Shown one piece after another: positions 1 to 64,000 of a DNA stretch of 64,000 nucleotides. The stretch is from positions 1,116,001 through 1,180,000 of the forward strand of contig NZ_CP113977.2 of the NCBI RefSeq assembly GCF_026870175.2, read 5' to 3'. Numbering within the stretch: the stretch's first letter is position 1; each line of letters starts with the position of its first letter. The stretch comes from Flavobacterium aestivum. Lineage in GTDB: Bacteria; Bacteroidota; Bacteroidia; Flavobacteriales; Flavobacteriaceae. Below the pieces are notes generated by a model. That model was not told the DNA's origin and made no database searches. It was given only the letters and a program-made list of their open reading frames with translations. A program made the position numbers and the translations under genes.

Positions 1-216
1 GCTCCAGACGATAAGAAGAAAAAGCAAGGTGAAAACGTGAACCGAGTGGCTGGGTCTGCCAATCAAATTCGAAAAATCGACATTCGTATTGACTCATTTA
101 ACAAAGGCGGTATCAATGTAGCTGAAAGTGCTTATGCAGGAATGACTAAAGATGATGTCGAAGCATGGTTTAAAGAAATGATGCGTCGTGTGATTGTTAA
201 TGCTGAAACAGCTTAG
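1..216 (+). CDS. C-terminus of a phage tail protein, probably the tape-measure protein (partial)
   Basis: The window opens inside this frame, which runs 71 codons to a TAG at 214-216. The visible part begins Lys-rich (KKKKQG), continues with an alternating hydrophobic strand (IRKIDIRID) and ends in an amphipathic helix containing VEAWFKEMMRRVI. This layout, a beta strand then a terminal helix, resembles the C-terminal tail of tape-measure proteins that I recall from Bacteroidetes phages. Its place just before a gpG-like morphogenesis gene fits a tail module. The start, and so the length, is outside the window. Assignment to tape measure is inference; a minor tail protein is the alternative. 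Confidence 0.5.
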   Translation, partial: APDDKKKKQGENVNRVAGSANQIRKIDIRIDSFNKGGINVAESAYAGMTKDDVEAWFKEMMRRVIVNAETA

Positions 217-217
217 T

Positions 218-727
218 ATGCAAGACTTTTTAATAAAACTGGATAGACTTTCCAAACTGTATCGAAAGTTTCCTGAAATGGCCGCTATTGAAGCGGTCAA
301 TTTCAGTAAGGAGCGCTTTGTTCGTAAAAATTGGGTGGACAGAACCGTAACGGCTTGGCCTGCGAGAAAACCGTCACCAGAATGGCATAGTGAAGCGCAA
401 AAAAAAGCAGCTGCTAGAGGTTCGTTAATGGTAAAGTCCGGGCGTTTGAAACGTTCTATTCGTAAGATAAAAGTAACCCGTAACAGTGTAACTATTGGTA
501 CAGATGTTCCCTACGCAGAGGCGCACAATGAAGGTGCAGAAATTAATACCGCTGTAAATATAAAATCACATAGCCGAAAGCGAAAAGGAAGGGAGAGCAC
601 TGTGAAAGCACATCGAAGAAAACGCAAAATAAAACTACCGGAAAGGCGGTTTATTGGCGAGTCTGCCGTTTTATTGCGTAGAGTGGAGCGATTGGTACAA
701 AAGGAAATAAACGAGATTTTAAAATAA
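218..727 (+). CDS. Phage virion morphogenesis protein, Mu gpG-like (tail completion)
   Basis: A basic protein of 169 residues. It resembles the phage virion morphogenesis (Mu gpG / tail protein S) family, whose members act in head or tail completion. Family-like features are an N-terminal helix ending in FPEMAAIEAVNFSKERF, a W-containing segment (KNWVDRT...W), a GRLKRSIRK stretch, the motif VPYAEAHNEG and a C-terminal PERRFIGES. I place the start at 218, one base after the preceding stop, because the upstream ATG at 194 overlaps the tape-measure frame. The centre is rich in Lys and Arg (SHSRKRKGRE), as is common in this family. The neighbours are other structural genes on the same strand. Confidence 0.8.
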   Translation: MQDFLIKLDRLSKLYRKFPEMAAIEAVNFSKERFVRKNWVDRTVTAWPARKPSPEWHSEAQKKAAARGSLMVKSGRLKRSIRKIKVTRNSVTIGTDVPYAEAHNEGAEINTAVNIKSHSRKRKGRESTVKAHRRKRKIKLPERRFIGESAVLLRRVERLVQKEINEILK

Positions 728-746
728 TTTAAACGAGGTTTAAACT

Positions 747-1262
747 ATGAACATATTTTATAAAAAAGCAATAGAAGCTTTTGGAAAGGTCGAAAACAAA
801 GAAAAGTTTAGCAAACAAAACATTAATCCAGTTCAGTATATTGATTTGTATGCTGGACAGGAACAGTTCGAAGAAAATTTTGAATTGTTCGCTCAAAATG
901 CCTTATTGATTGATTGGGATGTTGATCATAAAAGCTCCCCGCCAATGGCAACGATAACGCTTTATTGTTGCTACGAGCAATTGCGTGACACTTCGAATAT
1001 TTCATTGAATCGTGACCTTGGTTTGAAGTTTCTTGACTATGTGGCAACCATTGACGGAGTGGTCAGAACCATCGAGAGTGAAACAACGGGAAAACTCGAG
1101 CTTGTTTCGGAGGGATTCCATAAAATGGACAGCATTGTGGATATTTATTTACTGACTTTTGAGTGTAGTTATTCGGGCAGAAAAAACCCGCTTGACAAAT
1201 ACCAAGCGGGTGATTATGATACACTAGATTTAAAAGGAAAACTTATTATTGATTTTGATTAG
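747..1262 (+). CDS. Hypothetical phage protein of the tail module
   Basis: A 171-residue acidic protein starting 19 bases after the gpG-like gene and read the same way, so it belongs to the structural operon. It is the last plus-strand gene before the convergent cassette and shares four bases with the end of the opposing gene at 1259. I see no signal peptide, membrane segment or nucleotide-binding motif. The central part (ATITLYCCYEQLRDTS) looks like beta strands. Position after gpG would suit a tail terminator or completion factor such as Mu gp37-type proteins, but no sequence motif supports that directly. Confidence 0.6.
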   Translation: MNIFYKKAIEAFGKVENKEKFSKQNINPVQYIDLYAGQEQFEENFELFAQNALLIDWDVDHKSSPPMATITLYCCYEQLRDTSNISLNRDLGLKFLDYVATIDGVVRTIESETTGKLELVSEGFHKMDSIVDIYLLTFECSYSGRKNPLDKYQAGDYDTLDLKGKLIIDFD

Positions 1263-1591
1263 GATAAAACCAAAGAAAAATCAGGGTCATCTGAAAGGCA
1301 ATCCCAAGTTACATTTAGGTCGGAATCTGCGTTTATCGTTTCAACCACAATATGTGTGATAGGGAATTGTTCTTTAGAAATTATTTTAGATTCTATTTTC
1401 AGGGCTTTTGGCAAATGAAACAACTTGTTTAATAAACTAACCTTAGTTGTGTCCAAGTCTGTAAATTCTAACTTAACATAAAAATCATCTCCTTTTACAA
1501 TTCCTATTGTAATGTATCCTGAAAACTCATGTTCGGTTTCAATAATTATAGTATCTAAAGTTCTTTCAATTGAAATTATAACATCTTTCAT
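1259..1591 (-). CDS. Unknown small protein, last gene of the accessory cassette
   Basis: A 110-residue protein made mostly of alternating hydrophobic and polar stretches (MKDVIISIERTLDTIIIETEHEFSG), which suggests beta strands. It has no Cys, signal peptide or transmembrane segment, so it is probably cytoplasmic. Its start codon overlaps the stop of the gene at 1591-2196 by one base, so the two are translationally coupled. It is convergent with the plus-strand tail module. The pairing with two exported proteins suggests an accessory (moron) gene of the prophage, perhaps an immunity or exclusion function. I do not recognise a family. Confidence 0.6.
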   Translation of the reverse strand: MKDVIISIERTLDTIIIETEHEFSGYITIGIVKGDDFYVKLEFTDLDTTKVSLLNKLFHLPKALKIESKIISKEQFPITHIVVETINADSDLNVTWDCLSDDPDFSLVLS

Positions 1592-2196
1592 TAATTCGTA
1601 TTTGTTTGATTAATTTTTAAAGCTTCTTTTGTAGTATTAAAATCCTTTATAAATTCGGCTGTATTGTCGTTGTATTTGGTGTTTGATATTACAATAGAAG
1701 CTTTACCTTCTTTGTTAACCGTAAATAAGGCGTAATCTTGTTTATAATGTTTTGTAGCTTTATTAATTGGCATTTCGTTAACTGAATAGTTAGTGTCGTA
1801 CATGTAAATAAAAAGCGTTGCTACATCTTTAAAATCGCCATTTATTTCGATTGATTTAACCACTTCTAACCCATAAGCTGTAAACGTATTGTATTTTACT
1901 TTTAGCGGTAATCTGTGGGTTGGATTGGTGTAAATTTCATACTGAAACCCTGAACCACTTGGAGCGTTTTGTTTTGGGTTCATTTTCAAGTTATCCGTTA
2001 CCAATTTTCTAATGTTATTCAATGTTACATTTAGCTCGTAATAGGTGTTTTGCAATGGCAAATAATCATTGTAAAATGGTAGTTTCTGTGGAAAATCGAC
2101 ACTTATTGGCTGGCGCACATCATAATCCCAATCAGGACGATTTTGAGCCATTAAAAGCGTTGGAATGAGTAGTAAAGTAAAGAGTAGTTTTTTCAT
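1591..2196 (-). CDS. Unknown exported protein of the prophage accessory cassette
   Basis: A 201-residue protein with a clear N-terminal signal peptide (MKKLLFTLLLIPTLLMAQ), so it should reach the periplasm. The mature part starts NRPDWDYD and contains aromatic-rich segments (FYNDYLPLQNTYYEL) but no catalytic motif I know. It overlaps its upstream neighbour, a predicted lipoprotein, by one base and its downstream neighbour by one base, so the three genes form a tight coupled unit. Exported proteins in a prophage early region often alter the host surface or block superinfection. That is inference from context and not from the sequence itself. Confidence 0.65.
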   Translation of the reverse strand: MKKLLFTLLLIPTLLMAQNRPDWDYDVRQPISVDFPQKLPFYNDYLPLQNTYYELNVTLNNIRKLVTDNLKMNPKQNAPSGSGFQYEIYTNPTHRLPLKVKYNTFTAYGLEVVKSIEINGDFKDVATLFIYMYDTNYSVNEMPINKATKHYKQDYALFTVNKEGKASIVISNTKYNDNTAEFIKDFNTTKEALKINQTNTN

Positions 2197-2540
2197 TAGT
2201 TGTAAAATTTATATTCATTACCATATTTTAGAATGTTTGAAGGTGTAGCTTCAGTAGGCAAGCTTTCAATTACTAAGGTGTCACCAATCATTTTATTTGC
2301 AACAGAATACCCATTATCATCATTTAACAAAGTTTCCTTTCCGTTTTTGTCTACAATTTTAATTGTGTTATTTACTATTTCAACGGTAAACCCTCCGTCG
2401 GTTTTATTGACACTAATCACTTTGTCTATAGCCTCTTTGTTAAGGTTATAACTTGTTTCTATACATTTTGTGTACGTCTTTCCTGAATTATTGCATGACA
2501 AAAAAAGCGTCGTTACTGATATTGCTAGTATTTTTTTCAT
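2196..2540 (-). CDS. Predicted small lipoprotein of the prophage accessory cassette
   Basis: A 114-residue protein with a lipoprotein signal: MKKILAISVTTLFLSC, with the lipobox LFLSC placing the lipidated Cys at residue 16. The mature chain (NNSGKTYTKCIETSYN) is short and contains a second Cys. It lies immediately downstream of a 43-codon membrane ORF and overlaps the next gene by one base. Prophage lipoproteins commonly serve in superinfection exclusion or serum-type surface change. Which applies here is not visible. It could also be an entry-exclusion partner of the exported protein encoded downstream. Confidence 0.65.
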   Translation of the reverse strand: MKKILAISVTTLFLSCNNSGKTYTKCIETSYNLNKEAIDKVISVNKTDGGFTVEIVNNTIKIVDKNGKETLLNDDNGYSVANKMIGDTLVIESLPTEATPSNILKYGNEYKFYN

Positions 2541-2549
2541 TTTTGTAGT

Positions 2550-2681
2550 TTAAAGTTTATCAAATATAAAAAATAATATTGCTATTACGAAAACGGAAGC
2601 AATTGTAAAACCAAAAAGCAATCCTTTTGCGAAGGATTGCTTTTTTTCTGCTTTTATTAATAATTCTAAATGTTGGTTCAT
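2550..2681 (-). CDS. Possible 43-residue single-pass membrane protein
   Basis: A short frame starting MNQHLELLIKAEKK and carrying one strong hydrophobic segment (GFTIASVFVIAILFFIF) that ends four residues before the stop. It sits ten bases upstream of the lipoprotein gene and in the same direction. The middle of the frame is an inverted repeat: a 13-bp stem with a T-run on the plus strand, spanning about 2610-2645. The open frame could therefore be partly a by-product of a terminator. A TAnnTTTG box lies just before the ATG. If real, it may be a holin-like or envelope protein. Confidence 0.45.
   Translation of the reverse strand: MNQHLELLIKAEKKQSFAKGLLFGFTIASVFVIAILFFIFDKL
2608..2648 (+). 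terminator. Hairpin with T-run at the end of the rightward direction
   Basis: The arms AAAAGCAATCCTT and AAGGATTGCTTTT close a five-base loop and run into a T-tract on the plus strand. It lies inside the minus-strand 43-codon ORF. It could stop rightward transcripts that read through from the tail module. Confidence 0.45.
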
Positions 2682-2749
2682 TTTGCAAATTTATTTAAAG
2701 ATTTACTCGAATTATTACGGTTTTCCGCATTGTTTAAACAGCATTTAAA

Positions 2750-3178
2750 TTAATATTCGTCATTGAATCTTTTTTGATTTAGCCAAGTAACCATATGTGC
2801 CTTTGCTTGACCTGTTTTCTTTAAATCTTCGTTATAATGTTTTAATGCTGTAAAGCATTTTACTTTACTAACTAAATCCAGTTTTTCAAAGGCTTTTTGC
2901 GATAGCTCTTTTTTTCTTTTAAGATCATATTTGTCCCAAAACGTTTCAAAAGAATAATCTTCCAGTTTAAGTTCTATAGTTACTATTTTTTTAAACTTTG
3001 CCCATTGTTCTATCATTGCTACATTTTCAGGAAAGGTCTGTTTTCGGAGCAAATTGATAAAGCTTGAGCCTTTCAAATTGATAAAACAGTGTAAAATTTC
3101 ATCCGATTTACGGTATTGAAATATCCATCTCTCTTTAGTTTCAATGAAGGTAACTTCGTAAGTGATGTAGTCTTCCAT
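2750..3178 (-). CDS. Unknown early phage protein with a replication-protein-like C-terminus
   Basis: A 142-residue protein. The N-terminal half (about 1-75) is unrecognised. The C-terminal half (about 80-142) has FWDKYDLKRKKELSQKAFEKL followed by ALKHYNEDLKK and ends with VTWLNQKRFNDEY. This pattern of a FW/Y-K helix, a repeated helix and a closing 'tyLn...rW-D-' segment resembles the tail found on phage replication initiators and DnaT-like proteins. That suggests a DNA-replication role, but the N-terminal DNA-binding part is not evident. It belongs to the minus-strand early operon, 16 bases after the small ORF at 3194. Confidence 0.5.
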   Translation of the reverse strand: MEDYITYEVTFIETKERWIFQYRKSDEILHCFINLKGSSFINLLRKQTFPENVAMIEQWAKFKKIVTIELKLEDYSFETFWDKYDLKRKKELSQKAFEKLDLVSKVKCFTALKHYNEDLKKTGQAKAHMVTWLNQKRFNDEY

Positions 3179-3193
3179 ATTCTTCTATTTTAG

Positions 3194-3325
3194 TCAATAC
3201 TTAATTGGTTTGGTGTGAGCGAAATTCTTTGAAATTTCGATAGCTTCTTTTTTTAATCGTGCATCGTATTCGAATATCGTTTCCATTTTTCGGAGTGCTT
3301 TTTTTGGCATCTTTTTAGTATGCAT
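3194..3325 (-). CDS. Small basic ORF of 43 residues
   Basis: A short frame (MHTKKMPKKALRKMETI...) whose ATG overlaps the stop of the preceding gene in a TAATG arrangement at 3325. It ends 16 bases before the next gene. The overlap and the packing against both neighbours argue that it is translated. It is rich in Lys and has a predicted helix through FEYDARLKKEAIEI. No family is recognised. Confidence 0.5.
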   Translation of the reverse strand: MHTKKMPKKALRKMETIFEYDARLKKEAIEISKNFAHTKPIKY

Positions 3326-3642
3326 TATGCTAATTTTTGGTTTAAATCATTAATAACACTTTGAATTGAGTGGTATGCAAGTTCATATTTTGACACATAT
3401 TCGATTTTATGTAACAAGTATTGCTCTAAAAAATGCCCTTCATAATATTCAAGAGATAATTTGAATTTATCTTTTACACCTATTTTATTAATGGTTTTTT
3501 TTAAAAGCTTCTTATGTAAATTAAATAAGATATTATATGATATTCTTGAAACTCTTTCTGATGAAATTGGGGTTTCCATTTCGGCGAAACAATCATTTAA
3601 ATATGTTAATTGGGTGAAGGAAATTTTAATTTCAATGTTCAT
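3325..3642 (-). CDS. Unknown early phage protein
   Basis: A 105-residue, mainly helical protein. It begins MNIEIKISFTQLTYLNDCF and contains Leu-rich helices (LLHKIEYVSKYELAYHSIQSV). Its ATG lies one base from the stop of the DUF3850 gene upstream, and its stop overlaps the start of the 43-residue ORF. This is the tight packing typical of the phage early operon. There is no motif, membrane segment or signal peptide. Confidence 0.55.
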   Translation of the reverse strand: MNIEIKISFTQLTYLNDCFAEMETPISSERVSRISYNILFNLHKKLLKKTINKIGVKDKFKLSLEYYEGHFLEQYLLHKIEYVSKYELAYHSIQSVINDLNQKLA

Positions 3643-3643
3643 T

Positions 3644-3889
3644 TTACAAAGGTTTTGATATTTGTAAGACTACATATTCAGGGTCTAAACCCAAAACATC
3701 TTTAATGATATAATCTACCCGTCTTTTAATTTGACCACCGGTATATTTTTCCTTTTTTGGGTCAAATTCATTGAGTATTAGAAGGTCATTTTCTTGATAA
3801 TTCCGATCATTTTTTCGGACTTCTACTTTCTTTACCCCTAATAATACATCTTTGTAAAATTGAGGGTGAATTTTTAGTTCGTGGTTCAT
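3644..3889 (-). CDS. DUF3850 (ASCH/PUA-like) protein
   Basis: An 81-residue protein of the DUF3850 family. Visible family features are HELKIHPQFYKDVLLGVKKVEVRKNDRNY at the start, then NDLLILNEFDP and a closing strand YVVLQISKP. DUF3850 belongs to the ASCH/PUA fold, a small beta barrel linked to RNA or modified-base binding, and is common as a stand-alone protein in phage early regions. The K/R residues in the VRKNDRNY segment would face the nucleic acid in that fold. It lies two bases downstream of the 79-residue gene. The exact ligand is unknown. Confidence 0.8.
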   Translation of the reverse strand: MNHELKIHPQFYKDVLLGVKKVEVRKNDRNYQENDLLILNEFDPKKEKYTGGQIKRRVDYIIKDVLGLDPEYVVLQISKPL

Positions 3890-3891
3890 AA

Positions 3892-4131
3892 TTAAAAGAG
3901 TTGTAATTGTTGATTTTGTTGGTTTTGCTCCTTTTTTGACTTTAATTCTTTGAGTTCTTTTCGGGCATTTATACCTAAGTAAGTGTCGAAGGTGCGTTTA
4001 CTAATGTGAAATTGTTTCTCTATATACAAATGGAATATTTCTTTAAAAAACAGCCCTTGCTTGTTGTGATACAAAGCAATTTCCTGAATTTTTAAAACTT
4101 TTGTTAAGAAATTTTCTCGATTATAAGCCAT
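3892..4131 (-). CDS. Unknown small phage protein, translation start abutting a structured element
   Basis: A 79-residue protein with a helix-rich N-terminus (MAYNRENFLTKVLKIQEIALYHNKQG) and a Gln-rich C-terminus (EQNQQNQQLQLF). The segment HISKRTFDTYLGINARKEL could be a small DNA-binding unit, but this is a weak impression. Its ATG follows directly, by two bases, the 3' arm of the 54-bp inverted repeat at 4134-4187. The ribosome-binding region would therefore be inside the hairpin, and expression may be controlled by its folding. It is packed two bases before the DUF3850 gene. Confidence 0.55.
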   Translation of the reverse strand: MAYNRENFLTKVLKIQEIALYHNKQGLFFKEIFHLYIEKQFHISKRTFDTYLGINARKELKELKSKKEQNQQNQQLQLF

Positions 4132-4133
4132 TT

Positions 4134-4187
4134 AATACTATCTTTGGGGCCACACAACCGCCAAGTTGAGAGGCTCTAGATAGTATT
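4134..4187 (-). promoter_or_regulatory. Nested hairpin element directly upstream of a start codon
   Basis: Outer arms AATACTATCT (4134-4143) and AGATAGTATT (4178-4187) match perfectly over 10 bp. Inside them GGGGCC pairs with GGCTCT if G-U pairs are allowed, and CAAC pairs with GTTG around a six-base loop. Nearly all of the 54 bases are thus paired in one long stem. On the transcribed minus strand the last arm stops two bases before the ATG at 4131. It could be an RNA switch that hides the ribosome-binding site, a processing site or a protein-binding site. Confidence 0.55.
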
Positions 4188-4207
4188 ATTTAGGGCTTTT
4201 TTTATAC

Positions 4208-4615
4208 CTAATTATCAGATGGCTTCGGGATTCCTGTGGCATGATGCCAAGCTTTAGTCCCTGTTTTTTCTGCACTATTTTCATAGTTGGCTTTCAATGC
4301 ATGGAACTGTTTTGTTAAATCGTCCAACTCATCATAATCGTATGCATTAAGCGCTTTTTTATGAACAGAGGAGTTGATCATCCAATTATTGAATTTTGTC
4401 CAACTGTCAGCCTCTTTTATGCCCGTATGTGTGGCAAGCGTTAGAATAGTGCTTCGTTTGCGTTTCATAATCAACTCCATTTCTGCCGAAAGGGATTGTT
4501 CACTTTCCTTTTTTTGGGTTTCAACACGATTTTTGTTATTGAAATAGTTATTTACAGCACTATCCGAATCATTAAAAGTGTTGTAGATTCTGCTTTGTTT
4601 TTTCGGTTGTCTCAT
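4208..4615 (-). CDS. Unknown phage early protein, possibly GemA/gp16-like in position
   Basis: A 135-residue protein counted from the ATG at 4615. An earlier ATG at 4687 lies inside the preceding ATPase gene, so I chose the later one, which gives a two-base spacing. The N-terminus (MRQPKKQSRIYNTF) is basic. The C-terminal part has the segment GIKEADSWTKFNNWMINSS, then YDELDDLTKQFHALKANY and a final AWHHATGIP. The two-helix C-terminal part recalls regulators such as Mu gp16/GemA, also found late in the early operon, but I cannot confirm homology. Confidence 0.5.
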   Translation of the reverse strand: MRQPKKQSRIYNTFNDSDSAVNNYFNNKNRVETQKKESEQSLSAEMELIMKRKRSTILTLATHTGIKEADSWTKFNNWMINSSVHKKALNAYDYDELDDLTKQFHALKANYENSAEKTGTKAWHHATGIPKPSDN

Positions 4616-4616
4616 C

Positions 4617-5240
4617 TTAAAAAAGTTTTTGTTGAACTGGTGTGCTGTCTTTTTTATCCCAAATAACAAAGGGTTTATTTCCTCCAAAACGACTACGTGG
4701 GTGTGCTTTAAAGCTGTTTACATACACTTTGATGCAGGACATATATTCGATGTCTCGTGCAGCTTGATTCTTTGGCTTTTCATTCTTTGCCCAACTAACG
4801 ATAATGAATGATTTTTTAGGAAAGCTTTTGACAAGCAATTTGTATTGTTTAGTCGATAATTCAGAATAATCCTGACTATCAATAATTACAATTCTTGCAG
4901 AAGCTCTACGTTTTAACCTCGCTAAAAGTTCGTCAAAAGTACCACCTGTCATAAACATTACTTTGCCTTTTACTTCTTCCATGTTATTACGTTGGATAGC
5001 GGTTTGTAAAGATTTTGAATGACCTTGCTCATATGAGAAATAATCTGCTTTTACTTTGAATTTTAAGCATATTTCTTTAACGAACTTAACCACAAATTCT
5101 GTTTTACCGTGTCCAGAATCGCCAGTAACCGACATTTTGAAGTTCTTTTCAATCAAGCCGAAACTGTCTAACCATTCGCCTTCAATGTCGTATGTATCGA
5201 AGGACTTTTCTAGAAACTGTGTGATTCCGATTGCTTTCAT
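4617..5240 (-). CDS. P-loop ATPase of the phage early operon
   Basis: A 207-residue ATPase. It has a Walker A motif GDSGHGKTEF at residues 40-49 and a Walker B-like strand IVIIDSQD around 117-124. A third conserved-looking strand, SFIIVSWAKNEKP, holds a possible sensor residue. The fold order suggests a compact RecA/KaiC-like nucleotide-binding core with no added helicase domain. In Bacteroidetes transposable phages a second small ATPase next to DUF3164 is a recurrent companion of the transposition genes, as I recall. Its role may be DNA recombination or loading, and it is distinct from the MuB-like protein encoded upstream. The C-terminus QQKLF resembles a clamp-binding peptide (Qxx[L/M]xF-like), an observation only. 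Confidence 0.7.
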   Translation of the reverse strand: MKAIGITQFLEKSFDTYDIEGEWLDSFGLIEKNFKMSVTGDSGHGKTEFVVKFVKEICLKFKVKADYFSYEQGHSKSLQTAIQRNNMEEVKGKVMFMTGGTFDELLARLKRRASARIVIIDSQDYSELSTKQYKLLVKSFPKKSFIIVSWAKNEKPKNQAARDIEYMSCIKVYVNSFKAHPRSRFGGNKPFVIWDKKDSTPVQQKLF

Positions 5241-5245
5241 TTTTA

Positions 5246-5356
5246 CTAGTTTTCATTTTTTCGCTCCCGCTTACGACTCGAACGTAAGCGCATGCCTTTC
5301 GGGATTGTGTATTCAATTTTTACAAGCTTGAGAAGCTCAGAGAAACATCTTTCCAT
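5246..5356 (-). CDS. Possible 36-residue basic peptide overlapping the DUF3164 gene end
   Basis: A frame beginning MERCFSELLKLVKIEY and ending in a run of Arg/Lys (RLRSSRKRERKNEN). It starts 37 bases inside the end of the DUF3164 gene in another frame and stops five bases before the ATPase start. Phage operons often contain such coupled peptides, but the overlap makes a chance frame possible. Confidence 0.3.
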   Translation of the reverse strand: MERCFSELLKLVKIEYTIPKGMRLRSSRKRERKNEN

Positions 5357-5961
5357 CGGTTCTTATCGTCCTTGGTATAAACCCTCACATACTTCGCAGT
5401 TCCTACCACCACTAAGCAATCATTCAATTTGTCAAACTCATCCATCAAGGCTTCATCTCCTAATTCTTTAGCTTGACGGCGTGCCTTGTTTAATAATTTA
5501 GCATCATATTCGCCTTTTGAGTTTTTCATAAGAATGCTATCCAAAAGGTTATAAAAACCTTTATTTCTCGCCTCGAATTTGTCTCTAAAAATGTCCTTGA
5601 TAGCATTGATGTGTACAATGGCACTGTCGTTAAAATCAAACTTGTCTTGGTTTTCGACTACTATTTTTACACGGTCATTTTTAAGTTCGAAACTCTTAGC
5701 TTCTTTAACCGCTTTGTCTTCTAGATGATACTTCAAAGCATTGAAGTTTTCGGAGTGGCTAATCGTATCATTTTTAAGTGAGAATAGAATCTTTTTTACC
5801 TCTGTAAACTTTGTTGCAACCTCGTTTAAAAAGTTTTCTTTATCAGTATCATAAGCTTTTTTACGCTGTATTTGCTGTGATTGTTCTGCGGCTTCTTTTT
5901 GTTTTGCTAATTCTCTTAATTCTGATGCTGTCATTTCAGCAATTGGTTTCGTAGTTTCCAT
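5320..5961 (-). CDS. DUF3164 family protein
   Basis: A 213-residue protein of the DUF3164 family, which is found in Mu-like phages near the transposition genes. The N-terminal 60 residues are a charged helix (ELRELAKQKEAAEQSQQ). The family core follows, with INAIKDIFRDKFEARNKGF at about 118-136, then ILMKNSKGEYDAKLLNKARRQAKELGDEAL and the signature close LVVVGTAKYVRVY...WKDVSLSFSSL. The function of the family is not established. Its constant place in transposable-phage early operons suggests a role in replication, host takeover or regulation. It follows the small ORF region at 5975-6220. Confidence 0.85.
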   Translation of the reverse strand: METTKPIAEMTASELRELAKQKEAAEQSQQIQRKKAYDTDKENFLNEVATKFTEVKKILFSLKNDTISHSENFNALKYHLEDKAVKEAKSFELKNDRVKIVVENQDKFDFNDSAIVHINAIKDIFRDKFEARNKGFYNLLDSILMKNSKGEYDAKLLNKARRQAKELGDEALMDEFDKLNDCLVVVGTAKYVRVYTKDDKNRWKDVSLSFSSL

Positions 5962-6046
5962 TTTTCTTATTTTATTAATTAAAATTGTGTTCTATCAGTT
6001 CTAAAGTGTCGCCTTCTACTGGCCAGTGGGTGTCCACTTCTTTTAC

Positions 6047-6220
6047 TCATACTTTTATTGACATTAGTTGGTTTTCTTCGAGTTCTATTAGCTTGTTTAC
6101 ATAATAATCTCGACTGCGTTTTTTGTGAGTAAATTCAAAATGAATTCCTTTTTCGTTTGCAAAAAGCCAATCATTTAGTTCTTTAATTTTGGTTTCAAGC
6201 CATTGTTTTGATACTTTCAT
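6047..6220 (-). CDS. Small phage protein of 57 residues with an in-frame continuation after its TGA
   Basis: The frame starts MKVSKQWLETKIKELNDWLF and ends with ENQLMSIKV at a TGA (6047-6049). It follows the preceding 47-residue gene by five bases, which supports the start. The same frame then stays open for 23 more codons to a TAA at 5975-5977, encoding an ordinary-looking acidic tail that includes HWPVEGDTLELIEH. The gene may thus be an 81-codon ORF broken by a point mutation, or the TGA may be the true end. The protein looks like a helical phage protein with no known motif. Confidence 0.5.
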   Translation of the reverse strand: MKVSKQWLETKIKELNDWLFANEKGIHFEFTHKKRSRDYYVNKLIELEENQLMSIKV

Positions 6221-6225
6221 TAAGT

Positions 6226-6369
6226 TTAATTTTTACGTTTATTAATCCAGCTATTTAACTTTTCATTCCACTTTTCGGTTGCAATATCACCTCCAAAGGC
6301 TTTTACTATTTTTCCTTTTTTGTTTTTTACAATAAGGATTCGCTGTGTTGGGTTATAAACTGTTATCAT
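6226..6369 (-). CDS. Small basic phage protein of 47 residues
   Basis: The ATG overlaps the TGA stop of the MuB-like gene (ATGA), a strong sign of coupled translation. The protein begins MITVYNPTQRILIVKNKKGK, a likely beta hairpin, and ends with a Trp-containing helix (EKWNEKLNSWINKRKN). It would be basic and could bind nucleic acid. No family is recognised. Confidence 0.6.
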   Translation of the reverse strand: MITVYNPTQRILIVKNKKGKIVKAFGGDIATEKWNEKLNSWINKRKN

Positions 6370-7292
6370 AATGGGTATAAATCATTTAACATTGAGATGG
6401 TAACTTCTTGACCTGATATTTCAGCTTCTTCAAGTGCCGTGGTAATGATATTTTTAAGACTATCGAAGTCTTTTACACGTGCTTTAAGCCAGTTGATAGC
6501 AGGTTTGTTGATTATTCCTAATTCGTTGCAAATACATTCAATGTCTTCGCTAATTGATGGATCTAAGTTTGTCCATCCAAATGACCAGCGGCGATTAGTT
6601 TGTACAAAGCCATTTTTACGACTATCTGCTGCTTTTTTTAGCATTTTTTGCACATCAATACCAATAACCACTACTGAAGCATAGCCTTGTAATTCGTCTG
6701 CAATAGTTTTAACGGTTGGAATGTTGCCTGCTTTTGAGTTCTCGAATTCGTCAATAATCAATATTGGGTTATTACCTAGATTTTTGATTTTCTCACAAGC
6801 TCTTTTGATAATTGCGCCTTTAGTTCCTGTGGTGGTTACTCCAGCTTCAGTTGCCAAATTGATAGCAAACTCTTTTGAATTTTCTATGCCTGAACACTTA
6901 ACTAGGAATACATGTGCAGGATGTTTTCTTTTAAACATATCGGCCGCATAACTTTTGCCTAGTCCTGTATCACCATCAACTCCTAACCTGATTTTCTTTT
7001 CACGTGCTTTTTCAAAAGTGATAATCGATTGTTTGAAATTGAACGTATTGAAGTGTTGCCAATAGGTTTTTTCTAACTTAAAACCAATAACCAAAGCTAT
7101 TGCTTCATAATATTTGTCAGCAATTTTTGCTTTACCAATAAACTCATTAGATTTTGCTATTTGGTTCACGTAGGCTTTATCAATTCCTGCTAATTTTGCC
7201 AATGCCACCTGTGTAGTGGAGTTGTCCGATAAATACACTTCAATTGCTGAGGGTATTAGGTCTAGTTTTTGAATTTGTGTTAACTTTGCCAT
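6366..7292 (-). CDS. MuB-like AAA+ ATPase, transposition target-capture protein
   Basis: A 308-residue protein counted from the ATG at 7292 (MAKLTQIQKL). An ATG 24 bases earlier overlaps the transposase gene and is less likely. Residues 1-65 form a helix-turn-helix region (TTQVALAKLAGIDKAYVNQIA). An AAA+ domain follows, with Walker A GDTGLGKS at about 107-114, Walker B ILIIDEFEN at about 177-185 and an Arg-rich segment (NRRWSFGW) that may hold the arginine finger. MuB proteins bind target DNA as ATP-dependent filaments and deliver it to MuA. The place directly downstream of the transposase gene is the classical A-B order. The next small gene overlaps its stop. Confidence 0.85.
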   Translation of the reverse strand: MAKLTQIQKLDLIPSAIEVYLSDNSTTQVALAKLAGIDKAYVNQIAKSNEFIGKAKIADKYYEAIALVIGFKLEKTYWQHFNTFNFKQSIITFEKAREKKIRLGVDGDTGLGKSYAADMFKRKHPAHVFLVKCSGIENSKEFAINLATEAGVTTTGTKGAIIKRACEKIKNLGNNPILIIDEFENSKAGNIPTVKTIADELQGYASVVVIGIDVQKMLKKAADSRKNGFVQTNRRWSFGWTNLDPSISEDIECICNELGIINKPAINWLKARVKDFDSLKNIITTALEEAEISGQEVTISMLNDLYPL

Positions 7293-7303
7293 AGATTTAA
7301 AAT

Positions 7304-9475
7304 TTAAGCCGACCATTCAGAGCTATTAAAGTCTCTATTTACTCTCTGTTTGGTCGTATTTTTAAGGTTAGTATTCTCGTTATTTATTTGATTTTTATTA
7401 TAAGATTCTTTATTGCCACCAAGTGCGATGCTATGCTCATAGCTTAATCCTTCCATTACTTCATTAAGTGAAGTTTCGAAATCATCGATATACTCAGTTT
7501 GTTTTGCTTTGCGTCCTTTCAAGTGTCCTAAAGCATTGGTTTTTTGTTCGTCCATTTCAGCATGAGATTGTGAAGTCCCAATCGATCTAGGACAACTCAT
7601 TATAAATTTTTCATCCAGTGTGTATAAATCAGCAAAGGTTTCATCCCATACTACTTTTACCTGAGCGCCTGTGGTGTAACCTGTAGCTTTAGCAATCAAT
7701 TCAGTCCCTACGCCTCCAAATTGTGGTATTTCGAACTGGAATAACTCACTATCACTGTATCCTTTGGTACGATAAACATTTACATATCCTCGCATATAAC
7801 TTACATCTACTTTGGTATGCTTAGCAAACAAATAGCGCATTACTATTGGTTCAAGCGGTTGGCAATTTGGGTGTTTAATTGCGAAGCGTTCTACAGGCGC
7901 AACACCATCACGTAGTTTGGTAGCATTCCAACGCTTAATAAGTTCATGCATCTGAATTACAGCATCATCATAGGTCGGCATATCATCGATATTGATATGA
8001 TCAGGATTTGCCTGACCTTCTAAACCAGTTCCCCATGATGTTGAAAGGAAGTTTTGAATGTCTTTTAAACTGCGTTTAAACAAACGGAATTGAGTTTCTG
8101 CAGGGTTTGCTTGTGAATTACCCGCTTCAATGGTTCTTACTTTGTTGAAAGCAAGATTTAAGAATGATTTGCTTTCTTTTGAAGTAAATGCTCCGTGGTT
8201 ATCAGAAATAAACTCGAACATCGTTTGATTGCCTCCGTTTTCAATAGCCATTTTAACAGCTGCTTTAGTCATAGCTTCAGTTTCTTTGTGAGAACCTACA
8301 GGAGCAACGGACCAACCCGCAATGTGTCTACTTGCTACATCAGTAATAAGAATTACATATAGTTTCATTGTATGCCACTTGCCGTCAGCTTTTTTATACT
8401 TGTAGTTGATAGTTCCTGAACCATCACCCGCAAATAATGAGTGTGCGTATTGTAATCTTTCTGTAGTTACGTATGTTTGAACGTGCTTTTTGTAATAGTC
8501 TTCACCGTGACGCGCTCTAGCTGTTTTGATTTGTGAGCTAAAACGGGTCAAATGATGACAAAAAGTACGATAGGCTACAGGCTGTAAGTCAAATTCTTGA
8601 ACATCTTCGCAATAATCACGCTCCCAAAGTGTGCGGATATATTCTTTTGACGAACCGCCAGGATTCATATACAGATGAAACATCATAGCCTGATGTATAT
8701 CAAACTGGTAAATTTGACCTGTGCTTTCGTCAATTAAAGGGAATTTACCCACTATTTGGGCGTTGTCATTTCCATATTTACCCGAAATAAAGAACTTCAA
8801 TTGTTCGATTGTATCGCCTGTAAATGGAAACTCATTTATCTTATTGCGTAAATAGGCAGGAGAATTGATTTTAAAACCTTCCAGTTCCAGCGGTGCCAAC
8901 ATATCAGTACACACTTGGTAGAAGTCCTGTTTTTTATTGATTCCAAGTAACTTGAAGTTATCATTAAACAATTGTTTCATTATCCAAATGCACCAAGCAC
9001 GTCCAGTCGCCATTTGTTCGGCTTGTTTTTGATTGAAGCCTACAATTGCACTGTACATGTAATAAGTAATGTCAGTATTGTCAATGAACGTGTTTACTTG
9101 CGCTTGGATAGCGTTTTTTAATTGATTTTGCTTGTTAGATTTATCAGCACTTTGCAGAGCCTCATACGCTTGTAGAAGCTCATGCTTTGCGCCAAATTTT
9201 GAACGGTAGTGAGTTGGTTTGCGATCAGGTAAACAATCGTAGTCGTAGTAAAACGTCCCGTTTGCTTTGCCCCAACGCCAAGCACTTCCTGTATTGGGTA
9301 AAAAGTCGCCGTATTTATAGCCTTTTTGGATTGATTTTTTGAATAGTGCTCTAGCACGTGTTCTTAAATATTCTTCTGTTACTTGACAAATTTGTAATAC
9401 CAAGCGTTGCGAAACCCATAAGGTTTCACCGTCTTTGTAATTACGTATAATGATGTCTTGGGGTAACAGTTGCAT
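7304..9475 (-). CDS. MuA-like DDE transposase
   Basis: A 723-residue transposase that would cut and join the phage ends during integration and replicative transposition. An N-terminal DNA-binding region covers about 1-120. The RNase H-like catalytic core has the DDE triad at D351 (FAGDGSG), D425 (ISDNHGAF) and E460 (ANPAETQFRLFK). A C-terminal beta-barrel and a charged tail follow. The length and layout match MuA-type transposases of Bacteroidetes phages. The N-terminus reads like an end-binding helix-turn-helix (VSQRLVLQICQVTEEYLRTRAR). It is preceded by a 59-residue gene nine bases upstream and followed 11 bases later by the MuB-like gene, forming the head of the early operon under the repressor. 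Confidence 0.93.
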   Translation of the reverse strand: MQLLPQDIIIRNYKDGETLWVSQRLVLQICQVTEEYLRTRARALFKKSIQKGYKYGDFLPNTGSAWRWGKANGTFYYDYDCLPDRKPTHYRSKFGAKHELLQAYEALQSADKSNKQNQLKNAIQAQVNTFIDNTDITYYMYSAIVGFNQKQAEQMATGRAWCIWIMKQLFNDNFKLLGINKKQDFYQVCTDMLAPLELEGFKINSPAYLRNKINEFPFTGDTIEQLKFFISGKYGNDNAQIVGKFPLIDESTGQIYQFDIHQAMMFHLYMNPGGSSKEYIRTLWERDYCEDVQEFDLQPVAYRTFCHHLTRFSSQIKTARARHGEDYYKKHVQTYVTTERLQYAHSLFAGDGSGTINYKYKKADGKWHTMKLYVILITDVASRHIAGWSVAPVGSHKETEAMTKAAVKMAIENGGNQTMFEFISDNHGAFTSKESKSFLNLAFNKVRTIEAGNSQANPAETQFRLFKRSLKDIQNFLSTSWGTGLEGQANPDHINIDDMPTYDDAVIQMHELIKRWNATKLRDGVAPVERFAIKHPNCQPLEPIVMRYLFAKHTKVDVSYMRGYVNVYRTKGYSDSELFQFEIPQFGGVGTELIAKATGYTTGAQVKVVWDETFADLYTLDEKFIMSCPRSIGTSQSHAEMDEQKTNALGHLKGRKAKQTEYIDDFETSLNEVMEGLSYEHSIALGGNKESYNKNQINNENTNLKNTTKQRVNRDFNSSEWSA

Positions 9476-9484
9476 TCGTACGAA

Positions 9485-9664
9485 TTAGTTGATTAACATT
9501 TTTTCTAATTCTGCAAACTTTTCCATGATTAGTTTGGCAGCAACTGATTCTTGTTTTCTTTCGTTTGTCACTACTTTTTTGCAATAAACTTTACTCTTAC
9601 CTGTCATACTATGAAGCAGTTCCCAAGTTTTAAATTTTCTCGCTTGTTCAATTAATATGCTCAT
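9485..9664 (-). CDS. First gene of the early operon, 59 residues, unknown
   Basis: The frame begins MSILIEQARKFKTWELLHSMTGKSK and ends AELEKMLIN, nine bases before the transposase start. It directly follows the divergent promoter/operator region, the place occupied by ner in Mu. The segment FKTWELLHSMTGKSKVYC could form a small DNA-binding fold, but no helix-turn-helix is clear. A Ner-like regulator is a guess from position. Confidence 0.55.
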   Translation of the reverse strand: MSILIEQARKFKTWELLHSMTGKSKVYCKKVVTNERKQESVAAKLIMEKFAELEKMLIN

Positions 9665-9680
9665 ATCTTAAAATTTATTA

Positions 9681-9712
9681 TACATTTGTATCGTTAGAGT
9701 GATACAAATATA
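9681..9712. promoter_or_regulatory. Prophage operator with divergent -7 boxes
   Basis: A perfect 9-bp inverted repeat, ATTTGTATC (9684-9692) and GATACAAAT (9701-9709), with an 8-base spacer. Its arms include a plus-strand TACATTTG box (9681-9688) and a minus-strand TATATTTG box (9705-9712), both fitting the Bacteroidota -7 pattern TAnnTTTG. A repressor dimer here would cover both the repressor promoter and the early promoter. I did not find clear -33 partners. Confidence 0.7.
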
Positions 9713-9757
9713 GATATTTTTCAATACTAATTAATAAAAACATAGACTTATTTCAAT

Positions 9758-10633
9758 ATGAGTATAGAAAAAATTACACATAGGTTATGTAAATACATGG
9801 AATACAAAGGATTGAATCCTAACAATATTACCGTTGACGCAGGCTTATCTGTAGGATTAATTGGTAAAGCCATTAAGAATTCAGCTGGTTTGAACTCAGA
9901 TACTATAGAAAAAATTCTACATTCTTATATAGACTTAAATCCTATTTGGTTTGTTTTAGGAGAGGGTGAGATGTTAAAACCAAATGTGCAGGATATGTCA
10001 CACTTTGAAAATGTCACAAAAACTGTCACATTTTCGGAAGAAACGAAAAATAAAGAAAATGTATCACTTTTAGTAAATGAGGACAAATCTGTTTTGTCTA
10101 GCAAAATGCCAAAGATTGTTACTGTAAGTGAAAGCGGGAAGGATAATGTAGTACTGGTACCTACTAAAGCTGCAGCTGGGTATTTATTAGGTTATGGAGA
10201 TCCACACTTTGTACAGACATTACCAACCTTTAGTTTGCCAAATATTCAGAATGGTACTTTTAGAATGTTTCAAGTATCAGGTCATTCTATGTATCCAACT
10301 TTAAACGATGGGTCTTATGTAGTTGGTGAATGGGTAGAGAATTGGATTAAAGACATAAAAGACAATCGTATATATGTGATTGTCAGTAATGATGGTATTC
10401 TTGTTAAGCGTGTTTTAAACCGTTTGAAAAAATATGACAATTTATATTTGAAATCAGATAATAGAAAGGAGTATCCTAATATATCTCTAGAGACATATCA
10501 TATAAAAGAAGTCTGGGCTGTAAAAATGCACCTTTCTTTTGAATTACCTGACCCAACCGTATTATATGACCGTGTAGGGGACTTAGAAGCTGAAATCGAC
10601 CATATAAAATCACTTTTAAAAAGCAAAAATTAA
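9758..10633 (+). CDS. Prophage repressor, helix-turn-helix plus S24 LexA-like peptidase
   Basis: A 291-residue CI-type repressor. The N-terminal 60 residues form a helix-turn-helix domain (NNITVDAGLSVGLIGKAIKN). A linker of about 70 residues leads to an Ala-Gly pair (A140-G141, KAAAGYLLG), a plausible autocleavage site. The S24 peptidase core follows, with the serine in SGHSMYPT (S177) and the lysine in GILVKRVL (K217). A short coiled coil closes the protein (LYDRVGDLEAEIDHIKSLL). It would keep the prophage silent and cleave itself upon RecA activation. It is divergent from the early operon with the 9684-9709 palindrome between them, and it is the last phage gene before the junction. Confidence 0.9.
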   Translation: MSIEKITHRLCKYMEYKGLNPNNITVDAGLSVGLIGKAIKNSAGLNSDTIEKILHSYIDLNPIWFVLGEGEMLKPNVQDMSHFENVTKTVTFSEETKNKENVSLLVNEDKSVLSSKMPKIVTVSESGKDNVVLVPTKAAAGYLLGYGDPHFVQTLPTFSLPNIQNGTFRMFQVSGHSMYPTLNDGSYVVGEWVENWIKDIKDNRIYVIVSNDGILVKRVLNRLKKYDNLYLKSDNRKEYPNISLETYHIKEVWAVKMHLSFELPDPTVLYDRVGDLEAEIDHIKSLLKSKN

Positions 10634-10753
10634 ACCATTCATTTGACTAACTTTAATTTTCGACCTTTTTTATTAAAGAAGAATTAAACCTTTTTAAACC
10701 TTTTTTAGTATTAATGTCTTAGTTTATAGTGTATGTTTGGTATTGCCCCTAAT
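10634..10753. repeat. Terminal segment of the prophage with short repeats
   Basis: This non-coding stretch between the repressor and the host junction contains tandem TTAAACCTTTTT units near 10684-10706. The end of a transposable phage should hold transposase-binding sites, and such repeats are candidates. A TG/CA terminus at the junction is not obvious. Confidence 0.45.
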
Positions 10754-11017
10754 AATCCGTTGCTTTATAGTGACTTCCAGGCTTTTTATATAATAACCTT
10801 TGCCAAGAATGGCATAGATAATTCCTCTTTTTTTTAATTCTTCATAGGCTTGTAATACCGTGTCTCGAGATAAAGAAAAGGCTATGCAGACTTTATTTAT
10901 AGAAGGTAATTTTTCATCTTTTTTCAGTTTTTTATCCTCGATTGCTTTTTCAACAGAGTAAACTATTTGTTTGTATTTAGGTATTCCTAGATTATTCTGA
11001 ATTGAGATTATTTTCAT
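10724..11017 (-). pseudogene. GntR-family regulator of the gal cluster, cut off by the prophage
   Basis: The frame starts MKIISIQNNLGIPKYKQIV and contains a complete GntR winged helix: KLPSINKVCIAFSLSRDTVLQAYEELKKRG and GKGYYIKS. It ends after 97 codons. Family members of this type in Flavobacterium run to about 340 residues with a LacI-like sugar-binding domain, starting FLLFDE right after the KQRI position. Here the family sequence stops at KQRI and the last nine codons are phage DNA. The remaining part should lie past the other prophage end, outside the window. A start 29 codons upstream is open but would overlap the operator. The protein may still bind DNA but cannot sense sugar. Confidence 0.8.
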
Positions 11018-11050
11018 AAAATAATATTTTTTTGCAATATACGAAAAAAA

Positions 11051-11066
11051 ACCGGTAGGTACCGGT
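11051..11066. promoter_or_regulatory. Palindromic operator between gntR and galM
   Basis: The 16-bp near-palindrome ACCGGTAGGTACCGGT (14 of 16 positions symmetric) is GC-rich in an AT-rich spacer and lies midway between the two divergent starts. GntR-type dimers bind such sites. A TATTTTTG -7 box at 11089-11096 lies between it and galM. Confidence 0.65.
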
Positions 11067-11120
11067 ATGCAGTACAGTCTGATTGTTATATTTTTGGATT
11101 TCATTTTTCACAAACAAACA

Positions 11121-12170
11121 ATGGAAATAAAAAACATACCGCATTTTATTATGGATTCTACAGCAGAATTGTTTGGAATATTGCCTAATGACGTTGCTGT
11201 TCATTCTTATGAATTAGTTAATAAAAATGGAATGCAAGTAAAAATTATTAATTATGGAGCGACAGTGACATCATTAAAAATTCCATTGGAAGATGATAAA
11301 ACAGTTGATGTTGTTTTAGGATTTGACAATTTAGAGGCATACCTAAAATCATTCGATTTAGAAAGTGCACCATATTTGGGAGCAACGGTTGGCAGATATG
11401 CAGGTCGCATCAATAATGGTACTTTTGAACTGAATGGTAAAGTATATGGTCTGAATATCAATAACAATAAACATGCTCTTCATGGCGGTTTTTTAGGTTT
11501 CAGTAAAGTGGTTTGGGAAGTTAAAGCCATAAAGCAAGAGGATAATCCATCGATAACTTTAGTGTATGAAAGTCAAAATAATGACGAAAATTATCCGGGA
11601 GATTTATCAGTAGAGTTAACATATAAGTTGTCTGAAGAAAATGAATTGATTATTGAATATCGTGCTACATCTACAGAAGATACAATTGTAAACCTAACCC
11701 ATCACAGTTATTTTAATTTAGATGGGCACAATTCAGATGTTTCTAACTTAGAAATGAGTGTGAATTCTAAAGAAATTTTAGAAACTACAGATGAGAATAT
11801 CCCAACTGGTAAGTTTTTAGATGTTACTAATTCATTTTTTGATTTTTCATCATTCAAAAATTGCCCAGCTAAAATTGATACTACTTTTATTTTAAATCAA
11901 GGAAAGGATTTAGCAGCTTCTCTTTTTAGCAAAAAGAACAAGTTAAAAATGTCTGTTTATACAGATCAACCAGCTGTTCATGTTTATGTTGGAGGAAATT
12001 GTGAAGACATTCATGGAAAAGAAGATGTGTTTTACCATTCTTTAAGTGGTATTTGTTTTGAAACCCAGAATTTTCCGGATGCTCCTAATCACAAGCATTT
12101 CCCGAGTTCAGTTCTAAAGAAGAACGCAGTCTATGAGCATAAAACCACATATAAATTTGAAATTCTTTAA
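11121..12170 (+). CDS. galM: Aldose 1-epimerase (galactose mutarotase)
   Basis: A 349-residue mutarotase that interconverts the beta and alpha anomers of D-galactose before galactokinase. Family motifs are INYGATVTSLKIP near the N-terminus, GRYAGRI, the His-containing LHGG segment, the catalytic HHSYFNLDG, and the Glu-containing GICFETQNFPDAPNH near the C-terminus. I chose the ATG at 11121 because family members start near this MEIKNIPHF segment. An earlier in-frame ATG at 11067 overlaps the operator. There is no signal peptide, so it is cytoplasmic. It is the first gene of the galactose cluster, 37 bases before the alpha-galactosidase gene. Confidence 0.93.
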   Translation: MEIKNIPHFIMDSTAELFGILPNDVAVHSYELVNKNGMQVKIINYGATVTSLKIPLEDDKTVDVVLGFDNLEAYLKSFDLESAPYLGATVGRYAGRINNGTFELNGKVYGLNINNNKHALHGGFLGFSKVVWEVKAIKQEDNPSITLVYESQNNDENYPGDLSVELTYKLSEENELIIEYRATSTEDTIVNLTHHSYFNLDGHNSDVSNLEMSVNSKEILETTDENIPTGKFLDVTNSFFDFSSFKNCPAKIDTTFILNQGKDLAASLFSKKNKLKMSVYTDQPAVHVYVGGNCEDIHGKEDVFYHSLSGICFETQNFPDAPNHKHFPSSVLKKNAVYEHKTTYKFEIL

Positions 12171-12207
12171 AATAAACTAACCACTAAACTATTACTGAAA
12201 AATTTCT

Positions 12208-14406
12208 ATGAAAAAAATAATACTTCTATTAGCACTTACAACCTTGTTTTGTGAAGCTAATGCGCAAGATGGACAAATTCAGATTGAAACTCAAAGTACT
12301 GCTTTGATTTTGAAAGCAGGAAAGAATGGCTTGCTTTATCAAGCCTATTTGGGAACAAAGCTAAAAGGGAATTCAGGATACAATACACTTTCAAAGGAAA
12401 ACACAAAAACATTTGTTATAAATGATGGAAATCCGTTGGTTAATTTAAGGCACCAAGCGTATCCAACATATGGAACTGACAACTTATTTGAGTCTGCTAT
12501 TAGAATGACTCATAATGATGGGAATCCATCTCTGGAATTAACGTATGTAAGTCATCGTACAGAAAAAATTGATGCTAATACCACAGAAACTATTATAAAA
12601 CTAAAAGACCAAGTGTATCCAGTAGAAGTGACGCTTCATTATAAAGCTTTTTACAATGAAAACGTGATTGAGCAATGGACAGAAATTCAGCATCACGAAA
12701 AGAAACCGGTTATGTTATATAACTATGCGTCTTCTATGTTGCATTTTGATGCAGATCGCTATTGGTTAACTCAATTTCATGGAGATTGGGCCAAAGAAGT
12801 TCGCATGCAGGAAAGTGAATTGACTAGCGGTACGAAAGTTATTGACTCAAAATTAGGAGTTCGTAACAATATGTACCAAACACCAGTTTTCTTTTTATCT
12901 CTTAACTCTAAAGCCGATGAAAATTCAGGAGAACTTGTGGCAGGAACGATTGCATGGTCGGGAAATTTTAAGTTAGCTTTTGAGTTAGACAATAAAAATT
13001 CACTTAGAATAAGTTCAGGGATAAACCCATTTGCTTCAGAATACAGTCTTCAGCCAGAAAAAGTATTTACTACACCTTCATTTATTTATACTTTTTCTAA
13101 TAAAGGAAAAGGGCAGGCGAGTAGAAACTTACATACATGGGCTAGAAAATATGGAATTAAAGATGGTGAAAAAACCCGTTTGACATTGTTAAACAATTGG
13201 GAAACGACCTTTTTTAATTTTGATGAAAAGAAATTGACAGATATGTTTACGGATTCAAAAACGCTAGGTGTTGACATGTTCTTATTAGATGATGGTTGGT
13301 TTGGGAATAAATATCCTAGAAGTGGAGATAAATCCGGTCTAGGAGATTGGCAAGCTACTAAAACAAAATTGCCTAATGGTATTGGTTTCTTGATGCAAGA
13401 AGCTGAGAAAACAGGAATAAAATTCGGAATTTGGATCGAGCCGGAGATGGTTAATCCTAAGAGTGAATTATATGAAAAACATCCGGATTGGGTTTTAAAA
13501 TTGCCTAATAGACCAGAAAGTTATTATCGTACTCAATTGGTTCTGGATTTATGTAATCCGCAAGTGCAAGATTTTGTATTCAAAACTGTAGATGACATTA
13601 TGCAAACTAATTCAGGTGTAGCCTTTTTTAAATGGGACTGTAACCGAATGATGACTAGCGCCTATTCAACTTATCTTAAGAATCAACAATCACATTTATT
13701 TATTGAATATACAAACGGTTTATATAAAGTTTTAGACCGAATTAAAACAAAATATCCGAATCTGCCTATGATGCTTTGCTCAGGTGGAGGAGGAAGAACG
13801 GATTATGCTTTCCTGAAATATTTTACAGAGTTTTGGGCAAGTGATAATACAGATCCGTACAATAGAGTCTTCATACAATGGGGGTATTCTCAGTTCTTTC
13901 CAGCCTTTTCAATTTGTAATCACGTAACATCATGGGGTAATCAATCCATTAAGTTCAAAACCGACGTTGCCATGATGGGTAAATTAGGATTTGATATTAA
14001 TGTGAAAGAACTTAAAGAGAAAGAACTGAAGTACTGCCAGGATGCTGTTGCTAATTATAAGCGATTGAGTCCAGTAATTTGGCATGGTGACATGTACAGA
14101 ATTATCTCTCCTTATGATGAAAGCCGTGCAGTATTGATGTATGTTAACGAGGCAAAAAGTAAGGCAGTGATGTTTTCTTATACATTACATCCGCTTTATG
14201 ATCCACAATATAACGCTGTTCGCTTTCAAGGTTTAGATCCAAATAAAACTTATAAAGTAGAGGAAATAAACTTGATGCCAGAAGGCAAAAAATCTTTCGA
14301 AGAATCTGGGGAATCATTTACAGGAGATTATTTAATGAATGTTGGTTTACGAGTTTCTTCATCTAAGGTAGAAACGAGTGTTGTTCTAGAAGTTACGGAA
14401 ATATAG
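12208..14406 (+). CDS. Alpha-galactosidase, glycoside hydrolase family 36, exported
   Basis: A 732-residue enzyme that removes alpha-linked galactose from oligosaccharides such as melibiose or raffinose. A signal peptide (MKKIILLLALTTLFCEANAQ) points to the periplasm. An N-terminal beta-sandwich is followed by the catalytic barrel with LLDDGWFG, GIWIEPEMVNP, the nucleophile motif FFKWDCN (D477) and the acid/base motif ASDNTDP (D546). A C-terminal beta domain closes it. This layout is standard for GH36. It lies between galM and galK in the galactose cluster, so released galactose would be imported by the downstream symporter. Exact substrate preference cannot be read from the sequence. Confidence 0.93.
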   Translation: MKKIILLLALTTLFCEANAQDGQIQIETQSTALILKAGKNGLLYQAYLGTKLKGNSGYNTLSKENTKTFVINDGNPLVNLRHQAYPTYGTDNLFESAIRMTHNDGNPSLELTYVSHRTEKIDANTTETIIKLKDQVYPVEVTLHYKAFYNENVIEQWTEIQHHEKKPVMLYNYASSMLHFDADRYWLTQFHGDWAKEVRMQESELTSGTKVIDSKLGVRNNMYQTPVFFLSLNSKADENSGELVAGTIAWSGNFKLAFELDNKNSLRISSGINPFASEYSLQPEKVFTTPSFIYTFSNKGKGQASRNLHTWARKYGIKDGEKTRLTLLNNWETTFFNFDEKKLTDMFTDSKTLGVDMFLLDDGWFGNKYPRSGDKSGLGDWQATKTKLPNGIGFLMQEAEKTGIKFGIWIEPEMVNPKSELYEKHPDWVLKLPNRPESYYRTQLVLDLCNPQVQDFVFKTVDDIMQTNSGVAFFKWDCNRMMTSAYSTYLKNQQSHLFIEYTNGLYKVLDRIKTKYPNLPMMLCSGGGGRTDYAFLKYFTEFWASDNTDPYNRVFIQWGYSQFFPAFSICNHVTSWGNQSIKFKTDVAMMGKLGFDINVKELKEKELKYCQDAVANYKRLSPVIWHGDMYRIISPYDESRAVLMYVNEAKSKAVMFSYTLHPLYDPQYNAVRFQGLDPNKTYKVEEINLMPEGKKSFEESGESFTGDYLMNVGLRVSSSKVETSVVLEVTEI

Positions 14407-14529
14407 TGAAATGACTGAGATCAAGTTGTTTGACTTCGTAAGCAGATAATTTTTAAAAATAAAAGAGGGATAGTGCAAAAGATTAAAAATGAAGAAAGTT
14501 TTATCAAGCTTTTGATTAAATTTAAATAA

Positions 14530-15699
14530 ATGAATGATATATTAATAAAAAAAACAACTGCCTTTTTCGAAGAAACTTTTAGCTCTTCACCTGAAAAAAT
14601 GGTGCTTTCTCCAGGGAGAATAAACATTATAGGCGAACATATTGATTATAATGACGGATATGTTTTACCTGCGGCAATTGATAAAATCATCTGTTTTGCT
14701 TTCGAAAAAAACAATTCAAAACAATCCAAAATAATTGCTATAGATTTGGATGATGAATTTGAAATTGATCTTACAAAGACCGTTGAATTAGATGAAAAAG
14801 TTTGGACCAATTATTTCCGAGGAGTTATTAATCAATTGAAGATAAGTGGATTTTCTTTTGAAGGATTCAATTGTGTTTTTAGCAGTAATATTCCGGTTGG
14901 TTCAGGATTGTCCTCTTCTGCAGCTTTAGAATGTGGCTTTCTATATGGAATTAATTCTCTTTTTAATTTGAACATAAAACCAATCGATATTGCCTTAATG
15001 AGTCAAAAGGCAGAGCATTGGGTTGGTATCAATTGCGGAATAATGGATCAGTTTTCGAGCGTTATGGGCTTAGAGAATAAAGTTATAAAGATTGATTGCA
15101 AGACATTAGATTTTGAATATCATGATGCCAATTTCAATGATTATTCTTTGATTTTATTTGATAGTAATGTTAAGCATTCATTGTTTACCTCGGCTTATAA
15201 CACAAGAAGAGAGGAATGTGATGAAGGACTTTCAATAATCAAAAAACATTTCCCGGAAATAAACAGTTTTAGAGATTGTTCGGAAAAACATGTGCTGAGT
15301 TTGGAAGATAAAATGAGTTCAGAAGTATTTAAAAGAAGTCATTTTGTAGTAAAAGAAATAGGACGTGTCACAAAAGCATGCGAAGCATTAGATAAAGGAG
15401 AAATCGAAGTTTTAGGACAACTGATGTTTGAAACGCATCATGGGTTATCGTCAGAGTATGAAGTAAGTTGTGCCGAGTTAGACTTTTTGGTGGATACTGC
15501 AAAGAAAGAAAACTCAGTAATAGGATCTAGATTAATGGGAGGCGGCTTTGGTGGTTGTACCATAAACTTGATTCAGAAAGGGCAGGAAGATATTATAAAA
15601 GCAAAAGTCTCTAAATTGTATTTTGAGACTTTTAATATAGAATTGAAAATTTATGATGTAAAGATTGGAAATGGTACATCATTGTATAATAGGAATTAA
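14530..15699 (+). CDS. galK: Galactokinase
   Basis: A 389-residue GHMP kinase that phosphorylates alpha-D-galactose to galactose 1-phosphate with ATP. The galactokinase signature is complete (GRINIIGEHIDYNDGYVLP at about 28-46). The ATP-binding motif is PVGSGLSSSAALE and the third GHMP motif is LMGGGFGGCTINL near the C-terminus. Length is typical of the family. The gene follows the alpha-galactosidase by 123 bases with no recognisable terminator between, and its stop codon touches the start of galT. It acts in the cytoplasm as the first committed step of the Leloir pathway. Confidence 0.97.
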   Translation: MNDILIKKTTAFFEETFSSSPEKMVLSPGRINIIGEHIDYNDGYVLPAAIDKIICFAFEKNNSKQSKIIAIDLDDEFEIDLTKTVELDEKVWTNYFRGVINQLKISGFSFEGFNCVFSSNIPVGSGLSSSAALECGFLYGINSLFNLNIKPIDIALMSQKAEHWVGINCGIMDQFSSVMGLENKVIKIDCKTLDFEYHDANFNDYSLILFDSNVKHSLFTSAYNTRREECDEGLSIIKKHFPEINSFRDCSEKHVLSLEDKMSSEVFKRSHFVVKEIGRVTKACEALDKGEIEVLGQLMFETHHGLSSEYEVSCAELDFLVDTAKKENSVIGSRLMGGGFGGCTINLIQKGQEDIIKAKVSKLYFETFNIELKIYDVKIGNGTSLYNRN

Positions 15700-16779
15700 A
15701 TGAAGAATTTTGATATAAATGAAGATCCGCACAGACGCTTTAACCCATTAATTAACGAATGGGTTTTGGTTTCACCACATCGTGCGAAACGTCCTTGGCA
15801 AGGACAAAACGAAGCTGTTGCTTTTGAAACATTGCCTGAATATGACCCAGAATGTTATTTATGTGCAGGGAATGTCCGAGCTAATGGGATGGTAAATCCT
15901 GCGTATGAAGATTGTTTTGTTTTTGAAAATGATTTTGCTGCCTTAAAGCAGGATGAAATAGCATTTGAAGTAGAAACAAAAGACCCAATTTCTGGAGAGC
16001 AAGCGAAGCCAACTTTTTTCAAGGCACAACCAGAGAGAGGTATTTCGAGAGTGGTATGTTTTTCACCAAAACATAATTTGACATTACCAGAGATGAGCGT
16101 CAAGGCTATTGAAAATATTATTCATACTTGGCAAATGGAATATACCTCTTTGGGGAAAATAGATTATATCAATCACGTTCAGATTTTTGAAAACAAAGGA
16201 AGTATCATGGGGTGCAGTAATCCGCATCCTCATGGGCAAATTTGGGCGCAGTCGTCCTTGCCAACTTCAGTAGAAAAAACACAGAATAATCTAAAAGCCT
16301 ATTATGATAAATATGGCAGCAATCTTTTGCAGGATTATTTGCAGGAAGAGTTGAGGCTGAATGAAAGAATTGTTATTGAGAACGATCATTTTGTGGCTTT
16401 AGTTCCTTTTTGGGCCATTTGGCCTTTTGAAACTATGATTATCAGCAAACGTCATATTTTGAAAATTACGGATTTTACAGCAGCAGAAACTTATGCTTTT
16501 GCAACAATCCTAAAACAATTAACCACTAAATACGATAATCTTTTTAAGACATCGTTTCCATACTCATCAGGAATTCATCAAGCTCCAACAGATGGTGAGT
16601 TACATTCGGAATGGCAATTTCATATGCATTTTTATCCACCATTATTACGTTCAGCATCAGTAAAGAAGTTTATGGTAGGTTATGAAATGCTTGGCGAATC
16701 ACAAAGAGATATCACACCGGAAAAAAGTGTTGAAATCTTAAAGAGTCAGTCCGAAATTCATTATAAACAATTAGTATAA
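15700..16779 (+). CDS. galT: UDP-glucose:hexose-1-phosphate uridylyltransferase (galT)
   Basis: A 359-residue enzyme that swaps UMP between UDP-glucose and galactose 1-phosphate. The N-terminal RFNPLINEWVLVSPHRAKRPW motif and the zinc-site cysteines C52 and C55 (CYLC) are present. The active-site HPH motif (SNPHPHGQIWA) places the nucleophile at H178. A C-terminal HxH-type region (HMHFYPPLL) completes the HIT-like pair. The ATG follows the galK stop directly, so the two genes are coupled. No galE is seen in this window, so UDP-galactose epimerase must be encoded elsewhere. Confidence 0.97.
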   Translation: MKNFDINEDPHRRFNPLINEWVLVSPHRAKRPWQGQNEAVAFETLPEYDPECYLCAGNVRANGMVNPAYEDCFVFENDFAALKQDEIAFEVETKDPISGEQAKPTFFKAQPERGISRVVCFSPKHNLTLPEMSVKAIENIIHTWQMEYTSLGKIDYINHVQIFENKGSIMGCSNPHPHGQIWAQSSLPTSVEKTQNNLKAYYDKYGSNLLQDYLQEELRLNERIVIENDHFVALVPFWAIWPFETMIISKRHILKITDFTAAETYAFATILKQLTTKYDNLFKTSFPYSSGIHQAPTDGELHSEWQFHMHFYPPLLRSASVKKFMVGYEMLGESQRDITPEKSVEILKSQSEIHYKQLV

Positions 16780-16807
16780 TTTAAAATTTAACCAAAAGAA
16801 CAAACCA

Positions 16808-18496
16808 ATGAAAACATTGCAATTATATGATTACCTAGTTTTTTTATTTTATTTCTTTGTAGTCGCAGGATATGGATATTCGGTTTATAGACGTAAGAAG
16901 AGTGCTAAATTAACTGCCTCTCACGACTATTTTTTGGCTGAGGGATCTTTGACTTGGTGGGCTATCGGAACTTCATTGATAGCTTCGAACATTTCTTCTG
17001 AACAGTTTATAGCCATGTCTGGAAATGGTTTCAAAATGGGATTAGCTATCGCTACTTATGAGTGGATGGCTGCAGCCACACTGATAATTGTCGCTATCTT
17101 TTTTATTCCAGTTTACTTAAAGAATAAAATCTATACGATGCCTCAGTTTTTGAGCGAAAGATACAATGGAAGCGTTGCCATGATTATGGCTGTTTTCTGG
17201 TTGCTATTGTATGTAATTGTAAACTTAACTTCAATACTTTATTTGGGGGCATTGGCCATTAATGGAATTTCCGGTATTAATGTTGATTTGTGCATGTATG
17301 GATTGGCATTTTTTGCAATTATAATTGCTTTGGGAGGAATGAAAGTGATTGGATATACTGATGTTATTCAGGTTGTGTTTTTGATTTTTGGAGGTTTGGT
17401 AACAACTTATTTAGCCTTAGACAAAGTGGCCGAATTAAACGGACAAAGCGGTATGGTAAATGGATTCAATTACATGATGAATCAATCTGGAGATCATTTT
17501 CATATGATATTCAAAAAAGACAACGCAAACTTTCCTAGTTTACCGGGATTAACAGTATTGTTTGGAGGTATGTGGATCGTGAATTTAAATTACTGGGGTT
17601 GTAATCAATATATTACTCAAAGAGCTTTGGGGGCTGATTTAAAAACAGCACGTGGTGGAATTTTGTTTGCTGCTTTCTTAAAATTATTGATGCCAGTTAT
17701 AGTTGTTTTACCAGGTATTGCCGCTTACGTAATTCATATGAAAGGCGGATTGCAAACAGAATTGTTAGGAGCAGATGGTGTATTGAACCCAGACAGAGCT
17801 TATCCTGTATTACTAAACTTATTACCAGTTGGATTAAAAGGACTTTCTTTTGCAGCACTGACCGCAGCAGTTGTTGCGTCATTGGCAGGGAAAGTAAACA
17901 GTATTTCGACCATTTTTACTTTGGATATCTTCAAGAAAAAAATTCAAGTAGATGCCAGCGAAAAGAAAATGGTACGAGTAGGGAAAATAACTGTTGTTGT
18001 GGCTATGTTAATTGCAGTTGTAATTGCACCTTTTTTAGGAATTGATAAAAAAGGAGGATTTGAATTTATTCAGGAATATACCGGATTTGTAAGTCCTGGT
18101 ATTTTCGCGATGTTTATTATGGGATTCTTCTGGAAAAAGACCAGTTCAAACGCAGCAATGTTTGCTACAATAGGAGGTTTTGTATTATCAGTATTTTTTA
18201 AATTCTTGCCAAGATTTATGAATTTAGAATTTTTGAATAGTACCGGATTTGCTGTTTTGGTAGAGCAAAAGGATAAAACAATGGCTTATGAAATTCCTTT
18301 TATTGATAGAATGGGGTTTGTATTTGCAATATGCGTTTTATTGATGATTGTGATTAGTATAATCGATAACAGGAGAGGTGTTGCTGTAAAAGGATTAGAA
18401 GTAGATACAAAAATGTTTAAGATCAACAACGGTTTCGCCGTAGGTTGTATGATTATAACCGGGATTCTAGTCGCGTTATATTCAATTTTTTGGTAA
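16808..18496 (+). CDS. Sodium/sugar symporter, SSS family (vSGLT-like)
   Basis: A 562-residue inner-membrane protein with about 14 hydrophobic segments. Family motifs are the N-terminal ASHDYFLAEGSLTWWAIGTSLIASNISSEQFIAMSG region, the GGMKVIGYTDVIQ helix and the WGCNQYITQRALGA segment. They match the sodium/solute symporters that carry glucose or galactose, such as vSGLT. It closes the galactose cluster 28 bases after galT, so galactose is the likely substrate, driven by the sodium gradient. A terminator follows at 18536-18570. Substrate specificity is inferred from context. Confidence 0.9.
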   Translation: MKTLQLYDYLVFLFYFFVVAGYGYSVYRRKKSAKLTASHDYFLAEGSLTWWAIGTSLIASNISSEQFIAMSGNGFKMGLAIATYEWMAAATLIIVAIFFIPVYLKNKIYTMPQFLSERYNGSVAMIMAVFWLLLYVIVNLTSILYLGALAINGISGINVDLCMYGLAFFAIIIALGGMKVIGYTDVIQVVFLIFGGLVTTYLALDKVAELNGQSGMVNGFNYMMNQSGDHFHMIFKKDNANFPSLPGLTVLFGGMWIVNLNYWGCNQYITQRALGADLKTARGGILFAAFLKLLMPVIVVLPGIAAYVIHMKGGLQTELLGADGVLNPDRAYPVLLNLLPVGLKGLSFAALTAAVVASLAGKVNSISTIFTLDIFKKKIQVDASEKKMVRVGKITVVVAMLIAVVIAPFLGIDKKGGFEFIQEYTGFVSPGIFAMFIMGFFWKKTSSNAAMFATIGGFVLSVFFKFLPRFMNLEFLNSTGFAVLVEQKDKTMAYEIPFIDRMGFVFAICVLLMIVISIIDNRRGVAVKGLEVDTKMFKINNGFAVGCMIITGILVALYSIFW

Positions 18497-18535
18497 GAAA
18501 GTTTTAAGTTAGTTATTTTTGATTTGTTTGAAAAG

Positions 18536-18570
18536 TGTGAAGTCAATTTATTTGATTTCACATTTTTTTT
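18536..18570. terminator. Terminator shared by the gal cluster and the umuCD pair
   Basis: The arms TGTGAAGTCAA and TTGATTTCACA pair with one G-U over a five-base loop, then T8 follows on the plus strand. It lies between convergent genes and overlaps the last codon of the umuD-like gene, so it can serve both directions. Confidence 0.75.
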
Positions 18571-18998
18571 ATAACATAGGTCACAATTCCCCAAATGATT
18601 AATTGATTTTCTTCGGTTACCTTTATGGGTTGGTAATTTGGGTTTTCGGGCATGAGATAAAGACAATCAGTTTCTAGCTTAATGCGTTTTACGGTAAATT
18701 CACCATCAATAAAGCAAATTGCTATTTTGTTGTTTTGTGGTTCTAAACTTCGGTCAACAACCAATACGTCTCTGTCATTTATTCCCGCATCTATCATAGA
18801 ATTTCCGTTGACTCTGATATAAAATGTTGCCAAAGGATTTTCACTTAATGCGGTGTTTAAGTCAATATTGGTTTCCATAAAGTCTGCTGCTGGCGATGGA
18901 AATCCTGCCGAAACACCATCTGGAATGAAAGGAATTTTCAACTCACTTTCAAAGTCAGGTAGAAAAAAGGTTAGCTTTTGGTTTTTGTTTATTGACAT
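18558..18998 (-). CDS. umuD: UmuD-like S24 peptidase, partner of the translesion polymerase
   Basis: A 146-residue protein without a DNA-binding domain, so it is UmuD-like and not LexA. The cleavage pair A31-G32 sits in VSAGFPSP. The catalytic serine is S67 (NGNSMIDAG) and the lysine K104 (FTVKRI). After RecA-stimulated self-cleavage it would join the polymerase encoded upstream to form an error-prone Pol V-type enzyme. Its start overlaps the end of umuC by 10 bases, so the gene order is umuC then umuD, the reverse of E. coli. Both genes are read from one upstream region. Confidence 0.9.
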   Translation of the reverse strand: MSINKNQKLTFFLPDFESELKIPFIPDGVSAGFPSPAADFMETNIDLNTALSENPLATFYIRVNGNSMIDAGINDRDVLVVDRSLEPQNNKIAICFIDGEFTVKRIKLETDCLYLMPENPNYQPIKVTEENQLIIWGIVTYVIKKM

Positions 18999-20263
18999 TT
19001 TATTTCGAGAATCTCTTTAAAATCAGTAGTGTATTTTGGAGATAAATAATTTTGGTTCATATTCCAGGTTAGACTCAAATTTTGGGTAGCCAGCTTTACT
19101 TTGGTACTTCCAATTTTTACATTGAGTTGATCCATTACTTTCATCAAAGCCAAATGTTTTGGGTTTTCCTCTTCAAACAATTGCAATTGCTTTTTGTCTT
19201 CGTCAATGAGTTCGGTGAGAATCACTCCAGCTTTTTTGAATTTTATATCACCATTTCCATTATGCAGTTTCTTTAGCATTTCTATTGCTGCATTTGCTAT
19301 TGTTATGGTAGAGTTTGTTGCAAATGGTAAAGTCACAGCCATATTAAAATAATACTTTGAAGTTTGCACCGTGTGTTTGTCTACTACCAGCATTACAATT
19401 ATAGTGTGACAACAGGATTTTTGTTTTCGCAATTTCTCTGCACAAACAGCTGCAAAAGTAGCAACACGTTCTCTCAATGAATCAAAATCCGAAATTTGCT
19501 TAGGAAAACTTCTTGTGGTAGCAATACTTTTCTTTTGGTCATGAATGGGTTCTAAACCCAAAACGGATTTTCCCTCTAATTCGCATTTTAGGCGAAGACC
19601 AATAACTCCCATTTCTTTTCTGATCCAATTCTCATGTTGAGGTGCAATAAAATCCAGTGCAGTTTTAATATTGCGTATTCTTGCTTTTTTGATGGTTCTG
19701 TATCCAATACCCCAAACATCTTCTATTTTGGTCCATTTTAATGCTTTGATTCGCTTTTCGTCGGTGTCAATTACATAAACGCCTTGAGTTTTATCTTCAA
19801 ATTTCTTGGCAATTTTGTTGGCAACTTTAGACAAAGCTTTTGTTGGTGCAAATCCGATACATGTTGGGATTCCCACCCATTTTTGTACACGGCTTTTCAT
19901 CTGGATGCCATAATTATGATAATCCAAAATAGTAAGACCGTCAAAGTTTAGAAAAGCTTCGTCAATACTATAAATTTCTACATTAGGAGTAAACTGTTCT
20001 AAGATTGACATTACCCGATTGCTCAAATCGCCATAAAGAGGATAATTAGACGAAAATAACTTTACGTTTTTTTCTTTTACTAATTCTCTGATTTTAAATG
20101 TTGGCGCTCCCATAGGGATTCCTACGGCTTTGGCTTCTTCACTTCTGGAAATTACACAGCCGTCGTTGTTTGATAATATGGCAACAGGCTTTCCTACGAA
20201 TTGAGGTTGAAAGACCCTTTCGCATGAAGCATAAAAATTATTACAATCAACTAAAGCATACAT
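18989..20263 (-). CDS. umuC: Y-family DNA polymerase (UmuC-like)
   Basis: A 424-residue translesion polymerase that copies past damaged bases. The catalytic motif I is at the start (MYALVDCNNFYASCERVF, with D6). The second acidic motif is YSIDEAFLNF, and the helix-hairpin-helix region is WGIGYRTIKKARI. A C-terminal little-finger region carries the SIATTRSFPK segment typical of UmuC. The length is as expected for UmuC. A TAATTTTG -7-like box lies just upstream (about 20268-20275), but I saw no clear SOS operator. The downstream umuD-like gene overlaps its end. Confidence 0.93.
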   Translation of the reverse strand: MYALVDCNNFYASCERVFQPQFVGKPVAILSNNDGCVISRSEEAKAVGIPMGAPTFKIRELVKEKNVKLFSSNYPLYGDLSNRVMSILEQFTPNVEIYSIDEAFLNFDGLTILDYHNYGIQMKSRVQKWVGIPTCIGFAPTKALSKVANKIAKKFEDKTQGVYVIDTDEKRIKALKWTKIEDVWGIGYRTIKKARIRNIKTALDFIAPQHENWIRKEMGVIGLRLKCELEGKSVLGLEPIHDQKKSIATTRSFPKQISDFDSLRERVATFAAVCAEKLRKQKSCCHTIIVMLVVDKHTVQTSKYYFNMAVTLPFATNSTITIANAAIEMLKKLHNGNGDIKFKKAGVILTELIDEDKKQLQLFEEENPKHLALMKVMDQLNVKIGSTKVKLATQNLSLTWNMNQNYLSPKYTTDFKEILEIKCQ

Positions 20264-20344
20264 GACACAAAATTACTCATTAGGAACAGATGTGAGTTCG
20301 TAACAAAAGTTTATTTTGAGGATTGTTGATAAGTAGTTTTTGGA

Positions 20345-20431
20345 GCTATTTCCTGCTGTACGTTACAATCTTTTGGGTCGAACCCCGACCCAAAAGGATT
20401 TTCACTACCATCAGGGCTAGTCAATAGCTAT
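20345..20431 (+). repeat. Dispersed palindromic repeat, copy 1
   Basis: The element has a nested palindrome. Short outer arms AGCTATT / AATAGCT enclose conserved segments (TCCTGCTGTACGTTACAATC on one side, AAAGGATTTTCACTACCATC on the other). A central stem CTTTTGGGTCG / CGACCCAAAAG lies within. The same flanks recur at 31823-31915 and, inverted, at about 41440-41525, with different central stems. It lies between umuC and the DsbA-like gene. Confidence 0.7.
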
Positions 20432-20453
20432 TTGAATTCAATGAAATTTCAGA

Positions 20454-21170
20454 TTATTTGCAACCATCAATTCCACAACTATCAGCATTGGTTGTGTTTT
20501 GAAGAATAATTTTCGAATTAAAATTTCCGTCTTCCCATGCTTTTTCCAATGTTTTTAAGAATGTTTCCGGGTGTTGTGCTCCAGAAACGGCATACTTATT
20601 ATCAAAAACAAAAAAGGGCACACCCGTTACACCAATGGCTTGTGCTTCATCTTGATCTTGAATGACCTCGCTGGTATATAAATTAGAATTCAATACGTTG
20701 TCTATCTCTTCTTTTTTTAGACCAACTTCCAAACCAAGATTCGTTAATGTTGCCAGATCATTAACATCTTTACCTTGGGTAAAATAGGCTTTAAACAATA
20801 GCTCTTCGAATGCATCGCCGAAATCGTATTTTTTGGCTAAATGAGAAAGTCGATGAGCATTGAGCGAATTGGCAAGAATTACGTTCTCAAAATGATAATC
20901 CAAACCTACTGCTTTTGCTTGTTGCGTAACACTATCATGCATGGCAACAGACCAATCTCTGTCGCGATTGTATTTTTTGGCTAAGTGATCTATAGTATTG
21001 TCTCCAGATTTAGGATTTGATGTTGGGTCTAATTGAAAACTTTTCCATTCAATTGTCACAGCATCTTTGTTTTCAAATTGTGACAAAGCCTCTTCGAATT
21101 TTCTTTTTCCAATATAGCAAAACGGACACATTACATCCGACCAGATTTGTATTTTTAGTTTATTATCCAT
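20454..21170 (-). CDS. DsbA-family oxidoreductase, FrnE-like
   Basis: A 238-residue thioredoxin-fold protein of the FrnE group, counted from the ATG at 21170 (MDNKLKIQIW). ATGs further upstream at 21179 and 21197 are possible but less typical. The active site is CPFC at residues 15-18 of the chosen start, in the motif SDVMCPFCYIGKRKFE. An all-helical insertion follows, and the cis-Pro loop is GVTGVPFFVF. The C-terminus carries two extra cysteines (CGIDGC). There is no signal peptide, so it acts in the cytoplasm, probably as a dithiol oxidoreductase or isomerase in stress defence. It appears to be a single gene. Confidence 0.9.
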   Translation of the reverse strand: MDNKLKIQIWSDVMCPFCYIGKRKFEEALSQFENKDAVTIEWKSFQLDPTSNPKSGDNTIDHLAKKYNRDRDWSVAMHDSVTQQAKAVGLDYHFENVILANSLNAHRLSHLAKKYDFGDAFEELLFKAYFTQGKDVNDLATLTNLGLEVGLKKEEIDNVLNSNLYTSEVIQDQDEAQAIGVTGVPFFVFDNKYAVSGAQHPETFLKTLEKAWEDGNFNSKIILQNTTNADSCGIDGCK

Positions 21171-21496
21171 TGTCTGCATTTTTATTTGGCAAGCCAAATG
21201 ATTTTTTGAAATGCAAAATTAAACAATTCAGTATGAGACTCTTTTTGTTTTAGGATTTTATTGGGAATTTGGACTTTATGATAAAGCCTTTCATGGCTTT
21301 TTTTCGCTTATATATCATAGGTTTCAGATAATTTTGTATTAATTTTTATTGTTCTGTTATTCTAAATTTGATATCCACTTTATGAATTTATTGTACTGAA
21401 AACTGTCTTTTCAGATGGATATGGCATTTTTTTAGACAAAAAGCTAAGAAGTGTTCTCTGCATAGTGCGGATTATTGTAATTATAAAAAAGATAGA
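21171..21496. other. Intergenic stretch between divergent genes
   Basis: About 300 AT-rich bases hold promoters for the DsbA-like gene on one side and the aminopeptidase on the other. A short hairpin AAAGCC...GGCTTTTTTT (about 21283-21304) looks like an orphan terminator on the plus strand. I see no further gene. Confidence 0.5.
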
Positions 21497-22912
21497 ATGC
21501 AATTCAGATTATTTGAAAAACCAGTTTATGTAAACAGACGTTCCGTTTTAAAAACAAATGTAGGGTCTGGTTTAATCGTTTTAATGGGCAATGAGGAAAG
21601 TAGTATGAACTACGAACACAATTGGTATCCATACAGACAAGATAGTAGTTTCCTTTATTATTTTGGGTTAAACACAACTGGACTAGCTGCCGTTATTGAT
21701 GTTGAAAGCGGTGAAGAAATCATTTTTGGTAATGAACTAACGATTGATGATATTGTTTGGACTGGACCTTTACCTTCTATCAGCGAAATGGCATTAGAAG
21801 TTGGTGTAACTGTTACTCGGCCATATAACGCTATCGAGCAGACAATACGTTCTGCTTTGGCTTCTGGTAGAAAAGTTCATATTTTACCTCCATACCGCCC
21901 AGAAAATAAAATTAAATTATCTGAATGGTTTCGTGTACCGGTTAGTGGTTTATCCGAGTTAGTTTCGGTTACCTTAATTAAAGCAATTGTAAATCAACGT
22001 TCTTATAAAGAGGCTCGAGAAGTTGCCGAAATGCATCAAGCTACATTGACTAGTGGGAAAATGCACTTGGCTGCCATGCGTTATGCAAGACCAGGAATGA
22101 AAGAATATGAAGTGATGGCTAAAGTAAAAGAAGTAGCTTATGCAAATAATAGTGCTATTTCATTCAATCCAATTGTGACCATACACGGAGAAACATTGCA
22201 TAATCTGTATAGTGCTAATACTATTCGCGAGGGCCAAATGATTTTATGTGATGCAGGTGCTAGTAATGATATGAACTATGCAGGGGACCTTACTTGTACT
22301 TTTCCGGTTGGAGCAAAATTTACTTCAAAACAAAAAGATGTTTACGAAATAGTCTTGAATTCTCATAATACAGCAATTTCCATGTTGAAACCAGGCGTAT
22401 TGTATAAAGATGTTTATTTAACCGCCTGTCAAAAAATTGTTGAAGGTATGCAATCGCTTGGTTTAATGAAAGGAAATGCTCAAGATGCTGTTGCCGCAGG
22501 AGCACATGCATTGTTCTTTCAATGTGGGTTAGGTCATATGATAGGTTTGGATGTTCACGATATGGAAGATTTGGGTGAACAATATGTGGGATACTCTGAC
22601 ACATTGAAAAAAAGTACTCAGTTTGGTATGAAATCATTGCGTTTGGGACGCGCTCTTGAACCAGGATTTGCCCTAACTGTAGAACCAGGAATTTATATGA
22701 TTCCACAACTTATGGATCAATGGAAAGCTGAGAATAAGTTTGCAGAATTCATCAATTATAATGCACTTGATGGATACCGTGATTTTAGTGGTATTCGTGT
22801 AGAAGAAGATTTCTTGATTACTGAAGATGGATATCAACAAATCGGAGAACGTTTACCGATAACAGTTGATGAAGTTGAAGCGGTAAGAGCAGAATGTTTT
22901 GAAACAGTTTAG
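21497..22912 (+). CDS. pepP: Xaa-Pro aminopeptidase, M24B family
   Basis: A 471-residue metallopeptidase that removes N-terminal residues preceding proline. An N-terminal creatinase-like domain (about 1-170) is followed by the pita-bread catalytic domain. The metal ligands are visible as D in LCDAGASND, D in AGDLTCTF, H in GLGHMIGLDVHD, E in TVEPGIYM and E in RVEEDFLIT. The length is close to that of other aminopeptidase P proteins. It has no signal peptide and is probably cytoplasmic. It stands alone with its own terminator at 22921-22950. The gene symbol follows the family name. Confidence 0.93.
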   Translation: MQFRLFEKPVYVNRRSVLKTNVGSGLIVLMGNEESSMNYEHNWYPYRQDSSFLYYFGLNTTGLAAVIDVESGEEIIFGNELTIDDIVWTGPLPSISEMALEVGVTVTRPYNAIEQTIRSALASGRKVHILPPYRPENKIKLSEWFRVPVSGLSELVSVTLIKAIVNQRSYKEAREVAEMHQATLTSGKMHLAAMRYARPGMKEYEVMAKVKEVAYANNSAISFNPIVTIHGETLHNLYSANTIREGQMILCDAGASNDMNYAGDLTCTFPVGAKFTSKQKDVYEIVLNSHNTAISMLKPGVLYKDVYLTACQKIVEGMQSLGLMKGNAQDAVAAGAHALFFQCGLGHMIGLDVHDMEDLGEQYVGYSDTLKKSTQFGMKSLRLGRALEPGFALTVEPGIYMIPQLMDQWKAENKFAEFINYNALDGYRDFSGIRVEEDFLITEDGYQQIGERLPITVDEVEAVRAECFETV

Positions 22913-22920
22913 TTAGTAGA

Positions 22921-22950
22921 AAGGATGTCTTATTATAGACATCCTTTTTT
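22921..22950 (+). terminator. Terminator of the aminopeptidase gene
   Basis: A 10-bp stem (AAGGATGTCT / AGACATCCTT) with a six-base loop and a T-run starts nine bases after the stop codon of pepP. Confidence 0.9.
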
Positions 22951-23075
22951 GTTTAGCGGCTAGAGTTGTAGTCTTTTCCTTAAAATGGAATACTTGTTTT
23001 TTTGAAGATTTTTTAATGTTTATTATACTATTCTAATTTTTGAATATTTTTTATTAACTACCAAAAACCAAAAAA

Positions 23076-24116
23076 ATGAAAAAAATCCTCTTTTATTCTC
23101 TCATTGCACTAATGGCTTTAAGCTGTGAACAAGATAAGAATGGTTCCAATATTGAAGCTGTAAATGACCAACCTAGCGGAAAATGTTTGTCTGATGAAAT
23201 GATGGCAAAATATTATTCTGAAAATCCTTCGGCTCTGGCACAGATGCAGAGTTTTGATATTTTTACCCAAAATCGTGTCAATAGACTCTCTACGAGTAAG
23301 GCTCTTGCAGCCAGTTATGTGATACCAGTTGTCTTTCATGTTTATGGGACTGATTTTGCAGGAGCAACGGTAAACGATCAGACTATTATAACAGCTTTGC
23401 AAAAAGTAAATGATGATTTTCATGGGCTAAATCCGGATTATAACTCTGTAGATCCGTTCTTTTTGGCAATCCGCTCTACATTTAATGTTACTTTCAAATT
23501 AGCCCAAAAAGACCCTAATGGGAATCCTACTACCGGAATTGTATATCATCCTTATGCTGAAGGTTTCGGAAGTACAAAAGCAAATGCTATCAAGGCTATT
23601 AAAGCTGATGCATGGGATAATTATAAGTATTGCAACGTTTATATCCAACTCGACTTGTATGGAGATAATAAACTTAATAATTCTGGAGTTGCTTGGTATC
23701 CAGATAAAGCAATGTCAGATAGTAAAATTGCCCGTATAGTTTATAACGGAAGATATTTATATGGAAATACAGATACAGAATTTGCATCTACTCTTTCTCA
23801 CGAGTTTGGGCATTGGCTAAATTTGATCCATTCTTTCCAAGATGGGTGTTCAATTGCTAATGAAAATTTGTGCGCAACAACAGGAGACAAGGTTTGTGAT
23901 ACGCCACAGGCTACCAGTAGCGATAATTGCAGTACTCAAACCAATTGTGCGGCAAAACGTGTGAATGTTGAAAATTACATGGGGTATGCAGGTGCAGGAG
24001 GTTGCTATAAAATGTTTACTGTTGGTCAAGTTAGCCGTATGGATGCAGCAATGCAACACGTCGCAAGACAAACCATTTGGCAACCATCAAACCTTACTGC
24101 GACTGGAGTTCAGTAA
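23076..24116 (+). CDS. M43-family zinc metalloprotease lipoprotein (cytophagalysin-like)
   Basis: A 346-residue predicted lipoprotein (lipobox LMALSC, C17). The protease domain covers about 80-335. The zinc motif HEFGHWLNLIH is at 242-252, matching the HExxHxxGxxH-like pattern of the pappalysin/cytophagalysin group with an N in place of the usual G. The Met-turn segment is ENYMGY at about 299-304. Several cysteines (for example C258, C266, C274, C285 and C291) should form disulfides in the loop after the zinc site. It lacks the extra C-terminal sorting domain of secreted versions, so it probably stays anchored to the envelope. The gene is single, with a terminator at 24147. Confidence 0.88.
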   Translation: MKKILFYSLIALMALSCEQDKNGSNIEAVNDQPSGKCLSDEMMAKYYSENPSALAQMQSFDIFTQNRVNRLSTSKALAASYVIPVVFHVYGTDFAGATVNDQTIITALQKVNDDFHGLNPDYNSVDPFFLAIRSTFNVTFKLAQKDPNGNPTTGIVYHPYAEGFGSTKANAIKAIKADAWDNYKYCNVYIQLDLYGDNKLNNSGVAWYPDKAMSDSKIARIVYNGRYLYGNTDTEFASTLSHEFGHWLNLIHSFQDGCSIANENLCATTGDKVCDTPQATSSDNCSTQTNCAAKRVNVENYMGYAGAGGCYKMFTVGQVSRMDAAMQHVARQTIWQPSNLTATGVQ

Positions 24117-24146
24117 TTTTTAAAATAAGTTAGAATAGTATATAAT

Positions 24147-24184
24147 AAAAAGTCTACCTCAAAATTTTGGGGTAGACTTTTTAT
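24147..24184. terminator. Terminator after the M43 protease gene
   Basis: A long near-perfect stem (AAAAAGTCTACC / GGTAGACTTTTT, with CAAAATTTTG at the tip) ends in T-runs on both strands, so it can act in either direction. Confidence 0.85.
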
Positions 24185-24305
24185 AAAGCAGTTTTTTTGA
24201 ATTTCTAGCTTTCGATATTAATGTAGATTTGGTTCTTGAAAAGCACAAATAATTCGTTATTTAGTCACTGTAATCATCTCTGCTTTTTCTTTAAAGACCA
24301 TTTAC

Positions 24306-24644
24306 TTATATGGCTTCTACAACTCTTGCAATATCTGGACCCATTGCTTTAGTAGTTATTGTTTGTACTACATATGCATATGGACCGTTTGAAGGTTTTT
24401 CTGCAATATAGGCACAATACCAGTTTGTCCCCCATGGTAAACCAGTGTTCCAGTTATGATTGTTTTGATCGTCCCAAGACCATTTTTTTGTTTTGTCCTG
24501 TGGATTTGAAGGGAAGTAACTAGTTTCATAAACATGAATTTGTCCTTGTTGTGCTCTAAAAGGAGCATTAGTACTCCATTTTATCCAAAGATTTCCTTGT
24601 GCTTCATATGGTTCTATTGTCCATTGAAATGTTGCTGTTGCCAT
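24306..24644 (-). CDS. Orphan Trp-rich protein of 112 residues
   Basis: A protein with eight tryptophans in 112 residues, most in the segment KKWSWDDQNNHNWNTGLPWGTNWYCAY (split as KKWSWDDQ and NWNTGLPWGTNWY). No signal peptide or membrane segment is present. The alternating pattern (ATATFQWTI, NLWIKWST, QIHVYE) suggests an all-beta fold. Trp-rich beta proteins of this size are often carbohydrate- or lipid-binding, like small lectins, but I do not recognise the family. The gene is flanked by non-coding DNA on both sides and points towards the M43 gene. It may be acquired, since no neighbour is functionally linked. Confidence 0.65.
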   Translation of the reverse strand: MATATFQWTIEPYEAQGNLWIKWSTNAPFRAQQGQIHVYETSYFPSNPQDKTKKWSWDDQNNHNWNTGLPWGTNWYCAYIAEKPSNGPYAYVVQTITTKAMGPDIARVVEAI

Positions 24645-25053
24645 AGTTATACGAATTAATTTCTCTTACTCTTTTTATTGTTTGGATTTTCAGATTGCTC
24701 CATTTTTGTATTTATTTATCGAAATACTTAACAAAGTTAATAGGGGTAATCGAAATTTTTATGAGTGAATCTACCCGATTTTCTATAGCGTAAAAATACT
24801 CGTCTCGTATTAATAGAATATACATTTATGATGATATTGATCTTGAATTCGTATCAATATTTTTCCAAGAATTTGAAGATTTGCTAAACTAGATTGATTT
24901 TTTCTAAATACAGTAGTACAAACGATTTGGTAATTATTAAACTTTACAGTAACGGGTGTTCAATAATTTCTAATATAGATAGAGGAGTATAAAAAATGGG
25001 TTTATTCTGAGCTTTGTAAAAGTCTTTTTTGGTTTTTATTTTGAGATATTATT
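24645..25053. other. Non-coding stretch with a possible gene remnant
   Basis: About 400 AT-rich bases. Near 24803-24890 a plus-strand frame reads KYSSRINRIYIYDDIDLEF then VSIFFQEFEDLLN and a stop. It has no start codon and a stop just upstream. It looks like the tail of a decayed gene, or chance. I see nothing else. Confidence 0.3.
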
Positions 25054-25503
25054 TTAATCAGGGTTTTTGTTTTTTTTCTTGGCAGGAAATAAATAATTGA
25101 ATTTTTTTAAGTTTGATTTCCTGGTTCGTCTATTTGGATTTGAGGCTACTTCGTTTAAAAATGCTATTTGTGGTTTTATCTGAGCTCTTTTTTTATCGAC
25201 ATCGGAGATGTAACTTTTTAAAAAGTGTTTCATACCACGTAACTGGTCTAATTCTATGGAATAAATTGTTTTTTTTCCGGAATTAGTAACCTGTAGTAGA
25301 TTAGCCTTTTTTAATTCCAGCAAATGTTTGGACACGGTAGATTGCGCCAATGGCAAAGCTGATACAATTTCTCCACAAGTGCAATTATCCTTTATGAGTA
25401 GCGTATTCATAATTTGCATACGTGCTGGATGCCCCAAAGCTTTAAAAAGAATTGCTAAATCATTAACGTCATCCTTAAACTCTTTCTTTTTAGTAGTCCC
25501 CAT
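25054..25503 (-). CDS. ArsR-family winged-helix regulator with a C-terminal basic tail
   Basis: A 149-residue repressor-like protein. The winged-helix domain (about 10-100) has the ArsR pattern: LAILFKALGHPARMQIMNTLL, then SALPLAQSTVSKHLLELKKANL and a wing GKKTIYSI. The helix before the recognition helix carries C-T-C (NCTCGEIV), a likely metal-binding pair as in ArsR/SmtB proteins. A C-terminal tail (RRTRKSNLKKFNYLFPAKKKNKN) is unusually basic. No resistance gene is adjacent: upstream is non-coding DNA and downstream the Trp-rich gene lies 400 bases away. It may control itself or a distant target. Confidence 0.85.
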   Translation of the reverse strand: MGTTKKKEFKDDVNDLAILFKALGHPARMQIMNTLLIKDNCTCGEIVSALPLAQSTVSKHLLELKKANLLQVTNSGKKTIYSIELDQLRGMKHFLKSYISDVDKKRAQIKPQIAFLNEVASNPNRRTRKSNLKKFNYLFPAKKKNKNPD

Positions 25504-25637
25504 TAGAATAGATCATTTAACTAATCGCAATTTAACGATAATACTTTAATACAGGATAATTATTGATGCTATTTATTAGCTCTTTAGTTATTGTGATTAT
25601 CGCACCATTGAGGTTACTATTTTTTATTTTTATTCAA

Positions 25638-25687
25638 TCAAAAAGCCCCACCAACTTCAATAGTATTGAAATTAGTGGGGCTTTTTT
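25638..25687. terminator. Terminator of the nuo operon
   Basis: A stem of about 20 bp (AAAAGCCCCAC... / ...GTGGGGCTTTT) flanked by A/T runs lies just past the nuoN stop and before the arsR promoter region, so it can end transcription from either side. Confidence 0.85.
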
Positions 25688-25701
25688 AGATGAAGTTATC
25701 T

Positions 25702-27072
25702 TTATGCTAGTAAATCCAGTACCAATGAAGGGAACATTCCCAAAACTACATTAAAAATAATAGCGATAATTGCCACAGCATAGATTAAGAAAGGTTTTCC
25801 TTTACGTACTTCATTTGGCTCTTTAGTGTACATAGCCAAAATCAATTTAAAGTAGTAACCAACACTTATAATTGAGTTAATAACAGCGAATATAACCACT
25901 ATTAAGTAACCTGATTGAATCGTTTGACTAAACAAAACTAATTTAGCAAAGAAACCTGCAAAAATTGGGATACCCGCCATAGAAAGTAAAGAACCAGTTA
26001 GTATAGCAGCTAATAATGGATTTGTTTTTCCTAATCCATGGAAGTTAACAATATCTTCGTTTTCTCTATTTTTGCAAACGTATAAGATTACACTAAAAGC
26101 AGCAATACCAGCTAATGAATAAGCTGAGGTATAATACAACAAGTTTCCTGCAGAAGTTGATAAACTAAGTAACGTCATCAACATAAATCCAGCATGTGAG
26201 ATTCCTGAAAAAGCCAACATACGTTTAACGTTTGCTTGTCTTAATGCCATAATATTACCAACAGTCATAGATGCAATTGAAACAATGACTACAACTATTT
26301 GGAATGAATAATTAATATCAGCATGTAAAGCAGTCAATAATTTATATAAAGTGGCAATGGCAACAACTTTTGCCAAAGTACTCATTAAAGCAGTTGTCAA
26401 GGCTGGAGAACCTTCGTAAACATCTGGTGCCCAAAAATGGAAAGGAACAGCAGCTATTTTAAATAACATTCCGATTGTTACTAATACGATTCCAATTGGG
26501 AACCAAATTGGTAATTCAGCAGATTGTGACATTTCGCTAATTTCTACTATGTCAAACGATCCCATAGCACCATAAATTAAACAAATACCAAAAAGTATGA
26601 TTCCAGATGCAAATGATCCCATCAAGAAATATTTCATTCCCGCTTCGTTACTTTTCACATTCATTCGGCTACTTGCAGCAAGAACATAAAGAGAAATAGA
26701 TAATATTTCGATTCCTAAAAAGAACATAGCCAGGTTTCCAAAAGTAACCATTGCAACTGCTCCAGATAAAAGGAATACTTTTATGGCAACATAATCAGAA
26801 AGTTTAGATTTATGGTTTTCGTAGAAATTATGGCTCAAAGCTACCAAGAATATGGTAAGTACAATGAATAAAGAAGAGAATGATACTGAAAATTTGTTTA
26901 CTATAAGCATATTGTTATAGTAATTCCCAGTAGTATTAAATTCAGAAACCGTAAGACCTAAAATGGCCAATAAACCAATAATTGTTATTGGAATAATTGC
27001 TTTTCTGAAATCAAAAATTTCAAATATAAGGCATAAAACACCTAATCCTATTATAGCTATTAATGTTGTCAT
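25702..27072 (-). CDS. nuoN: NADH-quinone oxidoreductase subunit N
   Basis: A 456-residue, roughly 14-segment inner-membrane subunit of the complex I pump arm. It resembles antiporter subunits. Typical features are the helix FFLGIEILSISLYVLAAS and the conserved K/H-containing helices around PFHFWAPDVYEGSP and NVKRMLAFSGISHAGFM. It is the last gene of the operon, 19 bases after nuoM, and is followed by a strong terminator. It works with NuoM and NuoL in proton movement. Confidence 0.96.
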   Translation of the reverse strand: MTTLIAIIGLGVLCLIFEIFDFRKAIIPITIIGLLAILGLTVSEFNTTGNYYNNMLIVNKFSVSFSSLFIVLTIFLVALSHNFYENHKSKLSDYVAIKVFLLSGAVAMVTFGNLAMFFLGIEILSISLYVLAASSRMNVKSNEAGMKYFLMGSFASGIILFGICLIYGAMGSFDIVEISEMSQSAELPIWFPIGIVLVTIGMLFKIAAVPFHFWAPDVYEGSPALTTALMSTLAKVVAIATLYKLLTALHADINYSFQIVVVIVSIASMTVGNIMALRQANVKRMLAFSGISHAGFMLMTLLSLSTSAGNLLYYTSAYSLAGIAAFSVILYVCKNRENEDIVNFHGLGKTNPLLAAILTGSLLSMAGIPIFAGFFAKLVLFSQTIQSGYLIVVIFAVINSIISVGYYFKLILAMYTKEPNEVRKGKPFLIYAVAIIAIIFNVVLGMFPSLVLDLLA

Positions 27073-27091
27073 TTATATTATGCTTTTTTAC

Positions 27092-28534
27092 TTAATTGTA
27101 TTTATTAATAGTGTTTAAAATAGTTTCAAGACTTGGTGTAATCAAATCATTGATTGGTTTAGGATACATACCAAAGAAGAATAAAACACCAATGATTATT
27201 ACCATTGTCAAACCTTCAGAGAAAGTAACATCGGCAAATAGTTTAGAATTGGTTTCTCCAAGCATTACATGTTGAAACATTTTTAGCATGTAATAAGCTC
27301 CTAAAATAATAGTGGTACCACCTAAAATAGCTAACCAAATATTAATTTGTGAAAGGCTATATAGAACCGTAAATTCTCCAACAAAGTTAAAAGTAGTTGG
27401 TAAAGCTACAGAAGCCAATACCAAAATTAAAAACATAGAAGTAAATTTTGGTGATTGTGAGCGAATTCCACCCATCTCAGCAATAAGTCTGGTTTCGTAT
27501 CTTCTAAAAATGATTTCAGCAGCAAAGAACAAACCGACTACTACAAATCCGTGAGCAATCATTTGTAAAACAGCTCCTCTAAAACCATCAAGAGTTAGAG
27601 TATATGTTCCTGCAGCAATTAATCCAACGTGAGCAAGAGAAGAATAAGCTAATAGTTTTTTCAAGTCTCTTTGTCTCAAAGCTACTATAGAACCATAAAT
27701 AACACCAGCAATACCTATCCCGATGAATACGAACATGTAATCTTTAGCAGCTAATGGTGTAAGAGGTAATTGCCAACGGATAACGCTATACAATCCCATC
27801 TTTAGCATAATACCAGACAAAAGCATGGTTCCAACAGTTGGAGCTTTTTGGTATACATTTGCTTGCCATGTGTGAAAAGGAATTAATGGAATCTTAATGG
27901 CATAAGCTAAAAAGAAAGCTGTAAAAATCCATTTTTGTTCCGCTATAGTTAAGTTTAATTTGTATAAATCTTCAATTAAGAAACTTCCAGCTTTTAGGTA
28001 TAAATAAACAAATGCAATAAGCATGAATAAAGAACCGGCAAGGGTATAGATAAAGAATTTAACTACTGCTTTTTTACGTTCTTCAGCATCACCATTACCC
28101 CAAATCAAGGCAATGAAATAAATAGGGATTAATGATAATTCCCAGAAGATGTAGTATAAAAGACCATCACTTGCTAAAAATGTTCCTACCATAGCAAAAG
28201 ACATAAACAAAATCAAGGCATAAAATGCTTTTGAATTTTTATGGTCATTCCCAAAAGAAGAAAATATAATTATGGCAGTCAATGCTGTTGTCAATAAAAG
28301 CATTGCTATAGATAAACCATCTGCTTTTAATGCAAATGAAATATTAGGTTGTGTAATCCATCGGTTGATAAAACTAATGTTTTCACCCAAATTAAAATGA
28401 TTCAACAATACAATTGAGCAACCGAATGAGGCTAACCCGAAAAACAACGCCACTTTTGAAGCGAGTTTATCACCAGCTAAATAGGTTGCAAATGCGCCAA
28501 CTAAAAGGATGATTAATATGAGAGATACATTCAT
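27092..28534 (-). CDS. nuoM: NADH-quinone oxidoreductase subunit M
   Basis: A 480-residue antiporter-like membrane subunit of complex I. Characteristic segments are FFIYTLAGSLFMLIAF, IPFHTWQANVYQKAP and LKKLLAYSSLAHVGLIAAG, the last two carrying His and Lys residues of the proton path. The Glu-containing TM5 helix (YYIFWELSLIPIYFI) is present. It lies between nuoL and nuoN with gaps of 9 and 19 bases. The length is normal for the family. Confidence 0.96.
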   Translation of the reverse strand: MNVSLILIILLVGAFATYLAGDKLASKVALFFGLASFGCSIVLLNHFNLGENISFINRWITQPNISFALKADGLSIAMLLLTTALTAIIIFSSFGNDHKNSKAFYALILFMSFAMVGTFLASDGLLYYIFWELSLIPIYFIALIWGNGDAEERKKAVVKFFIYTLAGSLFMLIAFVYLYLKAGSFLIEDLYKLNLTIAEQKWIFTAFFLAYAIKIPLIPFHTWQANVYQKAPTVGTMLLSGIMLKMGLYSVIRWQLPLTPLAAKDYMFVFIGIGIAGVIYGSIVALRQRDLKKLLAYSSLAHVGLIAAGTYTLTLDGFRGAVLQMIAHGFVVVGLFFAAEIIFRRYETRLIAEMGGIRSQSPKFTSMFLILVLASVALPTTFNFVGEFTVLYSLSQINIWLAILGGTTIILGAYYMLKMFQHVMLGETNSKLFADVTFSEGLTMVIIIGVLFFFGMYPKPINDLITPSLETILNTINKYN

Positions 28535-28543
28535 AGTATAAAA

Positions 28544-30430
28544 TTATTGAGCTAGAAATAAATAAGAAACAATGGCACACATGCCTAAAACAAAAGCAAA
28601 TAGGTATAGTCCAACACTTCCATTCTGCAATTTTTTACCTTGAAAACTTAATTCATTGGTTACTTTTCCTAATCCAAAAACTAGGGACGAAATTCCTGTT
28701 TCTACATAGTCTCTAAAGAATCTTGATAAAACATTTACAGAAGAAACAAAAATAGAATCATACAATTCATCAACATAGTATTTGTTGTAAAGTACTTTTG
28801 AAAATCCTGTTATTTGAGCATCTTCACTCGGTACAGTGTTTTGTTTAATATATTTAGCGTATGCAATTGCTATTCCCACTAATCCACCAATCACGGCAAT
28901 CGCCATTAATGTATATTCAGTTGCTCCTAAATGGTGTTCAGCTTCCACTTTCGTGAAAAGAGGGGCTAAATACTCATTCAACCAACTATTACCTGGTAAA
29001 CTAATTGCGCCTCCAACAGTTGCTAAAATTGCCAAAACTATCAAAGGGAAAGTGATCAATGATGGACTTTCATGTAAATGATGTTTTTGTTCCTCAGTTC
29101 CTCTAAAATCACTAAAGAATGTTAAGAACATCAATCTAAACATATAGAAAGCAGTCATTATTGAAGCTACAGAAGCTACAACCCAAAGTGGAATGTTATG
29201 GTGGAAAGCAACCATCAAAATTTCATCTTTTGAGAAAAATCCTGAAAACAATGGAACTCCAGAAATAGCAAGTGAAGCAATAAGCATGGTCCAGAACGTA
29301 ATTGGCATTGCTTTTTTCAAACCACCCATTTTACGCATATCTTGTTCTCCATGTAAACCGTGAATTACAGATCCAGATCCTAAGAATAAACAAGCTTTGA
29401 AGAAAGCGTGTGTGATTACGTGAAAAACAGCTACCTCATAAGCGCCAAATCCTAAAGCCAAGAACATTAATCCCAATTGAGAAACAGTAGAGTAGGCCAA
29501 TACTTTTTTGATATCGTTTTGAACCAATCCTATTGTAGCAGCTACTAATGCAGTTATAGCACCAATTACAGCTATTATGTTTTGAACGTATGGAGTTAAA
29601 TCGAATATAAAGTTTAATCGGGTTACCATAAAAATACCAGCTGTTACCATCGTAGCAGCGTGGATCAGAGCTGAAACTGGTGTAGGACCAGCCATCGCAT
29701 CAGGCAACCATGTGTATAAAGGAATTTGAGCAGATTTTCCACAAGCTCCAATGAACAATGACAAAGCAGCTATGCTTAACCAAAGAGTGTCAAGATTTTT
29801 AGCTCCTGCGATTGCTGTTTTCAAAGTCGCAAAATCCAAAGTTGAGAATAAGTTACCTAAAATAAAAATTCCAATTAATAAACCTAAATCTCCAATTCTG
29901 TTCATAATGAATGCTTTTTTTGCAGCATCATTATAATCTTGGTTTTTATACCAAAACCCAATTAATAAGTAAGAACAAAGACCAACACCTTCCCAACCAA
30001 TGAACATTACCAATAAGTTGTTTCCAACTACAAGTGTGATCATAAAGAAGATAAAAAGGTTTAAGTAAGCAAAGAAAGAATGCATTTTCTCATCATCATG
30101 CATGTAGCTAATCGAGTATAAATGAATCAAAGATCCAATACCAGTTACAAACATTAACCATAAAACAGACAATTGATCTAATAAGAATCCAAAGTTTACT
30201 TTGAAATTGCTAATTTGTATCCAATCAAATAAAACAATATTGATAGGTTGTTTGCTTTGATTGATTTGCATAAAAAAGCAAACCGTAACAATAAATGAAA
30301 CTACTACAGATAGTGTTCCTATAATTCCAGAAAGAGACTTTCCTAAAGTTTTTCCAAAAAAAACATTGATTAAAAATCCTAAAAAAGGAGCTAATACTAA
30401 GACTAAAGCTAAATTGGTATCCATTGCCAT
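28544..30430 (-). CDS. nuoL: NADH-quinone oxidoreductase subunit L
   Basis: A 628-residue antiporter-like subunit at the distal end of the complex I membrane arm, with the long C-terminal lateral helix that braces the arm. Family motifs are FIGWEGVGLCSYLLIGFW, the helix QIPLYTWLPDAMAGPTPVSALIHAATMV and the H/K-rich VFHVITHAFFKACLFLGSGSVIH. The ATG directly follows the nuoK stop. The C-terminus after about residue 480 is variable and contains the amphipathic lateral helix. Confidence 0.96.
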   Translation of the reverse strand: MAMDTNLALVLVLAPFLGFLINVFFGKTLGKSLSGIIGTLSVVVSFIVTVCFFMQINQSKQPINIVLFDWIQISNFKVNFGFLLDQLSVLWLMFVTGIGSLIHLYSISYMHDDEKMHSFFAYLNLFIFFMITLVVGNNLLVMFIGWEGVGLCSYLLIGFWYKNQDYNDAAKKAFIMNRIGDLGLLIGIFILGNLFSTLDFATLKTAIAGAKNLDTLWLSIAALSLFIGACGKSAQIPLYTWLPDAMAGPTPVSALIHAATMVTAGIFMVTRLNFIFDLTPYVQNIIAVIGAITALVAATIGLVQNDIKKVLAYSTVSQLGLMFLALGFGAYEVAVFHVITHAFFKACLFLGSGSVIHGLHGEQDMRKMGGLKKAMPITFWTMLIASLAISGVPLFSGFFSKDEILMVAFHHNIPLWVVASVASIMTAFYMFRLMFLTFFSDFRGTEEQKHHLHESPSLITFPLIVLAILATVGGAISLPGNSWLNEYLAPLFTKVEAEHHLGATEYTLMAIAVIGGLVGIAIAYAKYIKQNTVPSEDAQITGFSKVLYNKYYVDELYDSIFVSSVNVLSRFFRDYVETGISSLVFGLGKVTNELSFQGKKLQNGSVGLYLFAFVLGMCAIVSYLFLAQ

Positions 30431-30751
30431 TTATCCTTTTAAGTTTTTTAAATTATCGATACTAATTGATCCGATGTTTCTAAATATCGATACTAATATT
30501 GCCAATCCTACGGCAACTTCAGCAGCAGCAACGGCCATCGAGAAGAATACGAATACTTGCCCTTGTGCATCCTGATGGTAAGTAGAGAATGCAACAAATA
30601 ATAAGTTTACGGCATTCAGCATGATTTCAATAGACATGAAAACAATAATGGCATTCCTTCTGTACAAAACTCCAAAAATACCGATACAAAAAAGCGTTAC
30701 GCTTAGGAAGATATAGTTCTCTATACCAATCTGAGTTAAAATATTGTTCAT
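30431..30751 (-). CDS. nuoK: NADH-quinone oxidoreductase subunit K
   Basis: A 106-residue, three-helix membrane subunit next to NuoJ. Two buried glutamates are visible in the helices [14 protein letters not shown] and [13 protein letters not shown], as needed for proton coupling. The start codon overlaps the nuoJ stop by one base. The length is typical. Confidence 0.96.
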
Positions 30752-31260
30752 TATTTTTCTAGTTTTTCTTTTTTAGACAATAATACCGCACCAATCATGG
30801 CAACCAAAAGTAGGATAGAAGCAAATTCAAAAGGAACCATATATTCGTTCAATAATACTTTACCCAAAACTTTAATTGATTGGTAGTCTTCGCCAGTATA
30901 ATCATATTCTACAATAGGTTTAGAATCAATAAAGATTTTGATTAAAACTAAACAAACCAAACAGAAAGAAACAATTGCCCCCAATCTGGTAAATCTAGGT
31001 TTGTGTACTTCATCTTTTTCGTTGAGATTCATCAACATGATTGTAAATAGGAATAAAATCATGATAGCACCAGAATAGACAATTACGTGTACAATGGCCA
31101 AAAATTGAGAGTTTAGCAATAAATAATGTCCAGCTATTGAGAAAAAACAAATCACTAAGTAAATAGCGCTATGTATTGGGTTTCTGCTAAAAATAGTTAA
31201 AAAGGCAGTAGATAAAGTGATAGCTGCCAATACGCAAAATATAATAATTACTGTTGACAT
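30751..31260 (-). CDS. nuoJ: NADH-quinone oxidoreductase subunit J
   Basis: A 169-residue membrane subunit with five helices. The TM3 segment containing the pi-bulge and Tyr is seen in [25 protein letters not shown]. The start overlaps the nuoI stop by one base, so it is coupled to the iron-sulfur subunit. It forms part of the quinone-chamber side of the membrane arm. Confidence 0.96.
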
Positions 31261-31805
31261 TAGTTAGCGTTTTTAAGTTGAGCATTTTTCATAGCCATTT
31301 CCAATGGCATAACTAGTTTGTCTTTTCCGAAAATAAAATCTTCTCTGTCATATTGAGAAGGAACTAATTCTTTAGAAATCGTCAAGTAAATTGCATCTTT
31401 CGGACAAGCCTCTTCACACAATCCACAAAAAATACAACGCAACATATTGATTTCATATATTTCGGCATATTTTTCTTCTCTGTACAAATGCATTTCGTCA
31501 GCTTTACGCTCACCCGCTTTCATTGTAATCGCTTCTGCAGGGCATGACAATGCACAAAGACCACAGGCAGTACAGTTTTCTCTACCTTGCTCATCGCGTT
31601 TCAACATATGTCTACCACGATAAACCGGACTCATTTCACGTACTTGTTCTGGGTATTGAACGGTAACTTTTTTTCTAAACAAATGCTTCAATGTAATCAT
31701 CAAGCCTTTGAAAATTGCTACAAGATACAAGCGTTCCAAAAAAGTCATCTCTTTATTGGAGACCACTTTTTTTCTTCCCGATAAGGATATAGTTTCTATT
31801 GACAT
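31260..31805 (-). CDS. nuoI: NADH-quinone oxidoreductase subunit I (two 4Fe-4S clusters)
   Basis: A 181-residue peripheral-arm subunit that carries clusters N6a and N6b. The two ferredoxin motifs are CTACGLCALSCP and CIFCGLCEEACP. An N-terminal amphipathic helix touches the membrane. The gene starts just after a dispersed palindromic repeat that separates it from nuoH by 122 bases, the only long gap in this half of the operon. It is coupled to nuoJ downstream. Confidence 0.97.
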   Translation of the reverse strand: MSIETISLSGRKKVVSNKEMTFLERLYLVAIFKGLMITLKHLFRKKVTVQYPEQVREMSPVYRGRHMLKRDEQGRENCTACGLCALSCPAEAITMKAGERKADEMHLYREEKYAEIYEINMLRCIFCGLCEEACPKDAIYLTISKELVPSQYDREDFIFGKDKLVMPLEMAMKNAQLKNAN

Positions 31806-31822
31806 TTTTTATTTTTTATTTG

Positions 31823-31915
31823 TAGCTAATCCTGCTATTCGTTGCAATCTTTTATGTTTTAAAGGAAAACATAAAAGGATTTCCACTTCTATCAGGGCTA
31901 GTCCCGTTAACTATT
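31823..31915 (+). repeat. Dispersed palindromic repeat, copy 2, inside the nuo operon
   Basis: The element has the same conserved flanks as the copy at 20345 (CCTGCTATTCGTTGCAATC on the left, AAAGGATTTCCACTTC then ATCAGGGCTAGT on the right), with a different central stem (CTTTTATGTTTT / AAAACATAAAAG). It lies between nuoH and nuoI, so it is transcribed as an antisense hairpin within the operon mRNA. Confidence 0.75.
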
Positions 31916-31927
31916 GGGATTTGTGTT

Positions 31928-32980
31928 TTAAAATCCTAAATAAGCTGCTATTTCACTTCTCAAAAGTACAACTCCGGTAATCATAATATTAATGATAGAT
32001 AGCGGAATTAATATTCTCCAACCCAAATGCATCAATTGATCGTATCTGAATCTCGGAATAGTCCAACGAACCCACATGTATAAGAAAATGAAACCACATA
32101 ATTTTGCAAACAAAACTATCATTCCAATTACATTGGCAGTATTTACACCCCAGTTTTCAACTGCCCATTGCATTCCTGGATAATTATATCCTCCAAAGAA
32201 TAAAACAGCCAAAATGGTAGAAGAAACAAACATATTCGCATATTCAGCGAATAGATAGAATCCCATTTTCATAGATGAATATTCCGTATGGTATCCTCCA
32301 ATTAATTCAGATTCACATTCTGCTAAGTCAAAAGGAGTTCTGTTTGTTTCTGCAAAAGCACAAATCAAAAAGATTAAAAAGGATAAAGGCTGGTAAAAAA
32401 CATTCCAATTCATCCCTGCTTGTTGCTCTGATATTTCTTTTAAGCTCAAAGTACCAGTCATCATTAATAATGCGATTACAGATAATCCCATGGCAACTTC
32501 ATAAGAAACCATCTGAGAGGCAGCTCTAATGGCACCCAATAAAGAGAATTTATTGTTAGATGCCCATCCACCAATCATGATTCCGTATACACCAAGAGAA
32601 ATAACTCCAAAAACATATAATAAGGCAACATCAATATCTGTAGCCTGTAAAATAATATCTCTGCCAAATAAATGTAATTTGTCTCCCCAAGGAATAACTG
32701 CACTGGTCATCAAAGCAGTACTCATGGCAATAGCAGGTCCTACAACAAATAAAAATTTATTAGGGGTATTTGGGAAAAATTCTTCTTTTGAAAATAATTT
32801 TAAACCATCGGCAAGAGGTTGTAATAAACCCCATGGTCCAGCTCTATTAGGACCAATCCTATCTTGCAACCAAGCAGCCACTTTACGTTCTGCCCAAGTA
32901 GAATACATTGCCATCAACATAGTAACAGCAAAAACAATTACGATAACAACGCTTTTTTCTATAATAAATGCACTTTCCAT
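31928..32980 (-). CDS. nuoH: NADH-quinone oxidoreductase subunit H
   Basis: A 350-residue membrane subunit that joins the peripheral and membrane arms and forms the quinone chamber. Characteristic segments are RIGPNRAGPWGLLQPLADG, the long loop with AETNRTPFDLAECESELIGGYHTEYS, and WVRWTIPRFRYDQLMHLGWR near the C-terminus. The acidic loop residues (E/D-rich) are conserved in this family. It follows nuoG by three bases. Confidence 0.97.
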   Translation of the reverse strand: MESAFIIEKSVVIVIVFAVTMLMAMYSTWAERKVAAWLQDRIGPNRAGPWGLLQPLADGLKLFSKEEFFPNTPNKFLFVVGPAIAMSTALMTSAVIPWGDKLHLFGRDIILQATDIDVALLYVFGVISLGVYGIMIGGWASNNKFSLLGAIRAASQMVSYEVAMGLSVIALLMMTGTLSLKEISEQQAGMNWNVFYQPLSFLIFLICAFAETNRTPFDLAECESELIGGYHTEYSSMKMGFYLFAEYANMFVSSTILAVLFFGGYNYPGMQWAVENWGVNTANVIGMIVLFAKLCGFIFLYMWVRWTIPRFRYDQLMHLGWRILIPLSIINIMITGVVLLRSEIAAYLGF

Positions 32981-32983
32981 TTC

Positions 32984-34009
32984 TTAAGAATTTTTGTTGT
33001 TAGTATCTAATGGATTACTTGCCATACTGATTTTTTTTCTGTCTTGATCTCTACCCAAAAGAATATTTTTCTCAGTAGCGATTTCTACTTTTTCTAACTT
33101 TTGAGTATAGTTATTTTGATTGATAACCGAATCTTTTTCGAATTCTCTTGGCCCTTCAATAACCCAGTCAGAAACTTCTTTATGGTCAAAACGACATCCG
33201 TTACAGATGAATTCTTCTACTTCATGGTATTCATCTTTACGACCCGTAACACGTTGTATTTCGTTACCAAACATCCAAACGGTTGTTTTACCACAACATT
33301 TGTCGCAATCTCTGTGAGCATTATACGGTTTGTTAAACCAAACTCTTGATTTGAATCGGAAAGTTTTATCAGTTAATGCACCAACTGGACATACATCAAT
33401 CATGTTTCCGGAAAATTCATTGTCAATCGCTTTAGAAATACAAGTCGAAATGTTAGCGTGATCACCACGATCCATAACTCCATGAACTCTATTGTCTGTC
33501 AATTGATCTGCAACTTGTACACATCTTTGACATAAAATACAACGATTCATGTGCAATTGAATATTCGGACCTATATCCTCAGGTTCAAAAGTTCTTTTTT
33601 CTTCTATAAAGCGAGTGGCAGATTTACCGTGTTCAAAGCTTAAGTTTTGTAAGTCACATTCACCAGCCTGATCACAAATAGGGCAATCAAGTGGGTGGTT
33701 GATTAACAAAAATTCAGTTACTGCTTTTCTGGCTTCTTGTACTCTTGGAGATGCTTTACTGGCGATTTCCATTCCGTCTTGACAACCAGTTACACAAGAT
33801 GCCATTAATTTTGGCATAGGTCTTGGGTCGGCATCACTACCTTTGGTTACGTCAACTAAACAACAACGGCATTTTCCACCGCTACCTTTTAGTTTAGAAT
33901 AATAGCACATCGCTGGCGGAACAACTTCTCCACCAATCATACGAGCAGCCTGCAAGATGGTTGTTCCTGCTTCTACTTCAATTTCTTGACCGTCTATGGT
34001 TACTTTCAT
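32984..34009 (-). CDS. nuoG: NADH-quinone oxidoreductase subunit G, short form
   Basis: A 341-residue iron-sulfur subunit. The N-terminal 2Fe-2S motif (CYYSKLKGSGGKCRCC ... C) holds cluster N1b. The His-Cys motif HPLDCPICDQAGECDLQ carries N5, and CILCQRC with a later CPVGA carries N4. Only the first third of canonical NuoG (about 800-900 residues) is present; the molybdopterin-like domain is absent. The open frame ends cleanly three bases before nuoH, so this is a real short version and not a frameshift. I recall similarly short NuoG proteins in Flavobacterium. The 90-bp gap to nuoF holds short tandem repeats. Confidence 0.9.
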   Translation of the reverse strand: MKVTIDGQEIEVEAGTTILQAARMIGGEVVPPAMCYYSKLKGSGGKCRCCLVDVTKGSDADPRPMPKLMASCVTGCQDGMEIASKASPRVQEARKAVTEFLLINHPLDCPICDQAGECDLQNLSFEHGKSATRFIEEKRTFEPEDIGPNIQLHMNRCILCQRCVQVADQLTDNRVHGVMDRGDHANISTCISKAIDNEFSGNMIDVCPVGALTDKTFRFKSRVWFNKPYNAHRDCDKCCGKTTVWMFGNEIQRVTGRKDEYHEVEEFICNGCRFDHKEVSDWVIEGPREFEKDSVINQNNYTQKLEKVEIATEKNILLGRDQDRKKISMASNPLDTNNKNS

Positions 34010-34099
34010 TTATTTAGGCCTTAATGTCGAAAGTCGAAAGTCGAAAGAATATGTCTTTGGCTTTATAACTTTGTGACTTTTTAACTTTTTAACTTTTGA
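34010..34099. repeat. Short tandem repeats between nuoG and nuoF
   Basis: Three GTCGAAA units occur in a row (about 34026-34047), then two copies of an ACTTTTTA unit close to the nuoF stop. Such simple tracts appear elsewhere in the window as intergenic filler. Confidence 0.5.
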
Positions 34100-35467
34100 C
34101 TATACTATTACTTTAGAAACTAAATGCTTTACTTTTTCGAAAGGCTCAGCAACAAAATGGTCTCTATTTTTAATTTTTTCCGGGAAACGGATATGATATT
34201 CAAATTCCTCTCTAAAATGACGAATTGCTGCGGCTACAGGCCAAGCTGCTGCATCACCAAGAGGGCAAATGGTATTTCCTTCTATTTTACTCTGAATACT
34301 CAAAAGTAGCTCAATGTCTTCTTCACGTCCGTGACCATTTTCTATACGGTGTAGTACTTTTTCCATCCAACCCGTACCTTCACGACATGGAGTACATTGA
34401 CCACAACTTTCATGGTGGTAGAAACGAGAGAAATTCCAAGTATTACGAACAATACATGAAGTGTCATTATAAACGATAAATCCTCCGGAACCTAACATAG
34501 ATCCAGTAGTAAAACCACCATCGCTTAAGGATTCGTAAGACATTAAACGGTCTTCACCTGCTGCAGTTTTGTAGATTAAATGTGCTGGTAAAACCGGAAC
34601 AGAACTTCCTCCAGGTATAAAAGCTTTTAATGGTCTGTCAGAGCTCATTCCTCCTAGATATTCATCAGAGTTCATGAATTCATAAACACTTAGTCCTAAT
34701 TCAATTTCATAAACACCAGGATTTTTAATATGTCCTGAAGCCGAAATTAATTTAGTTCCTGTAGATCTTCCAATTCCTATTTTGGCATAGTCAGCACCAG
34801 AGTTGTTTACAATCCATGGCACTGCGGCAATAGTCTCAACGTTATTTACAACTGTTGGATTAGCCCAAAGTCCTGATACGGCTGGAAAAGGTGGTTTAAT
34901 ACGAGGATTACCTCTTTTCCCTTCCAATGATTCGATTAGAGCAGTTTCTTCACCACAGATGTAAGCTCCGGCACCACAATGAACATGTAGTTCTAAATCA
35001 AACCCCGATCCTAATATATTTTTTCCTAAGAAACCAGCTGCTTTAGCTTCAGCAATGGCTCTTTCTAATATTTTAAATACCCACATGTATTCTCCACGAA
35101 TGTAGATATACGAACGGTTGGCACCCAATGCATAACTGGAAGTAATCATACCTTCGATCAATAAGTGAGGAATAAATTCCATCAAGTAACGATCTTTGAA
35201 AGTTCCTGGCTCAGATTCATCAGCGTTGCAAACTAAATGTCTTGGTTTTCCTGATTTTTTATCAATAAAACTCCATTTCATTCCAGCTGGAAATCCTGCT
35301 CCACCACGACCGCGTAAACCAGAAGTTTTAACCTCTTCTACGACCTCGTCCGGAGTTAATGTTTTCAAGGCTTTTTCTACAGATGCATAACCACCGTTTT
35401 GGCGATACACTTCATAAGTTTTAATCCCTGGAATATTTATTTTGTCTAATAATATTTTTTGTGACAT
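34100..35467 (-). CDS. nuoF: NADH-quinone oxidoreductase subunit F
   Basis: A 455-residue NADH-dehydrogenase subunit that binds NADH, FMN and cluster N3. The glycine-rich FMN/NADH site is GLRGRGGAGFPAGMKW. A second motif, HCGAGAYICGEETALIESLEG, follows. The C-terminal cluster motif is SCGQCTPCREGTGW, with a fourth Cys in TICPLGD. The start follows the nuoE stop by one base. The length and motif spacing are standard. Confidence 0.97.
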   Translation of the reverse strand: MSQKILLDKINIPGIKTYEVYRQNGGYASVEKALKTLTPDEVVEEVKTSGLRGRGGAGFPAGMKWSFIDKKSGKPRHLVCNADESEPGTFKDRYLMEFIPHLLIEGMITSSYALGANRSYIYIRGEYMWVFKILERAIAEAKAAGFLGKNILGSGFDLELHVHCGAGAYICGEETALIESLEGKRGNPRIKPPFPAVSGLWANPTVVNNVETIAAVPWIVNNSGADYAKIGIGRSTGTKLISASGHIKNPGVYEIELGLSVYEFMNSDEYLGGMSSDRPLKAFIPGGSSVPVLPAHLIYKTAAGEDRLMSYESLSDGGFTTGSMLGSGGFIVYNDTSCIVRNTWNFSRFYHHESCGQCTPCREGTGWMEKVLHRIENGHGREEDIELLLSIQSKIEGNTICPLGDAAAWPVAAAIRHFREEFEYHIRFPEKIKNRDHFVAEPFEKVKHLVSKVIV

Positions 35468-35468
35468 A

Positions 35469-35999
35469 TTATTTATCGTGTAATATTATTTTATCGTCTT
35501 TACAATCGGTAATCAGCTGGTCAATTTTTTCTTTGGTTAAGTGCTCTTTGTAAAAATCACCCAACTGCATCATTGGAGCATAACCGCAAGCACCCAAACA
35601 TTCAACACCTCTAACCTCAAATAACCCGTCAGCAGTAGGTTCTCCAACTTTTACACCTAATTTATCGCAAGTGTAATCCATTAAATCTTCTACACCGTTT
35701 AGACAACAAGGTGAAGTTTGACAAAATTCAAACATATATTTTCCAATAGGTCTTTGATTGTACATCGTGTAAAACGATACCACTTCATAAACTTCTACAG
35801 GTTTGATTTGTAAAATTTCGGCAACTTTATCCATTAAGTCAATGCTCAACCAATTGTCGTGAGCATCTTGAACTTCATGTAAAACGGGAAGTAACGCTGA
35901 TTTTCTTTTATCTTCTGGATAATGACTAATCAATTCATTGATGCGATTCATCAATGTTTCTGTCATATTTATTTCTTGTTTGTAACGTGTGTGTACCAT
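35469..35999 (-). CDS. nuoE: NADH-quinone oxidoreductase subunit E
   Basis: A 176-residue thioredoxin-like subunit with the 2Fe-2S cluster N1a. The ligands are in the segments FCQTSPCC and CLGACGYAPMM. The frame allows an ATG at 35999 or one 11 codons later (MTETLMNRINEL). I kept the longer form because the first codons (HTRYKQEINM) resemble Flavobacterium relatives I recall. It lies between nuoD (four bases) and nuoF (one base). Confidence 0.95.
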   Translation of the reverse strand: MVHTRYKQEINMTETLMNRINELISHYPEDKRKSALLPVLHEVQDAHDNWLSIDLMDKVAEILQIKPVEVYEVVSFYTMYNQRPIGKYMFEFCQTSPCCLNGVEDLMDYTCDKLGVKVGEPTADGLFEVRGVECLGACGYAPMMQLGDFYKEHLTKEKIDQLITDCKDDKIILHDK

Positions 36000-36002
36000 A
36001 AT

Positions 36003-37241
36003 TTATGCGTCTAATTCTCCAGCAATAACATTTAAACTTGATAAAATAACAATTGCATCCGATAACATAGATCCCTTGATCATATCTGGATATGCCTGAT
36101 AGTAAATAAAGCAAGGTCTTCTAAAATGCAATCTATAAGGAGTACGACTTCCATCGGTTGTTAAATAAAAACCTAATTCACCGTTTCCACCTTCAACCGC
36201 ATGATATATTTCGGCAACTGGAACAGGAACTTCTCCCATTACAATTTTAAAGTGATAGATTAAAGATTCCATCGTGGTGTATACATCTTCTTTTGGAGGA
36301 AGATAGTATTCAGGTACGTCAGCATGGTATTCATTTCCTTCCGGCATTTTTGCCAAGGCTTGCTTGATAATGCTCAAACTTTCCCAAACTTCGGCATTAC
36401 GAACGCAAAAACGATCGTAAGTGTCTCCTGATTTTCCTACTGGAACTACAAAATCAAAATCTTCGTAAGAACTGTATGGGTGAGCAACACGTACGTCATA
36501 ATCAATACCTGCTGCACGAAGGTTTGGTCCTGTAAATCCGTAGGCCATTGCTTTTTCGGCAGAAATTGCACCTACATTAACGGTTCTGTCAATGAAAATT
36601 CTGTTTCTTTCAAATAAGTTTTCAAATTCTTTCCAAGCAACTGGGAAATCTCTTAAAAACACATCTAATTTTCGGAAAGCTTCTGGTGACCAATCTCTTT
36701 CGAAACCACCAAGTCTTCCCATATTTGTTGTTAAACGGGCACCACAAATCTCTTCGTAGATTTCGTAAACTTTCTCTCTAAATTGAAAAACATAAAGGAA
36801 ACCAGTATAAGCTCCAGTGTCTACACCAAGGATTGAATTACAGATTAAGTGGTCGGTAATTCTAGCCAATTCCATTACGATGACTCTTAGATATTGAGCT
36901 CTTTTAGGAACTTCAATACCTAGTAATTTTTCTAATGTCATCCACCATCCCATGTTATTAATAGGAGAGGAACAATAGTTCATTCTATCAGTAAGAGGTG
37001 TGATTTGGTAAAAAGGACGGTTTTCGGCAATTTTCTCGAAAGCTCTGTGAATGTAACCAATAGTTGGTTCTGCCTCAAGAATTTTTTCACCATCCATCAA
37101 CAAGATGTTTTGGAAAATACCGTGCGTAGCGGGATGTGTTGGGCCTAAATTCAGAATTGAAAGCTCGCTTCCGTCTTCATTGTGTTTTTCCTGAATTATT
37201 TTAGCATAGCGATGCTCCGGTGGTAATAATAGTTCTGACAT
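36003..37241 (-). CDS. nuoD: NADH-quinone oxidoreductase subunit D
   Basis: A 412-residue subunit that lines the quinone-binding site. Motifs include [18 protein letters not shown] near the start, the segment [23 protein letters not shown] and the close [16 protein letters not shown]. The conserved His in PTHPATHG and the Tyr region near SRTPYRLH contribute to the quinone site. NuoC and NuoD are separate genes here (32-base gap), unlike the fused CD of E. coli. Confidence 0.97.
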
Positions 37242-37273
37242 TTATTTAATGTGAAAAATTATATATAGTTTTT

Positions 37274-37795
37274 TTAGCAATTTGAAGGTGTTCTTCCAAA
37301 ATACCTGTCGTCTTTGTCTGTTCTTCCGCTGTCTTCCATTGGGAATTCTTTTCGCATTGGAAAAGAAATCATTTCATCCATATTCAAAATACGTTTCAAT
37401 TGAGGATGACCTATGAAATTAATTCCGAAGAAGTCATAAGTCTCTCTCTCCATCCAATTGGCGCACAAGAAAATATTTGAAACTGATTTTATTTCTGGAT
37501 TTGATCCCTTTATAAAAGTTTTGATTCTGATGCGTTTGTTTTCATACCAATTATGCATGTGGTAAACTACTGCAAATTGTCTGTTTTCTTCATTATCTGG
37601 ATAATGAATACCGCACAAATCGGTCAAAAAATGAAAACGTAAAGTGGGATCGTTTTTTAAGAAAAGAATAACTGCCGTAATTTTGTCTGAAGCTACTTCA
37701 AATGAGAAAATGTCTTTATCTTGATTGAAGTGAAAAACATTCTCGCCAAATGTTTCAGTTAATTTTTCTTGAATTTCTATTGTCTCTAAAGCCAT
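37274..37795 (-). CDS. nuoC: NADH-quinone oxidoreductase subunit C
   Basis: A 173-residue, 30-kDa-type subunit of the peripheral arm. The hallmark WMERETYDFFGINFIGHPQLKRIL (in two parts, WMERETYDFFGI and GHPQLKRIL) is intact. The C-terminus PMRKEFPMED is typical. It lies two bases after nuoB and before nuoD. Confidence 0.95.
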   Translation of the reverse strand: MALETIEIQEKLTETFGENVFHFNQDKDIFSFEVASDKITAVILFLKNDPTLRFHFLTDLCGIHYPDNEENRQFAVVYHMHNWYENKRIRIKTFIKGSNPEIKSVSNIFLCANWMERETYDFFGINFIGHPQLKRILNMDEMISFPMRKEFPMEDSGRTDKDDRYFGRTPSNC

Positions 37796-37797
37796 TT

Positions 37798-38346
37798 TTA
37801 TTTGATATTATAAGAGGCTAATAATTCTTGATATTCTGGGGAGCTTCTTCTTCTTACAGATTCATTTTTTACCAATTCCTGTAGTTTCATTACGCCGTCT
37901 ACAATTTGTTCTGGTCTTGGAGGACATCCTGGAACATAAACATCAACTGGAATTACTTTGTCTATACCTTGAAGTACTGAGTAAGTGTCAAATATTCCGC
38001 CAGAACAAGCACAAGCACCAACTGATATTACCCAGCGTGGTTCGGCCATTTGTTCGTATACTTGACGTAATATTGGAGCCATTTTTTTAGAGATAGTTCC
38101 CATAACCATTAGCATATCCGCCTGACGAGGAGAAAAACTTACTCTTTCAGATCCAAAACGGGCTAAGTCATAATGAGAAGCCATTGTTGCCATAAATTCG
38201 ATACCGCAACATGATGTGGCAAACGGTAAAGGCCAAAGTGAATTGGCGCGAGCCAAACCTACTACGTCATCCAGTTTTGTTGCGAAGAAACCTTCACCAA
38301 CAACACCTTCTGGAGGGGCAACCATATTTATTTTAGAATCGCTCAT
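37798..38346 (-). CDS. nuoB: NADH-quinone oxidoreductase subunit B
   Basis: A 182-residue subunit carrying cluster N2, the last cluster before quinone. The adjacent cysteines are in [11 protein letters not shown], with further ligands in [10 protein letters not shown] and [12 protein letters not shown]. The open frame starts [10 protein letters not shown] 195-bp gap to nuoA is unusually long for this operon and is filled by AT-rich repeats. Confidence 0.97.
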
Positions 38347-38541
38347 TTTAATTTTAGATTGCTGATTTTAGATTTTAGATTCCTGAGAATCGTAAAAACA
38401 AAATCAATATTTTAAACAAAATCAATTTTTTAATTTGAGAGATTATAAGTTTTAAGTTTTTTAGCTTCGAAATCTATCTTTAATGGTTTAATAAGTATGA
38501 TAGAATCTAAAATCTAAAAATTTAAAATCTAAAATCCCTTT
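38347..38541. repeat. AT-rich simple repeats between nuoA and nuoB
   Basis: Several copies of a TTTTAGATT unit and its complement AATCTAAAA lie at both ends (about 38347-38390 and 38502-38537). The transcript could fold the two ends together. A similar tract lies at 49216-49350. No ORF is seen. Confidence 0.5.
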
Positions 38542-38907
38542 TTATTCCCACTCTAACGCTTTCTTTTTGATGATATAGAAAAAACCCACCAAAAGTAATA
38601 GCATAAAGATAATCATTTTTATCATTCCTTCCATTCCTAAGTCCTTGAAATTCACGGCCCAAGGGTATAGAAATATTACTTCGACATCAAAAAGAACAAA
38701 CAGGATGGCTACTAAGAAATACTTTACAGAGAAAGGAATCCTTGCGTTTCCAACTGATTCAATACCACACTCGAAGTTTTTATCTTTAGTTTCTGAAGAC
38801 CTTTTTGGTCCTAATTTTCCAGAAATTATAATCATACTTACAACAAATCCTACAGCGAGTATAAACTGCATTAAAATAGGAATATAATTTAATTGGTCTG
38901 ATTGCAT
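38542..38907 (-). CDS. nuoA: NADH-quinone oxidoreductase subunit A
   Basis: A 121-residue, three-helix membrane subunit. The family signature FECGIESVGNARIPFSVKYFLVAILFVLFDVEVIFLYPWA is intact (key parts: FECGIE, FSVKYFLVA, FDVEVIFLYPWA). It is the first gene of the operon, with a promoter about 30-60 bases upstream. The long gap to nuoB suggests nuoA may be less tightly coupled to the rest. Confidence 0.96.
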   Translation of the reverse strand: MQSDQLNYIPILMQFILAVGFVVSMIIISGKLGPKRSSETKDKNFECGIESVGNARIPFSVKYFLVAILFVLFDVEVIFLYPWAVNFKDLGMEGMIKMIIFMLLLLVGFFYIIKKKALEWE

Positions 38908-38938
38908 AATTGTGTATTTTTTGCTTTGGAATAAGGAG

Positions 38939-38969
38939 CAAAGATAGCTTTCGTGTTATTAAAACACAA
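38939..38969 (-). promoter_or_regulatory. Promoter of the nuo operon
   Basis: On the minus strand, TTG (38967-38969) is followed after 20 bases by TATCTTTG (38939-38946), an exact match to the Bacteroidota -33/-7 pattern. The nuoA start lies 32 bases downstream of the -7 box. Confidence 0.7.
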
Positions 38970-39072
38970 GTTTTGCATCTAATTAAGTTGAATTATCAGC
39001 TAGGTGAAATTCTAATTTTTATTGATTATAAATAAGGAATGTGCAGAGTGTGTTTTGAGGTGAAAGCAAAAA

Positions 39073-39108
39073 AAAAAACGTTTCGATTTATATCGAAACG
39101 TTTTTTAG
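39073..39108 (-). terminator. Terminator of the cold-shock gene
   Basis: A perfect 15-bp stem (AAAAAACGTTTCGAT / ATCGAAACGTTTTTT) with a four-base loop lies 37 bases beyond the stop of the cold-shock gene and separates it from the nuo promoter. Confidence 0.9.
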
Positions 39109-39144
39109 ACGTTTGTGCAAAAAAACAGTAAACTATTTTTATGC

Positions 39145-39339
39145 TTAAAGTACTGCTACTTTAGCAGCTACTTTTCCTTTTCTTCCTTCTTCTTCTTCAT
39201 AGCTAACTCTGTCACCTTCACGTAATTCTTCCGCGCTGATTCCTGATGCATGAACAAAAATGTCTTTTCCTGTTTCTTCGTCTGTAATGAATCCGTAACC
39301 TTTTGATTCATTGAAAAATTTAACTGTACCTGTACGCAT
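39145..39339 (-). CDS. Cold-shock domain protein (RNA chaperone)
   Basis: A 64-residue cold-shock protein that binds single-stranded RNA and DNA. RNP1 is KGYGFI at 13-18 and RNP2 is DIFVHAS at 26-32. The C-terminus continues as in CspA-type proteins, with an acidic run (YEEEEGRKG). A TACATTTG -7 box lies at 39369-39376, giving a leader of about 25 bases, shorter than that of E. coli cspA. It has its own terminator. Confidence 0.93.
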   Translation of the reverse strand: MRTGTVKFFNESKGYGFITDEETGKDIFVHASGISAEELREGDRVSYEEEEGRKGKVAAKVAVL

Positions 39340-39368
39340 TGTAATAGTAATAATAATTTATAATAACA

Positions 39369-39376
39369 CAAATGTA
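39369..39376 (-). promoter_or_regulatory. -7 box of the cold-shock gene
   Basis: TACATTTG on the minus strand fits TAnnTTTG and lies about 30 bases before the start codon. The -33 partner is unclear. Confidence 0.45.
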
Positions 39377-39447
39377 ATCTTTAATACAATACGAAAATCA
39401 TTCTTACATAATTTTTTTGTAAAATTATTGATTTTCAAGGATTTCCC

Positions 39448-41202
39448 TTATATTGTTGTGTTTAATTTAATATGTAATTCCTTTAATTGTAATTCATCAA
39501 TATTTGATGGGGCATCAATCATTACGTCTCTTCCTGAGTTGTTTTTTGGGAAAGCGATAAAATCACGGATGGTTTCTTGCCCTCCTAAAATGGCAACTAA
39601 TCTGTCTAATCCAAAGGCCAAACCTCCGTGTGGTGGTGCACCAAACTGGAAGGCATCCATCAAGAATCCAAATTGTGCTTTGGCTTCGTCCTCGGTAAAT
39701 CCTAAATATTTAAACATCAATTGTTGAGTGGCTTTATCGTGAATACGAATAGAACCTCCACCAATTTCATTACCATTCAAAACCATGTCGTAGGCATTAG
39801 CGCGTACTTTTCCAGGATTGGTTTCAAGTAAATGCATGTCTTCTGGCTTTGGTGAGGTAAATGGGTGGTGCATAGCGTGGTAACGACCGCTTTCTTCATC
39901 AAATTCTAGCAATGGGAAATCAATTACCCATAGAGGTGCGAACTCTGATGGATTTCTTAGTCCTAAGCGTGTGGCTAATTCCATACGTAAGGCACTTAAT
40001 TGTCCTCTTGTTTTATCAGCAGGTCCAGAAAGAACAAAAATCATATCGCCTGGCTTTGCCCCAGTGGTTTTTGCCCAATTGGTTAAATCGTCTTGATCGT
40101 AGAATTTGTCAACTGATGATTTGTACGTTCCATCTTCGTTGCATTTTACATAAACCATTCCGCTGGCTCCTACTTGTGGGCGCTTTACCCAGTCAATTAG
40201 GGCATCTATTTCTTTACGGGTGTAATTTCCTGCACCTGGAACGGCTATCCCAACAACCAATTCGGCTGCATTGAAAACCGGAAATTCTTTGTGCTGTGCA
40301 AATTGGTTCAATTCGCCAAATTCCATTCCGAAACGGATGTCCGGTTTATCATTTCCATAGGTTTTCATCGCATAATCATAAGTGATACGAGGAAATTTAT
40401 CTACTTCGATTCCTTTTAATTCTTTTAGTAAATGGCGTGTCAATCCTTCAAAAACATTCAAAATATCTTCTTGCTCCACAAAAGCCATTTCGCAATCTAT
40501 TTGTGTAAACTCAGGCTGACGGTCTGCACGCAAATCTTCGTCACGGAAACATTTTACGATTTGGAAATATTTATCCATTCCCCCAACCATCAATAATTGT
40601 TTGAAGGTTTGAGGTGATTGTGGCAAAGCATAGAATTGTCCTTCGTTCATACGGGAAGGAACCACAAAATCTCTTGCACCTTCTGGAGTAGATTTTATTA
40701 AATAAGGTGTTTCTACTTCGCAAAAATCAAGATCCGAAAGGTATTTACGCACTTCCATCGCTACTTTGTGACGGAAAAGCAAACTGTTTTTTACTGGATT
40801 TCTTCTAATATCCAAGTAACGGTATTTCATCCGGATGTCTTCACCACCATCAGTTTCATCTTCAATAGTAAACGGTGGGGTTAAAGCCGAATTTAAAATG
40901 TTCAGTTCCAAAACCAAAATTTCAATTTCTCCGGTTGGTATGTTTTTGTTTTTGGCTTCACGCTCAATTACGGTTCCTTTTACTTGAATCACATATTCGC
41001 GACCCAATGTTTTGGCTGCTTCAAAAACTTCTTTTACAGTACGACTTTCGTCAAAAATCAATTGTGTAATTCCATAACGGTCGCGTAAATCTACCCAATT
41101 CATAAATCCTTTATCTCTGGATTTCTGAACCCAACCGGCAAGTGTAACTTCTGTATTGATATGTGAGGCGTTCAATTCGCCGCAATTATGACTTCTGTAC
41201 AT
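39448..41202 (-). CDS. aspS: Aspartyl-tRNA synthetase
   Basis: A 584-residue class II synthetase that charges tRNA-Asp. The N-terminal OB fold (about 1-110) binds the anticodon, with the family start [15 protein letters not shown]. The catalytic domain has motif 2 ([21 protein letters not shown]) and motif 3 ([13 protein letters not shown]). The bacterial GAD insertion occupies about 290-420. The length matches other bacterial AspRS. It is a single gene, with the cold-shock gene 108 bases downstream on the same strand. Confidence 0.97.
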
Positions 41203-41334
41203 GATATAAAATTTAGTTTTTTGCTTTTTTTAGCGAGAGTGCAAATTTAGGACTAATTATGAATTTTATATCAAATTGTATTTATTATTTATTCCATTAG
41301 GGATGGTGTTCTTTTCAAGTTTGTTCTTTCATGT

Positions 41335-41392
41335 CTTTGCGCCTTAGCGACTTTGTGAGCAAAATTTATCGCAAAGCCGCTAAGGCGCAAAG
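41335..41392. repeat. Large inverted repeat (about 23-bp arms)
   Basis: CTTTGCGCCTTAGCGACTTTG on one side and CAAAGCCGCTAAGGCGCAAAG on the other pair with about two mismatches around a 12-base AT-rich centre. It is GC-rich against its surroundings. I recall similar sequences scattered in Flavobacterium genomes. Confidence 0.75.
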
Positions 41393-41439
41393 TATTTGCT
41401 GAGAAATGCAGAGGATTTTTATGTTTGTTGAAAATATTA

Positions 41440-41525
41440 TGCCAGATGTTTTCGCTTGTGTGAAGTGAAAATCCTCTTCTTCCGGGTTCGGAACAAGAGA
41501 TTGTGGTGGATAGCGGGAAGAGTCT
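41440..41525 (-). repeat. Dispersed palindromic repeat, copy 3 (inverted, diverged)
   Basis: Read on the minus strand it gives CTTCCCGCTATCCACCACAA, then a central stem around CTTGTTCCGAACCCGGAAG, then AGAGGATTTTCACTTCAC. These match the flanks of the copies at 20345 and 31823 with more substitutions and no clear end segment. Confidence 0.55.
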
Positions 41526-41749
41526 TTCTGATAATATAGAATGTTATTGCTCCTAACAAATTAAAAAAAAGTGCTATCATTCTTTCAAAATAGCTTTAAA
41601 AAGTGATGTTTTGTAAGTAAAATAATCATTATTTGATTTCCAATGTTAAGCTTTTAGTTGTGTTACGAAATTGTTACCAAAATGTTTTTTTAATGTAAGA
41701 TTTGTTTCTAAATTTGATAAAAAGATGTAAATAATTAAAAACTAACGAT

Positions 41750-42094
41750 ATGAAAAAGCTTGTAATTTTAGTAGCGGTATTATTCTCAGGGGTTGTTTTT
41801 GCACAAGATGCAAAGCCTGTTTTGGAGCCATTTGGCAAAAAAATTAAAGCCACTTATTTTTATGAAAATGGGCAAGTACAACAAGAAGGCTATTTTGAAA
41901 ATGGAAAATTGGTTGGTACTTGGATTTCTTATAATGAAGAAGGAGATAAAACATCTTCGGGAGAATATGTAGACGGGGTAAAAACTGGTAAATGGTTCTT
42001 CTGGAAAGGAAATGGTCTAAGCGAAGTTGATTATTCTAATAACAAGGTTACTAAAGTTAAAAACTGGAGACAAGAGGCACTAGCTACTAAGTAA
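41750..42094 (+). CDS. Exported MORN-repeat (YwqK-like) protein
   Basis: A 114-residue protein with a signal peptide (MKKLVILVAVLFSGVVFAQ). The mature part holds MORN-type repeats: YFYENGQVQQEGYFENGKLVGTW, then EGDKTSSGEYVDGVKTGKWFFW, with the G.W/Y spacing of the family. Such proteins are widespread in Flavobacteria and are often annotated as YwqK-family antitoxin. Here no toxin gene is adjacent, so I would call it an envelope MORN protein of unknown role. A TAAATTTG box lies upstream and a strong terminator downstream. Confidence 0.85.
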   Translation: MKKLVILVAVLFSGVVFAQDAKPVLEPFGKKIKATYFYENGQVQQEGYFENGKLVGTWISYNEEGDKTSSGEYVDGVKTGKWFFWKGNGLSEVDYSNNKVTKVKNWRQEALATK

Positions 42095-42102
42095 TAATTA
42101 TG

Positions 42103-42156
42103 AAAAAAACAGAGAAACCCATTCCGAATTTACGGAATGGGTTTCTCTGTTTTTTG
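42103..42156. terminator. Strong terminator after the MORN gene
   Basis: A perfect 22-bp stem (ACAGAGAAACCCATTCCG / CGGAATGGGTTTCTCTGT and beyond) with A and T flanks begins eight bases past the stop codon. Confidence 0.92.
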
Positions 42157-42194
42157 ACCCTTTTATAGCCATTTTTCCGATGTTATAAATTTGT

Positions 42195-42385
42195 TAAGGG
42201 GGAATAATTCGGGAGGATTTGTTGTAATTTTATTGTGGTAACACAGTGCAGAGTTTAAAACAAAATAGAGACCAAGTGAAGAATAAATATCTATTTACGA
42301 ATGTTTTAAACTGTAAGGTTTGCATCTGTGAAGGAATCGGCTGTTGCGGGTTATTGTATCAGCCGATTTTGGTTGTTTTAGTGTT
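42195..42385 (+). ncRNA. Candidate structured small RNA with its own terminator
   Basis: A TAAATTTG -7 box (42186-42193) opens a non-coding stretch. It contains a long stem of CAG..TTTAAAAC with GTTTTAAACTG (42249-42313) and a nested 7-bp stem AAATAGA / TCTATTT. A terminator-like hairpin AATCGGCTG / CAGCCGATT plus T-run follows (about 42335-42371). The predicted transcript is roughly 170-190 nt. A 6S-like RNA of Flavobacteria (Flavo-1 type) is one possibility, but the -33 box is missing and I cannot test the match. Confidence 0.4.
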
Positions 42386-42533
42386 TTTTTAGTTTTATTG
42401 AATCTAAAAAAACAATTGCGTGTACCGCCCCATTTTTTATAAATCTCTTTCTTTTCTTATGACTATTTGCTAAAGTGGGATTCAAAAGAGATTTTTTGAA
42501 GTTGTTTTATTCTAATTTTTTAATCTAATTAGT

Positions 42534-42806
42534 ATGCCTAAGTATGTTATTGAAAGAGAAATTCCTAATGCAGGGAATTTGACAAAAGAACAATTAAAAG
42601 AGATTTCGAATACATCTTGTGATGTTTTAAGAAAAATGGGGCCTGAAATACAATGGAAACACAGTTATGTGACTGATGATAAAATTTATTGTGTTTATAT
42701 AGCTCCAAATGAAGAAATGATTAAGGAACATGCCAGTCAAGGTGGATTTCCAGCTAATAAAATAAGCCTGGTTTCTGAAATAATAGACCCGGTTACTGCT
42801 GAGTAA
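42534..42806 (+). CDS. DUF4242 (SCO4226-like nickel-binding fold) protein
   Basis: A 90-residue protein of the DUF4242 family, a ferredoxin-like dimeric fold; a Streptomyces member binds nickel. Visible features are the N-terminal MPKYVIEREIPNAG, the segment IQWKHSYVTDDKIYCVYIAPNEEMIKEHA and the close GGFPANKISLVSEI. The His in KHSYV and the HASQGGFP region are the likely metal-side residues. It is single, with a terminator-type hairpin at 42826-42866 shared with the convergent DUF3754 gene. Confidence 0.82.
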   Translation: MPKYVIEREIPNAGNLTKEQLKEISNTSCDVLRKMGPEIQWKHSYVTDDKIYCVYIAPNEEMIKEHASQGGFPANKISLVSEIIDPVTAE

Positions 42807-42825
42807 CATCACAAAGTTGGAGTAT

Positions 42826-42866
42826 AAAAAAAGGAGAAAATCTAAACGACTTTCTCTTTTTTTTGT
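42826..42866. terminator. Bidirectional terminator between convergent genes
   Basis: A hairpin (AAAGGAGAAAATC / GACTTTCTCTTT, with one mismatch) is flanked by A7 and T8. It serves the DUF4242 gene and the opposing DUF3754 gene. Confidence 0.8.
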
Positions 42867-42880
42867 CTCAAAATAAGTTG

Positions 42881-44119
42881 CTAACTTAGAGTTAGTTGGT
42901 TGTATTCAAAAACGCCATCCCATATCTCGTCGATTCTGATGAGAGCTTGTTCTAGAGGGATTACACTCCATTTGCCATTGATTTCTGATCCTAGATCAGC
43001 ATTTTTTAGTTTCAATAAAGCCTCTTTCACATCAAAATCAAGGTCGGTATTATGTTTGGTTTTAAACCAAGATTCAATTTGATGGTCAAGTTCCTCTTCT
43101 GTCAATGGAGTCTCACTTCTGTTCAAAAAGGAGTAGGCCAGAATGGTTTCTTTAAGGACTTCTTCTTCCGAAGAGTTTACCAAAGAATAAAAAGCACCAC
43201 TATTATTCCCAAGATTTTTAAAGTAAAGACTGTCTGAAAGCATCTTAGAATACTTTATTTTCTTGTTTACAAAATTATTGTATTGGCGAAATAAGTAGGC
43301 ACCCAAAATCCCAAGAGCAATTAAACCTTGATTTAGAGATGCTTTGCTGTTTAGTAAATCTATTGTTTCACCTGATTGATATGCCGCTTGCATGGTAATC
43401 AATGCAGGAATTACTTTGGTACTCAATAACGAAATACCACCCACAAGCCCCGGTACCCATAATAATAGTTTGTCGGTATTGGACATCATAGGGATTGCAT
43501 TCGGAAATATCGTTTCTATGTCATTTTTAGGAACGCGTTTGAAAATTTTCAAAACGATAGATCCGGGATCAATCGGCATTTTGTCTAAGCGAGTTTTCTT
43601 TTCTTTATAATAATCGGCATCATGATAATTAAGGTAAATCATGACACGGTCATAGTATTCGATTTCTATTTCTTTTTTCCAAAAAAAGAATTTACTAACT
43701 TTTTCGGTTGCTTTATGCTGTCCCCGAACAAATATTCCGTATTCTTTATAATCCTCAATGTTGATATCCAGTTTTAAACCGATCAAATCCGAATCATCGA
43801 AAGCCTTGTCCAAAGTTTCCTGCTCCACCTGGCTATAATTGCCACGATCCAGTATGGTGAGCAAGGTTTCTTTGAAAACCGAAAAGTTACTTTTGCCAAC
43901 AAAAGCCACTCGTTCCTTTGGATTTATATCAGGATCGAATAGGGCATAATTTTGTTTTAAATTACGAATTAGATTAAAGGCTTCGTAGTGAAAATAATGT
44001 TCAATAATGTCGAAGAGCTTTTTGAAATCTTCGACTTGTTTTTTGTCGCCAGCGTATTCCGCGAGTTGTTCTTCGAGCAGGAATTCCTTATCAAATGGGA
44101 TATAGTGTTCTCGCTTCAT
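42881..44119 (-). CDS. DUF3754 membrane-associated protein (TMEM143-like)
   Basis: A 412-residue protein of the DUF3754 family, related to human TMEM143. The N-terminal half is soluble and contains YFHYEAFNLIRNLKQNYALFDPD. The family centre is VLKIFKRVPKNDIETIFPNAIPMMSNTDKLLLWVPGLVGGISLL (parts: KRVPKNDIETIFP and LLWVPGLVGG). Two hydrophobic segments lie at about 215-235 and 262-285. The C-terminal part (about 310-412) is soluble and helical, with a possible winged-helix feel (SETPLTEEELDHQIESWF). The function of the family is unknown. The gene is single. Confidence 0.8.
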   Translation of the reverse strand: MKREHYIPFDKEFLLEEQLAEYAGDKKQVEDFKKLFDIIEHYFHYEAFNLIRNLKQNYALFDPDINPKERVAFVGKSNFSVFKETLLTILDRGNYSQVEQETLDKAFDDSDLIGLKLDINIEDYKEYGIFVRGQHKATEKVSKFFFWKKEIEIEYYDRVMIYLNYHDADYYKEKKTRLDKMPIDPGSIVLKIFKRVPKNDIETIFPNAIPMMSNTDKLLLWVPGLVGGISLLSTKVIPALITMQAAYQSGETIDLLNSKASLNQGLIALGILGAYLFRQYNNFVNKKIKYSKMLSDSLYFKNLGNNSGAFYSLVNSSEEEVLKETILAYSFLNRSETPLTEEELDHQIESWFKTKHNTDLDFDVKEALLKLKNADLGSEINGKWSVIPLEQALIRIDEIWDGVFEYNQLTLS

Positions 44120-44453
44120 ATTGAATTGGGGGCTTTTATAGAATTTTTTTTAAGTCCGCAAAGGTATAGTACAAAAGCCGAAATTTTTATTGTTCAATAT
44201 TATTTCTTTACTGGATTTTAAAAAATAATAATAAGTTTTATAGGGAAATGTTACTTTAATCAAGGTTAAATATCTGCCAAAGGTTAATTCTTTTTGAAAA
44301 CCTTAATTATAAAAAAATAACCCTCTTTTAAATTGGTTTAAAAGAGGGTTTGTTTTGTGATTGTCTTTCGAATTTAATTTTTTTGGGAAAGCTGCCGGGA
44401 TTATAAATTCTCATTATCAGGGCACTGTTCTCAATCAGTACAAATATTATTTT
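44120..44453. other. Intergenic region with a terminator
   Basis: Apart from the hairpin at 44319-44350 this 334-base stretch contains only AT-rich DNA that should include the DUF3754 promoter. No ORF is supported. Confidence 0.5.
44315..44352 (-). terminator. Terminator of the lipoprotein operon
   Basis: Perfect 14-bp arms (AACCCTCTTTTAAA / TTTAAAAGAGGGTT) enclose a TTGG loop. On the minus strand a T-run follows, about 100 bases past the lipoprotein gene. Confidence 0.8.
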
Positions 44454-45026
44454 TTATTTTGGATTGACTTTCATCAGTTCTGAATACATATTATCTAAAA
44501 ATTTTTGCTGCTTAGCATTCTCCTTGAAATATCGCTGATAGTTTACGCCACAACTCTCAATATCTAAAATGTTATTCTTATTAAAAGACCAATCATTTAT
44601 GTTTTTGACCTTAATACCTAAATCACGATTGCAATTTTGCCACAGATCAGAAAATTTAGTTTTTTTATCATTGCTTAGTTGATTAAAGTCTGCATAAACT
44701 GAAAATCCACACATTTCGGAATTAAAAAATTTGTCAATAGAAGTTACCGGAACGCCACCCCAATCTATTGTTTTACCTATAGGAAGCTCTATCGTTGTGA
44801 GCTCTTCCTCACTCATCATTTTATCTTGTTCTCCTTCTTTTGAATTGTGTGTTTCATAAATTAGTTTTGTTCCTGTTGGGACTAATATTTTTTTAACTTT
44901 CAATGGATGTTTAGTAATAAAATAGGGATAATTTTGACCAAAACTTTGTCCCGAACTCATATTCCCGATACAACCTGTTAAAAAGAATAAGCTTAATAAA
45001 AAAGGAAAAATTTTTAAAAAATTCAT
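44454..45026 (-). CDS. Predicted lipoprotein of unknown function
   Basis: A 190-residue protein with a lipoprotein signal (MNFLKIFPFLLSLFFLTGC, lipobox LTGC, Cys at residue 19). The mature part contains several further cysteines (CGFSVYAD, NCNRDLGI, ESCGVNYQ). It contains no catalytic motif I recognise. It follows the STM3941-like gene by 36 bases and shares its terminator, so the two form a small envelope operon. The base composition is especially AT-rich, as with its neighbour. Confidence 0.65.
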   Translation of the reverse strand: MNFLKIFPFLLSLFFLTGCIGNMSSGQSFGQNYPYFITKHPLKVKKILVPTGTKLIYETHNSKEGEQDKMMSEEELTTIELPIGKTIDWGGVPVTSIDKFFNSEMCGFSVYADFNQLSNDKKTKFSDLWQNCNRDLGIKVKNINDWSFNKNNILDIESCGVNYQRYFKENAKQQKFLDNMYSELMKVNPK

Positions 45027-45062
45027 AAGAGTAATATCTATGATTAGTTATGAAAATGGCTG

Positions 45063-45599
45063 TTAGGTAATGTTCTTATGCTTATTCAGGTTTTCGTTTA
45101 ATGTTTTCATAAGTTCAGCATGATTCATTTGCATTGAGTTTGCTGAAAAATTAAATGGAGAACCGTAATTATCTACATTGTATTTTATTAATTTTTTTCG
45201 AATTATATTTTCTTCTTTTTCAATCCAATAATCTGAATTATTTACATCAATTAGTACAATTTTTGTGCCTTGGATTTTAATTTCGGAAAACCCTTCAATA
45301 TTTTTCCATTCTATTCTTTCAGATAATGATTTTTTCGGACTAAGATTTACTCCTGTTTTGTCAATTATAAGCATTAGTTGATTTTGTATTAATCGTTTAA
45401 TTGATACATATATTCCGAATCCAAAAAATAGAACTGAGATAATTCCAATTCCTTTCATAAAAATAGGGCTCTTTGCTCTATAACCTGTTAAGTTTTCAGC
45501 ATTCACAAACATATAAATTCCGCCAATAACAAAAATCAGGGAAGCTATTAACAATAATAATGATTTTTTCTTACTTGAATATATTTCTATTTTTTCCAT
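45063..45599 (-). CDS. STM3941-family two-helix membrane protein
   Basis: A 178-residue protein with two N-terminal transmembrane segments (LLLLIASLIFVIGGIYMFV and GIGIISVLFFGFGIYVSI). A cytoplasmic part follows with the pattern LMLIIDKTGVNLSP ... IEWKNIEGFSEIKI ... KIVLIDV, which matches the STM3941 family of bacterial proteins of unknown function. The C-terminal segment (NADLMKTLN-like, HAELMKTLNENL) is also typical. It heads a two-gene operon with the lipoprotein gene. Confidence 0.7.
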   Translation of the reverse strand: MEKIEIYSSKKKSLLLLIASLIFVIGGIYMFVNAENLTGYRAKSPIFMKGIGIISVLFFGFGIYVSIKRLIQNQLMLIIDKTGVNLSPKKSLSERIEWKNIEGFSEIKIQGTKIVLIDVNNSDYWIEKEENIIRKKLIKYNVDNYGSPFNFSANSMQMNHAELMKTLNENLNKHKNIT

Positions 45600-45660
45600 T
45601 TACTTTCTTTTGTTTCTCTGTTTTTAATTTAGGTTTTCTTAGTAGGTTTCGTATTATATT

Positions 45661-45728
45661 TTTCAAACATACTTATTCTATTCCTACAAAAAAACAAAAA
45701 ACCACCTAAAATCAAATTTCAGGTGGTC
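45661..45728. repeat. Duplicated terminator sequence, copy 1
   Basis: This 68-base segment recurs at 55369-55438 with few differences. It contains a common upstream part (CATACTTATTCTATTCCTAC followed by A7C) and a hairpin (ACCACCT / AGGTGGT). Here it ends the first RND efflux operon on the minus strand. Confidence 0.8.
45697..45727 (-). terminator. Terminator of the first efflux operon
   Basis: The hairpin ACCACCTAAAATC / GATTTCAGGTGGT-like with a minus-strand T-run (TTTTTTGTTTTTTT) lies 23 bases past the RND stop codon. Confidence 0.8.
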
Positions 45729-45749
45729 TTAATTATAAAGTTTAAAAAA

Positions 45750-48700
45750 CTATTCTTCTATACTTAATGCTTTTCTTCTATCTCTTAACCAATATTTGGT
45801 CCTTTTTACCAGATAGAACATTACCGGTACCATAATCAGGGTTAGGACGGTGGCATAGGTTAATCCGAAGATGATTGTCCATGCTAATGGTCCCCAGAAA
45901 ATCACGTTGTCTCCTCCCATGAAAATGTGCGGATTCAAGTCGGTTATCAAAGAGAAGAAGTCAAAATTCAGTCCAATAGCCAGTGGGATTAATCCTAATA
46001 CTGCGGTAAGTGCTGTCAATAATACAGGGCGTAACCTTGATTTACCTGATTCGATGATTACTTCTTTGATTTCGTCCAGAGTTAAATCGTCATGGCTTTG
46101 TACCTGTTTTTCGGCTACTTTTTTGTCTAATAACAATACAAAGAAGTCCATTAATACGATTCCGTTTTTCACCACAATACCCGCGAGTGAAATGATTCCC
46201 ATCATGGTCATCAGGATCACAAAATCCATGTTGGCAATTACGTAACCATAAAACACCCCACTGAAACTTAAGAGAACAGTAAACAGGATTACGATAGTCT
46301 TGGAAACCGAATTAAACTGCAGCACGATGATGATGGTAATTCCTGCCATAGCCAAAAACAATGCATAGAACAAGAAGCTTTGGTTTTTACCTTGCTCTTC
46401 CTGTACTCCTGAGAAGGAATAGGTAACTGTTTTCGGTAATTGATAGCCTTTTAAATCTGCTGCAATTTGTTTGGTAATTTCATCTCCATTATAACCTGTC
46501 AAGACGTTGGAATAAACCGTCATGATACGTTTTTGGTTTTTCCTTTTGATTTGGTTGTAGGTAGTCGTTTTTTCTGTTTCGGAAACGGCAGAAATTGGCA
46601 CTTGCATCATTTGCCCGTTATTCTGGTTTCTGAACGTTAAGGACTGGTTAAACAATATGTTTTCGTTTTTACGTTGATCATCCTGCATACGCATAGTGAT
46701 GTTGTAATCGTCATCACCTTCTTTGTAAGTTGAGATTTCCTGTCCGTATACGGAACGACGTAAGTTGAATCCTAATTGTCCTGTAGAAACTCCTAAACTT
46801 CCTGCACTTACACGATCTACTTTTACCTCTAGTTCCGGACTTTCCTTGTTGACATCTACGCTCAATCGTTCGATTCCAGGAATGTTTTTAGAATTGATAA
46901 AAGTGATCATCTTGTCTGCTTCTTTCAGCATTTCCTCATAGTCAATTCCTGTCAGCTGAATACTGATTGGGTAACCGGCTGGTGGTCCATTGGCGTCTTT
47001 TTCGACTGTTACGGTAGCTCCAGCGATTCCTTTTACTTTGCCTCTGATTTCTTCGAGAATGTCAGAGGTGTTAATGCCTCTTCTGAATTTAAATTCAGAG
47101 AAATTCACTGTTACTTTCCCTTTGAAAGGTGTTTCCGAAGCCGATCCGGCATCCACGTTTGGATTTCCAGCTCCTACACCTACTTGCGAAACGATGGATT
47201 CGGCCAAGTAGTTTTTCTTGGTTTTTGGATCAACATATTTGTTCAAAACGTCTATAACCTGTTTCTCTACAAATAGAGTCGCCTTATTGGTTTTTTCAAT
47301 ATCGGTTCCTTGTGGATATTCTATATAGGCAATTACCTGATTCGGGATATTGTCCGGGAAGAACAGTACTTTTCTAGGGAATATTCCCAAAAGCACGAAA
47401 GAGAAAATTAACATTCCGATAATTCCGAGAAGGGCAATCCAAGCATTTCTTTTGGTCAAGATTTTTGCCAAAAAGGTTTTGTATTTTTCTTCCATTCTTG
47501 GAAAAAAGCTGTGTTGAAAATCTTGTGTCCATTGGTAGATCTTCAGTTTGTACAGCCACATCAGTACAAAAGATATTATTGCCAAATGCCCTATGGCTCT
47601 TGCTAATTTTGAATCATAGATATTTCCAAGCAACACAAAGATTACGGCAATTATGGTAAAAATTATAGAATATATTTTTGCTGATTTTTTGCTTACGTTT
47701 TTGTCCTCAATATCCATAGAACCTCCTGTCATGGCCGCATTGACAACCATAGCAACAAATAAGGAAGCTGAAAGAGTTACAGTCAAAGTCATTGGGAAAT
47801 ATTTCATGAATTTACCCATCGTACCCGGCCATAAGGCAAAAGGTAAGAATGCCATCAAAGTTGTTGCGGTTGATGAGATTACTGGCCAAGCGATTTCGCC
47901 AATACCTATTTTTGAGGCTTCTATTCTTGGCATTCCTTTTTTCATATTGGCAAAAACGTTGTCTACTACCACAATACCGTCGTCTACCAACATCCCCAGT
48001 CCCATAACCAATCCGAAAAGTACCATCGTATTCAACGTCAAGCCAAAAGCAGAAAGAATACTAAACGCCATTAGCATAGATAACGGAATTGCTGCTCCCA
48101 CAAACAATGAGTTTCGTAATCCCATAGTAAACATCAACACAATCATTACCAGTACAATACCAAATATAATATGATTGGATAATTCGTCTACTTGATGCTC
48201 AACACGTGAAGATTGATCGTTTGTTAATTCAATTTTTAGGTTGGATGGCAAATACGATGCTTTGGCTTCTTCTATTTTTTCTTTTACCTGTTCAATGGCC
48301 GAAATCATGTTTTGATTGGAACGTTTCTTTACGTTTAACATCACAACTTCGGTTCCTTTCTCACGGGCATAAGTGGTTTTTTCTTTTTCTTTGAATTTAA
48401 CAACTGCAATGTCTTTCAGGTAAACAGTTCCCCCATTGTGTTTTACGATGATGTTTTCCAGTTCTTTCGGGTCTTTGATTTCACCTACGATTCTAATATT
48501 GTTTCTGGAACCTTGTGAGATTAAATTTCCTCCAGAAAGAGTCATGTTTTCGTATTTGACCGCATTTTGAATATCGTCAAAAGAGACTTGAGCTGCCGTC
48601 ATTTTAAAAATGTCTACAGCAATTTCTACTTCTTTATCATCTACACCCAAGATGTCTACTTTTTTTACCTCAGGAATTTCTTCAATATCGTCTTGAAGTA

Positions 48701-49214
48701 ATTCTCCATACTTTTTAAGTTGTTGAGTGGTGTAGTTTCCTTGAAGATTGATATTTAAGATTGGCACTTCTTCTGAAATGTTCAATTCAAATACACTTGG
48801 TTCTACTTTACTTCCATTGTCAAGATTAGGCCAATCTGTATCTGCTTTTACGATATCTACTTTGTCTTTAATTTTGGTTTTGGCGTCCAAGATGGTTACC
48901 TTATCTTCAAACTCGACAATGATCATTCCATAATCTTGAAAAGAGCTAGACGTAATTTTATCTACGCCACTGATATTCTTGATTTCTTTTTCAAGAGGTT
49001 TGATAATTAATTTCTCTACATCCTCAGCTGAGTTTCCTGGGAAAACAGATGAAATGTAAACCTTGTTTTCTATAATTTCCGGAAAATCCTCTCGTGGCAT
49101 CGTAATATAGGCAATGAGTCCCGTGATTACAATCAGTAAAGTCAGGATATAGACTGTCACGCGATTTTCGACAGCCCAGCTTGATATTCCGAATTCTTTA
49201 TTTTGATGGCCCAT
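45750..49214 (-). CDS. RND multidrug efflux transporter, inner-membrane pump (efflux operon 1)
   Basis: A 1154-residue RND pump of the AcrB/HAE1 type. It drives drugs out with the proton gradient and works with the adaptor and outer-membrane channel encoded upstream. The TM4 proton-relay Asp pair is in GLGMLVDDGIVVVDN. Two large periplasmic loops and 12 membrane helices follow the usual pattern. It is about 100 residues longer than AcrB, partly from an insertion after TM6 (DIEDKNVSKKSAKIYS and two extra hydrophobic segments). The last gene of tetR-tolC-MFP-RND, it is separated from the adaptor gene by 141 bases of simple repeats. Confidence 0.94.
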   Translation of the reverse strand: MGHQNKEFGISSWAVENRVTVYILTLLIVITGLIAYITMPREDFPEIIENKVYISSVFPGNSAEDVEKLIIKPLEKEIKNISGVDKITSSSFQDYGMIIVEFEDKVTILDAKTKIKDKVDIVKADTDWPNLDNGSKVEPSVFELNISEEVPILNINLQGNYTTQQLKKYGELLQDDIEEIPEVKKVDILGVDDKEVEIAVDIFKMTAAQVSFDDIQNAVKYENMTLSGGNLISQGSRNNIRIVGEIKDPKELENIIVKHNGGTVYLKDIAVVKFKEKEKTTYAREKGTEVVMLNVKKRSNQNMISAIEQVKEKIEEAKASYLPSNLKIELTNDQSSRVEHQVDELSNHIIFGIVLVMIVLMFTMGLRNSLFVGAAIPLSMLMAFSILSAFGLTLNTMVLFGLVMGLGMLVDDGIVVVDNVFANMKKGMPRIEASKIGIGEIAWPVISSTATTLMAFLPFALWPGTMGKFMKYFPMTLTVTLSASLFVAMVVNAAMTGGSMDIEDKNVSKKSAKIYSIIFTIIAVIFVLLGNIYDSKLARAIGHLAIISFVLMWLYKLKIYQWTQDFQHSFFPRMEEKYKTFLAKILTKRNAWIALLGIIGMLIFSFVLLGIFPRKVLFFPDNIPNQVIAYIEYPQGTDIEKTNKATLFVEKQVIDVLNKYVDPKTKKNYLAESIVSQVGVGAGNPNVDAGSASETPFKGKVTVNFSEFKFRRGINTSDILEEIRGKVKGIAGATVTVEKDANGPPAGYPISIQLTGIDYEEMLKEADKMITFINSKNIPGIERLSVDVNKESPELEVKVDRVSAGSLGVSTGQLGFNLRRSVYGQEISTYKEGDDDYNITMRMQDDQRKNENILFNQSLTFRNQNNGQMMQVPISAVSETEKTTTYNQIKRKNQKRIMTVYSNVLTGYNGDEITKQIAADLKGYQLPKTVTYSFSGVQEEQGKNQSFLFYALFLAMAGITIIIVLQFNSVSKTIVILFTVLLSFSGVFYGYVIANMDFVILMTMMGIISLAGIVVKNGIVLMDFFVLLLDKKVAEKQVQSHDDLTLDEIKEVIIESGKSRLRPVLLTALTAVLGLIPLAIGLNFDFFSLITDLNPHIFMGGDNVIFWGPLAWTIIFGLTYATVLTLIMVPVMFYLVKRTKYWLRDRRKALSIEE

Positions 49215-49215
49215 T

Positions 49216-49350
49216 TAATTTAAGATTTTAGATTAACGATTTTTGATTTTAGATTTGTATTGTGTAATTAACTAAGAAGTCAGACATAAGATTTTAGATT
49301 TTACCGATGTAGAAATCTGCATTCGAAAATCGTTAATCTGCATTCAAAAA
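49216..49350. repeat. AT-rich repeats between the adaptor and pump genes
   Basis: Repeated GATTTTAGATT and AATCTGCATTCxAAAATC units lie in both orientations in the 141-base gap. The tract resembles that at 38347-38541. It may form hairpins in the operon mRNA. Confidence 0.5.
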
Positions 49351-49355
49351 TCATT

Positions 49356-50498
49356 TTAAAAGTTTAGTTTCATCCCGTCTGAAATAGTATTCATCCCTTC
49401 AGTAACTATTATGGCATCTGCATCTAAGCCGCTTAAAATCTCGGTTACATTATCTGATGATTGACCGGTTTTTACAATTACTTTTTTGGCAATACCAGTT
49501 TTTCCATTAGAGTTGGCTACAGTATATACAAAACTATTTTTCTTAGAATCTTGTTGAATCACATTGGTTGGGACAACTACAGCATTTTTGCTTACGTAGT
49601 CAATTACTTTTAGTTTAGCCACTTGGTTAGGACGTAATAAATTTTCTGGATTTGGAACACTAACCTCGATTCCGAAACTTCTGTTGTTTGGATTGATGAA
49701 ATTACCTATTTGACGCACTTTACCTTTGTAGGTTTTGCCCAATGAAGTTAAGTATACATCTACTTCAGTTCCAATTTTTAGTTTTCCGATATAGGTTTCT
49801 GGGATAGAAGTAGAAACGTACATATTCCCTAGATTCACAATTCGCATTAATCCCTTTGGACTTGCAGCAACAACCTCTCCTTTTTCTACAAAAACTTCAT
49901 CAATAGTTCCTGAGAAAGGTGCTTTGATTACTGTTTTTGCGATTTGGGCTTTGATTTGTGCCACTGCTTTTTGTGCCGAAATCATTTGGGTTTGAGATTG
50001 GAGATATTGTATTTCTGATCCGATTTTTTGGCTCCATAGGTTTTTCTGACGCTCAAAAGTAGTTTTGGCAAGTGCATATTGATTTTCGGCACTAGCTAAT
50101 TGCTGGCTCATACCTCCATCATCTGTACGGCCTAGAACTTGTCCTTTGCTTACACTTTGACCCGCTTTTACATTCAATTCTACTAAATTTCCAGGAAATT
50201 CAGGTTGTATCAATACATTTTCATTAGTATTGATGTTTCCTTGTATCTCAAGATAGTGATTGAATGTGGTGTCTTTTAGTTTTACGGCACTAACCAATGC
50301 CACAACTTCCTTATTTACGTCTAAGGTTGCCAATGCTTCGTCGATTTGAGAAAGTTGTAATTGTAATTCCGCTTTTTTTGCGGTTATCGCTTTTACATCT
50401 TTGGATGCAATTATAGCGTCGATTGATTGATTTTTTTCGGATGAATTACATGCGATCAATACAATGGAAAGGGTGGTTAGGATTAGTATCTTTTTCAT
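49356..50498 (-). CDS. RND efflux periplasmic adaptor, lipoprotein type (operon 1)
   Basis: A 380-residue membrane-fusion protein that links the RND pump to the outer-membrane channel. A lipoprotein signal (LSIVLIAC, Cys at residue 17) anchors it in the inner membrane. It has the family order: a helical hairpin (LASAENQYALAKTTFERQKNLWSQKIGS) within lipoyl halves (LNVKAGQSVSKGQVLGRTDD and IKAPFSGTIDEVFVEKGEVV), then beta-barrel and membrane-proximal domains. It lies 105 bases after tolC. Confidence 0.92.
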   Translation of the reverse strand: MKKILILTTLSIVLIACNSSEKNQSIDAIIASKDVKAITAKKAELQLQLSQIDEALATLDVNKEVVALVSAVKLKDTTFNHYLEIQGNINTNENVLIQPEFPGNLVELNVKAGQSVSKGQVLGRTDDGGMSQQLASAENQYALAKTTFERQKNLWSQKIGSEIQYLQSQTQMISAQKAVAQIKAQIAKTVIKAPFSGTIDEVFVEKGEVVAASPKGLMRIVNLGNMYVSTSIPETYIGKLKIGTEVDVYLTSLGKTYKGKVRQIGNFINPNNRSFGIEVSVPNPENLLRPNQVAKLKVIDYVSKNAVVVPTNVIQQDSKKNSFVYTVANSNGKTGIAKKVIVKTGQSSDNVTEILSGLDADAIIVTEGMNTISDGMKLNF

Positions 50499-50603
50499 AT
50501 AGGTAAAAATTAATTTATATGTTATCGCCTTTTTATTTATTTGTGCTTGCTCGGCAACTTGTTGTCAATGACGATTTCATAAGTTTATATTTAATGGTAG
50601 TCG

Positions 50604-51941
50604 TTATTTAGTGATGATTTTTTCTAGACTCGCTTTTTTGTTAATGATGTTAACCATAGTCTGTAAGTATTTTTGTTGGGCACTATACAATTGACGTTGT
50701 GCATCATTGAAATCAAAACTTGTTGAGAGTCCTTCTGTGAATTTAATTTGTTGTTTTTTCTCAATTCTTTCCGCCAGATTCAAATTGCTTTTTGCCGTTT
50801 CGTAATCAGCAATACTGTATTCGTATTCGCTTTTTGCAGTAGCATATTGCAATTTCAATTTTTGTTCGGTTTCGTTTAACAACGTTTTTGCTTGGTCTAA
50901 AGCAATTTTTGCCTGCTGTGTTCTGGAACTTCTGGCCAAACTGCTAAATATGGGAACATTTAGACTTACCCCAATATTCGAATAATTGAACCAGTTTTGG
51001 TGTTCCGTAAAAAATTGAAATTCATCCTTAAAGGCTGTGTACCCAAAATTGAAATTTGCTGACAGTGATGGTAATGCTTTACTTCTTTGAAGTTTGTATT
51101 CTAATGTTCTTTGCTCTTCAAAATTGGTTGCTATTTGATAGTTGATATTACTGTTCACATCAAACTCTGTTTTTGAAATGGATAGATCCATATTTTGAAT
51201 GGTCAGAGCATCTAATTTGTCGGTTAATGTGATTTGATCATTAATGTCGATACCTAAATTTATTTTTAGCATTTTATAGGTGATATCCAATAAACGCTTG
51301 TTGTAGTTTAAGGTACTTTCTAATGAGGCCAATGTGATTTCCAGTTGTTCTACACTTTCTTCTTCGATTAAACCATTTTTGTAAATAGCTTTGGTGTCGT
51401 TTAGTGTTTTTTGTAAGGAAGCAATATTTTTTTCTAGAATATCTATGTTTTCATTGGCCAATAAAACATTGCCGTATGAGTTGATAACCATTTCCTTGAT
51501 TTCTATATCCGTTCTTTTTTTGGCGTTTTGATAATAGGCTAAATAGGTTTTTGAAGCCTGAAGGGCAACTATGTATGAACCGTCAAAAATAAGTTGGCTT
51601 ATAGTGGAGCGAGCAACCATATTGTATTTGGTTCCAAAGGCCACTTCTATGTATTCTCCAGGATTTCCTCCAGCAAATTCTGCTGGTACTACCGATTTTT
51701 GTAAAACGAAATTGTCGGTAAAATCTACACCAGCATTAATCTGCGGCAATCCCATTGCGGTAGTTTCCCATTTTTTTTCTTTAGCAGATTCGATATCACG
51801 ACCAGAATTGATAGCCGAGTAATTGTTTTCGAGCGCATGGTCTATGGCTTGCTGTAATGAAAAAGAGTAACTCTTATTCGAATCTTGAGCATTAATGCTC
51901 AAGGTCAAAAGGGTAAGGGTTAGTATGAATGTATTCCTCAT
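50604..51941 (-). CDS. TolC-family outer-membrane efflux protein (operon 1)
   Basis: A 445-residue outer-membrane channel protein. A signal peptide (MRNTFILTLTLLTLSINAQ) is present. Two OEP repeats with long coiled-coil helices form the periplasmic tunnel, for example LLNETEQKLKLQYATAKSEYEYSIADYETAKSNL (two 17-residue parts). The start overlaps the tetR stop by one base, so regulator and channel are translated together. It resembles its counterpart in operon 2 in length (445 residues each) but the two are not close copies. Confidence 0.92.
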   Translation of the reverse strand: MRNTFILTLTLLTLSINAQDSNKSYSFSLQQAIDHALENNYSAINSGRDIESAKEKKWETTAMGLPQINAGVDFTDNFVLQKSVVPAEFAGGNPGEYIEVAFGTKYNMVARSTISQLIFDGSYIVALQASKTYLAYYQNAKKRTDIEIKEMVINSYGNVLLANENIDILEKNIASLQKTLNDTKAIYKNGLIEEESVEQLEITLASLESTLNYNKRLLDITYKMLKINLGIDINDQITLTDKLDALTIQNMDLSISKTEFDVNSNINYQIATNFEEQRTLEYKLQRSKALPSLSANFNFGYTAFKDEFQFFTEHQNWFNYSNIGVSLNVPIFSSLARSSRTQQAKIALDQAKTLLNETEQKLKLQYATAKSEYEYSIADYETAKSNLNLAERIEKKQQIKFTEGLSTSFDFNDAQRQLYSAQQKYLQTMVNIINKKASLEKIITK

Positions 51942-52537
51942 TATATATTGGTTTTAAGTAATTGTTTCTCAAGTTCGGCTATCCCTTCTGGTGTAGCCAT
52001 TGCTCTGGTGTGGTATTCCAAAGCTTGTAATTCTAGTTTTGTTGATTCTCTTTCAGAAATTGTATTTTCCTTGATGCTAAAAATTAAAGAGTAATAAAAT
52101 TTGACGTAGATATCGATATCAAGGTCTTTCCGGTATAAATTCTGATCGATTCCTTTTACTATGTTTTGTTTAAAGCACATACTACATTCATCTACTTCTC
52201 GATTCATTACCTTATCATATATTTCAGGATAATGTTTTTTTAATTGGTATAATGGTGAGGTATCGGTAGCTTGAAACATTTCTTTGAATTTTTTTCGAAT
52301 TTCAAAATTCTCTTCAATCGCGTTGTAATCTTTGGCGACAATGGTGTTTATAACTTCATGAACAGTTCTATGAACCAACTCGGTGCTTTCTTCAATTAGG
52401 ACTTCTTTATTGCAGAAGTATTTGTAAATTGTTTTTTTTGAAATACACATTTCCCCCGCAATATCATCCATAGTAACGCTTTTAAAACCTAGTTTTAAAA
52501 ACAAATCACTTGCTTTGGATACGATTTTATCTTTCAT
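51941..52537 (-). CDS. TetR-family repressor heading efflux operon 1
   Basis: A 198-residue TetR regulator. The helix-turn-helix (TMDDIAGEMCISKKTIYKYFCNKEVLIEE, residues about 22-50) is near-identical to that of the regulator at 62455-63054, and the C-terminal segments (NFEIRKKFKEMFQATDTSP and LEYHTRAMATPEGI) are also shared. The two are clear paralogs. It is the first gene of its operon and probably represses it until a pump substrate binds the C-terminal domain. The matching 28-bp inverted repeats lie at 52588 and 52724. Confidence 0.93.
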   Translation of the reverse strand: MKDKIVSKASDLFLKLGFKSVTMDDIAGEMCISKKTIYKYFCNKEVLIEESTELVHRTVHEVINTIVAKDYNAIEENFEIRKKFKEMFQATDTSPLYQLKKHYPEIYDKVMNREVDECSMCFKQNIVKGIDQNLYRKDLDIDIYVKFYYSLIFSIKENTISERESTKLELQALEYHTRAMATPEGIAELEKQLLKTNI

Positions 52538-52587
52538 TTTGTGTTGTAAATTATTGTTAATTAATTGTATTGTTGTAAAAGTAATAA

Positions 52588-52615
52588 GGAAACTGAAAAC
52601 TCTGAAATCTTTTCC
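52588..52615 (-). promoter_or_regulatory. Degenerate copy of the TetR operator, proximal
   Basis: GGAAACTGA and ATCTTTTCC at the two ends of a 28-base interval match the spacing of the other two operators, but only five base pairs are symmetric. The sequence around it (CCTTATTA) is also shared with the copy at 52724, so the promoter unit looks duplicated. Confidence 0.5.
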
Positions 52616-52709
52616 ATTGTTTTTAGGTAAATTCTAAATTAAGAAAAAACTGAGCATTGGCTCTTCTTACATTTTTTTACGATTCCTACTTTTTGTAATA
52701 TTTTTATAG

Positions 52710-52751
52710 TGCAAATATAATAAGGAAACGTTAAAAACAAAACGGGTTTCC
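52710..52751 (-). promoter_or_regulatory. TetR operator and promoter of efflux operon 1
   Basis: GGAAAC (52724-52729) and GTTTCC (52746-52751) bound a 28-base interval. On the minus strand a TATATTTG -7 box follows (52712-52719) and a TTTG lies 18 bases upstream of it. The operator would overlap the -33 region and spacer, an arrangement suited to repression. Confidence 0.65.
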
Positions 52752-52822
52752 TGTGTATTTTTTTAGATTGTGTTTAAAATTAAGTAATTAGCTTTTTTTA
52801 AGTAATAAATTATACTTAATCG

Positions 52823-52862
52823 TAAAAAAAGAGCTCCCAAAATATTTGAAAGCTCTTTTTTG
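52823..52862 (-). terminator. Terminator downstream of the monooxygenase gene
   Basis: The arms AAAAAAAGAGCT and AGCTCTTTTTT with a CCAAAATATTTGA-type tip give a stem flanked by A and T runs. It lies 230 bases beyond the monooxygenase stop, before the tetR promoter. Confidence 0.7.
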
Positions 52863-53090
52863 TTATTTTTTGCTTTTTTAGAAAGCTATCAAATTCTGTT
52901 GTATTCTAAAATAATTCTTTTTTTTACTCTGGAAAAAGTTTTTTAGAATCTTGAGTAGTTTTGATTGTTTAATGATATTCACTTTTTTGGGAAACTTTGA
53001 GGAGCGGGTGATCCTTGCATAAGATAGTGTGAGAGGTGCGTTCTGTTAGTTTCTGATGGAGTAGTGTATTTGAATACTCATTGATGTTTT

Positions 53091-54326
53091 TTATCCCTCT
53101 GCCATACTTGCTTTTCCATATAAACTTTCTCCAGCTTTTTGCGAATCAAGAATTGTATTTCTGCTATTTGACCGCATCTTTTCCTCATAGTCTGCAATTG
53201 CAGACAATAAATCCATTTCTCCCAAATTTACTTTCGATAAATTTTCTGTGAGTATTGATGCATCGTATAATGCTGAATTTGCACCGGCACCACCCGCAGG
53301 ACTCATTGCGTGTATAGCATCTCCCAAGGCGGTTATTTTAGTACTAACCCAAGATTCTTTTGGGAATGATGTTTTTACTGCAGTAATGGTAAGTGTTGAT
53401 CGGTCTACTAGCTGAAATAATGATTTAAGTGAAGTGTGCCAAGAATGGGTCATCTCTTGAACAAGTGAGAAAATTTTATCTTGTCCCATTTGCAAGCTTT
53501 CATCTTTACTTAATCCCAATCGTTCTCTATTGCCTATAAAGGCCCAATAAATATAATCATTCATATGGCTTAATTCTGCATTGACTTTAGATTGGTTTGC
53601 TATGTTTAAAAGAGAATCTTTGAATTGCATAGTATCAACAATTAGGGAAATTTCTTTGTCAAAAATGACCGAAGTGCGACTTTGTAGTATTTCTGCAATT
53701 TGTTTTTTTGCTTCGAAGCTGTAAAATGTCTTGCCATATACATTTACGTTTCCAGTGTCAGTAAGGTTGTTTTGAGGAAATCGTAAGGCACATAATTTTG
53801 AATTAATTCCATCTGCAGCTACGACAATGTCTGCTTCATAACAAGTGCCATCATTAAAACGAAGCATTGTTTTTCCATTAGATAACTCTTCATAATTTAT
53901 AAATTCTTTATTAAAATGAATTTGTTTATCAAGACCGGCTAACAATACTTCTCGCATTGTAATTCTATTTGCCCTTAAATCGGGAATCTCTTCTATTTCG
54001 GCATATTCTAACCAAGAATTTATATGTTCATTTGTGAATGATTCTAGTTGAGTGTTTAAAGTGTTAACCGTAATATAAGGTATAGCACAACTATCTTTAA
54101 ACAATTGGTAGTGATCTTCTGAAAGGCAAACAGAAAGTGCTTTCTGTCCCATTTCATCGATTCTGATGCGGAAGCCTTGCGGTCTACTATTAGGAGATAT
54201 ATCTTTCTCAAAGACTTGAAAAGCGATATTGTTTTTCTTAAGTCCTTGTGCTAAACAAAGACCTCCTATACCTGCCCCGATAATGGCAACTTGGATTTGA
54301 CGCTGTTTTTTTATTTTTCTGTTCAT
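53091..54326 (-). CDS. FAD-dependent monooxygenase (PHBH fold)
   Basis: A 411-residue flavoprotein that would hydroxylate an aromatic or other substrate with NAD(P)H and oxygen. The Rossmann FAD motif IGAGIGGLCLAQGL lies near residue 16 of the chosen start. The DG motif is VVAADGINSKL, and the second FAD motif is TALGDAIHAMSPAGGAGANSAL. I chose the ATG at 54326 (MNRKIKKQRQ). An upstream ATG at 54371 adds 15 residues unlike the family. It resembles TetX-type drug-inactivating enzymes in layout, but the substrate cannot be read. It follows the AraC gene and is probably under its control. Confidence 0.85.
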   Translation of the reverse strand: MNRKIKKQRQIQVAIIGAGIGGLCLAQGLKKNNIAFQVFEKDISPNSRPQGFRIRIDEMGQKALSVCLSEDHYQLFKDSCAIPYITVNTLNTQLESFTNEHINSWLEYAEIEEIPDLRANRITMREVLLAGLDKQIHFNKEFINYEELSNGKTMLRFNDGTCYEADIVVAADGINSKLCALRFPQNNLTDTGNVNVYGKTFYSFEAKKQIAEILQSRTSVIFDKEISLIVDTMQFKDSLLNIANQSKVNAELSHMNDYIYWAFIGNRERLGLSKDESLQMGQDKIFSLVQEMTHSWHTSLKSLFQLVDRSTLTITAVKTSFPKESWVSTKITALGDAIHAMSPAGGAGANSALYDASILTENLSKVNLGEMDLLSAIADYEEKMRSNSRNTILDSQKAGESLYGKASMAEG

Positions 54327-54403
54327 TGTAAATGTTTTATGATGTTGCAAATCTCCATCATAAAACAACATTGAATATTATCCAAATCACAGGAATGATT
54401 GGA

Positions 54404-55258
54404 CTATATGCGGGATTGTTTTCTAAATTCTAAGGCTGACATTCCAACAAGATTACTAAAAAGGCGTGAAAAGTATGTAGCATCTTCATAGCCTAGTGCA
54501 TATGCAATTTCTTTTACGGTGTCATTAGTATAATAAAGCGCTCGTTTGGCTTCAATAATAATTTGTTGCTGGATCCAATAACTTACTGGAAATCCTGTTA
54601 CTTGTTTTGAAGATTCATTAAGATAGGAAGACGATATGTGAAGTAGTTTAGCATAATCTGATGGACTTTTTATGGTCACATAAGATTTCAAAAGCAATTT
54701 TTTAAACTCGCGAACTATTGCCAAAGGACGAGATGTTAGTATGTTTTTTTCTTCTATATCATGGTAACCCGATGCAAATATGCCGACACATGAATCTACT
54801 AATCCTTTAATAATAGTTTGGGAGAAAAAAACATTGTTTTTATTTTCGATTAAATCATTTAGTAGCTCAAAATTTCTACTGAGAATTGACGATATTTCTT
54901 TTTCTAAAGACAAAGCTTTATTTTGTAAAATAAGCTCTTCAAAAAAAGGCAAATAAAATTCATTTATAAATGCACCATCTAAAGAAATCGACCAAGCATA
55001 AGAATCAATAGCCGAAACGCCATAATGTACCTGGCCTGGTAAAATACACAGGATATCCATCGCTTTCAAATCAATCGTAATAAAGTCGACGATAACACTA
55101 CTTGTCCCTTTTTCTTGAAAGTATAGCAAATAATGATCGTCTCGATGTGGCTTTTTTTGATGAATTTTTGTCGAGTCAACATTAACAAAGCGTTTTACTT
55201 CGATTGCGATTTTGCTGTCTTTGTGAATAGAATGTATCGGTATTTTTTCTTGTATCAT
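54404..55258 (-). CDS. AraC-family transcriptional regulator
   Basis: A 284-residue regulator. The N-terminal cupin-like domain (about 20-150, with GQVHYGVSAID) would bind the effector. The C-terminal AraC domain (about 185-284) has two helix-turn-helices, SPSDYAKLLHISSSYLNESSK and VKEIAYALGYEDATYFSRLF. It precedes the FAD monooxygenase gene by 77 bases in the same direction, so activation of that gene in response to a toxic compound is the likely role. Confidence 0.9.
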   Translation of the reverse strand: MIQEKIPIHSIHKDSKIAIEVKRFVNVDSTKIHQKKPHRDDHYLLYFQEKGTSSVIVDFITIDLKAMDILCILPGQVHYGVSAIDSYAWSISLDGAFINEFYLPFFEELILQNKALSLEKEISSILSRNFELLNDLIENKNNVFFSQTIIKGLVDSCVGIFASGYHDIEEKNILTSRPLAIVREFKKLLLKSYVTIKSPSDYAKLLHISSSYLNESSKQVTGFPVSYWIQQQIIIEAKRALYYTNDTVKEIAYALGYEDATYFSRLFSNLVGMSALEFRKQSRI

Positions 55259-55368
55259 TTCACTTTTCAGCAGTTGTTTTACAACTTACCCATAGTTAGT
55301 TTATATAGGAAACAATCTTTTGCTTACCAACTCATTTTGTTTTTACATTGCTTTGTTAGCCTATTGCA

Positions 55369-55438
55369 TTTCAAATATACCCATTCTATTCCTACAAAAA
55401 AACAAGAAACCACCAAAAATCAGATTTCCGGTGGTTTC
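55369..55438. repeat. Duplicated terminator sequence, copy 2
   Basis: This copy matches 45661-45728 over about 70 bases (ATTCTATTCCTAC, A7C and the ACCACC...GGTGGT hairpin). Here it lies downstream of the short-chain dehydrogenase gene on the minus strand and serves as its terminator. Confidence 0.8.
55405..55438 (-). terminator. Terminator of the dehydrogenase-like gene
   Basis: Arms AAACCACC and GGTGGTTT enclose an AAAAATCAGATTTCC tip, with minus-strand T-run TTTTTTTGTAGG. It lies 86 bases past the stop of the dehydrogenase-like gene. Confidence 0.75.
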
Positions 55439-55523
55439 TTTATCAAAATTAGATTTAGATATTAGATCCTGCTAGTTGGGGCAATTATTTCATTAAGATA
55501 CTAATTAGGTTTAATGAAAAATT

Positions 55524-56120
55524 TTACCAAACTTTGTACGTTTGTCCAGTTTGTGCACCTAATATGCTTTTTTTGTAAGCACTAGCTACAGCCTCCATGC
55601 CGACTGGTATTGTGCCAAGAAAAAACGGAAAATACTCTGGCGAATCTGCAACTACTGTAGGAGATACCGAATTAATGCGAACAGCATTTTTTAATTCAAT
55701 AGCGGCACCTCTGACAAAGCCATCAATTGCCGCATTAATACTACTTAGTGAAGCCGTTTGTAATACAGGGTCATGAGATAGACTACCCGATGTTAAGGTA
55801 AATGAACCTGAAGGGTTAATGTAATGTTGACCGATAAGCACTAGGTTTACTTGCCCCATCAATTTACTATCAACCGTTTTGCGAAAATCGGAGTCTGTCA
55901 TTGTTTGTAAGCTTCCTATATGGCCAGTACCGGCAACGCTTATCAAAGCGTCGAAAGAGCCAATGCTTTCGAACATTTTTTTAATCGAATCTACATTGCC
56001 AATATCAACTTTAAGATCTCCGCTTTTTGAGCCTACTTTAATAAGTTCATGTTCTGTATTGAGCATGTCTACTACATGTTTACCTATAGTGCCAGTAGCA
56101 CCAATAATAATAATTTTCAT
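55524..56120 (-). CDS. Short-chain dehydrogenase-like protein without the usual YxxxK pair
   Basis: A 198-residue Rossmann protein. The nucleotide motif IIGATGTIGKHV is at the start. The SDR segment LISVAGTGHIG fits the NNAG-type position. After a TSGSL-containing strand the catalytic Tyr and Lys are expected, but SSINAAIDGFVRGA is found instead. A close group of short SDR-like proteins shares this gap, so it may bind NADP(H) without classical catalysis, or use another residue. It is divergent from hxlR, which likely controls it. The final segment (RINSVSPTVV) is as in SDRs. Confidence 0.8.
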   Translation of the reverse strand: MKIIIIGATGTIGKHVVDMLNTEHELIKVGSKSGDLKVDIGNVDSIKKMFESIGSFDALISVAGTGHIGSLQTMTDSDFRKTVDSKLMGQVNLVLIGQHYINPSGSFTLTSGSLSHDPVLQTASLSSINAAIDGFVRGAAIELKNAVRINSVSPTVVADSPEYFPFFLGTIPVGMEAVASAYKKSILGAQTGQTYKVW

Positions 56121-56137
56121 TTTTTAAAATTTAATTG

Positions 56138-56214
56138 TTTGTCAAAACTATGGCAATACTTTACATTTGTCAAGTAGTTACCTTTTTGTCTAGTATTGAC
56201 AATTTTGTCTAAAT
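56138..56214. promoter_or_regulatory. Divergent promoters and TTGTCAA operators between SDR and hxlR genes
   Basis: For hxlR, TTTG (56138-56141) and TACATTTG (56162-56169) are spaced 20 bases. For the SDR gene on the minus strand, TTG lies 20 bases from TAGTTTTG (about 56144-56151). Three TTGTCAA / TTGACAA motifs (near 56138, 56168 and 56194) overlap or flank these boxes and are likely HxlR sites. Confidence 0.7.
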
Positions 56215-56229
56215 TTTATTGAATACGCC

Positions 56230-56583
56230 ATGGAGGAAGAAAAAAAAATAAAAAAATATTATCAGGCAACAGATTGCCCTATTACTGTTACGGTAGATAT
56301 TATAGGAGGTAAATGGAAACCTGTAATTATCTGGTTGCTGCTGAAAGAAAAAACATTGAGATTTGGAGAAATTACCAAATTAATTCCAGGGATCGCTCTA
56401 AAAGTTTTATCACGTTCTTTAAAAGAACTGGAATCAGACGGGATATTAATTCGTAAAGCTTATCCAGAGGTTCCGCCTAGAGTTGAGTATTCATTATCTG
56501 CAAAAGGAGAATCGCTTAAGCAAATAATAGATTTACTATCCATTTGGAGTATAGAAAATGTAGTAGTTGAACAACAAGTTTAA
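56230..56583 (+). CDS. HxlR-family transcriptional regulator
   Basis: A 117-residue winged-helix regulator. The family opening is complete: CPITVTVDIIGGKWKPVIIWLLL, then FGEITKLIPGIALKVLSRSLKELESDGIL and RVEYSLSAKGESL. The single Cys before PIT (C16) is the residue that senses electrophiles or disulfide stress in related proteins such as HypR. It is divergent from the SDR-like gene with shared operators in between, the usual HxlR layout. It probably acts as a repressor or activator of that neighbour under oxidative or aldehyde stress. Confidence 0.92.
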   Translation: MEEEKKIKKYYQATDCPITVTVDIIGGKWKPVIIWLLLKEKTLRFGEITKLIPGIALKVLSRSLKELESDGILIRKAYPEVPPRVEYSLSAKGESLKQIIDLLSIWSIENVVVEQQV

Positions 56584-56698
56584 TTAGGCTTGGTTTGCAT
56601 AATAGGATAAAAGCCTCCTGACTTTTCCCGAAAGCCTCATTGTTAATCAATAAACAACAATAACTCATCTCTTGTAGTTTGAGTTAAAAACACTCAAT

Positions 56699-56738
56699 AA
56701 AAAAGGGCTTTCAAACAATGTTGAAAGCCCTTTTTTAG
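56699..56738. terminator. Bidirectional terminator between hxlR and efflux operon 2
   Basis: AAAAAGGGCTTTCAA and TTGAAAGCCCTTTTTT pair over 15 bp with a seven-base loop. It can end both hxlR and, on the minus strand, the second RND operon. Confidence 0.9.
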
Positions 56739-56754
56739 TATTACTATAAACTAT

Positions 56755-59700
56755 TTAAACCGTATGCTTCGGATTAAATCCATCTTCGCTTAATTCTTTG
56801 TGATCATAATCAGCAACCATTTCAGCTTCATAATCCACTTTTTCTCCTTTTGAGAATTTATGAATTATTTTTTCCATGATTTCATAAATTACTGGTACAA
56901 TGATTAAGGTCAAGAATAATGAACTGATCAATCCTCCAATGATTACCCATGCTAAACCATTTTTCCATTCAGCTCCAGCTCCAGACGCTAATGCGATTGG
57001 GAACATACCAAATACCATCGCAATTGTGGTCATCAAGATTGGACGAAGACGTGCATGATTGGCTTGGATTAATGCCGTTCTGATAGATTCACCGGCCGCT
57101 CTTCGCTGGTTGGTATAGTCGACAAGCATGATCGCGTTTTTACAAACCAAACCTATCAACATGATTATTCCTAAAATGGTAAATATATTCAAAGTGTTGT
57201 TTGTTAATGCCAATGCTAATAATGCCCCAATAAACGAAAGTGGTATAGCAAATAATACTACAAACGGGTGAGCAAAACTGTCATATAATCCCACCATTAC
57301 AAGGTAAACCAAGATAATTGCAGCTAATAAAGCAATTCCTAATGTTCCAAAACCTTCGGATTGGTTTTCTTGGTCTCCACCCCAGATATAGTTAACACCT
57401 ACTGGTTTTTTTAATTGCTCTAATTTTGCTTTCCACTGGTTTACGATTGTTCCTGCCGGTACTCCTACGTTTTGACCTTTTACAGTTACAGAGGCAGTCT
57501 TATCTCTACGCTCTAATTGGCTTGGACCAGAACCTTCTTTTACAGTTGCAAATTGTGATAATTTAATTTGTTCGCCTCTGTCGTTTATGAAAATTAAGTT
57601 ACTCACATCGGTAATACTTTTTCTGTCAAAAGCATTGTATTTGATATTGATGTCGTATTCATATTCTCCAGCTCTAAAACGACCATCAGTGTTTCCGCTG
57701 TAAGCAGTTTGCATGGTCATACCCACTGTTTGTAAGCTCAAACCAAGAGAGGCCATCTTGTCTCTATCTACCTGAACATTGATTTCAGGGTTTCCGTCTT
57801 CTACAGATAATTTAATTTCTGTTGCCCCCGGAATGGTGCGCAATTGAGCTTCTGCTTGTTTAGCAAATGCCATGGCACTTTCTAAATTTGATCCGGTTAC
57901 AATTAATCCCAAAGTAGCATCCTGCGCAGTTCCAAGAATACCAACCGGAACGGTTTTTACTTTGGCTCCAACTAATACTTTCTCGAGCTTACGTTTTATT
58001 TTTGCAGCATATACAGAGGCGTCGTCAGTACGGTCTTTTTGTTCAATCATTTGTACATCAATCTCCGCTTTGTAAGCAGTCGCTTGAGATGATCCTAATC
58101 CTTCACTGGTTTGACCAACGGTAGTAATTAGACTTTTTACATATTTCTCTGTTTTCAAAAAGGCTTCTGCTTTTTGAGTCATAAAGTTACTTTCTTCTAA
58201 TGAAGCGTCTTTTGGTAATTCTATTTGTACCAAGAATTCTCCACTATCCGATGCAGCAAAAAACTCCCCACCAATAAACCCAGCCGGGATAAGCGCTATC
58301 GAACTAAAAAATATAAATAGAACAACGGCCAAGGTCGTTTTGTAATGATCAAGACACCAAGTTAGCAATCCAGAAACCCAGTCGATAAAACGAGTTAAAT
58401 AGTTCTCGAATCCAAGTATAATTCTTTCGAAGAAATTTTTACCCTCGATATGTTCCAATTTTCCAAAACGAGAAGATAACCATGGAATGATGGTAAACGA
58501 AGCCAACAATGAAAATAATGTTGAAATAATTACAGTAACACAGAATTGGGTGATAATATTAGATACCAATCCAGAACTCATAGCAATTGGCAAAAACACT
58601 ACCACAATTACCAATGTGATTGAGGTTACGGTTCCTCCAATTTCGGCTGTACCGTCATAGGCAGCACGGATTCGGCTTTTACCCATCTCCATATGTCGAT
58701 AAATGTTTTCCAATACCACAATCGCGTCATCGACAAGGATACCAACTACAAGAGAAAGTCCCAATAAACTCATTAAATTCAGGGTATAACCCAATAAGTA
58801 AATTCCAATAAAAGTAGAAATCAACGATGCTGGTATAGATACCATTACAATCAAGGAGTTTCTAATACTATGAAGGAAGAACAACATTACAAATGCCACC
58901 AAAAATACTGCAATCAATAAGTCATGTACTACTGAGTCTGCTGCTTCAAGTGTGAAAATGGTACTGTCTTTGGCAACATTTAGTTTTAACTCATTGGTTT
59001 TATAATCCGTTTCTAATTTGCTGATTGTTTTTAATAATTGTTCACTTACCGCAACAGCATTCGCATCAGATTGTTTGATGATTTGTAAAATGATAGCACT
59101 TTTTTGATCGATACGAGATATTTTTTCGGCTATTTTTTGGGCATCTTGCACATCGGCAATATCGCCTAAACGAATTTGAATTCCGTTTTTAGAAGAAACG
59201 ATTAAGTTCTTTAATTCGCCAACATTCTTATATTTTCCAGCTAATCTGATTAATATTTTTTGATCACGAGTCTGTATGTTACCTGTTGGGAAGTCAAGAT
59301 TTGATGCTAATATAGTTTGTTGCACTTGCGGAATAGAAAGTCCGTATCCTTGCATTTTTACGGCATCAAGATTTACCTGAATTTCACGTTCTTGTCCTCC
59401 AATGATATTTACTTGTGCCACACCGGTAACACGCGAAAGTACTGGAGCTATTTTTTTGTCTATTAAGTCATAGAATTGGGCTTCATCCATTTTTCCATTG
59501 GCACCAATAGTCATAATTGGTAAATCGCTCAAAGAGAACTTAGTTAGCGAAGGTGTTTTGGCATCATCAGGCAAATCACTGATGATGGCGTTTATTTTAC
59601 GTTGGGCATCATTCAGGGAAATGTCTACTTTGGCATTAGAAGTCAAAGTAATGGAAACTGTAGAAAGACTCTCGTATGATTTAGAGTCTATTTTTTTGAT

Positions 59701-59928
59701 ATTCTCTAATGAAGCAATCGCATCCTCAATTTTTTTGGTTACGGTGTTTTCTACTTCACTTGGTGATGCACCGGGATAAACGGTAGCAATGGTAATTACA
59801 TTTTGTTCAAATTTTGGGATCAATTCGTAGCCCAGCTGGCTGTAACTGAAAATCCCACCAAGAATTAGAATTGCGAATAGCACAATTACTAATGAGGGAC
59901 GTTTTATGGATATTTCGGCTAATTTCAT
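56755..59928 (-). CDS. RND multidrug efflux transporter, inner-membrane pump (efflux operon 2)
   Basis: A 1057-residue RND pump of the HAE1 type. The Asp pair lies in VVGILVDDAIVVLENIYRH, and the periplasmic start EISIKRPSLVIVLFAILILGG is typical. Twelve membrane helices and two porter loops are present. The C-terminal tail is acidic (EAEMVADYDHKELSEDG). It is the last gene of operon 2 and differs clearly from the pump of operon 1, which is about 100 residues longer. The two pumps therefore probably handle different substrates. Confidence 0.94.
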   Translation of the reverse strand: MKLAEISIKRPSLVIVLFAILILGGIFSYSQLGYELIPKFEQNVITIATVYPGASPSEVENTVTKKIEDAIASLENIKKIDSKSYESLSTVSITLTSNAKVDISLNDAQRKINAIISDLPDDAKTPSLTKFSLSDLPIMTIGANGKMDEAQFYDLIDKKIAPVLSRVTGVAQVNIIGGQEREIQVNLDAVKMQGYGLSIPQVQQTILASNLDFPTGNIQTRDQKILIRLAGKYKNVGELKNLIVSSKNGIQIRLGDIADVQDAQKIAEKISRIDQKSAIILQIIKQSDANAVAVSEQLLKTISKLETDYKTNELKLNVAKDSTIFTLEAADSVVHDLLIAVFLVAFVMLFFLHSIRNSLIVMVSIPASLISTFIGIYLLGYTLNLMSLLGLSLVVGILVDDAIVVLENIYRHMEMGKSRIRAAYDGTAEIGGTVTSITLVIVVVFLPIAMSSGLVSNIITQFCVTVIISTLFSLLASFTIIPWLSSRFGKLEHIEGKNFFERIILGFENYLTRFIDWVSGLLTWCLDHYKTTLAVVLFIFFSSIALIPAGFIGGEFFAASDSGEFLVQIELPKDASLEESNFMTQKAEAFLKTEKYVKSLITTVGQTSEGLGSSQATAYKAEIDVQMIEQKDRTDDASVYAAKIKRKLEKVLVGAKVKTVPVGILGTAQDATLGLIVTGSNLESAMAFAKQAEAQLRTIPGATEIKLSVEDGNPEINVQVDRDKMASLGLSLQTVGMTMQTAYSGNTDGRFRAGEYEYDINIKYNAFDRKSITDVSNLIFINDRGEQIKLSQFATVKEGSGPSQLERRDKTASVTVKGQNVGVPAGTIVNQWKAKLEQLKKPVGVNYIWGGDQENQSEGFGTLGIALLAAIILVYLVMVGLYDSFAHPFVVLFAIPLSFIGALLALALTNNTLNIFTILGIIMLIGLVCKNAIMLVDYTNQRRAAGESIRTALIQANHARLRPILMTTIAMVFGMFPIALASGAGAEWKNGLAWVIIGGLISSLFLTLIIVPVIYEIMEKIIHKFSKGEKVDYEAEMVADYDHKELSEDGFNPKHTV

Positions 59929-60046
59929 AGATGACTATTTGTTATTTTTAGGATGTGTGCATCGTGATCCTTATCCAATTTTGGCAAGGATCATAACGAT
60001 TTCACATAATATTATTAGGTTTCTCCTTTTGAGGAATTTTAGGGAA

Positions 60047-61114
60047 TTATTTTATGATATCCACTTTAGACCCGTCTTGTAAGTTGATTTGTCCCGTGAT
60101 GATAACGGTTTCACCATTAGTTAATCCGTTTACGATTTCTACTTGGTCACCAAGGATTTTTCCGGAAGTAACTGTTTTTAGTTTAGCAGTTCCATTTTCT
60201 ACAACAAAAATCTGGTTGCTGCTCACACTACCCACAAAAGCATTTCTTGGTACAACCATCATAGATTGTTTTTGATTTTTTGAATCAAAGTTTGCCGTTC
60301 CATACATACCTGCTTTCAAGTCATTCGAAGCATTGTTGGTGATTTCGATCTCAACTGGGAAGTTTAAAGTTGAATCCGCTTTAGGAGCAATAAAAGTTAT
60401 TTTTCCTGTAAATGTTTTGTCTGGATAAACACTTGCTGTAACATTTATGTTGTTTCCAACTTTCAAACCTGCTACTTGGCTTTCATTAACGGTAACTTTT
60501 AATTTCAATTTAGAAACATTTACAATGTCAAACATTGTTGTAGACGGCGTTCCGGTTAAGATAAAACCAGGCTCAATGTATTTTTTGTTGATGATTCCAT
60601 TAATAGACGATTTCAATCTAGTGTCCCCAACACTAATTTGGGCTTGCTTTAGGTTGGCTTTTGCATTTGTCAAGGCTAATTTTGCCTGATCTAATTGTTG
60701 TTTAGTGATACCTCCGGTTTTGAACGCATTGTCATAACGGTTGTAATCAGACAAAGCATTTTGATAGTTGGCTTCAGCAGTTTGTGCATTTACTGAAACA
60801 ACATCACTTCTAACAATGGCAAGTGTTTGTCCAACCGAAACATGGTCACCTTCTTTTACAAGAACACTAATTACTTTACCTGATTTCTCAGCAGAAAAAC
60901 TTAACTCTTGAATAGGTTCAAAATTACCGTTGGCAACAAAATTTAGAGCAACTTCTTCTGTTTTTACTGTATTCACTTTTACGGAAACACTGGCGTTTTT
61001 CTCAGCTACAAGAGCTGTTTTTTCGTCATTTTCTTTTTTGTTTTTATTTAATGTAAAAGCAATAAGAACTAGTGCTACTAATATTACGGCTATGGTTACT
61101 ATGTTTTTTTTCAT
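60047..61114 (-). CDS. RND efflux periplasmic adaptor (operon 2)
   Basis: A 355-residue membrane-fusion protein anchored by an N-terminal helix (IVTIAVILVALVLIAFTL) instead of a lipid. The lipoyl-like halves (VLVKEGDHVSVGQTLAIVR and IKSSINGIINKKYIEPGF-type) flank a short helical hairpin (YQNALSDYNRYDNAFKTGGI). Its beta-barrel domain contains TVNESQVAGLKVGNNINVTA. It is six bases downstream of tolC and 118 bases upstream of the pump gene. Confidence 0.92.
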   Translation of the reverse strand: MKKNIVTIAVILVALVLIAFTLNKNKKENDEKTALVAEKNASVSVKVNTVKTEEVALNFVANGNFEPIQELSFSAEKSGKVISVLVKEGDHVSVGQTLAIVRSDVVSVNAQTAEANYQNALSDYNRYDNAFKTGGITKQQLDQAKLALTNAKANLKQAQISVGDTRLKSSINGIINKKYIEPGFILTGTPSTTMFDIVNVSKLKLKVTVNESQVAGLKVGNNINVTASVYPDKTFTGKITFIAPKADSTLNFPVEIEITNNASNDLKAGMYGTANFDSKNQKQSMMVVPRNAFVGSVSSNQIFVVENGTAKLKTVTSGKILGDQVEIVNGLTNGETVIITGQINLQDGSKVDIIK

Positions 61115-61120
61115 CTTTTT

Positions 61121-62458
61121 TTAGTTTATAAGTGTTTTAAGTTCTCCTTTGGATTTGATTAATGTTATTTCTGCAATTTTATAAGCCAATATTGCTCGGG
61201 TATAATTGTTTTGTGCTTCAAGGGATGCATTTTCTGCATCTAATAAATCAGTTAATGATGCTAATCCTTGGAGGTAGTTATTCTTGGTGTTTTTTAATAT
61301 ATCACCAGCCAAACGCATATTTTCTTTTTGACTTCCGATGGTTATGATGTTGTTCTCAATTTGAGTTTTTGCATTTCTATAATCCAGATCAAGAGAAAGT
61401 TGAGTGTCTTTGATGTTTTCTTGAAGTGATCTAATGTTTACATCGGCTTGGTTTACTCTGGCACGAGTTCCAAAACCTGTGAAAATAGGAACTCTTAAAT
61501 TTAATCCAATAGCTGAGTAGTCAGACCAATATACGCCGTCTGCGGGTTTTGCAAAAAGTGGTACTTCTGGTCCTTGTCCTATATAATTGTATCCTGCCAC
61601 TAAAGAAAGTGTTGGGTAATATTCAGCTTTGATGGCTGTTTTTTGGAACTCTAATAACTCTTCTTGTTTTTTCAAAAGCAAATATTCTGTTCTGTTAGCA
61701 GTATTTGGAGTTTCGGTCAATGCCACTGGTGTTACTTCAAATTCTGTTTGAGGAATTTCTATAAGAGTTTCAATAGGCATACCCATATAGAACTTCAATG
61801 CATTTTCTTGTAAGTCAATTTGATTTTTTACTTGCTGACGTTCCGTGTCTATATTAGACAATTTTACTATGATTCGGTCTAAATCAATTTTTTTAGCCAA
61901 ACCATTGTCAAATTGACCCTTTACGATGTCGCGAACTTTTGAAGTATTAACGTAATTGCTGTCTAATAAAATCAGTTTTTCGCGTTGTACATAAACAGAA
62001 TAATAATTATTTGCTACTCTCTCAATTACTTGTTCTTCTGTTAATTGATTGTTTATTTGGTAGAACTCACGAGTAGATTTTGCTGCTCTCAATCCGGTAA
62101 AAACAGATTGATCAAAGATTACTTGGTTCAATGTAACTCCAGCACCAGATGTCCATTTTTGTCCAAATGAGGCTTGAATTGTAGTTCCGGGAGCGCCAAA
62201 TGCTGATCCGTCTATTACATTGGTTTGCAAAATAGGATTGTACGTTAAGCTTCCGTTTGCATGAATTTGTGGCAAGGCTCTTGATCGAACCTCTTGTATT
62301 TGGTATTCACTATTTTCAACTTCAAGTTTTGCTTTTTTGGCATCGGCTTTGTTTTGTAAAGCGTATGTTAAGGCATCTTTGAGGGTGAGCGTTTGAACTT
62401 GTTGGGCTTCTGCTGTGATCGCAAAAATTAAGAATGTTAATGAAATTATTCTCTTCAT
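61121..62458 (-). CDS. TolC-family outer-membrane efflux protein (operon 2)
   Basis: A 445-residue outer-membrane channel with a signal peptide (MKRIISLTFLIFAITAEAQQ). The two OEP repeats include LRVPIFTGFGTRARVNQADVN in the second half and a coiled coil near the end (LLDAENASLEAQNNYTRAIL). Its start overlaps the tetR stop by four bases, so the two are coupled. It is the channel for the adaptor and pump that follow. Confidence 0.92.
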   Translation of the reverse strand: MKRIISLTFLIFAITAEAQQVQTLTLKDALTYALQNKADAKKAKLEVENSEYQIQEVRSRALPQIHANGSLTYNPILQTNVIDGSAFGAPGTTIQASFGQKWTSGAGVTLNQVIFDQSVFTGLRAAKSTREFYQINNQLTEEQVIERVANNYYSVYVQREKLILLDSNYVNTSKVRDIVKGQFDNGLAKKIDLDRIIVKLSNIDTERQQVKNQIDLQENALKFYMGMPIETLIEIPQTEFEVTPVALTETPNTANRTEYLLLKKQEELLEFQKTAIKAEYYPTLSLVAGYNYIGQGPEVPLFAKPADGVYWSDYSAIGLNLRVPIFTGFGTRARVNQADVNIRSLQENIKDTQLSLDLDYRNAKTQIENNIITIGSQKENMRLAGDILKNTKNNYLQGLASLTDLLDAENASLEAQNNYTRAILAYKIAEITLIKSKGELKTLIN

Positions 62459-63054
62459 AATATATTAGGGTTTTGTAATTGTTTTTCTAGTTCTGTTATT
62501 CCACTAGGTGTTGCCATGGCTCTAGTGTGGTATTCTAATGCTTCTAATTCTAATTTTAGTGCTTCTTTTTCAGAACTGGTGTTTTCGTTGATGCTGAAAA
62601 TTAAAGTGTAATAGAATTTTATATAATTTTCTACATTCAATTCCTTGCGATACAAACCTTGAGCAATTCCTTTTTCAATATTTTGCCTAAAACAACTTTC
62701 ACATTCTTGAACTTGTTGCGATATAACTTTTTTGTAAATGACAGGATAATGCTTCCTTAATTGATAAATTGGTGATGTGTCCGTTGCTTTAAACATCTCC
62801 TTAAAGGTTCTTCTAATCTCAAAATTCTCTTCTATCGAATTGTAATTTTTGGCAACAATAGTCTCAATCATTTGAAATATTTCTTTATGAACTTCTTGTG
62901 TGCTTTCCTCAATCAACAATTCTTTATTCGAAAAATATTTATAAATTGTTTTTTTTGAAATGCACATCTCACAAGCAATATCATCCATTGTGATGCTCTT
63001 GAAACCGAGTTTCAAAAACATATCTTTTGCCTTTAATACGATTTTTTGTTTCAT
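62455..63054 (-). CDS. TetR-family repressor of efflux operon 2
   Basis: A 199-residue TetR regulator, a close paralog of the one at 51941-52537. The helix-turn-helix (TMDDIACEMCISKKTIYKYFSNKELLIEE) differs from that of the paralog by a handful of residues, and long stretches such as FEIRRTFKEMFKATDTSP match in the ligand domain. It overlaps tolC by four bases. Upstream, 109 bases away, lies the yceI gene, so the operon appears to run yceI-tetR-tolC-MFP-RND from the promoter at 63745. Confidence 0.93.
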   Translation of the reverse strand: MKQKIVLKAKDMFLKLGFKSITMDDIACEMCISKKTIYKYFSNKELLIEESTQEVHKEIFQMIETIVAKNYNSIEENFEIRRTFKEMFKATDTSPIYQLRKHYPVIYKKVISQQVQECESCFRQNIEKGIAQGLYRKELNVENYIKFYYTLIFSINENTSSEKEALKLELEALEYHTRAMATPSGITELEKQLQNPNIL

Positions 63055-63163
63055 TTTATGGGTAACTTAATTGTAATTAGTAATCTGAATTATATAATAC
63101 AGTAAAAGTTAGTTATCAAATGAGTTTTGGTTGTTCGTTAATGCTACTAAGAACTGGTTATTC

Positions 63164-63685
63164 TTAATGTGTAAATTCTAAGTTGGCTATGAGTTTGATG
63201 TCTTTGCCTACTGCATAACCTCCACTTTGCGAAAGCATATTATAGTTTAACCCAAAATCCTTGCGGTTAATGTTTCCGGTAATTTCAAATGAAGCTTTTT
63301 GAACGCCATTGTAATTATTGAATCCGATAAATTCGGTGTCTAATTCTACCATTTTTGTAATGTTCTTTATGGTTAAAAAACCTTTCAAAAAATTGATGTT
63401 TTTGTTTATTTTCTCAAAAGAAGTCGATTTGAATTGTATTACTGGTGACTCGTTTTTGTCAAAAAAATCAATCAGTTTTAAATCCTTGTTTTTTTGATTA
63501 GAGTTGACTTCTTTGTCATTTACATTCAGTAAAAATTCAATCGATGCATCTTCCACTTGATCATTTTGGATAGCTACATGTCCTTTGAAATTGTTTTTAG
63601 ATCCTGACATGTAATCTATTAGAGAATGTCTAGTTTTTATTAATACGTCTGATTCGTTTGAATCAATTGCCCATTCATTTTCCAT
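63164..63685 (-). CDS. YceI-family lipid-binding protein, first gene of efflux operon 2
   Basis: A 173-residue protein of the YceI family, a lipocalin-like barrel that binds isoprenoid chains. The family pattern is visible: WAIDSNESDVLIKTRH, then a KGHVAIQNDQVEDASIEF strand, FKSTSFEKINKNINFLKGFLTIKNITK and the closing FEITGNINRKDFGLNYN. There is no signal peptide, so this member would be cytoplasmic, unlike exported YceI proteins. It heads the operon, directly under the 28-bp operator, and is followed at 63933 by a divergent gene start that looks like a polyprenyl synthetase. Confidence 0.88.
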   Translation of the reverse strand: MENEWAIDSNESDVLIKTRHSLIDYMSGSKNNFKGHVAIQNDQVEDASIEFLLNVNDKEVNSNQKNKDLKLIDFFDKNESPVIQFKSTSFEKINKNINFLKGFLTIKNITKMVELDTEFIGFNNYNGVQKASFEITGNINRKDFGLNYNMLSQSGGYAVGKDIKLIANLEFTH

Positions 63686-63744
63686 GATACTTATTTTTTG
63701 TAGTGTTAATCCCTTGCTCTAAGTTTTGTAAATTTTTAATGGTA

Positions 63745-63784
63745 CAAATGTAAGAAGGAAACTTTAAACACTAACAAAGTTTCC
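63745..63784 (-). promoter_or_regulatory. Promoter and TetR operator of the yceI efflux operon 2
   Basis: A perfect 9-bp inverted repeat GGAAACTTT (63757-63765) / AAAGTTTCC (63776-63784) spans 28 bases. On the minus strand the TTTG -33 (63775-63778) lies in the upstream arm and TACATTTG (63745-63752) is 22 bases downstream. Binding of the repressor would cover the -33 and spacer. Confidence 0.75.
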
Positions 63785-63869
63785 AATGTTTTTTTTAAAA
63801 TATTTTTACTTTCAAAAACTGTGCCACTTTTTTGCCACATTTTAGAAAGTAAAAATCACTTTTGAATTG

Positions 63870-63877
63870 TATCTTTG
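63870..63877 (+). promoter_or_regulatory. -7 box of the right-edge gene
   Basis: TATCTTTG fits TAnnTTTG and lies 55 bases before the start codon at 63933. I found no convincing -33 partner. Confidence 0.45.
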
Positions 63878-63932
63878 GGGCTTTAAAACCTGAGTTCATA
63901 AGACGACGGAAAAGTAAATTAGACCTTATTAT

Positions 63933-64000
63933 ATGCACACTATTCATCAGTATCAAGAATTTTTTATTACTTATTTAGAAAATCAAACGATTAATAAAAA
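63933..64000 (+). CDS. N-terminus of a probable polyprenyl synthetase (partial)
   Basis: Only 22 complete codons are visible: MHTIHQYQEFFITYLENQTI and NK. This opening, with a QYQxFF segment followed by YLE, is like that of Flavobacterium polyprenyl (octaprenyl-type) diphosphate synthases I recall, which continue with EPKNLY and the first Asp-rich motif. None of the catalytic motifs fall within the window, so the call rests on similarity of a short N-terminus. Confidence 0.45.
   Translation, partial: MHTIHQYQEFFITYLENQTINK

Follow-up and report, generated by a model that had tools for sequence, protein, structure and literature searches.

The best match to the prophage considered here is Flavobacterium phage fF4 (MN850656; Winoviridae), likewise a Mu-like flavobacterial myovirus, with which it has in common genes for a repressor, DDE transposase, ATPase, portal, Mu F-like head protein, terminase, protease and DNA methylase (PMC7761591). 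The transposase matches at 46.5% over 95% of the query, and the genomes measure 31,958 bp in fF4 and 35,538 bp here. According to the description of fF4, GemA was not detected, ORF14 is Mor-like, the genome ends could not be sequenced and one phage sequence is present in the draft genome of the host; the role of transposable phage in the diversity of F. columnare is named there as a point needing study (PMC7761591). The present phage, in contrast, occurs in two copies, and both of its ends, its inverted repeats and a 4-bp target duplication are defined. If the assembly is right, the case bears, for a phage related to fF4, on that question of diversity as well as on the unsequenced ends. Hankyphage of Bacteroides is also listed as a near system by its description (PMC12135933); the transposase matched 11 phage records, and hankyphage is not one of them, the names listed being fF4 and Porphyromonas phages.

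Intramolecular replicative transposition of Mu leads either to an inversion between inverted copies or to a deletion, and the inversion has been observed with mini-Mu in Corynebacterium (PMC5847225). There, too, inverted copies bound an inverted segment after a single intramolecular event, but the system was a laboratory construct with induced MuAB, whereas the present element is a complete, naturally occurring prophage of a flavobacterium, with a 4-bp duplication. Similarly, DMS3 polylysogens of Pseudomonas aeruginosa gained additional copies of the phage and underwent extensive chromosomal changes through transposition within the lysogen, although these were deletions and duplications seen in populations of evolved lysogens, and the word 'inversion' is absent from the main text (PMC11406979). 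A literature search of limited scope found no inversion of this kind by a natural Mu-like phage. The type of event is already known, and the present genome is a clear natural case.

For the regulator gene that is cut, a described counterpart is AraR of Bacillus subtilis, a GntR/LacI-type chimera whose C-terminal region has effector binding and dimerisation and whose isolated DNA-binding domain of 88 residues has been crystallised on operators (4egy and others; PMC4218819). The intact regulator of 332 aa has the same architecture, a GntR winged helix (PF00392) followed by a GalR/LacI-type sensor (Peripla_BP_3), and its PDB matches cover the DNA-binding part only (within residues 6-86).

In this context, we analyzed a stretch of 64,000 bases, here called the window, at positions 1116001-1180000 of a single-contig genome of 4,580,707 bases (completeness 100), which from its phage and gene relatives we take to belong to a flavobacterium, probably of the genus Flavobacterium. 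In this one assembled genome the locus shows, to the base, the scar that a transposable phage has left in nature: the phage doubled, cut two regulatory genes and appears to have moved a segment of 0.58 Mb containing the origin (Table 1).

Table 1. Features of the prophage, the cut regulator gene and the adjoining gal cluster.
Feature	Location	Strand	Details
Prophage copy A, right-hand part	window 1..10754	+	whole copy A at genome 1091217-1126754, 35,538 bp
Prophage copy B	genome 514771-479234	inverted relative to A	35,538 bp; no difference from A after trimming host bases
MuB-like ATPase	window 6366..7316	-	AAA_22 41.6 bits; PHROG 'DNA transposition protein' 5e-24
DDE transposase, 723 aa	window 7304..9475	-	PHROG transposase 7.5e-23; rve 32.2 against a cut-off of 32.6; 46.5% to phage fF4
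Repressor-like protein	window 9758..10633	+	Peptidase_S24 domain
Truncated gntR	window 10724..11017	-	88 host codons with winged-helix domain, nine phage codons (IRGNTKHTL), then stop
Right terminal inverted repeat	window 10730..10754	-	19/25 positions match the left end (counted by eye from the alignment)
Target duplication ATCC, 4 bp	window 10755..10758		partner at copy B left end, genome 514772-514775; copy A left end has AGAT
Putative operator-like palindrome ACCGGTAGGTACCGGT, 16 bp	window 11051..11066		between gntR and galM
galM, aldose 1-epimerase	window 11121..12170	+	domain search
GH36 family protein (Melibiase; probable alpha-galactosidase)	window 12208..14406	+	domain search
galK, galactokinase	window 14530..15699	+	domain search
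galT, galactose-1-phosphate uridylyltransferase	window 15700..16779	+	domain search
Sodium:solute symporter (SSF)	window 16808..18496	+	domain search

The prophage and the cut regulator gene

The domain search bears out the original prediction that a Mu-like prophage interrupts gntR behind its DNA-binding domain. The fragment starts with an ATG at window position 11017 and runs for 97 codons to a stop codon at 10724-10726. Its PF00392 match is kept (residues 14-77, 39.6 bits against a cut-off of 27), and the host part ends after KQRI, past the winged helix, where the nine codons of phage DNA follow. The right end of the phage lies at 10754, and the last base of codon 88 is phage-derived with Ile kept. 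The tail IRGNTKHTL and its stop are common to both cut host proteins, which run in the same frame into the right end of a phage copy (window 10724-10754 and genome 479234-479264).

Further PHROG matches identify a portal (1e-25) and a minor head protein and DNA pilot, the Mu F-like head gene (5.3e-23); the candidate capsid protein has no PHROG match. Taken together with sheath and tape-measure genes, the portal and head genes are in keeping with a Mu-type myovirus. At 1e-60 the transposase is matched in 3 of 398 same-genus genomes, namely the own genome with its two copies, G261 and G385. Searches of other collections, from which the own genome may be absent, gave one more locus among genome contigs, three among viral contigs and the 11 phage records, with fF4 as the best match. 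At the left end of the prophage (genome 1091925-1093561), a lipoprotein-like ORF of 413 aa and a membrane-like ORF of 134 aa, labelled from a reading of the sequence, are possible cargo.

Two copies with crossed ends

A 56-base stretch of the prophage right end recurs once in the genome, at 479233-479288 on the other strand, and a BLAST comparison of both prophage regions yields a single match of 35.5 kb. The perfect identity of the copies is consistent with a recent event and equally with gene conversion.

The rest of gntR had been expected at the far end of the same prophage, next to a 5-bp target duplication. Neither was found there. The C-terminal half lies 612 kb from the N-terminal half, at genome 514772-515511 on the plus strand, where it starts at the left end of the second, inverted copy. 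That the distal half should be missing beyond the far prophage end had been named as speaking against the prediction; this is literally so, but the half is present at copy B, in frame and with a matching 4-bp duplication. Its open frame of 269 aa contains the sensor domain Peripla_BP_3 at positions 79-166, barely above the cut-off (26.9 versus 26.5 bits). The two domains that relatives have in one frame are thus divided, the fragment in the window having only GntR and the C half Peripla_BP_3.

The second cut gene encodes a TPR-histidine kinase (HK) of about 682 aa and adjoins a response regulator (PF00072). Its N-terminal half lies at the right end of copy B (genome 478779-479233) and its C-terminal half beyond the left end of copy A (1089622-1091216). 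When the halves are rejoined in silico, both genes are in frame, with 332 aa for gntR and an open frame of 687 aa for the kinase. In 27 of 60 other genomes the HK gene has a match of at least 55% identity that spans 660 or more of the 682 residues, and a similar full-length kinase with 36% identity is located at 2646660-2648660. Directly upstream of the cut HK gene there is a small secreted-looking protein with two GSGGQDSGGHRKAD motifs (locus L002, about 680-945).

The target duplications are crossed in the same manner as the gene halves. The four bases flanking the ends are AGAT at A-left, ATCC at A-right, ATCC at B-left and AGAT at B-right, so that the pairs at the same copy differ (ATCC/AGAT and AGAT/ATCC) while both crossed pairs match (ATCC/ATCC and AGAT/AGAT). 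For two 4-mers to match by chance at the local base composition the probability is about 3e-5. Mu itself duplicates 5 bp of its target. Insertions of the phage are available at three unrelated sites, gntR (ATCC), the HK gene (AGAT) and G261 (CGGT), the last being a prophage whose transposase matches at 82%, whose first 16 bases at the left end are identical and which has CGGT on both sides. Four bases fit all three sites, five fit two of the three with one mismatch at gntR. The longer duplication was rejected: it suits the HK gene and G261, whereas at gntR it yields AATCC/GATCC. There G087, the closest relative found, has the base of the left copy, and the extra A is hence assigned to the phage. 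G136 carries the other base at this fifth position, and a single later point mutation could still save the 5-bp reading.

We also considered whether the C-terminal half at 514.8 kb might be an unrelated paralogue of gntR. This was rejected, as N- and C-terminal identities are broadly similar across 20 relatives (for instance 84/81% and 85/77%; largest gap 84/73%), and the 332-column alignment of the joined protein with 20/20 relatives, together with the matching duplication, also speaks against it. Three further Peripla_BP_3 genes elsewhere in the genome all have full-length frames.

The uninterrupted arrangement in relatives

The comparison with a close relative proposed in the original prediction proved informative: G087, with a gntR 96% identical, has both gntR and the HK gene whole, collinear and with empty sites. 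Across the gntR breakpoint, positions 1142000-1126755 followed by 514771-530998 match G087:C7 65920-91738 over about 26 kb, with gaps, and across the HK breakpoint 474706-479234 followed by 1091216-1088906 match G087:C22 413720-406881 over about 7 kb. Separate from this, a local rearrangement is seen where 1075000-1079804 matches C22 405197-400422 in the opposite direction.

Whether a short gntR is common in the genus was decided by a survey of 249 same-genus genomes with the N-terminal 88 codons as query (E <= 1e-20). It gave matches in 132 genomes, own included, and in 129 of the 131 others the open frame has at least 331 aa; the exceptions are G048 (122 aa, contig edge) and G274 (frameshift). 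A 97-codon gntR, whose presence in close relatives without the prophage the original prediction had named as speaking against it, was found in none of these 131 genomes, and truncation of gntR is not the family norm. Two further surveys used the full protein. At E <= 1e-120, a threshold that would conceal truncated forms, 128 of the 249 genomes match, own included, and among the 127 others 125 have matches over 330 residues or more, except G117 (contig edge) and G274 (frameshift near residue 80). At E <= 0.001, a set of 80 genomes, namely the own one, 48 same-genus and 31 same-order genomes, gave matches in 35, some through distant paralogues or the DNA-binding domain only; 24 of the 48 same-genus genomes cover at least 330 of 332 residues with 62-82% identity, the match in G048 comprises residues 1-98 and lies at a contig edge, and G031 yields no more than pieces and distant paralogues.

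Two relatives carry altered copies of their own. G210 has a full-length gntR (64%) and a second, shorter copy (G210:C1:1659672-1660175; 78% over 168 residues) with a stop after about residue 165, which adjoins SusC/SusD genes; no match to the present phage was found within 20 kb of it. The frameshifted gntR relative of G274 (G274:C1:4015624-4016618) is disrupted near residue 80, close to the phage cut site here, and adjoins full-length galM, galK and galT matches.

The neighbourhood was compared at 20 of the 24 full-length same-genus loci. The immediate divergent neighbour of gntR is galM in 16/20, and galM or galK is found on the promoter side in 18/20. In 13 loci the palindrome has a near match 30-40 bases away from the start of gntR, while the other seven have no match at the same threshold. 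SusC- or SusD-like matches on the distal side, with 24-34% identity, occur in 6/20 loci, and the tight arrangement in G087 only, so that the idea of an uptake operon always adjoining gntR was rejected.

The segment and the replication origin

The cumulative GC skew between 340 and 1280 kb has its minimum at 812,375. Samples beyond this range show positive skew between 1.45 and 3.05 Mb, whereas from 3.25 Mb round to 0.28 Mb the values are negative or close to zero, although some single 20-kb windows on both arms have the opposite sign. The 16S genes, five in number, are all encoded on the minus strand, in the stretch from 3.38 to 0.36 Mb. Taken together, GC skew and the five co-oriented 16S genes place the origin near 0.81 Mb and the terminus near 3.1-3.25 Mb. 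The dnaA gene, at 4.42 Mb, is away from the skew minimum, and no DnaA-box clusters were found at the minimum.

The segment of 576 kb between the copies extends 297.6 kb and 278.8 kb to either side of the skew minimum, so that the two arms differ by 18.8 kb (3.3%). If the second site were placed uniformly, it would fall this near the mirror point with a probability of about 0.008, a value computed post hoc for one case. Owing to this near symmetry about the origin, the skew is uninformative on which orientation of the segment is older. Most rearrangements are near and symmetric to the origin, and surviving inversions tend to symmetry (PMC12863080).

How the arrangement arose

The two copies, their identity, the crossed gene halves and the crossed duplications are seen in the assembly, with an intact, collinear relative for comparison. 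We think it moderately probable that one intramolecular replicative transposition of an fF4-like Mu-type prophage produced the two inverted copies and the 576-kb inversion, cut both genes and abolished inducer control. The prophage would have resided first in gntR or in the TPR-histidine-kinase gene, in either order, and would then have entered the other gene by intramolecular replicative transposition. This single step would create two identical inverted copies and invert the host segment between them (genome 514772-1091216, with the skew-defined origin), leaving the halves of each cut gene at different prophage copies. We prefer it as the simplest account because it explains identity, orientation, crossing and two cut genes at once.

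Long identical inverted repeats are good substrates for recombination, and two separate insertions in opposite orientation, by double infection or by transposition in trans, followed by RecA-type homologous recombination between the 35.5-kb copies, would lead to the same crossed junctions and duplications. The segment between the copies may then flip back and forth in the population. Repeat-mediated inversions by homologous recombination are known in Citrobacter rodentium (PMC3072379). On the other hand, this path takes two or three events instead of one, and immunity of the lysogen, given the repressor-like gene, should hinder a second infection; we regard it as unlikely, if by no means far-fetched. 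It is also conceivable, but rather unlikely, that there is no inversion: two ordinary insertions, in gntR and in the HK gene, each gene interrupted by one prophage, for gntR as the original prediction had it, with the flanks mis-joined through the wrong copy of the repeat. The four phage-host junctions are local, only reads that exceed the phage in length could pair them over 35.5 kb, and either isomer closes as one circle; in S. aureus, an inversion between inverted repeats was missed by standard Illumina sequencing (PMC6778178). The single contig of 4,580,707 bases with completeness 100 argues against mis-joining, as long reads were probably used. So does the near-mirror placement, which for a uniform second site arises by chance in about 0.8% of cases, yet is favoured among surviving inversions (PMC12863080).

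If the inversion did arise by a single transposition, the symmetry might have a more direct cause than selection. The phage could have jumped while both sites were being replicated, when the two forks were equidistant from the origin and spatially close, which would yield an origin-symmetric inversion directly. We consider such fork-coupled transposition highly improbable as things stand; if true, it would contribute to the X-shaped pattern that appears when bacterial genomes are compared.

Consequences for the galactoside locus

The original prediction described the operator palindrome and the complete gal cluster next to gntR as intact. For the gal genes, judged by their domains, and for the palindrome this holds; the SusC/SusD operon, a direct neighbour of gntR in G087 and partly so in G136, is now elsewhere. 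The genes of G087 are arranged as symporter-galT-galK-GH36-galM, gntR, SusC-SusD-two genes, and ACTGGTAGGTACTGGT precedes SusC. G136 has a SusD match 3' of gntR and no SusC before the contig end, and G257 has no SusC/SusD match on the distal side. At the displaced locus, SusC is identified by TIGR04056 and a Plug domain and SusD by Pfam, and the two genes 3' of SusD match nothing in Pfam or NCBIfam.

The palindrome ACCGGTAGGTACCGGT is the sole perfect match in the genome to ACCGGTANNTACCGGT; with up to two mismatches there are 8 places, versus 5 for the reversed control. The span 10724-11066 given in the original prediction comprises the gntR fragment and this palindrome. A variant of it, ACTGGTAGGTACTGGT, is found at genome 516187-516202, upstream of SusC, and the gap between gntR and galM in G087 has no match of at least 15/16 to the palindrome. 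The gene order in G087 and the same ACTGGTAGGTACTGGT 16-mer before SusC in both genomes indicate that the gal and SusC/SusD loci were once a single locus. On the motif, G087 and part of G136, the SusC/SusD operon would belong to the same regulon as the gal genes. A locus for galactoside use that forms a single unit in G087, the closest relative found, is thus split into regulator and catabolic genes on one side and the uptake operon on the other.

Under the single transposition that we favour, the event would have removed the sensor and dimerisation part of the regulator and parted galM-GH36-galK-galT-symporter from the SusC/SusD operon with its similar operator-like sequence. The remaining DNA-binding fragment of 88 residues would most likely be unable to regulate properly. 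Loss of regulation is to be expected because AraR dimerises and binds its effector through the part that is lost here, and by this analogy inducer control is likely lost at both half-loci. The effector of the present regulator would presumably be galactose-related, judging from the gal neighbours. Since the isolated AraR domain binds operators in crystals, the gntR fragment may keep some activity.

Whether expression would be constitutive or low depends on whether the regulator represses, a point to which our literature search, limited in scope, gave no answer. Whichever way the arrangement arose, the fragment of 97 residues could act as an inducer-blind repressor, with the gal genes permanently off instead of released. 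The intact promoter side of gntR with its palindrome, and the crystals of the 88-residue AraR domain on operators, are in keeping with this effect. It nevertheless seems distinctly unlikely, given that the C-terminal part of AraR dimerises (PMC4218819), so that a monomeric fragment should bind the palindrome weakly, and that the nine-codon phage tail may destabilise the fragment. The locus offers a ready natural test of a GntR/LacI-type regulator reduced to its DNA-binding domain.

Downstream of the gal cluster, at window 18558-20263, follows a pair of genes with Peptidase_S24 and IMS domains, which we take to be UmuD/UmuC-like; the same neighbours adjoin the gal cluster in G136.
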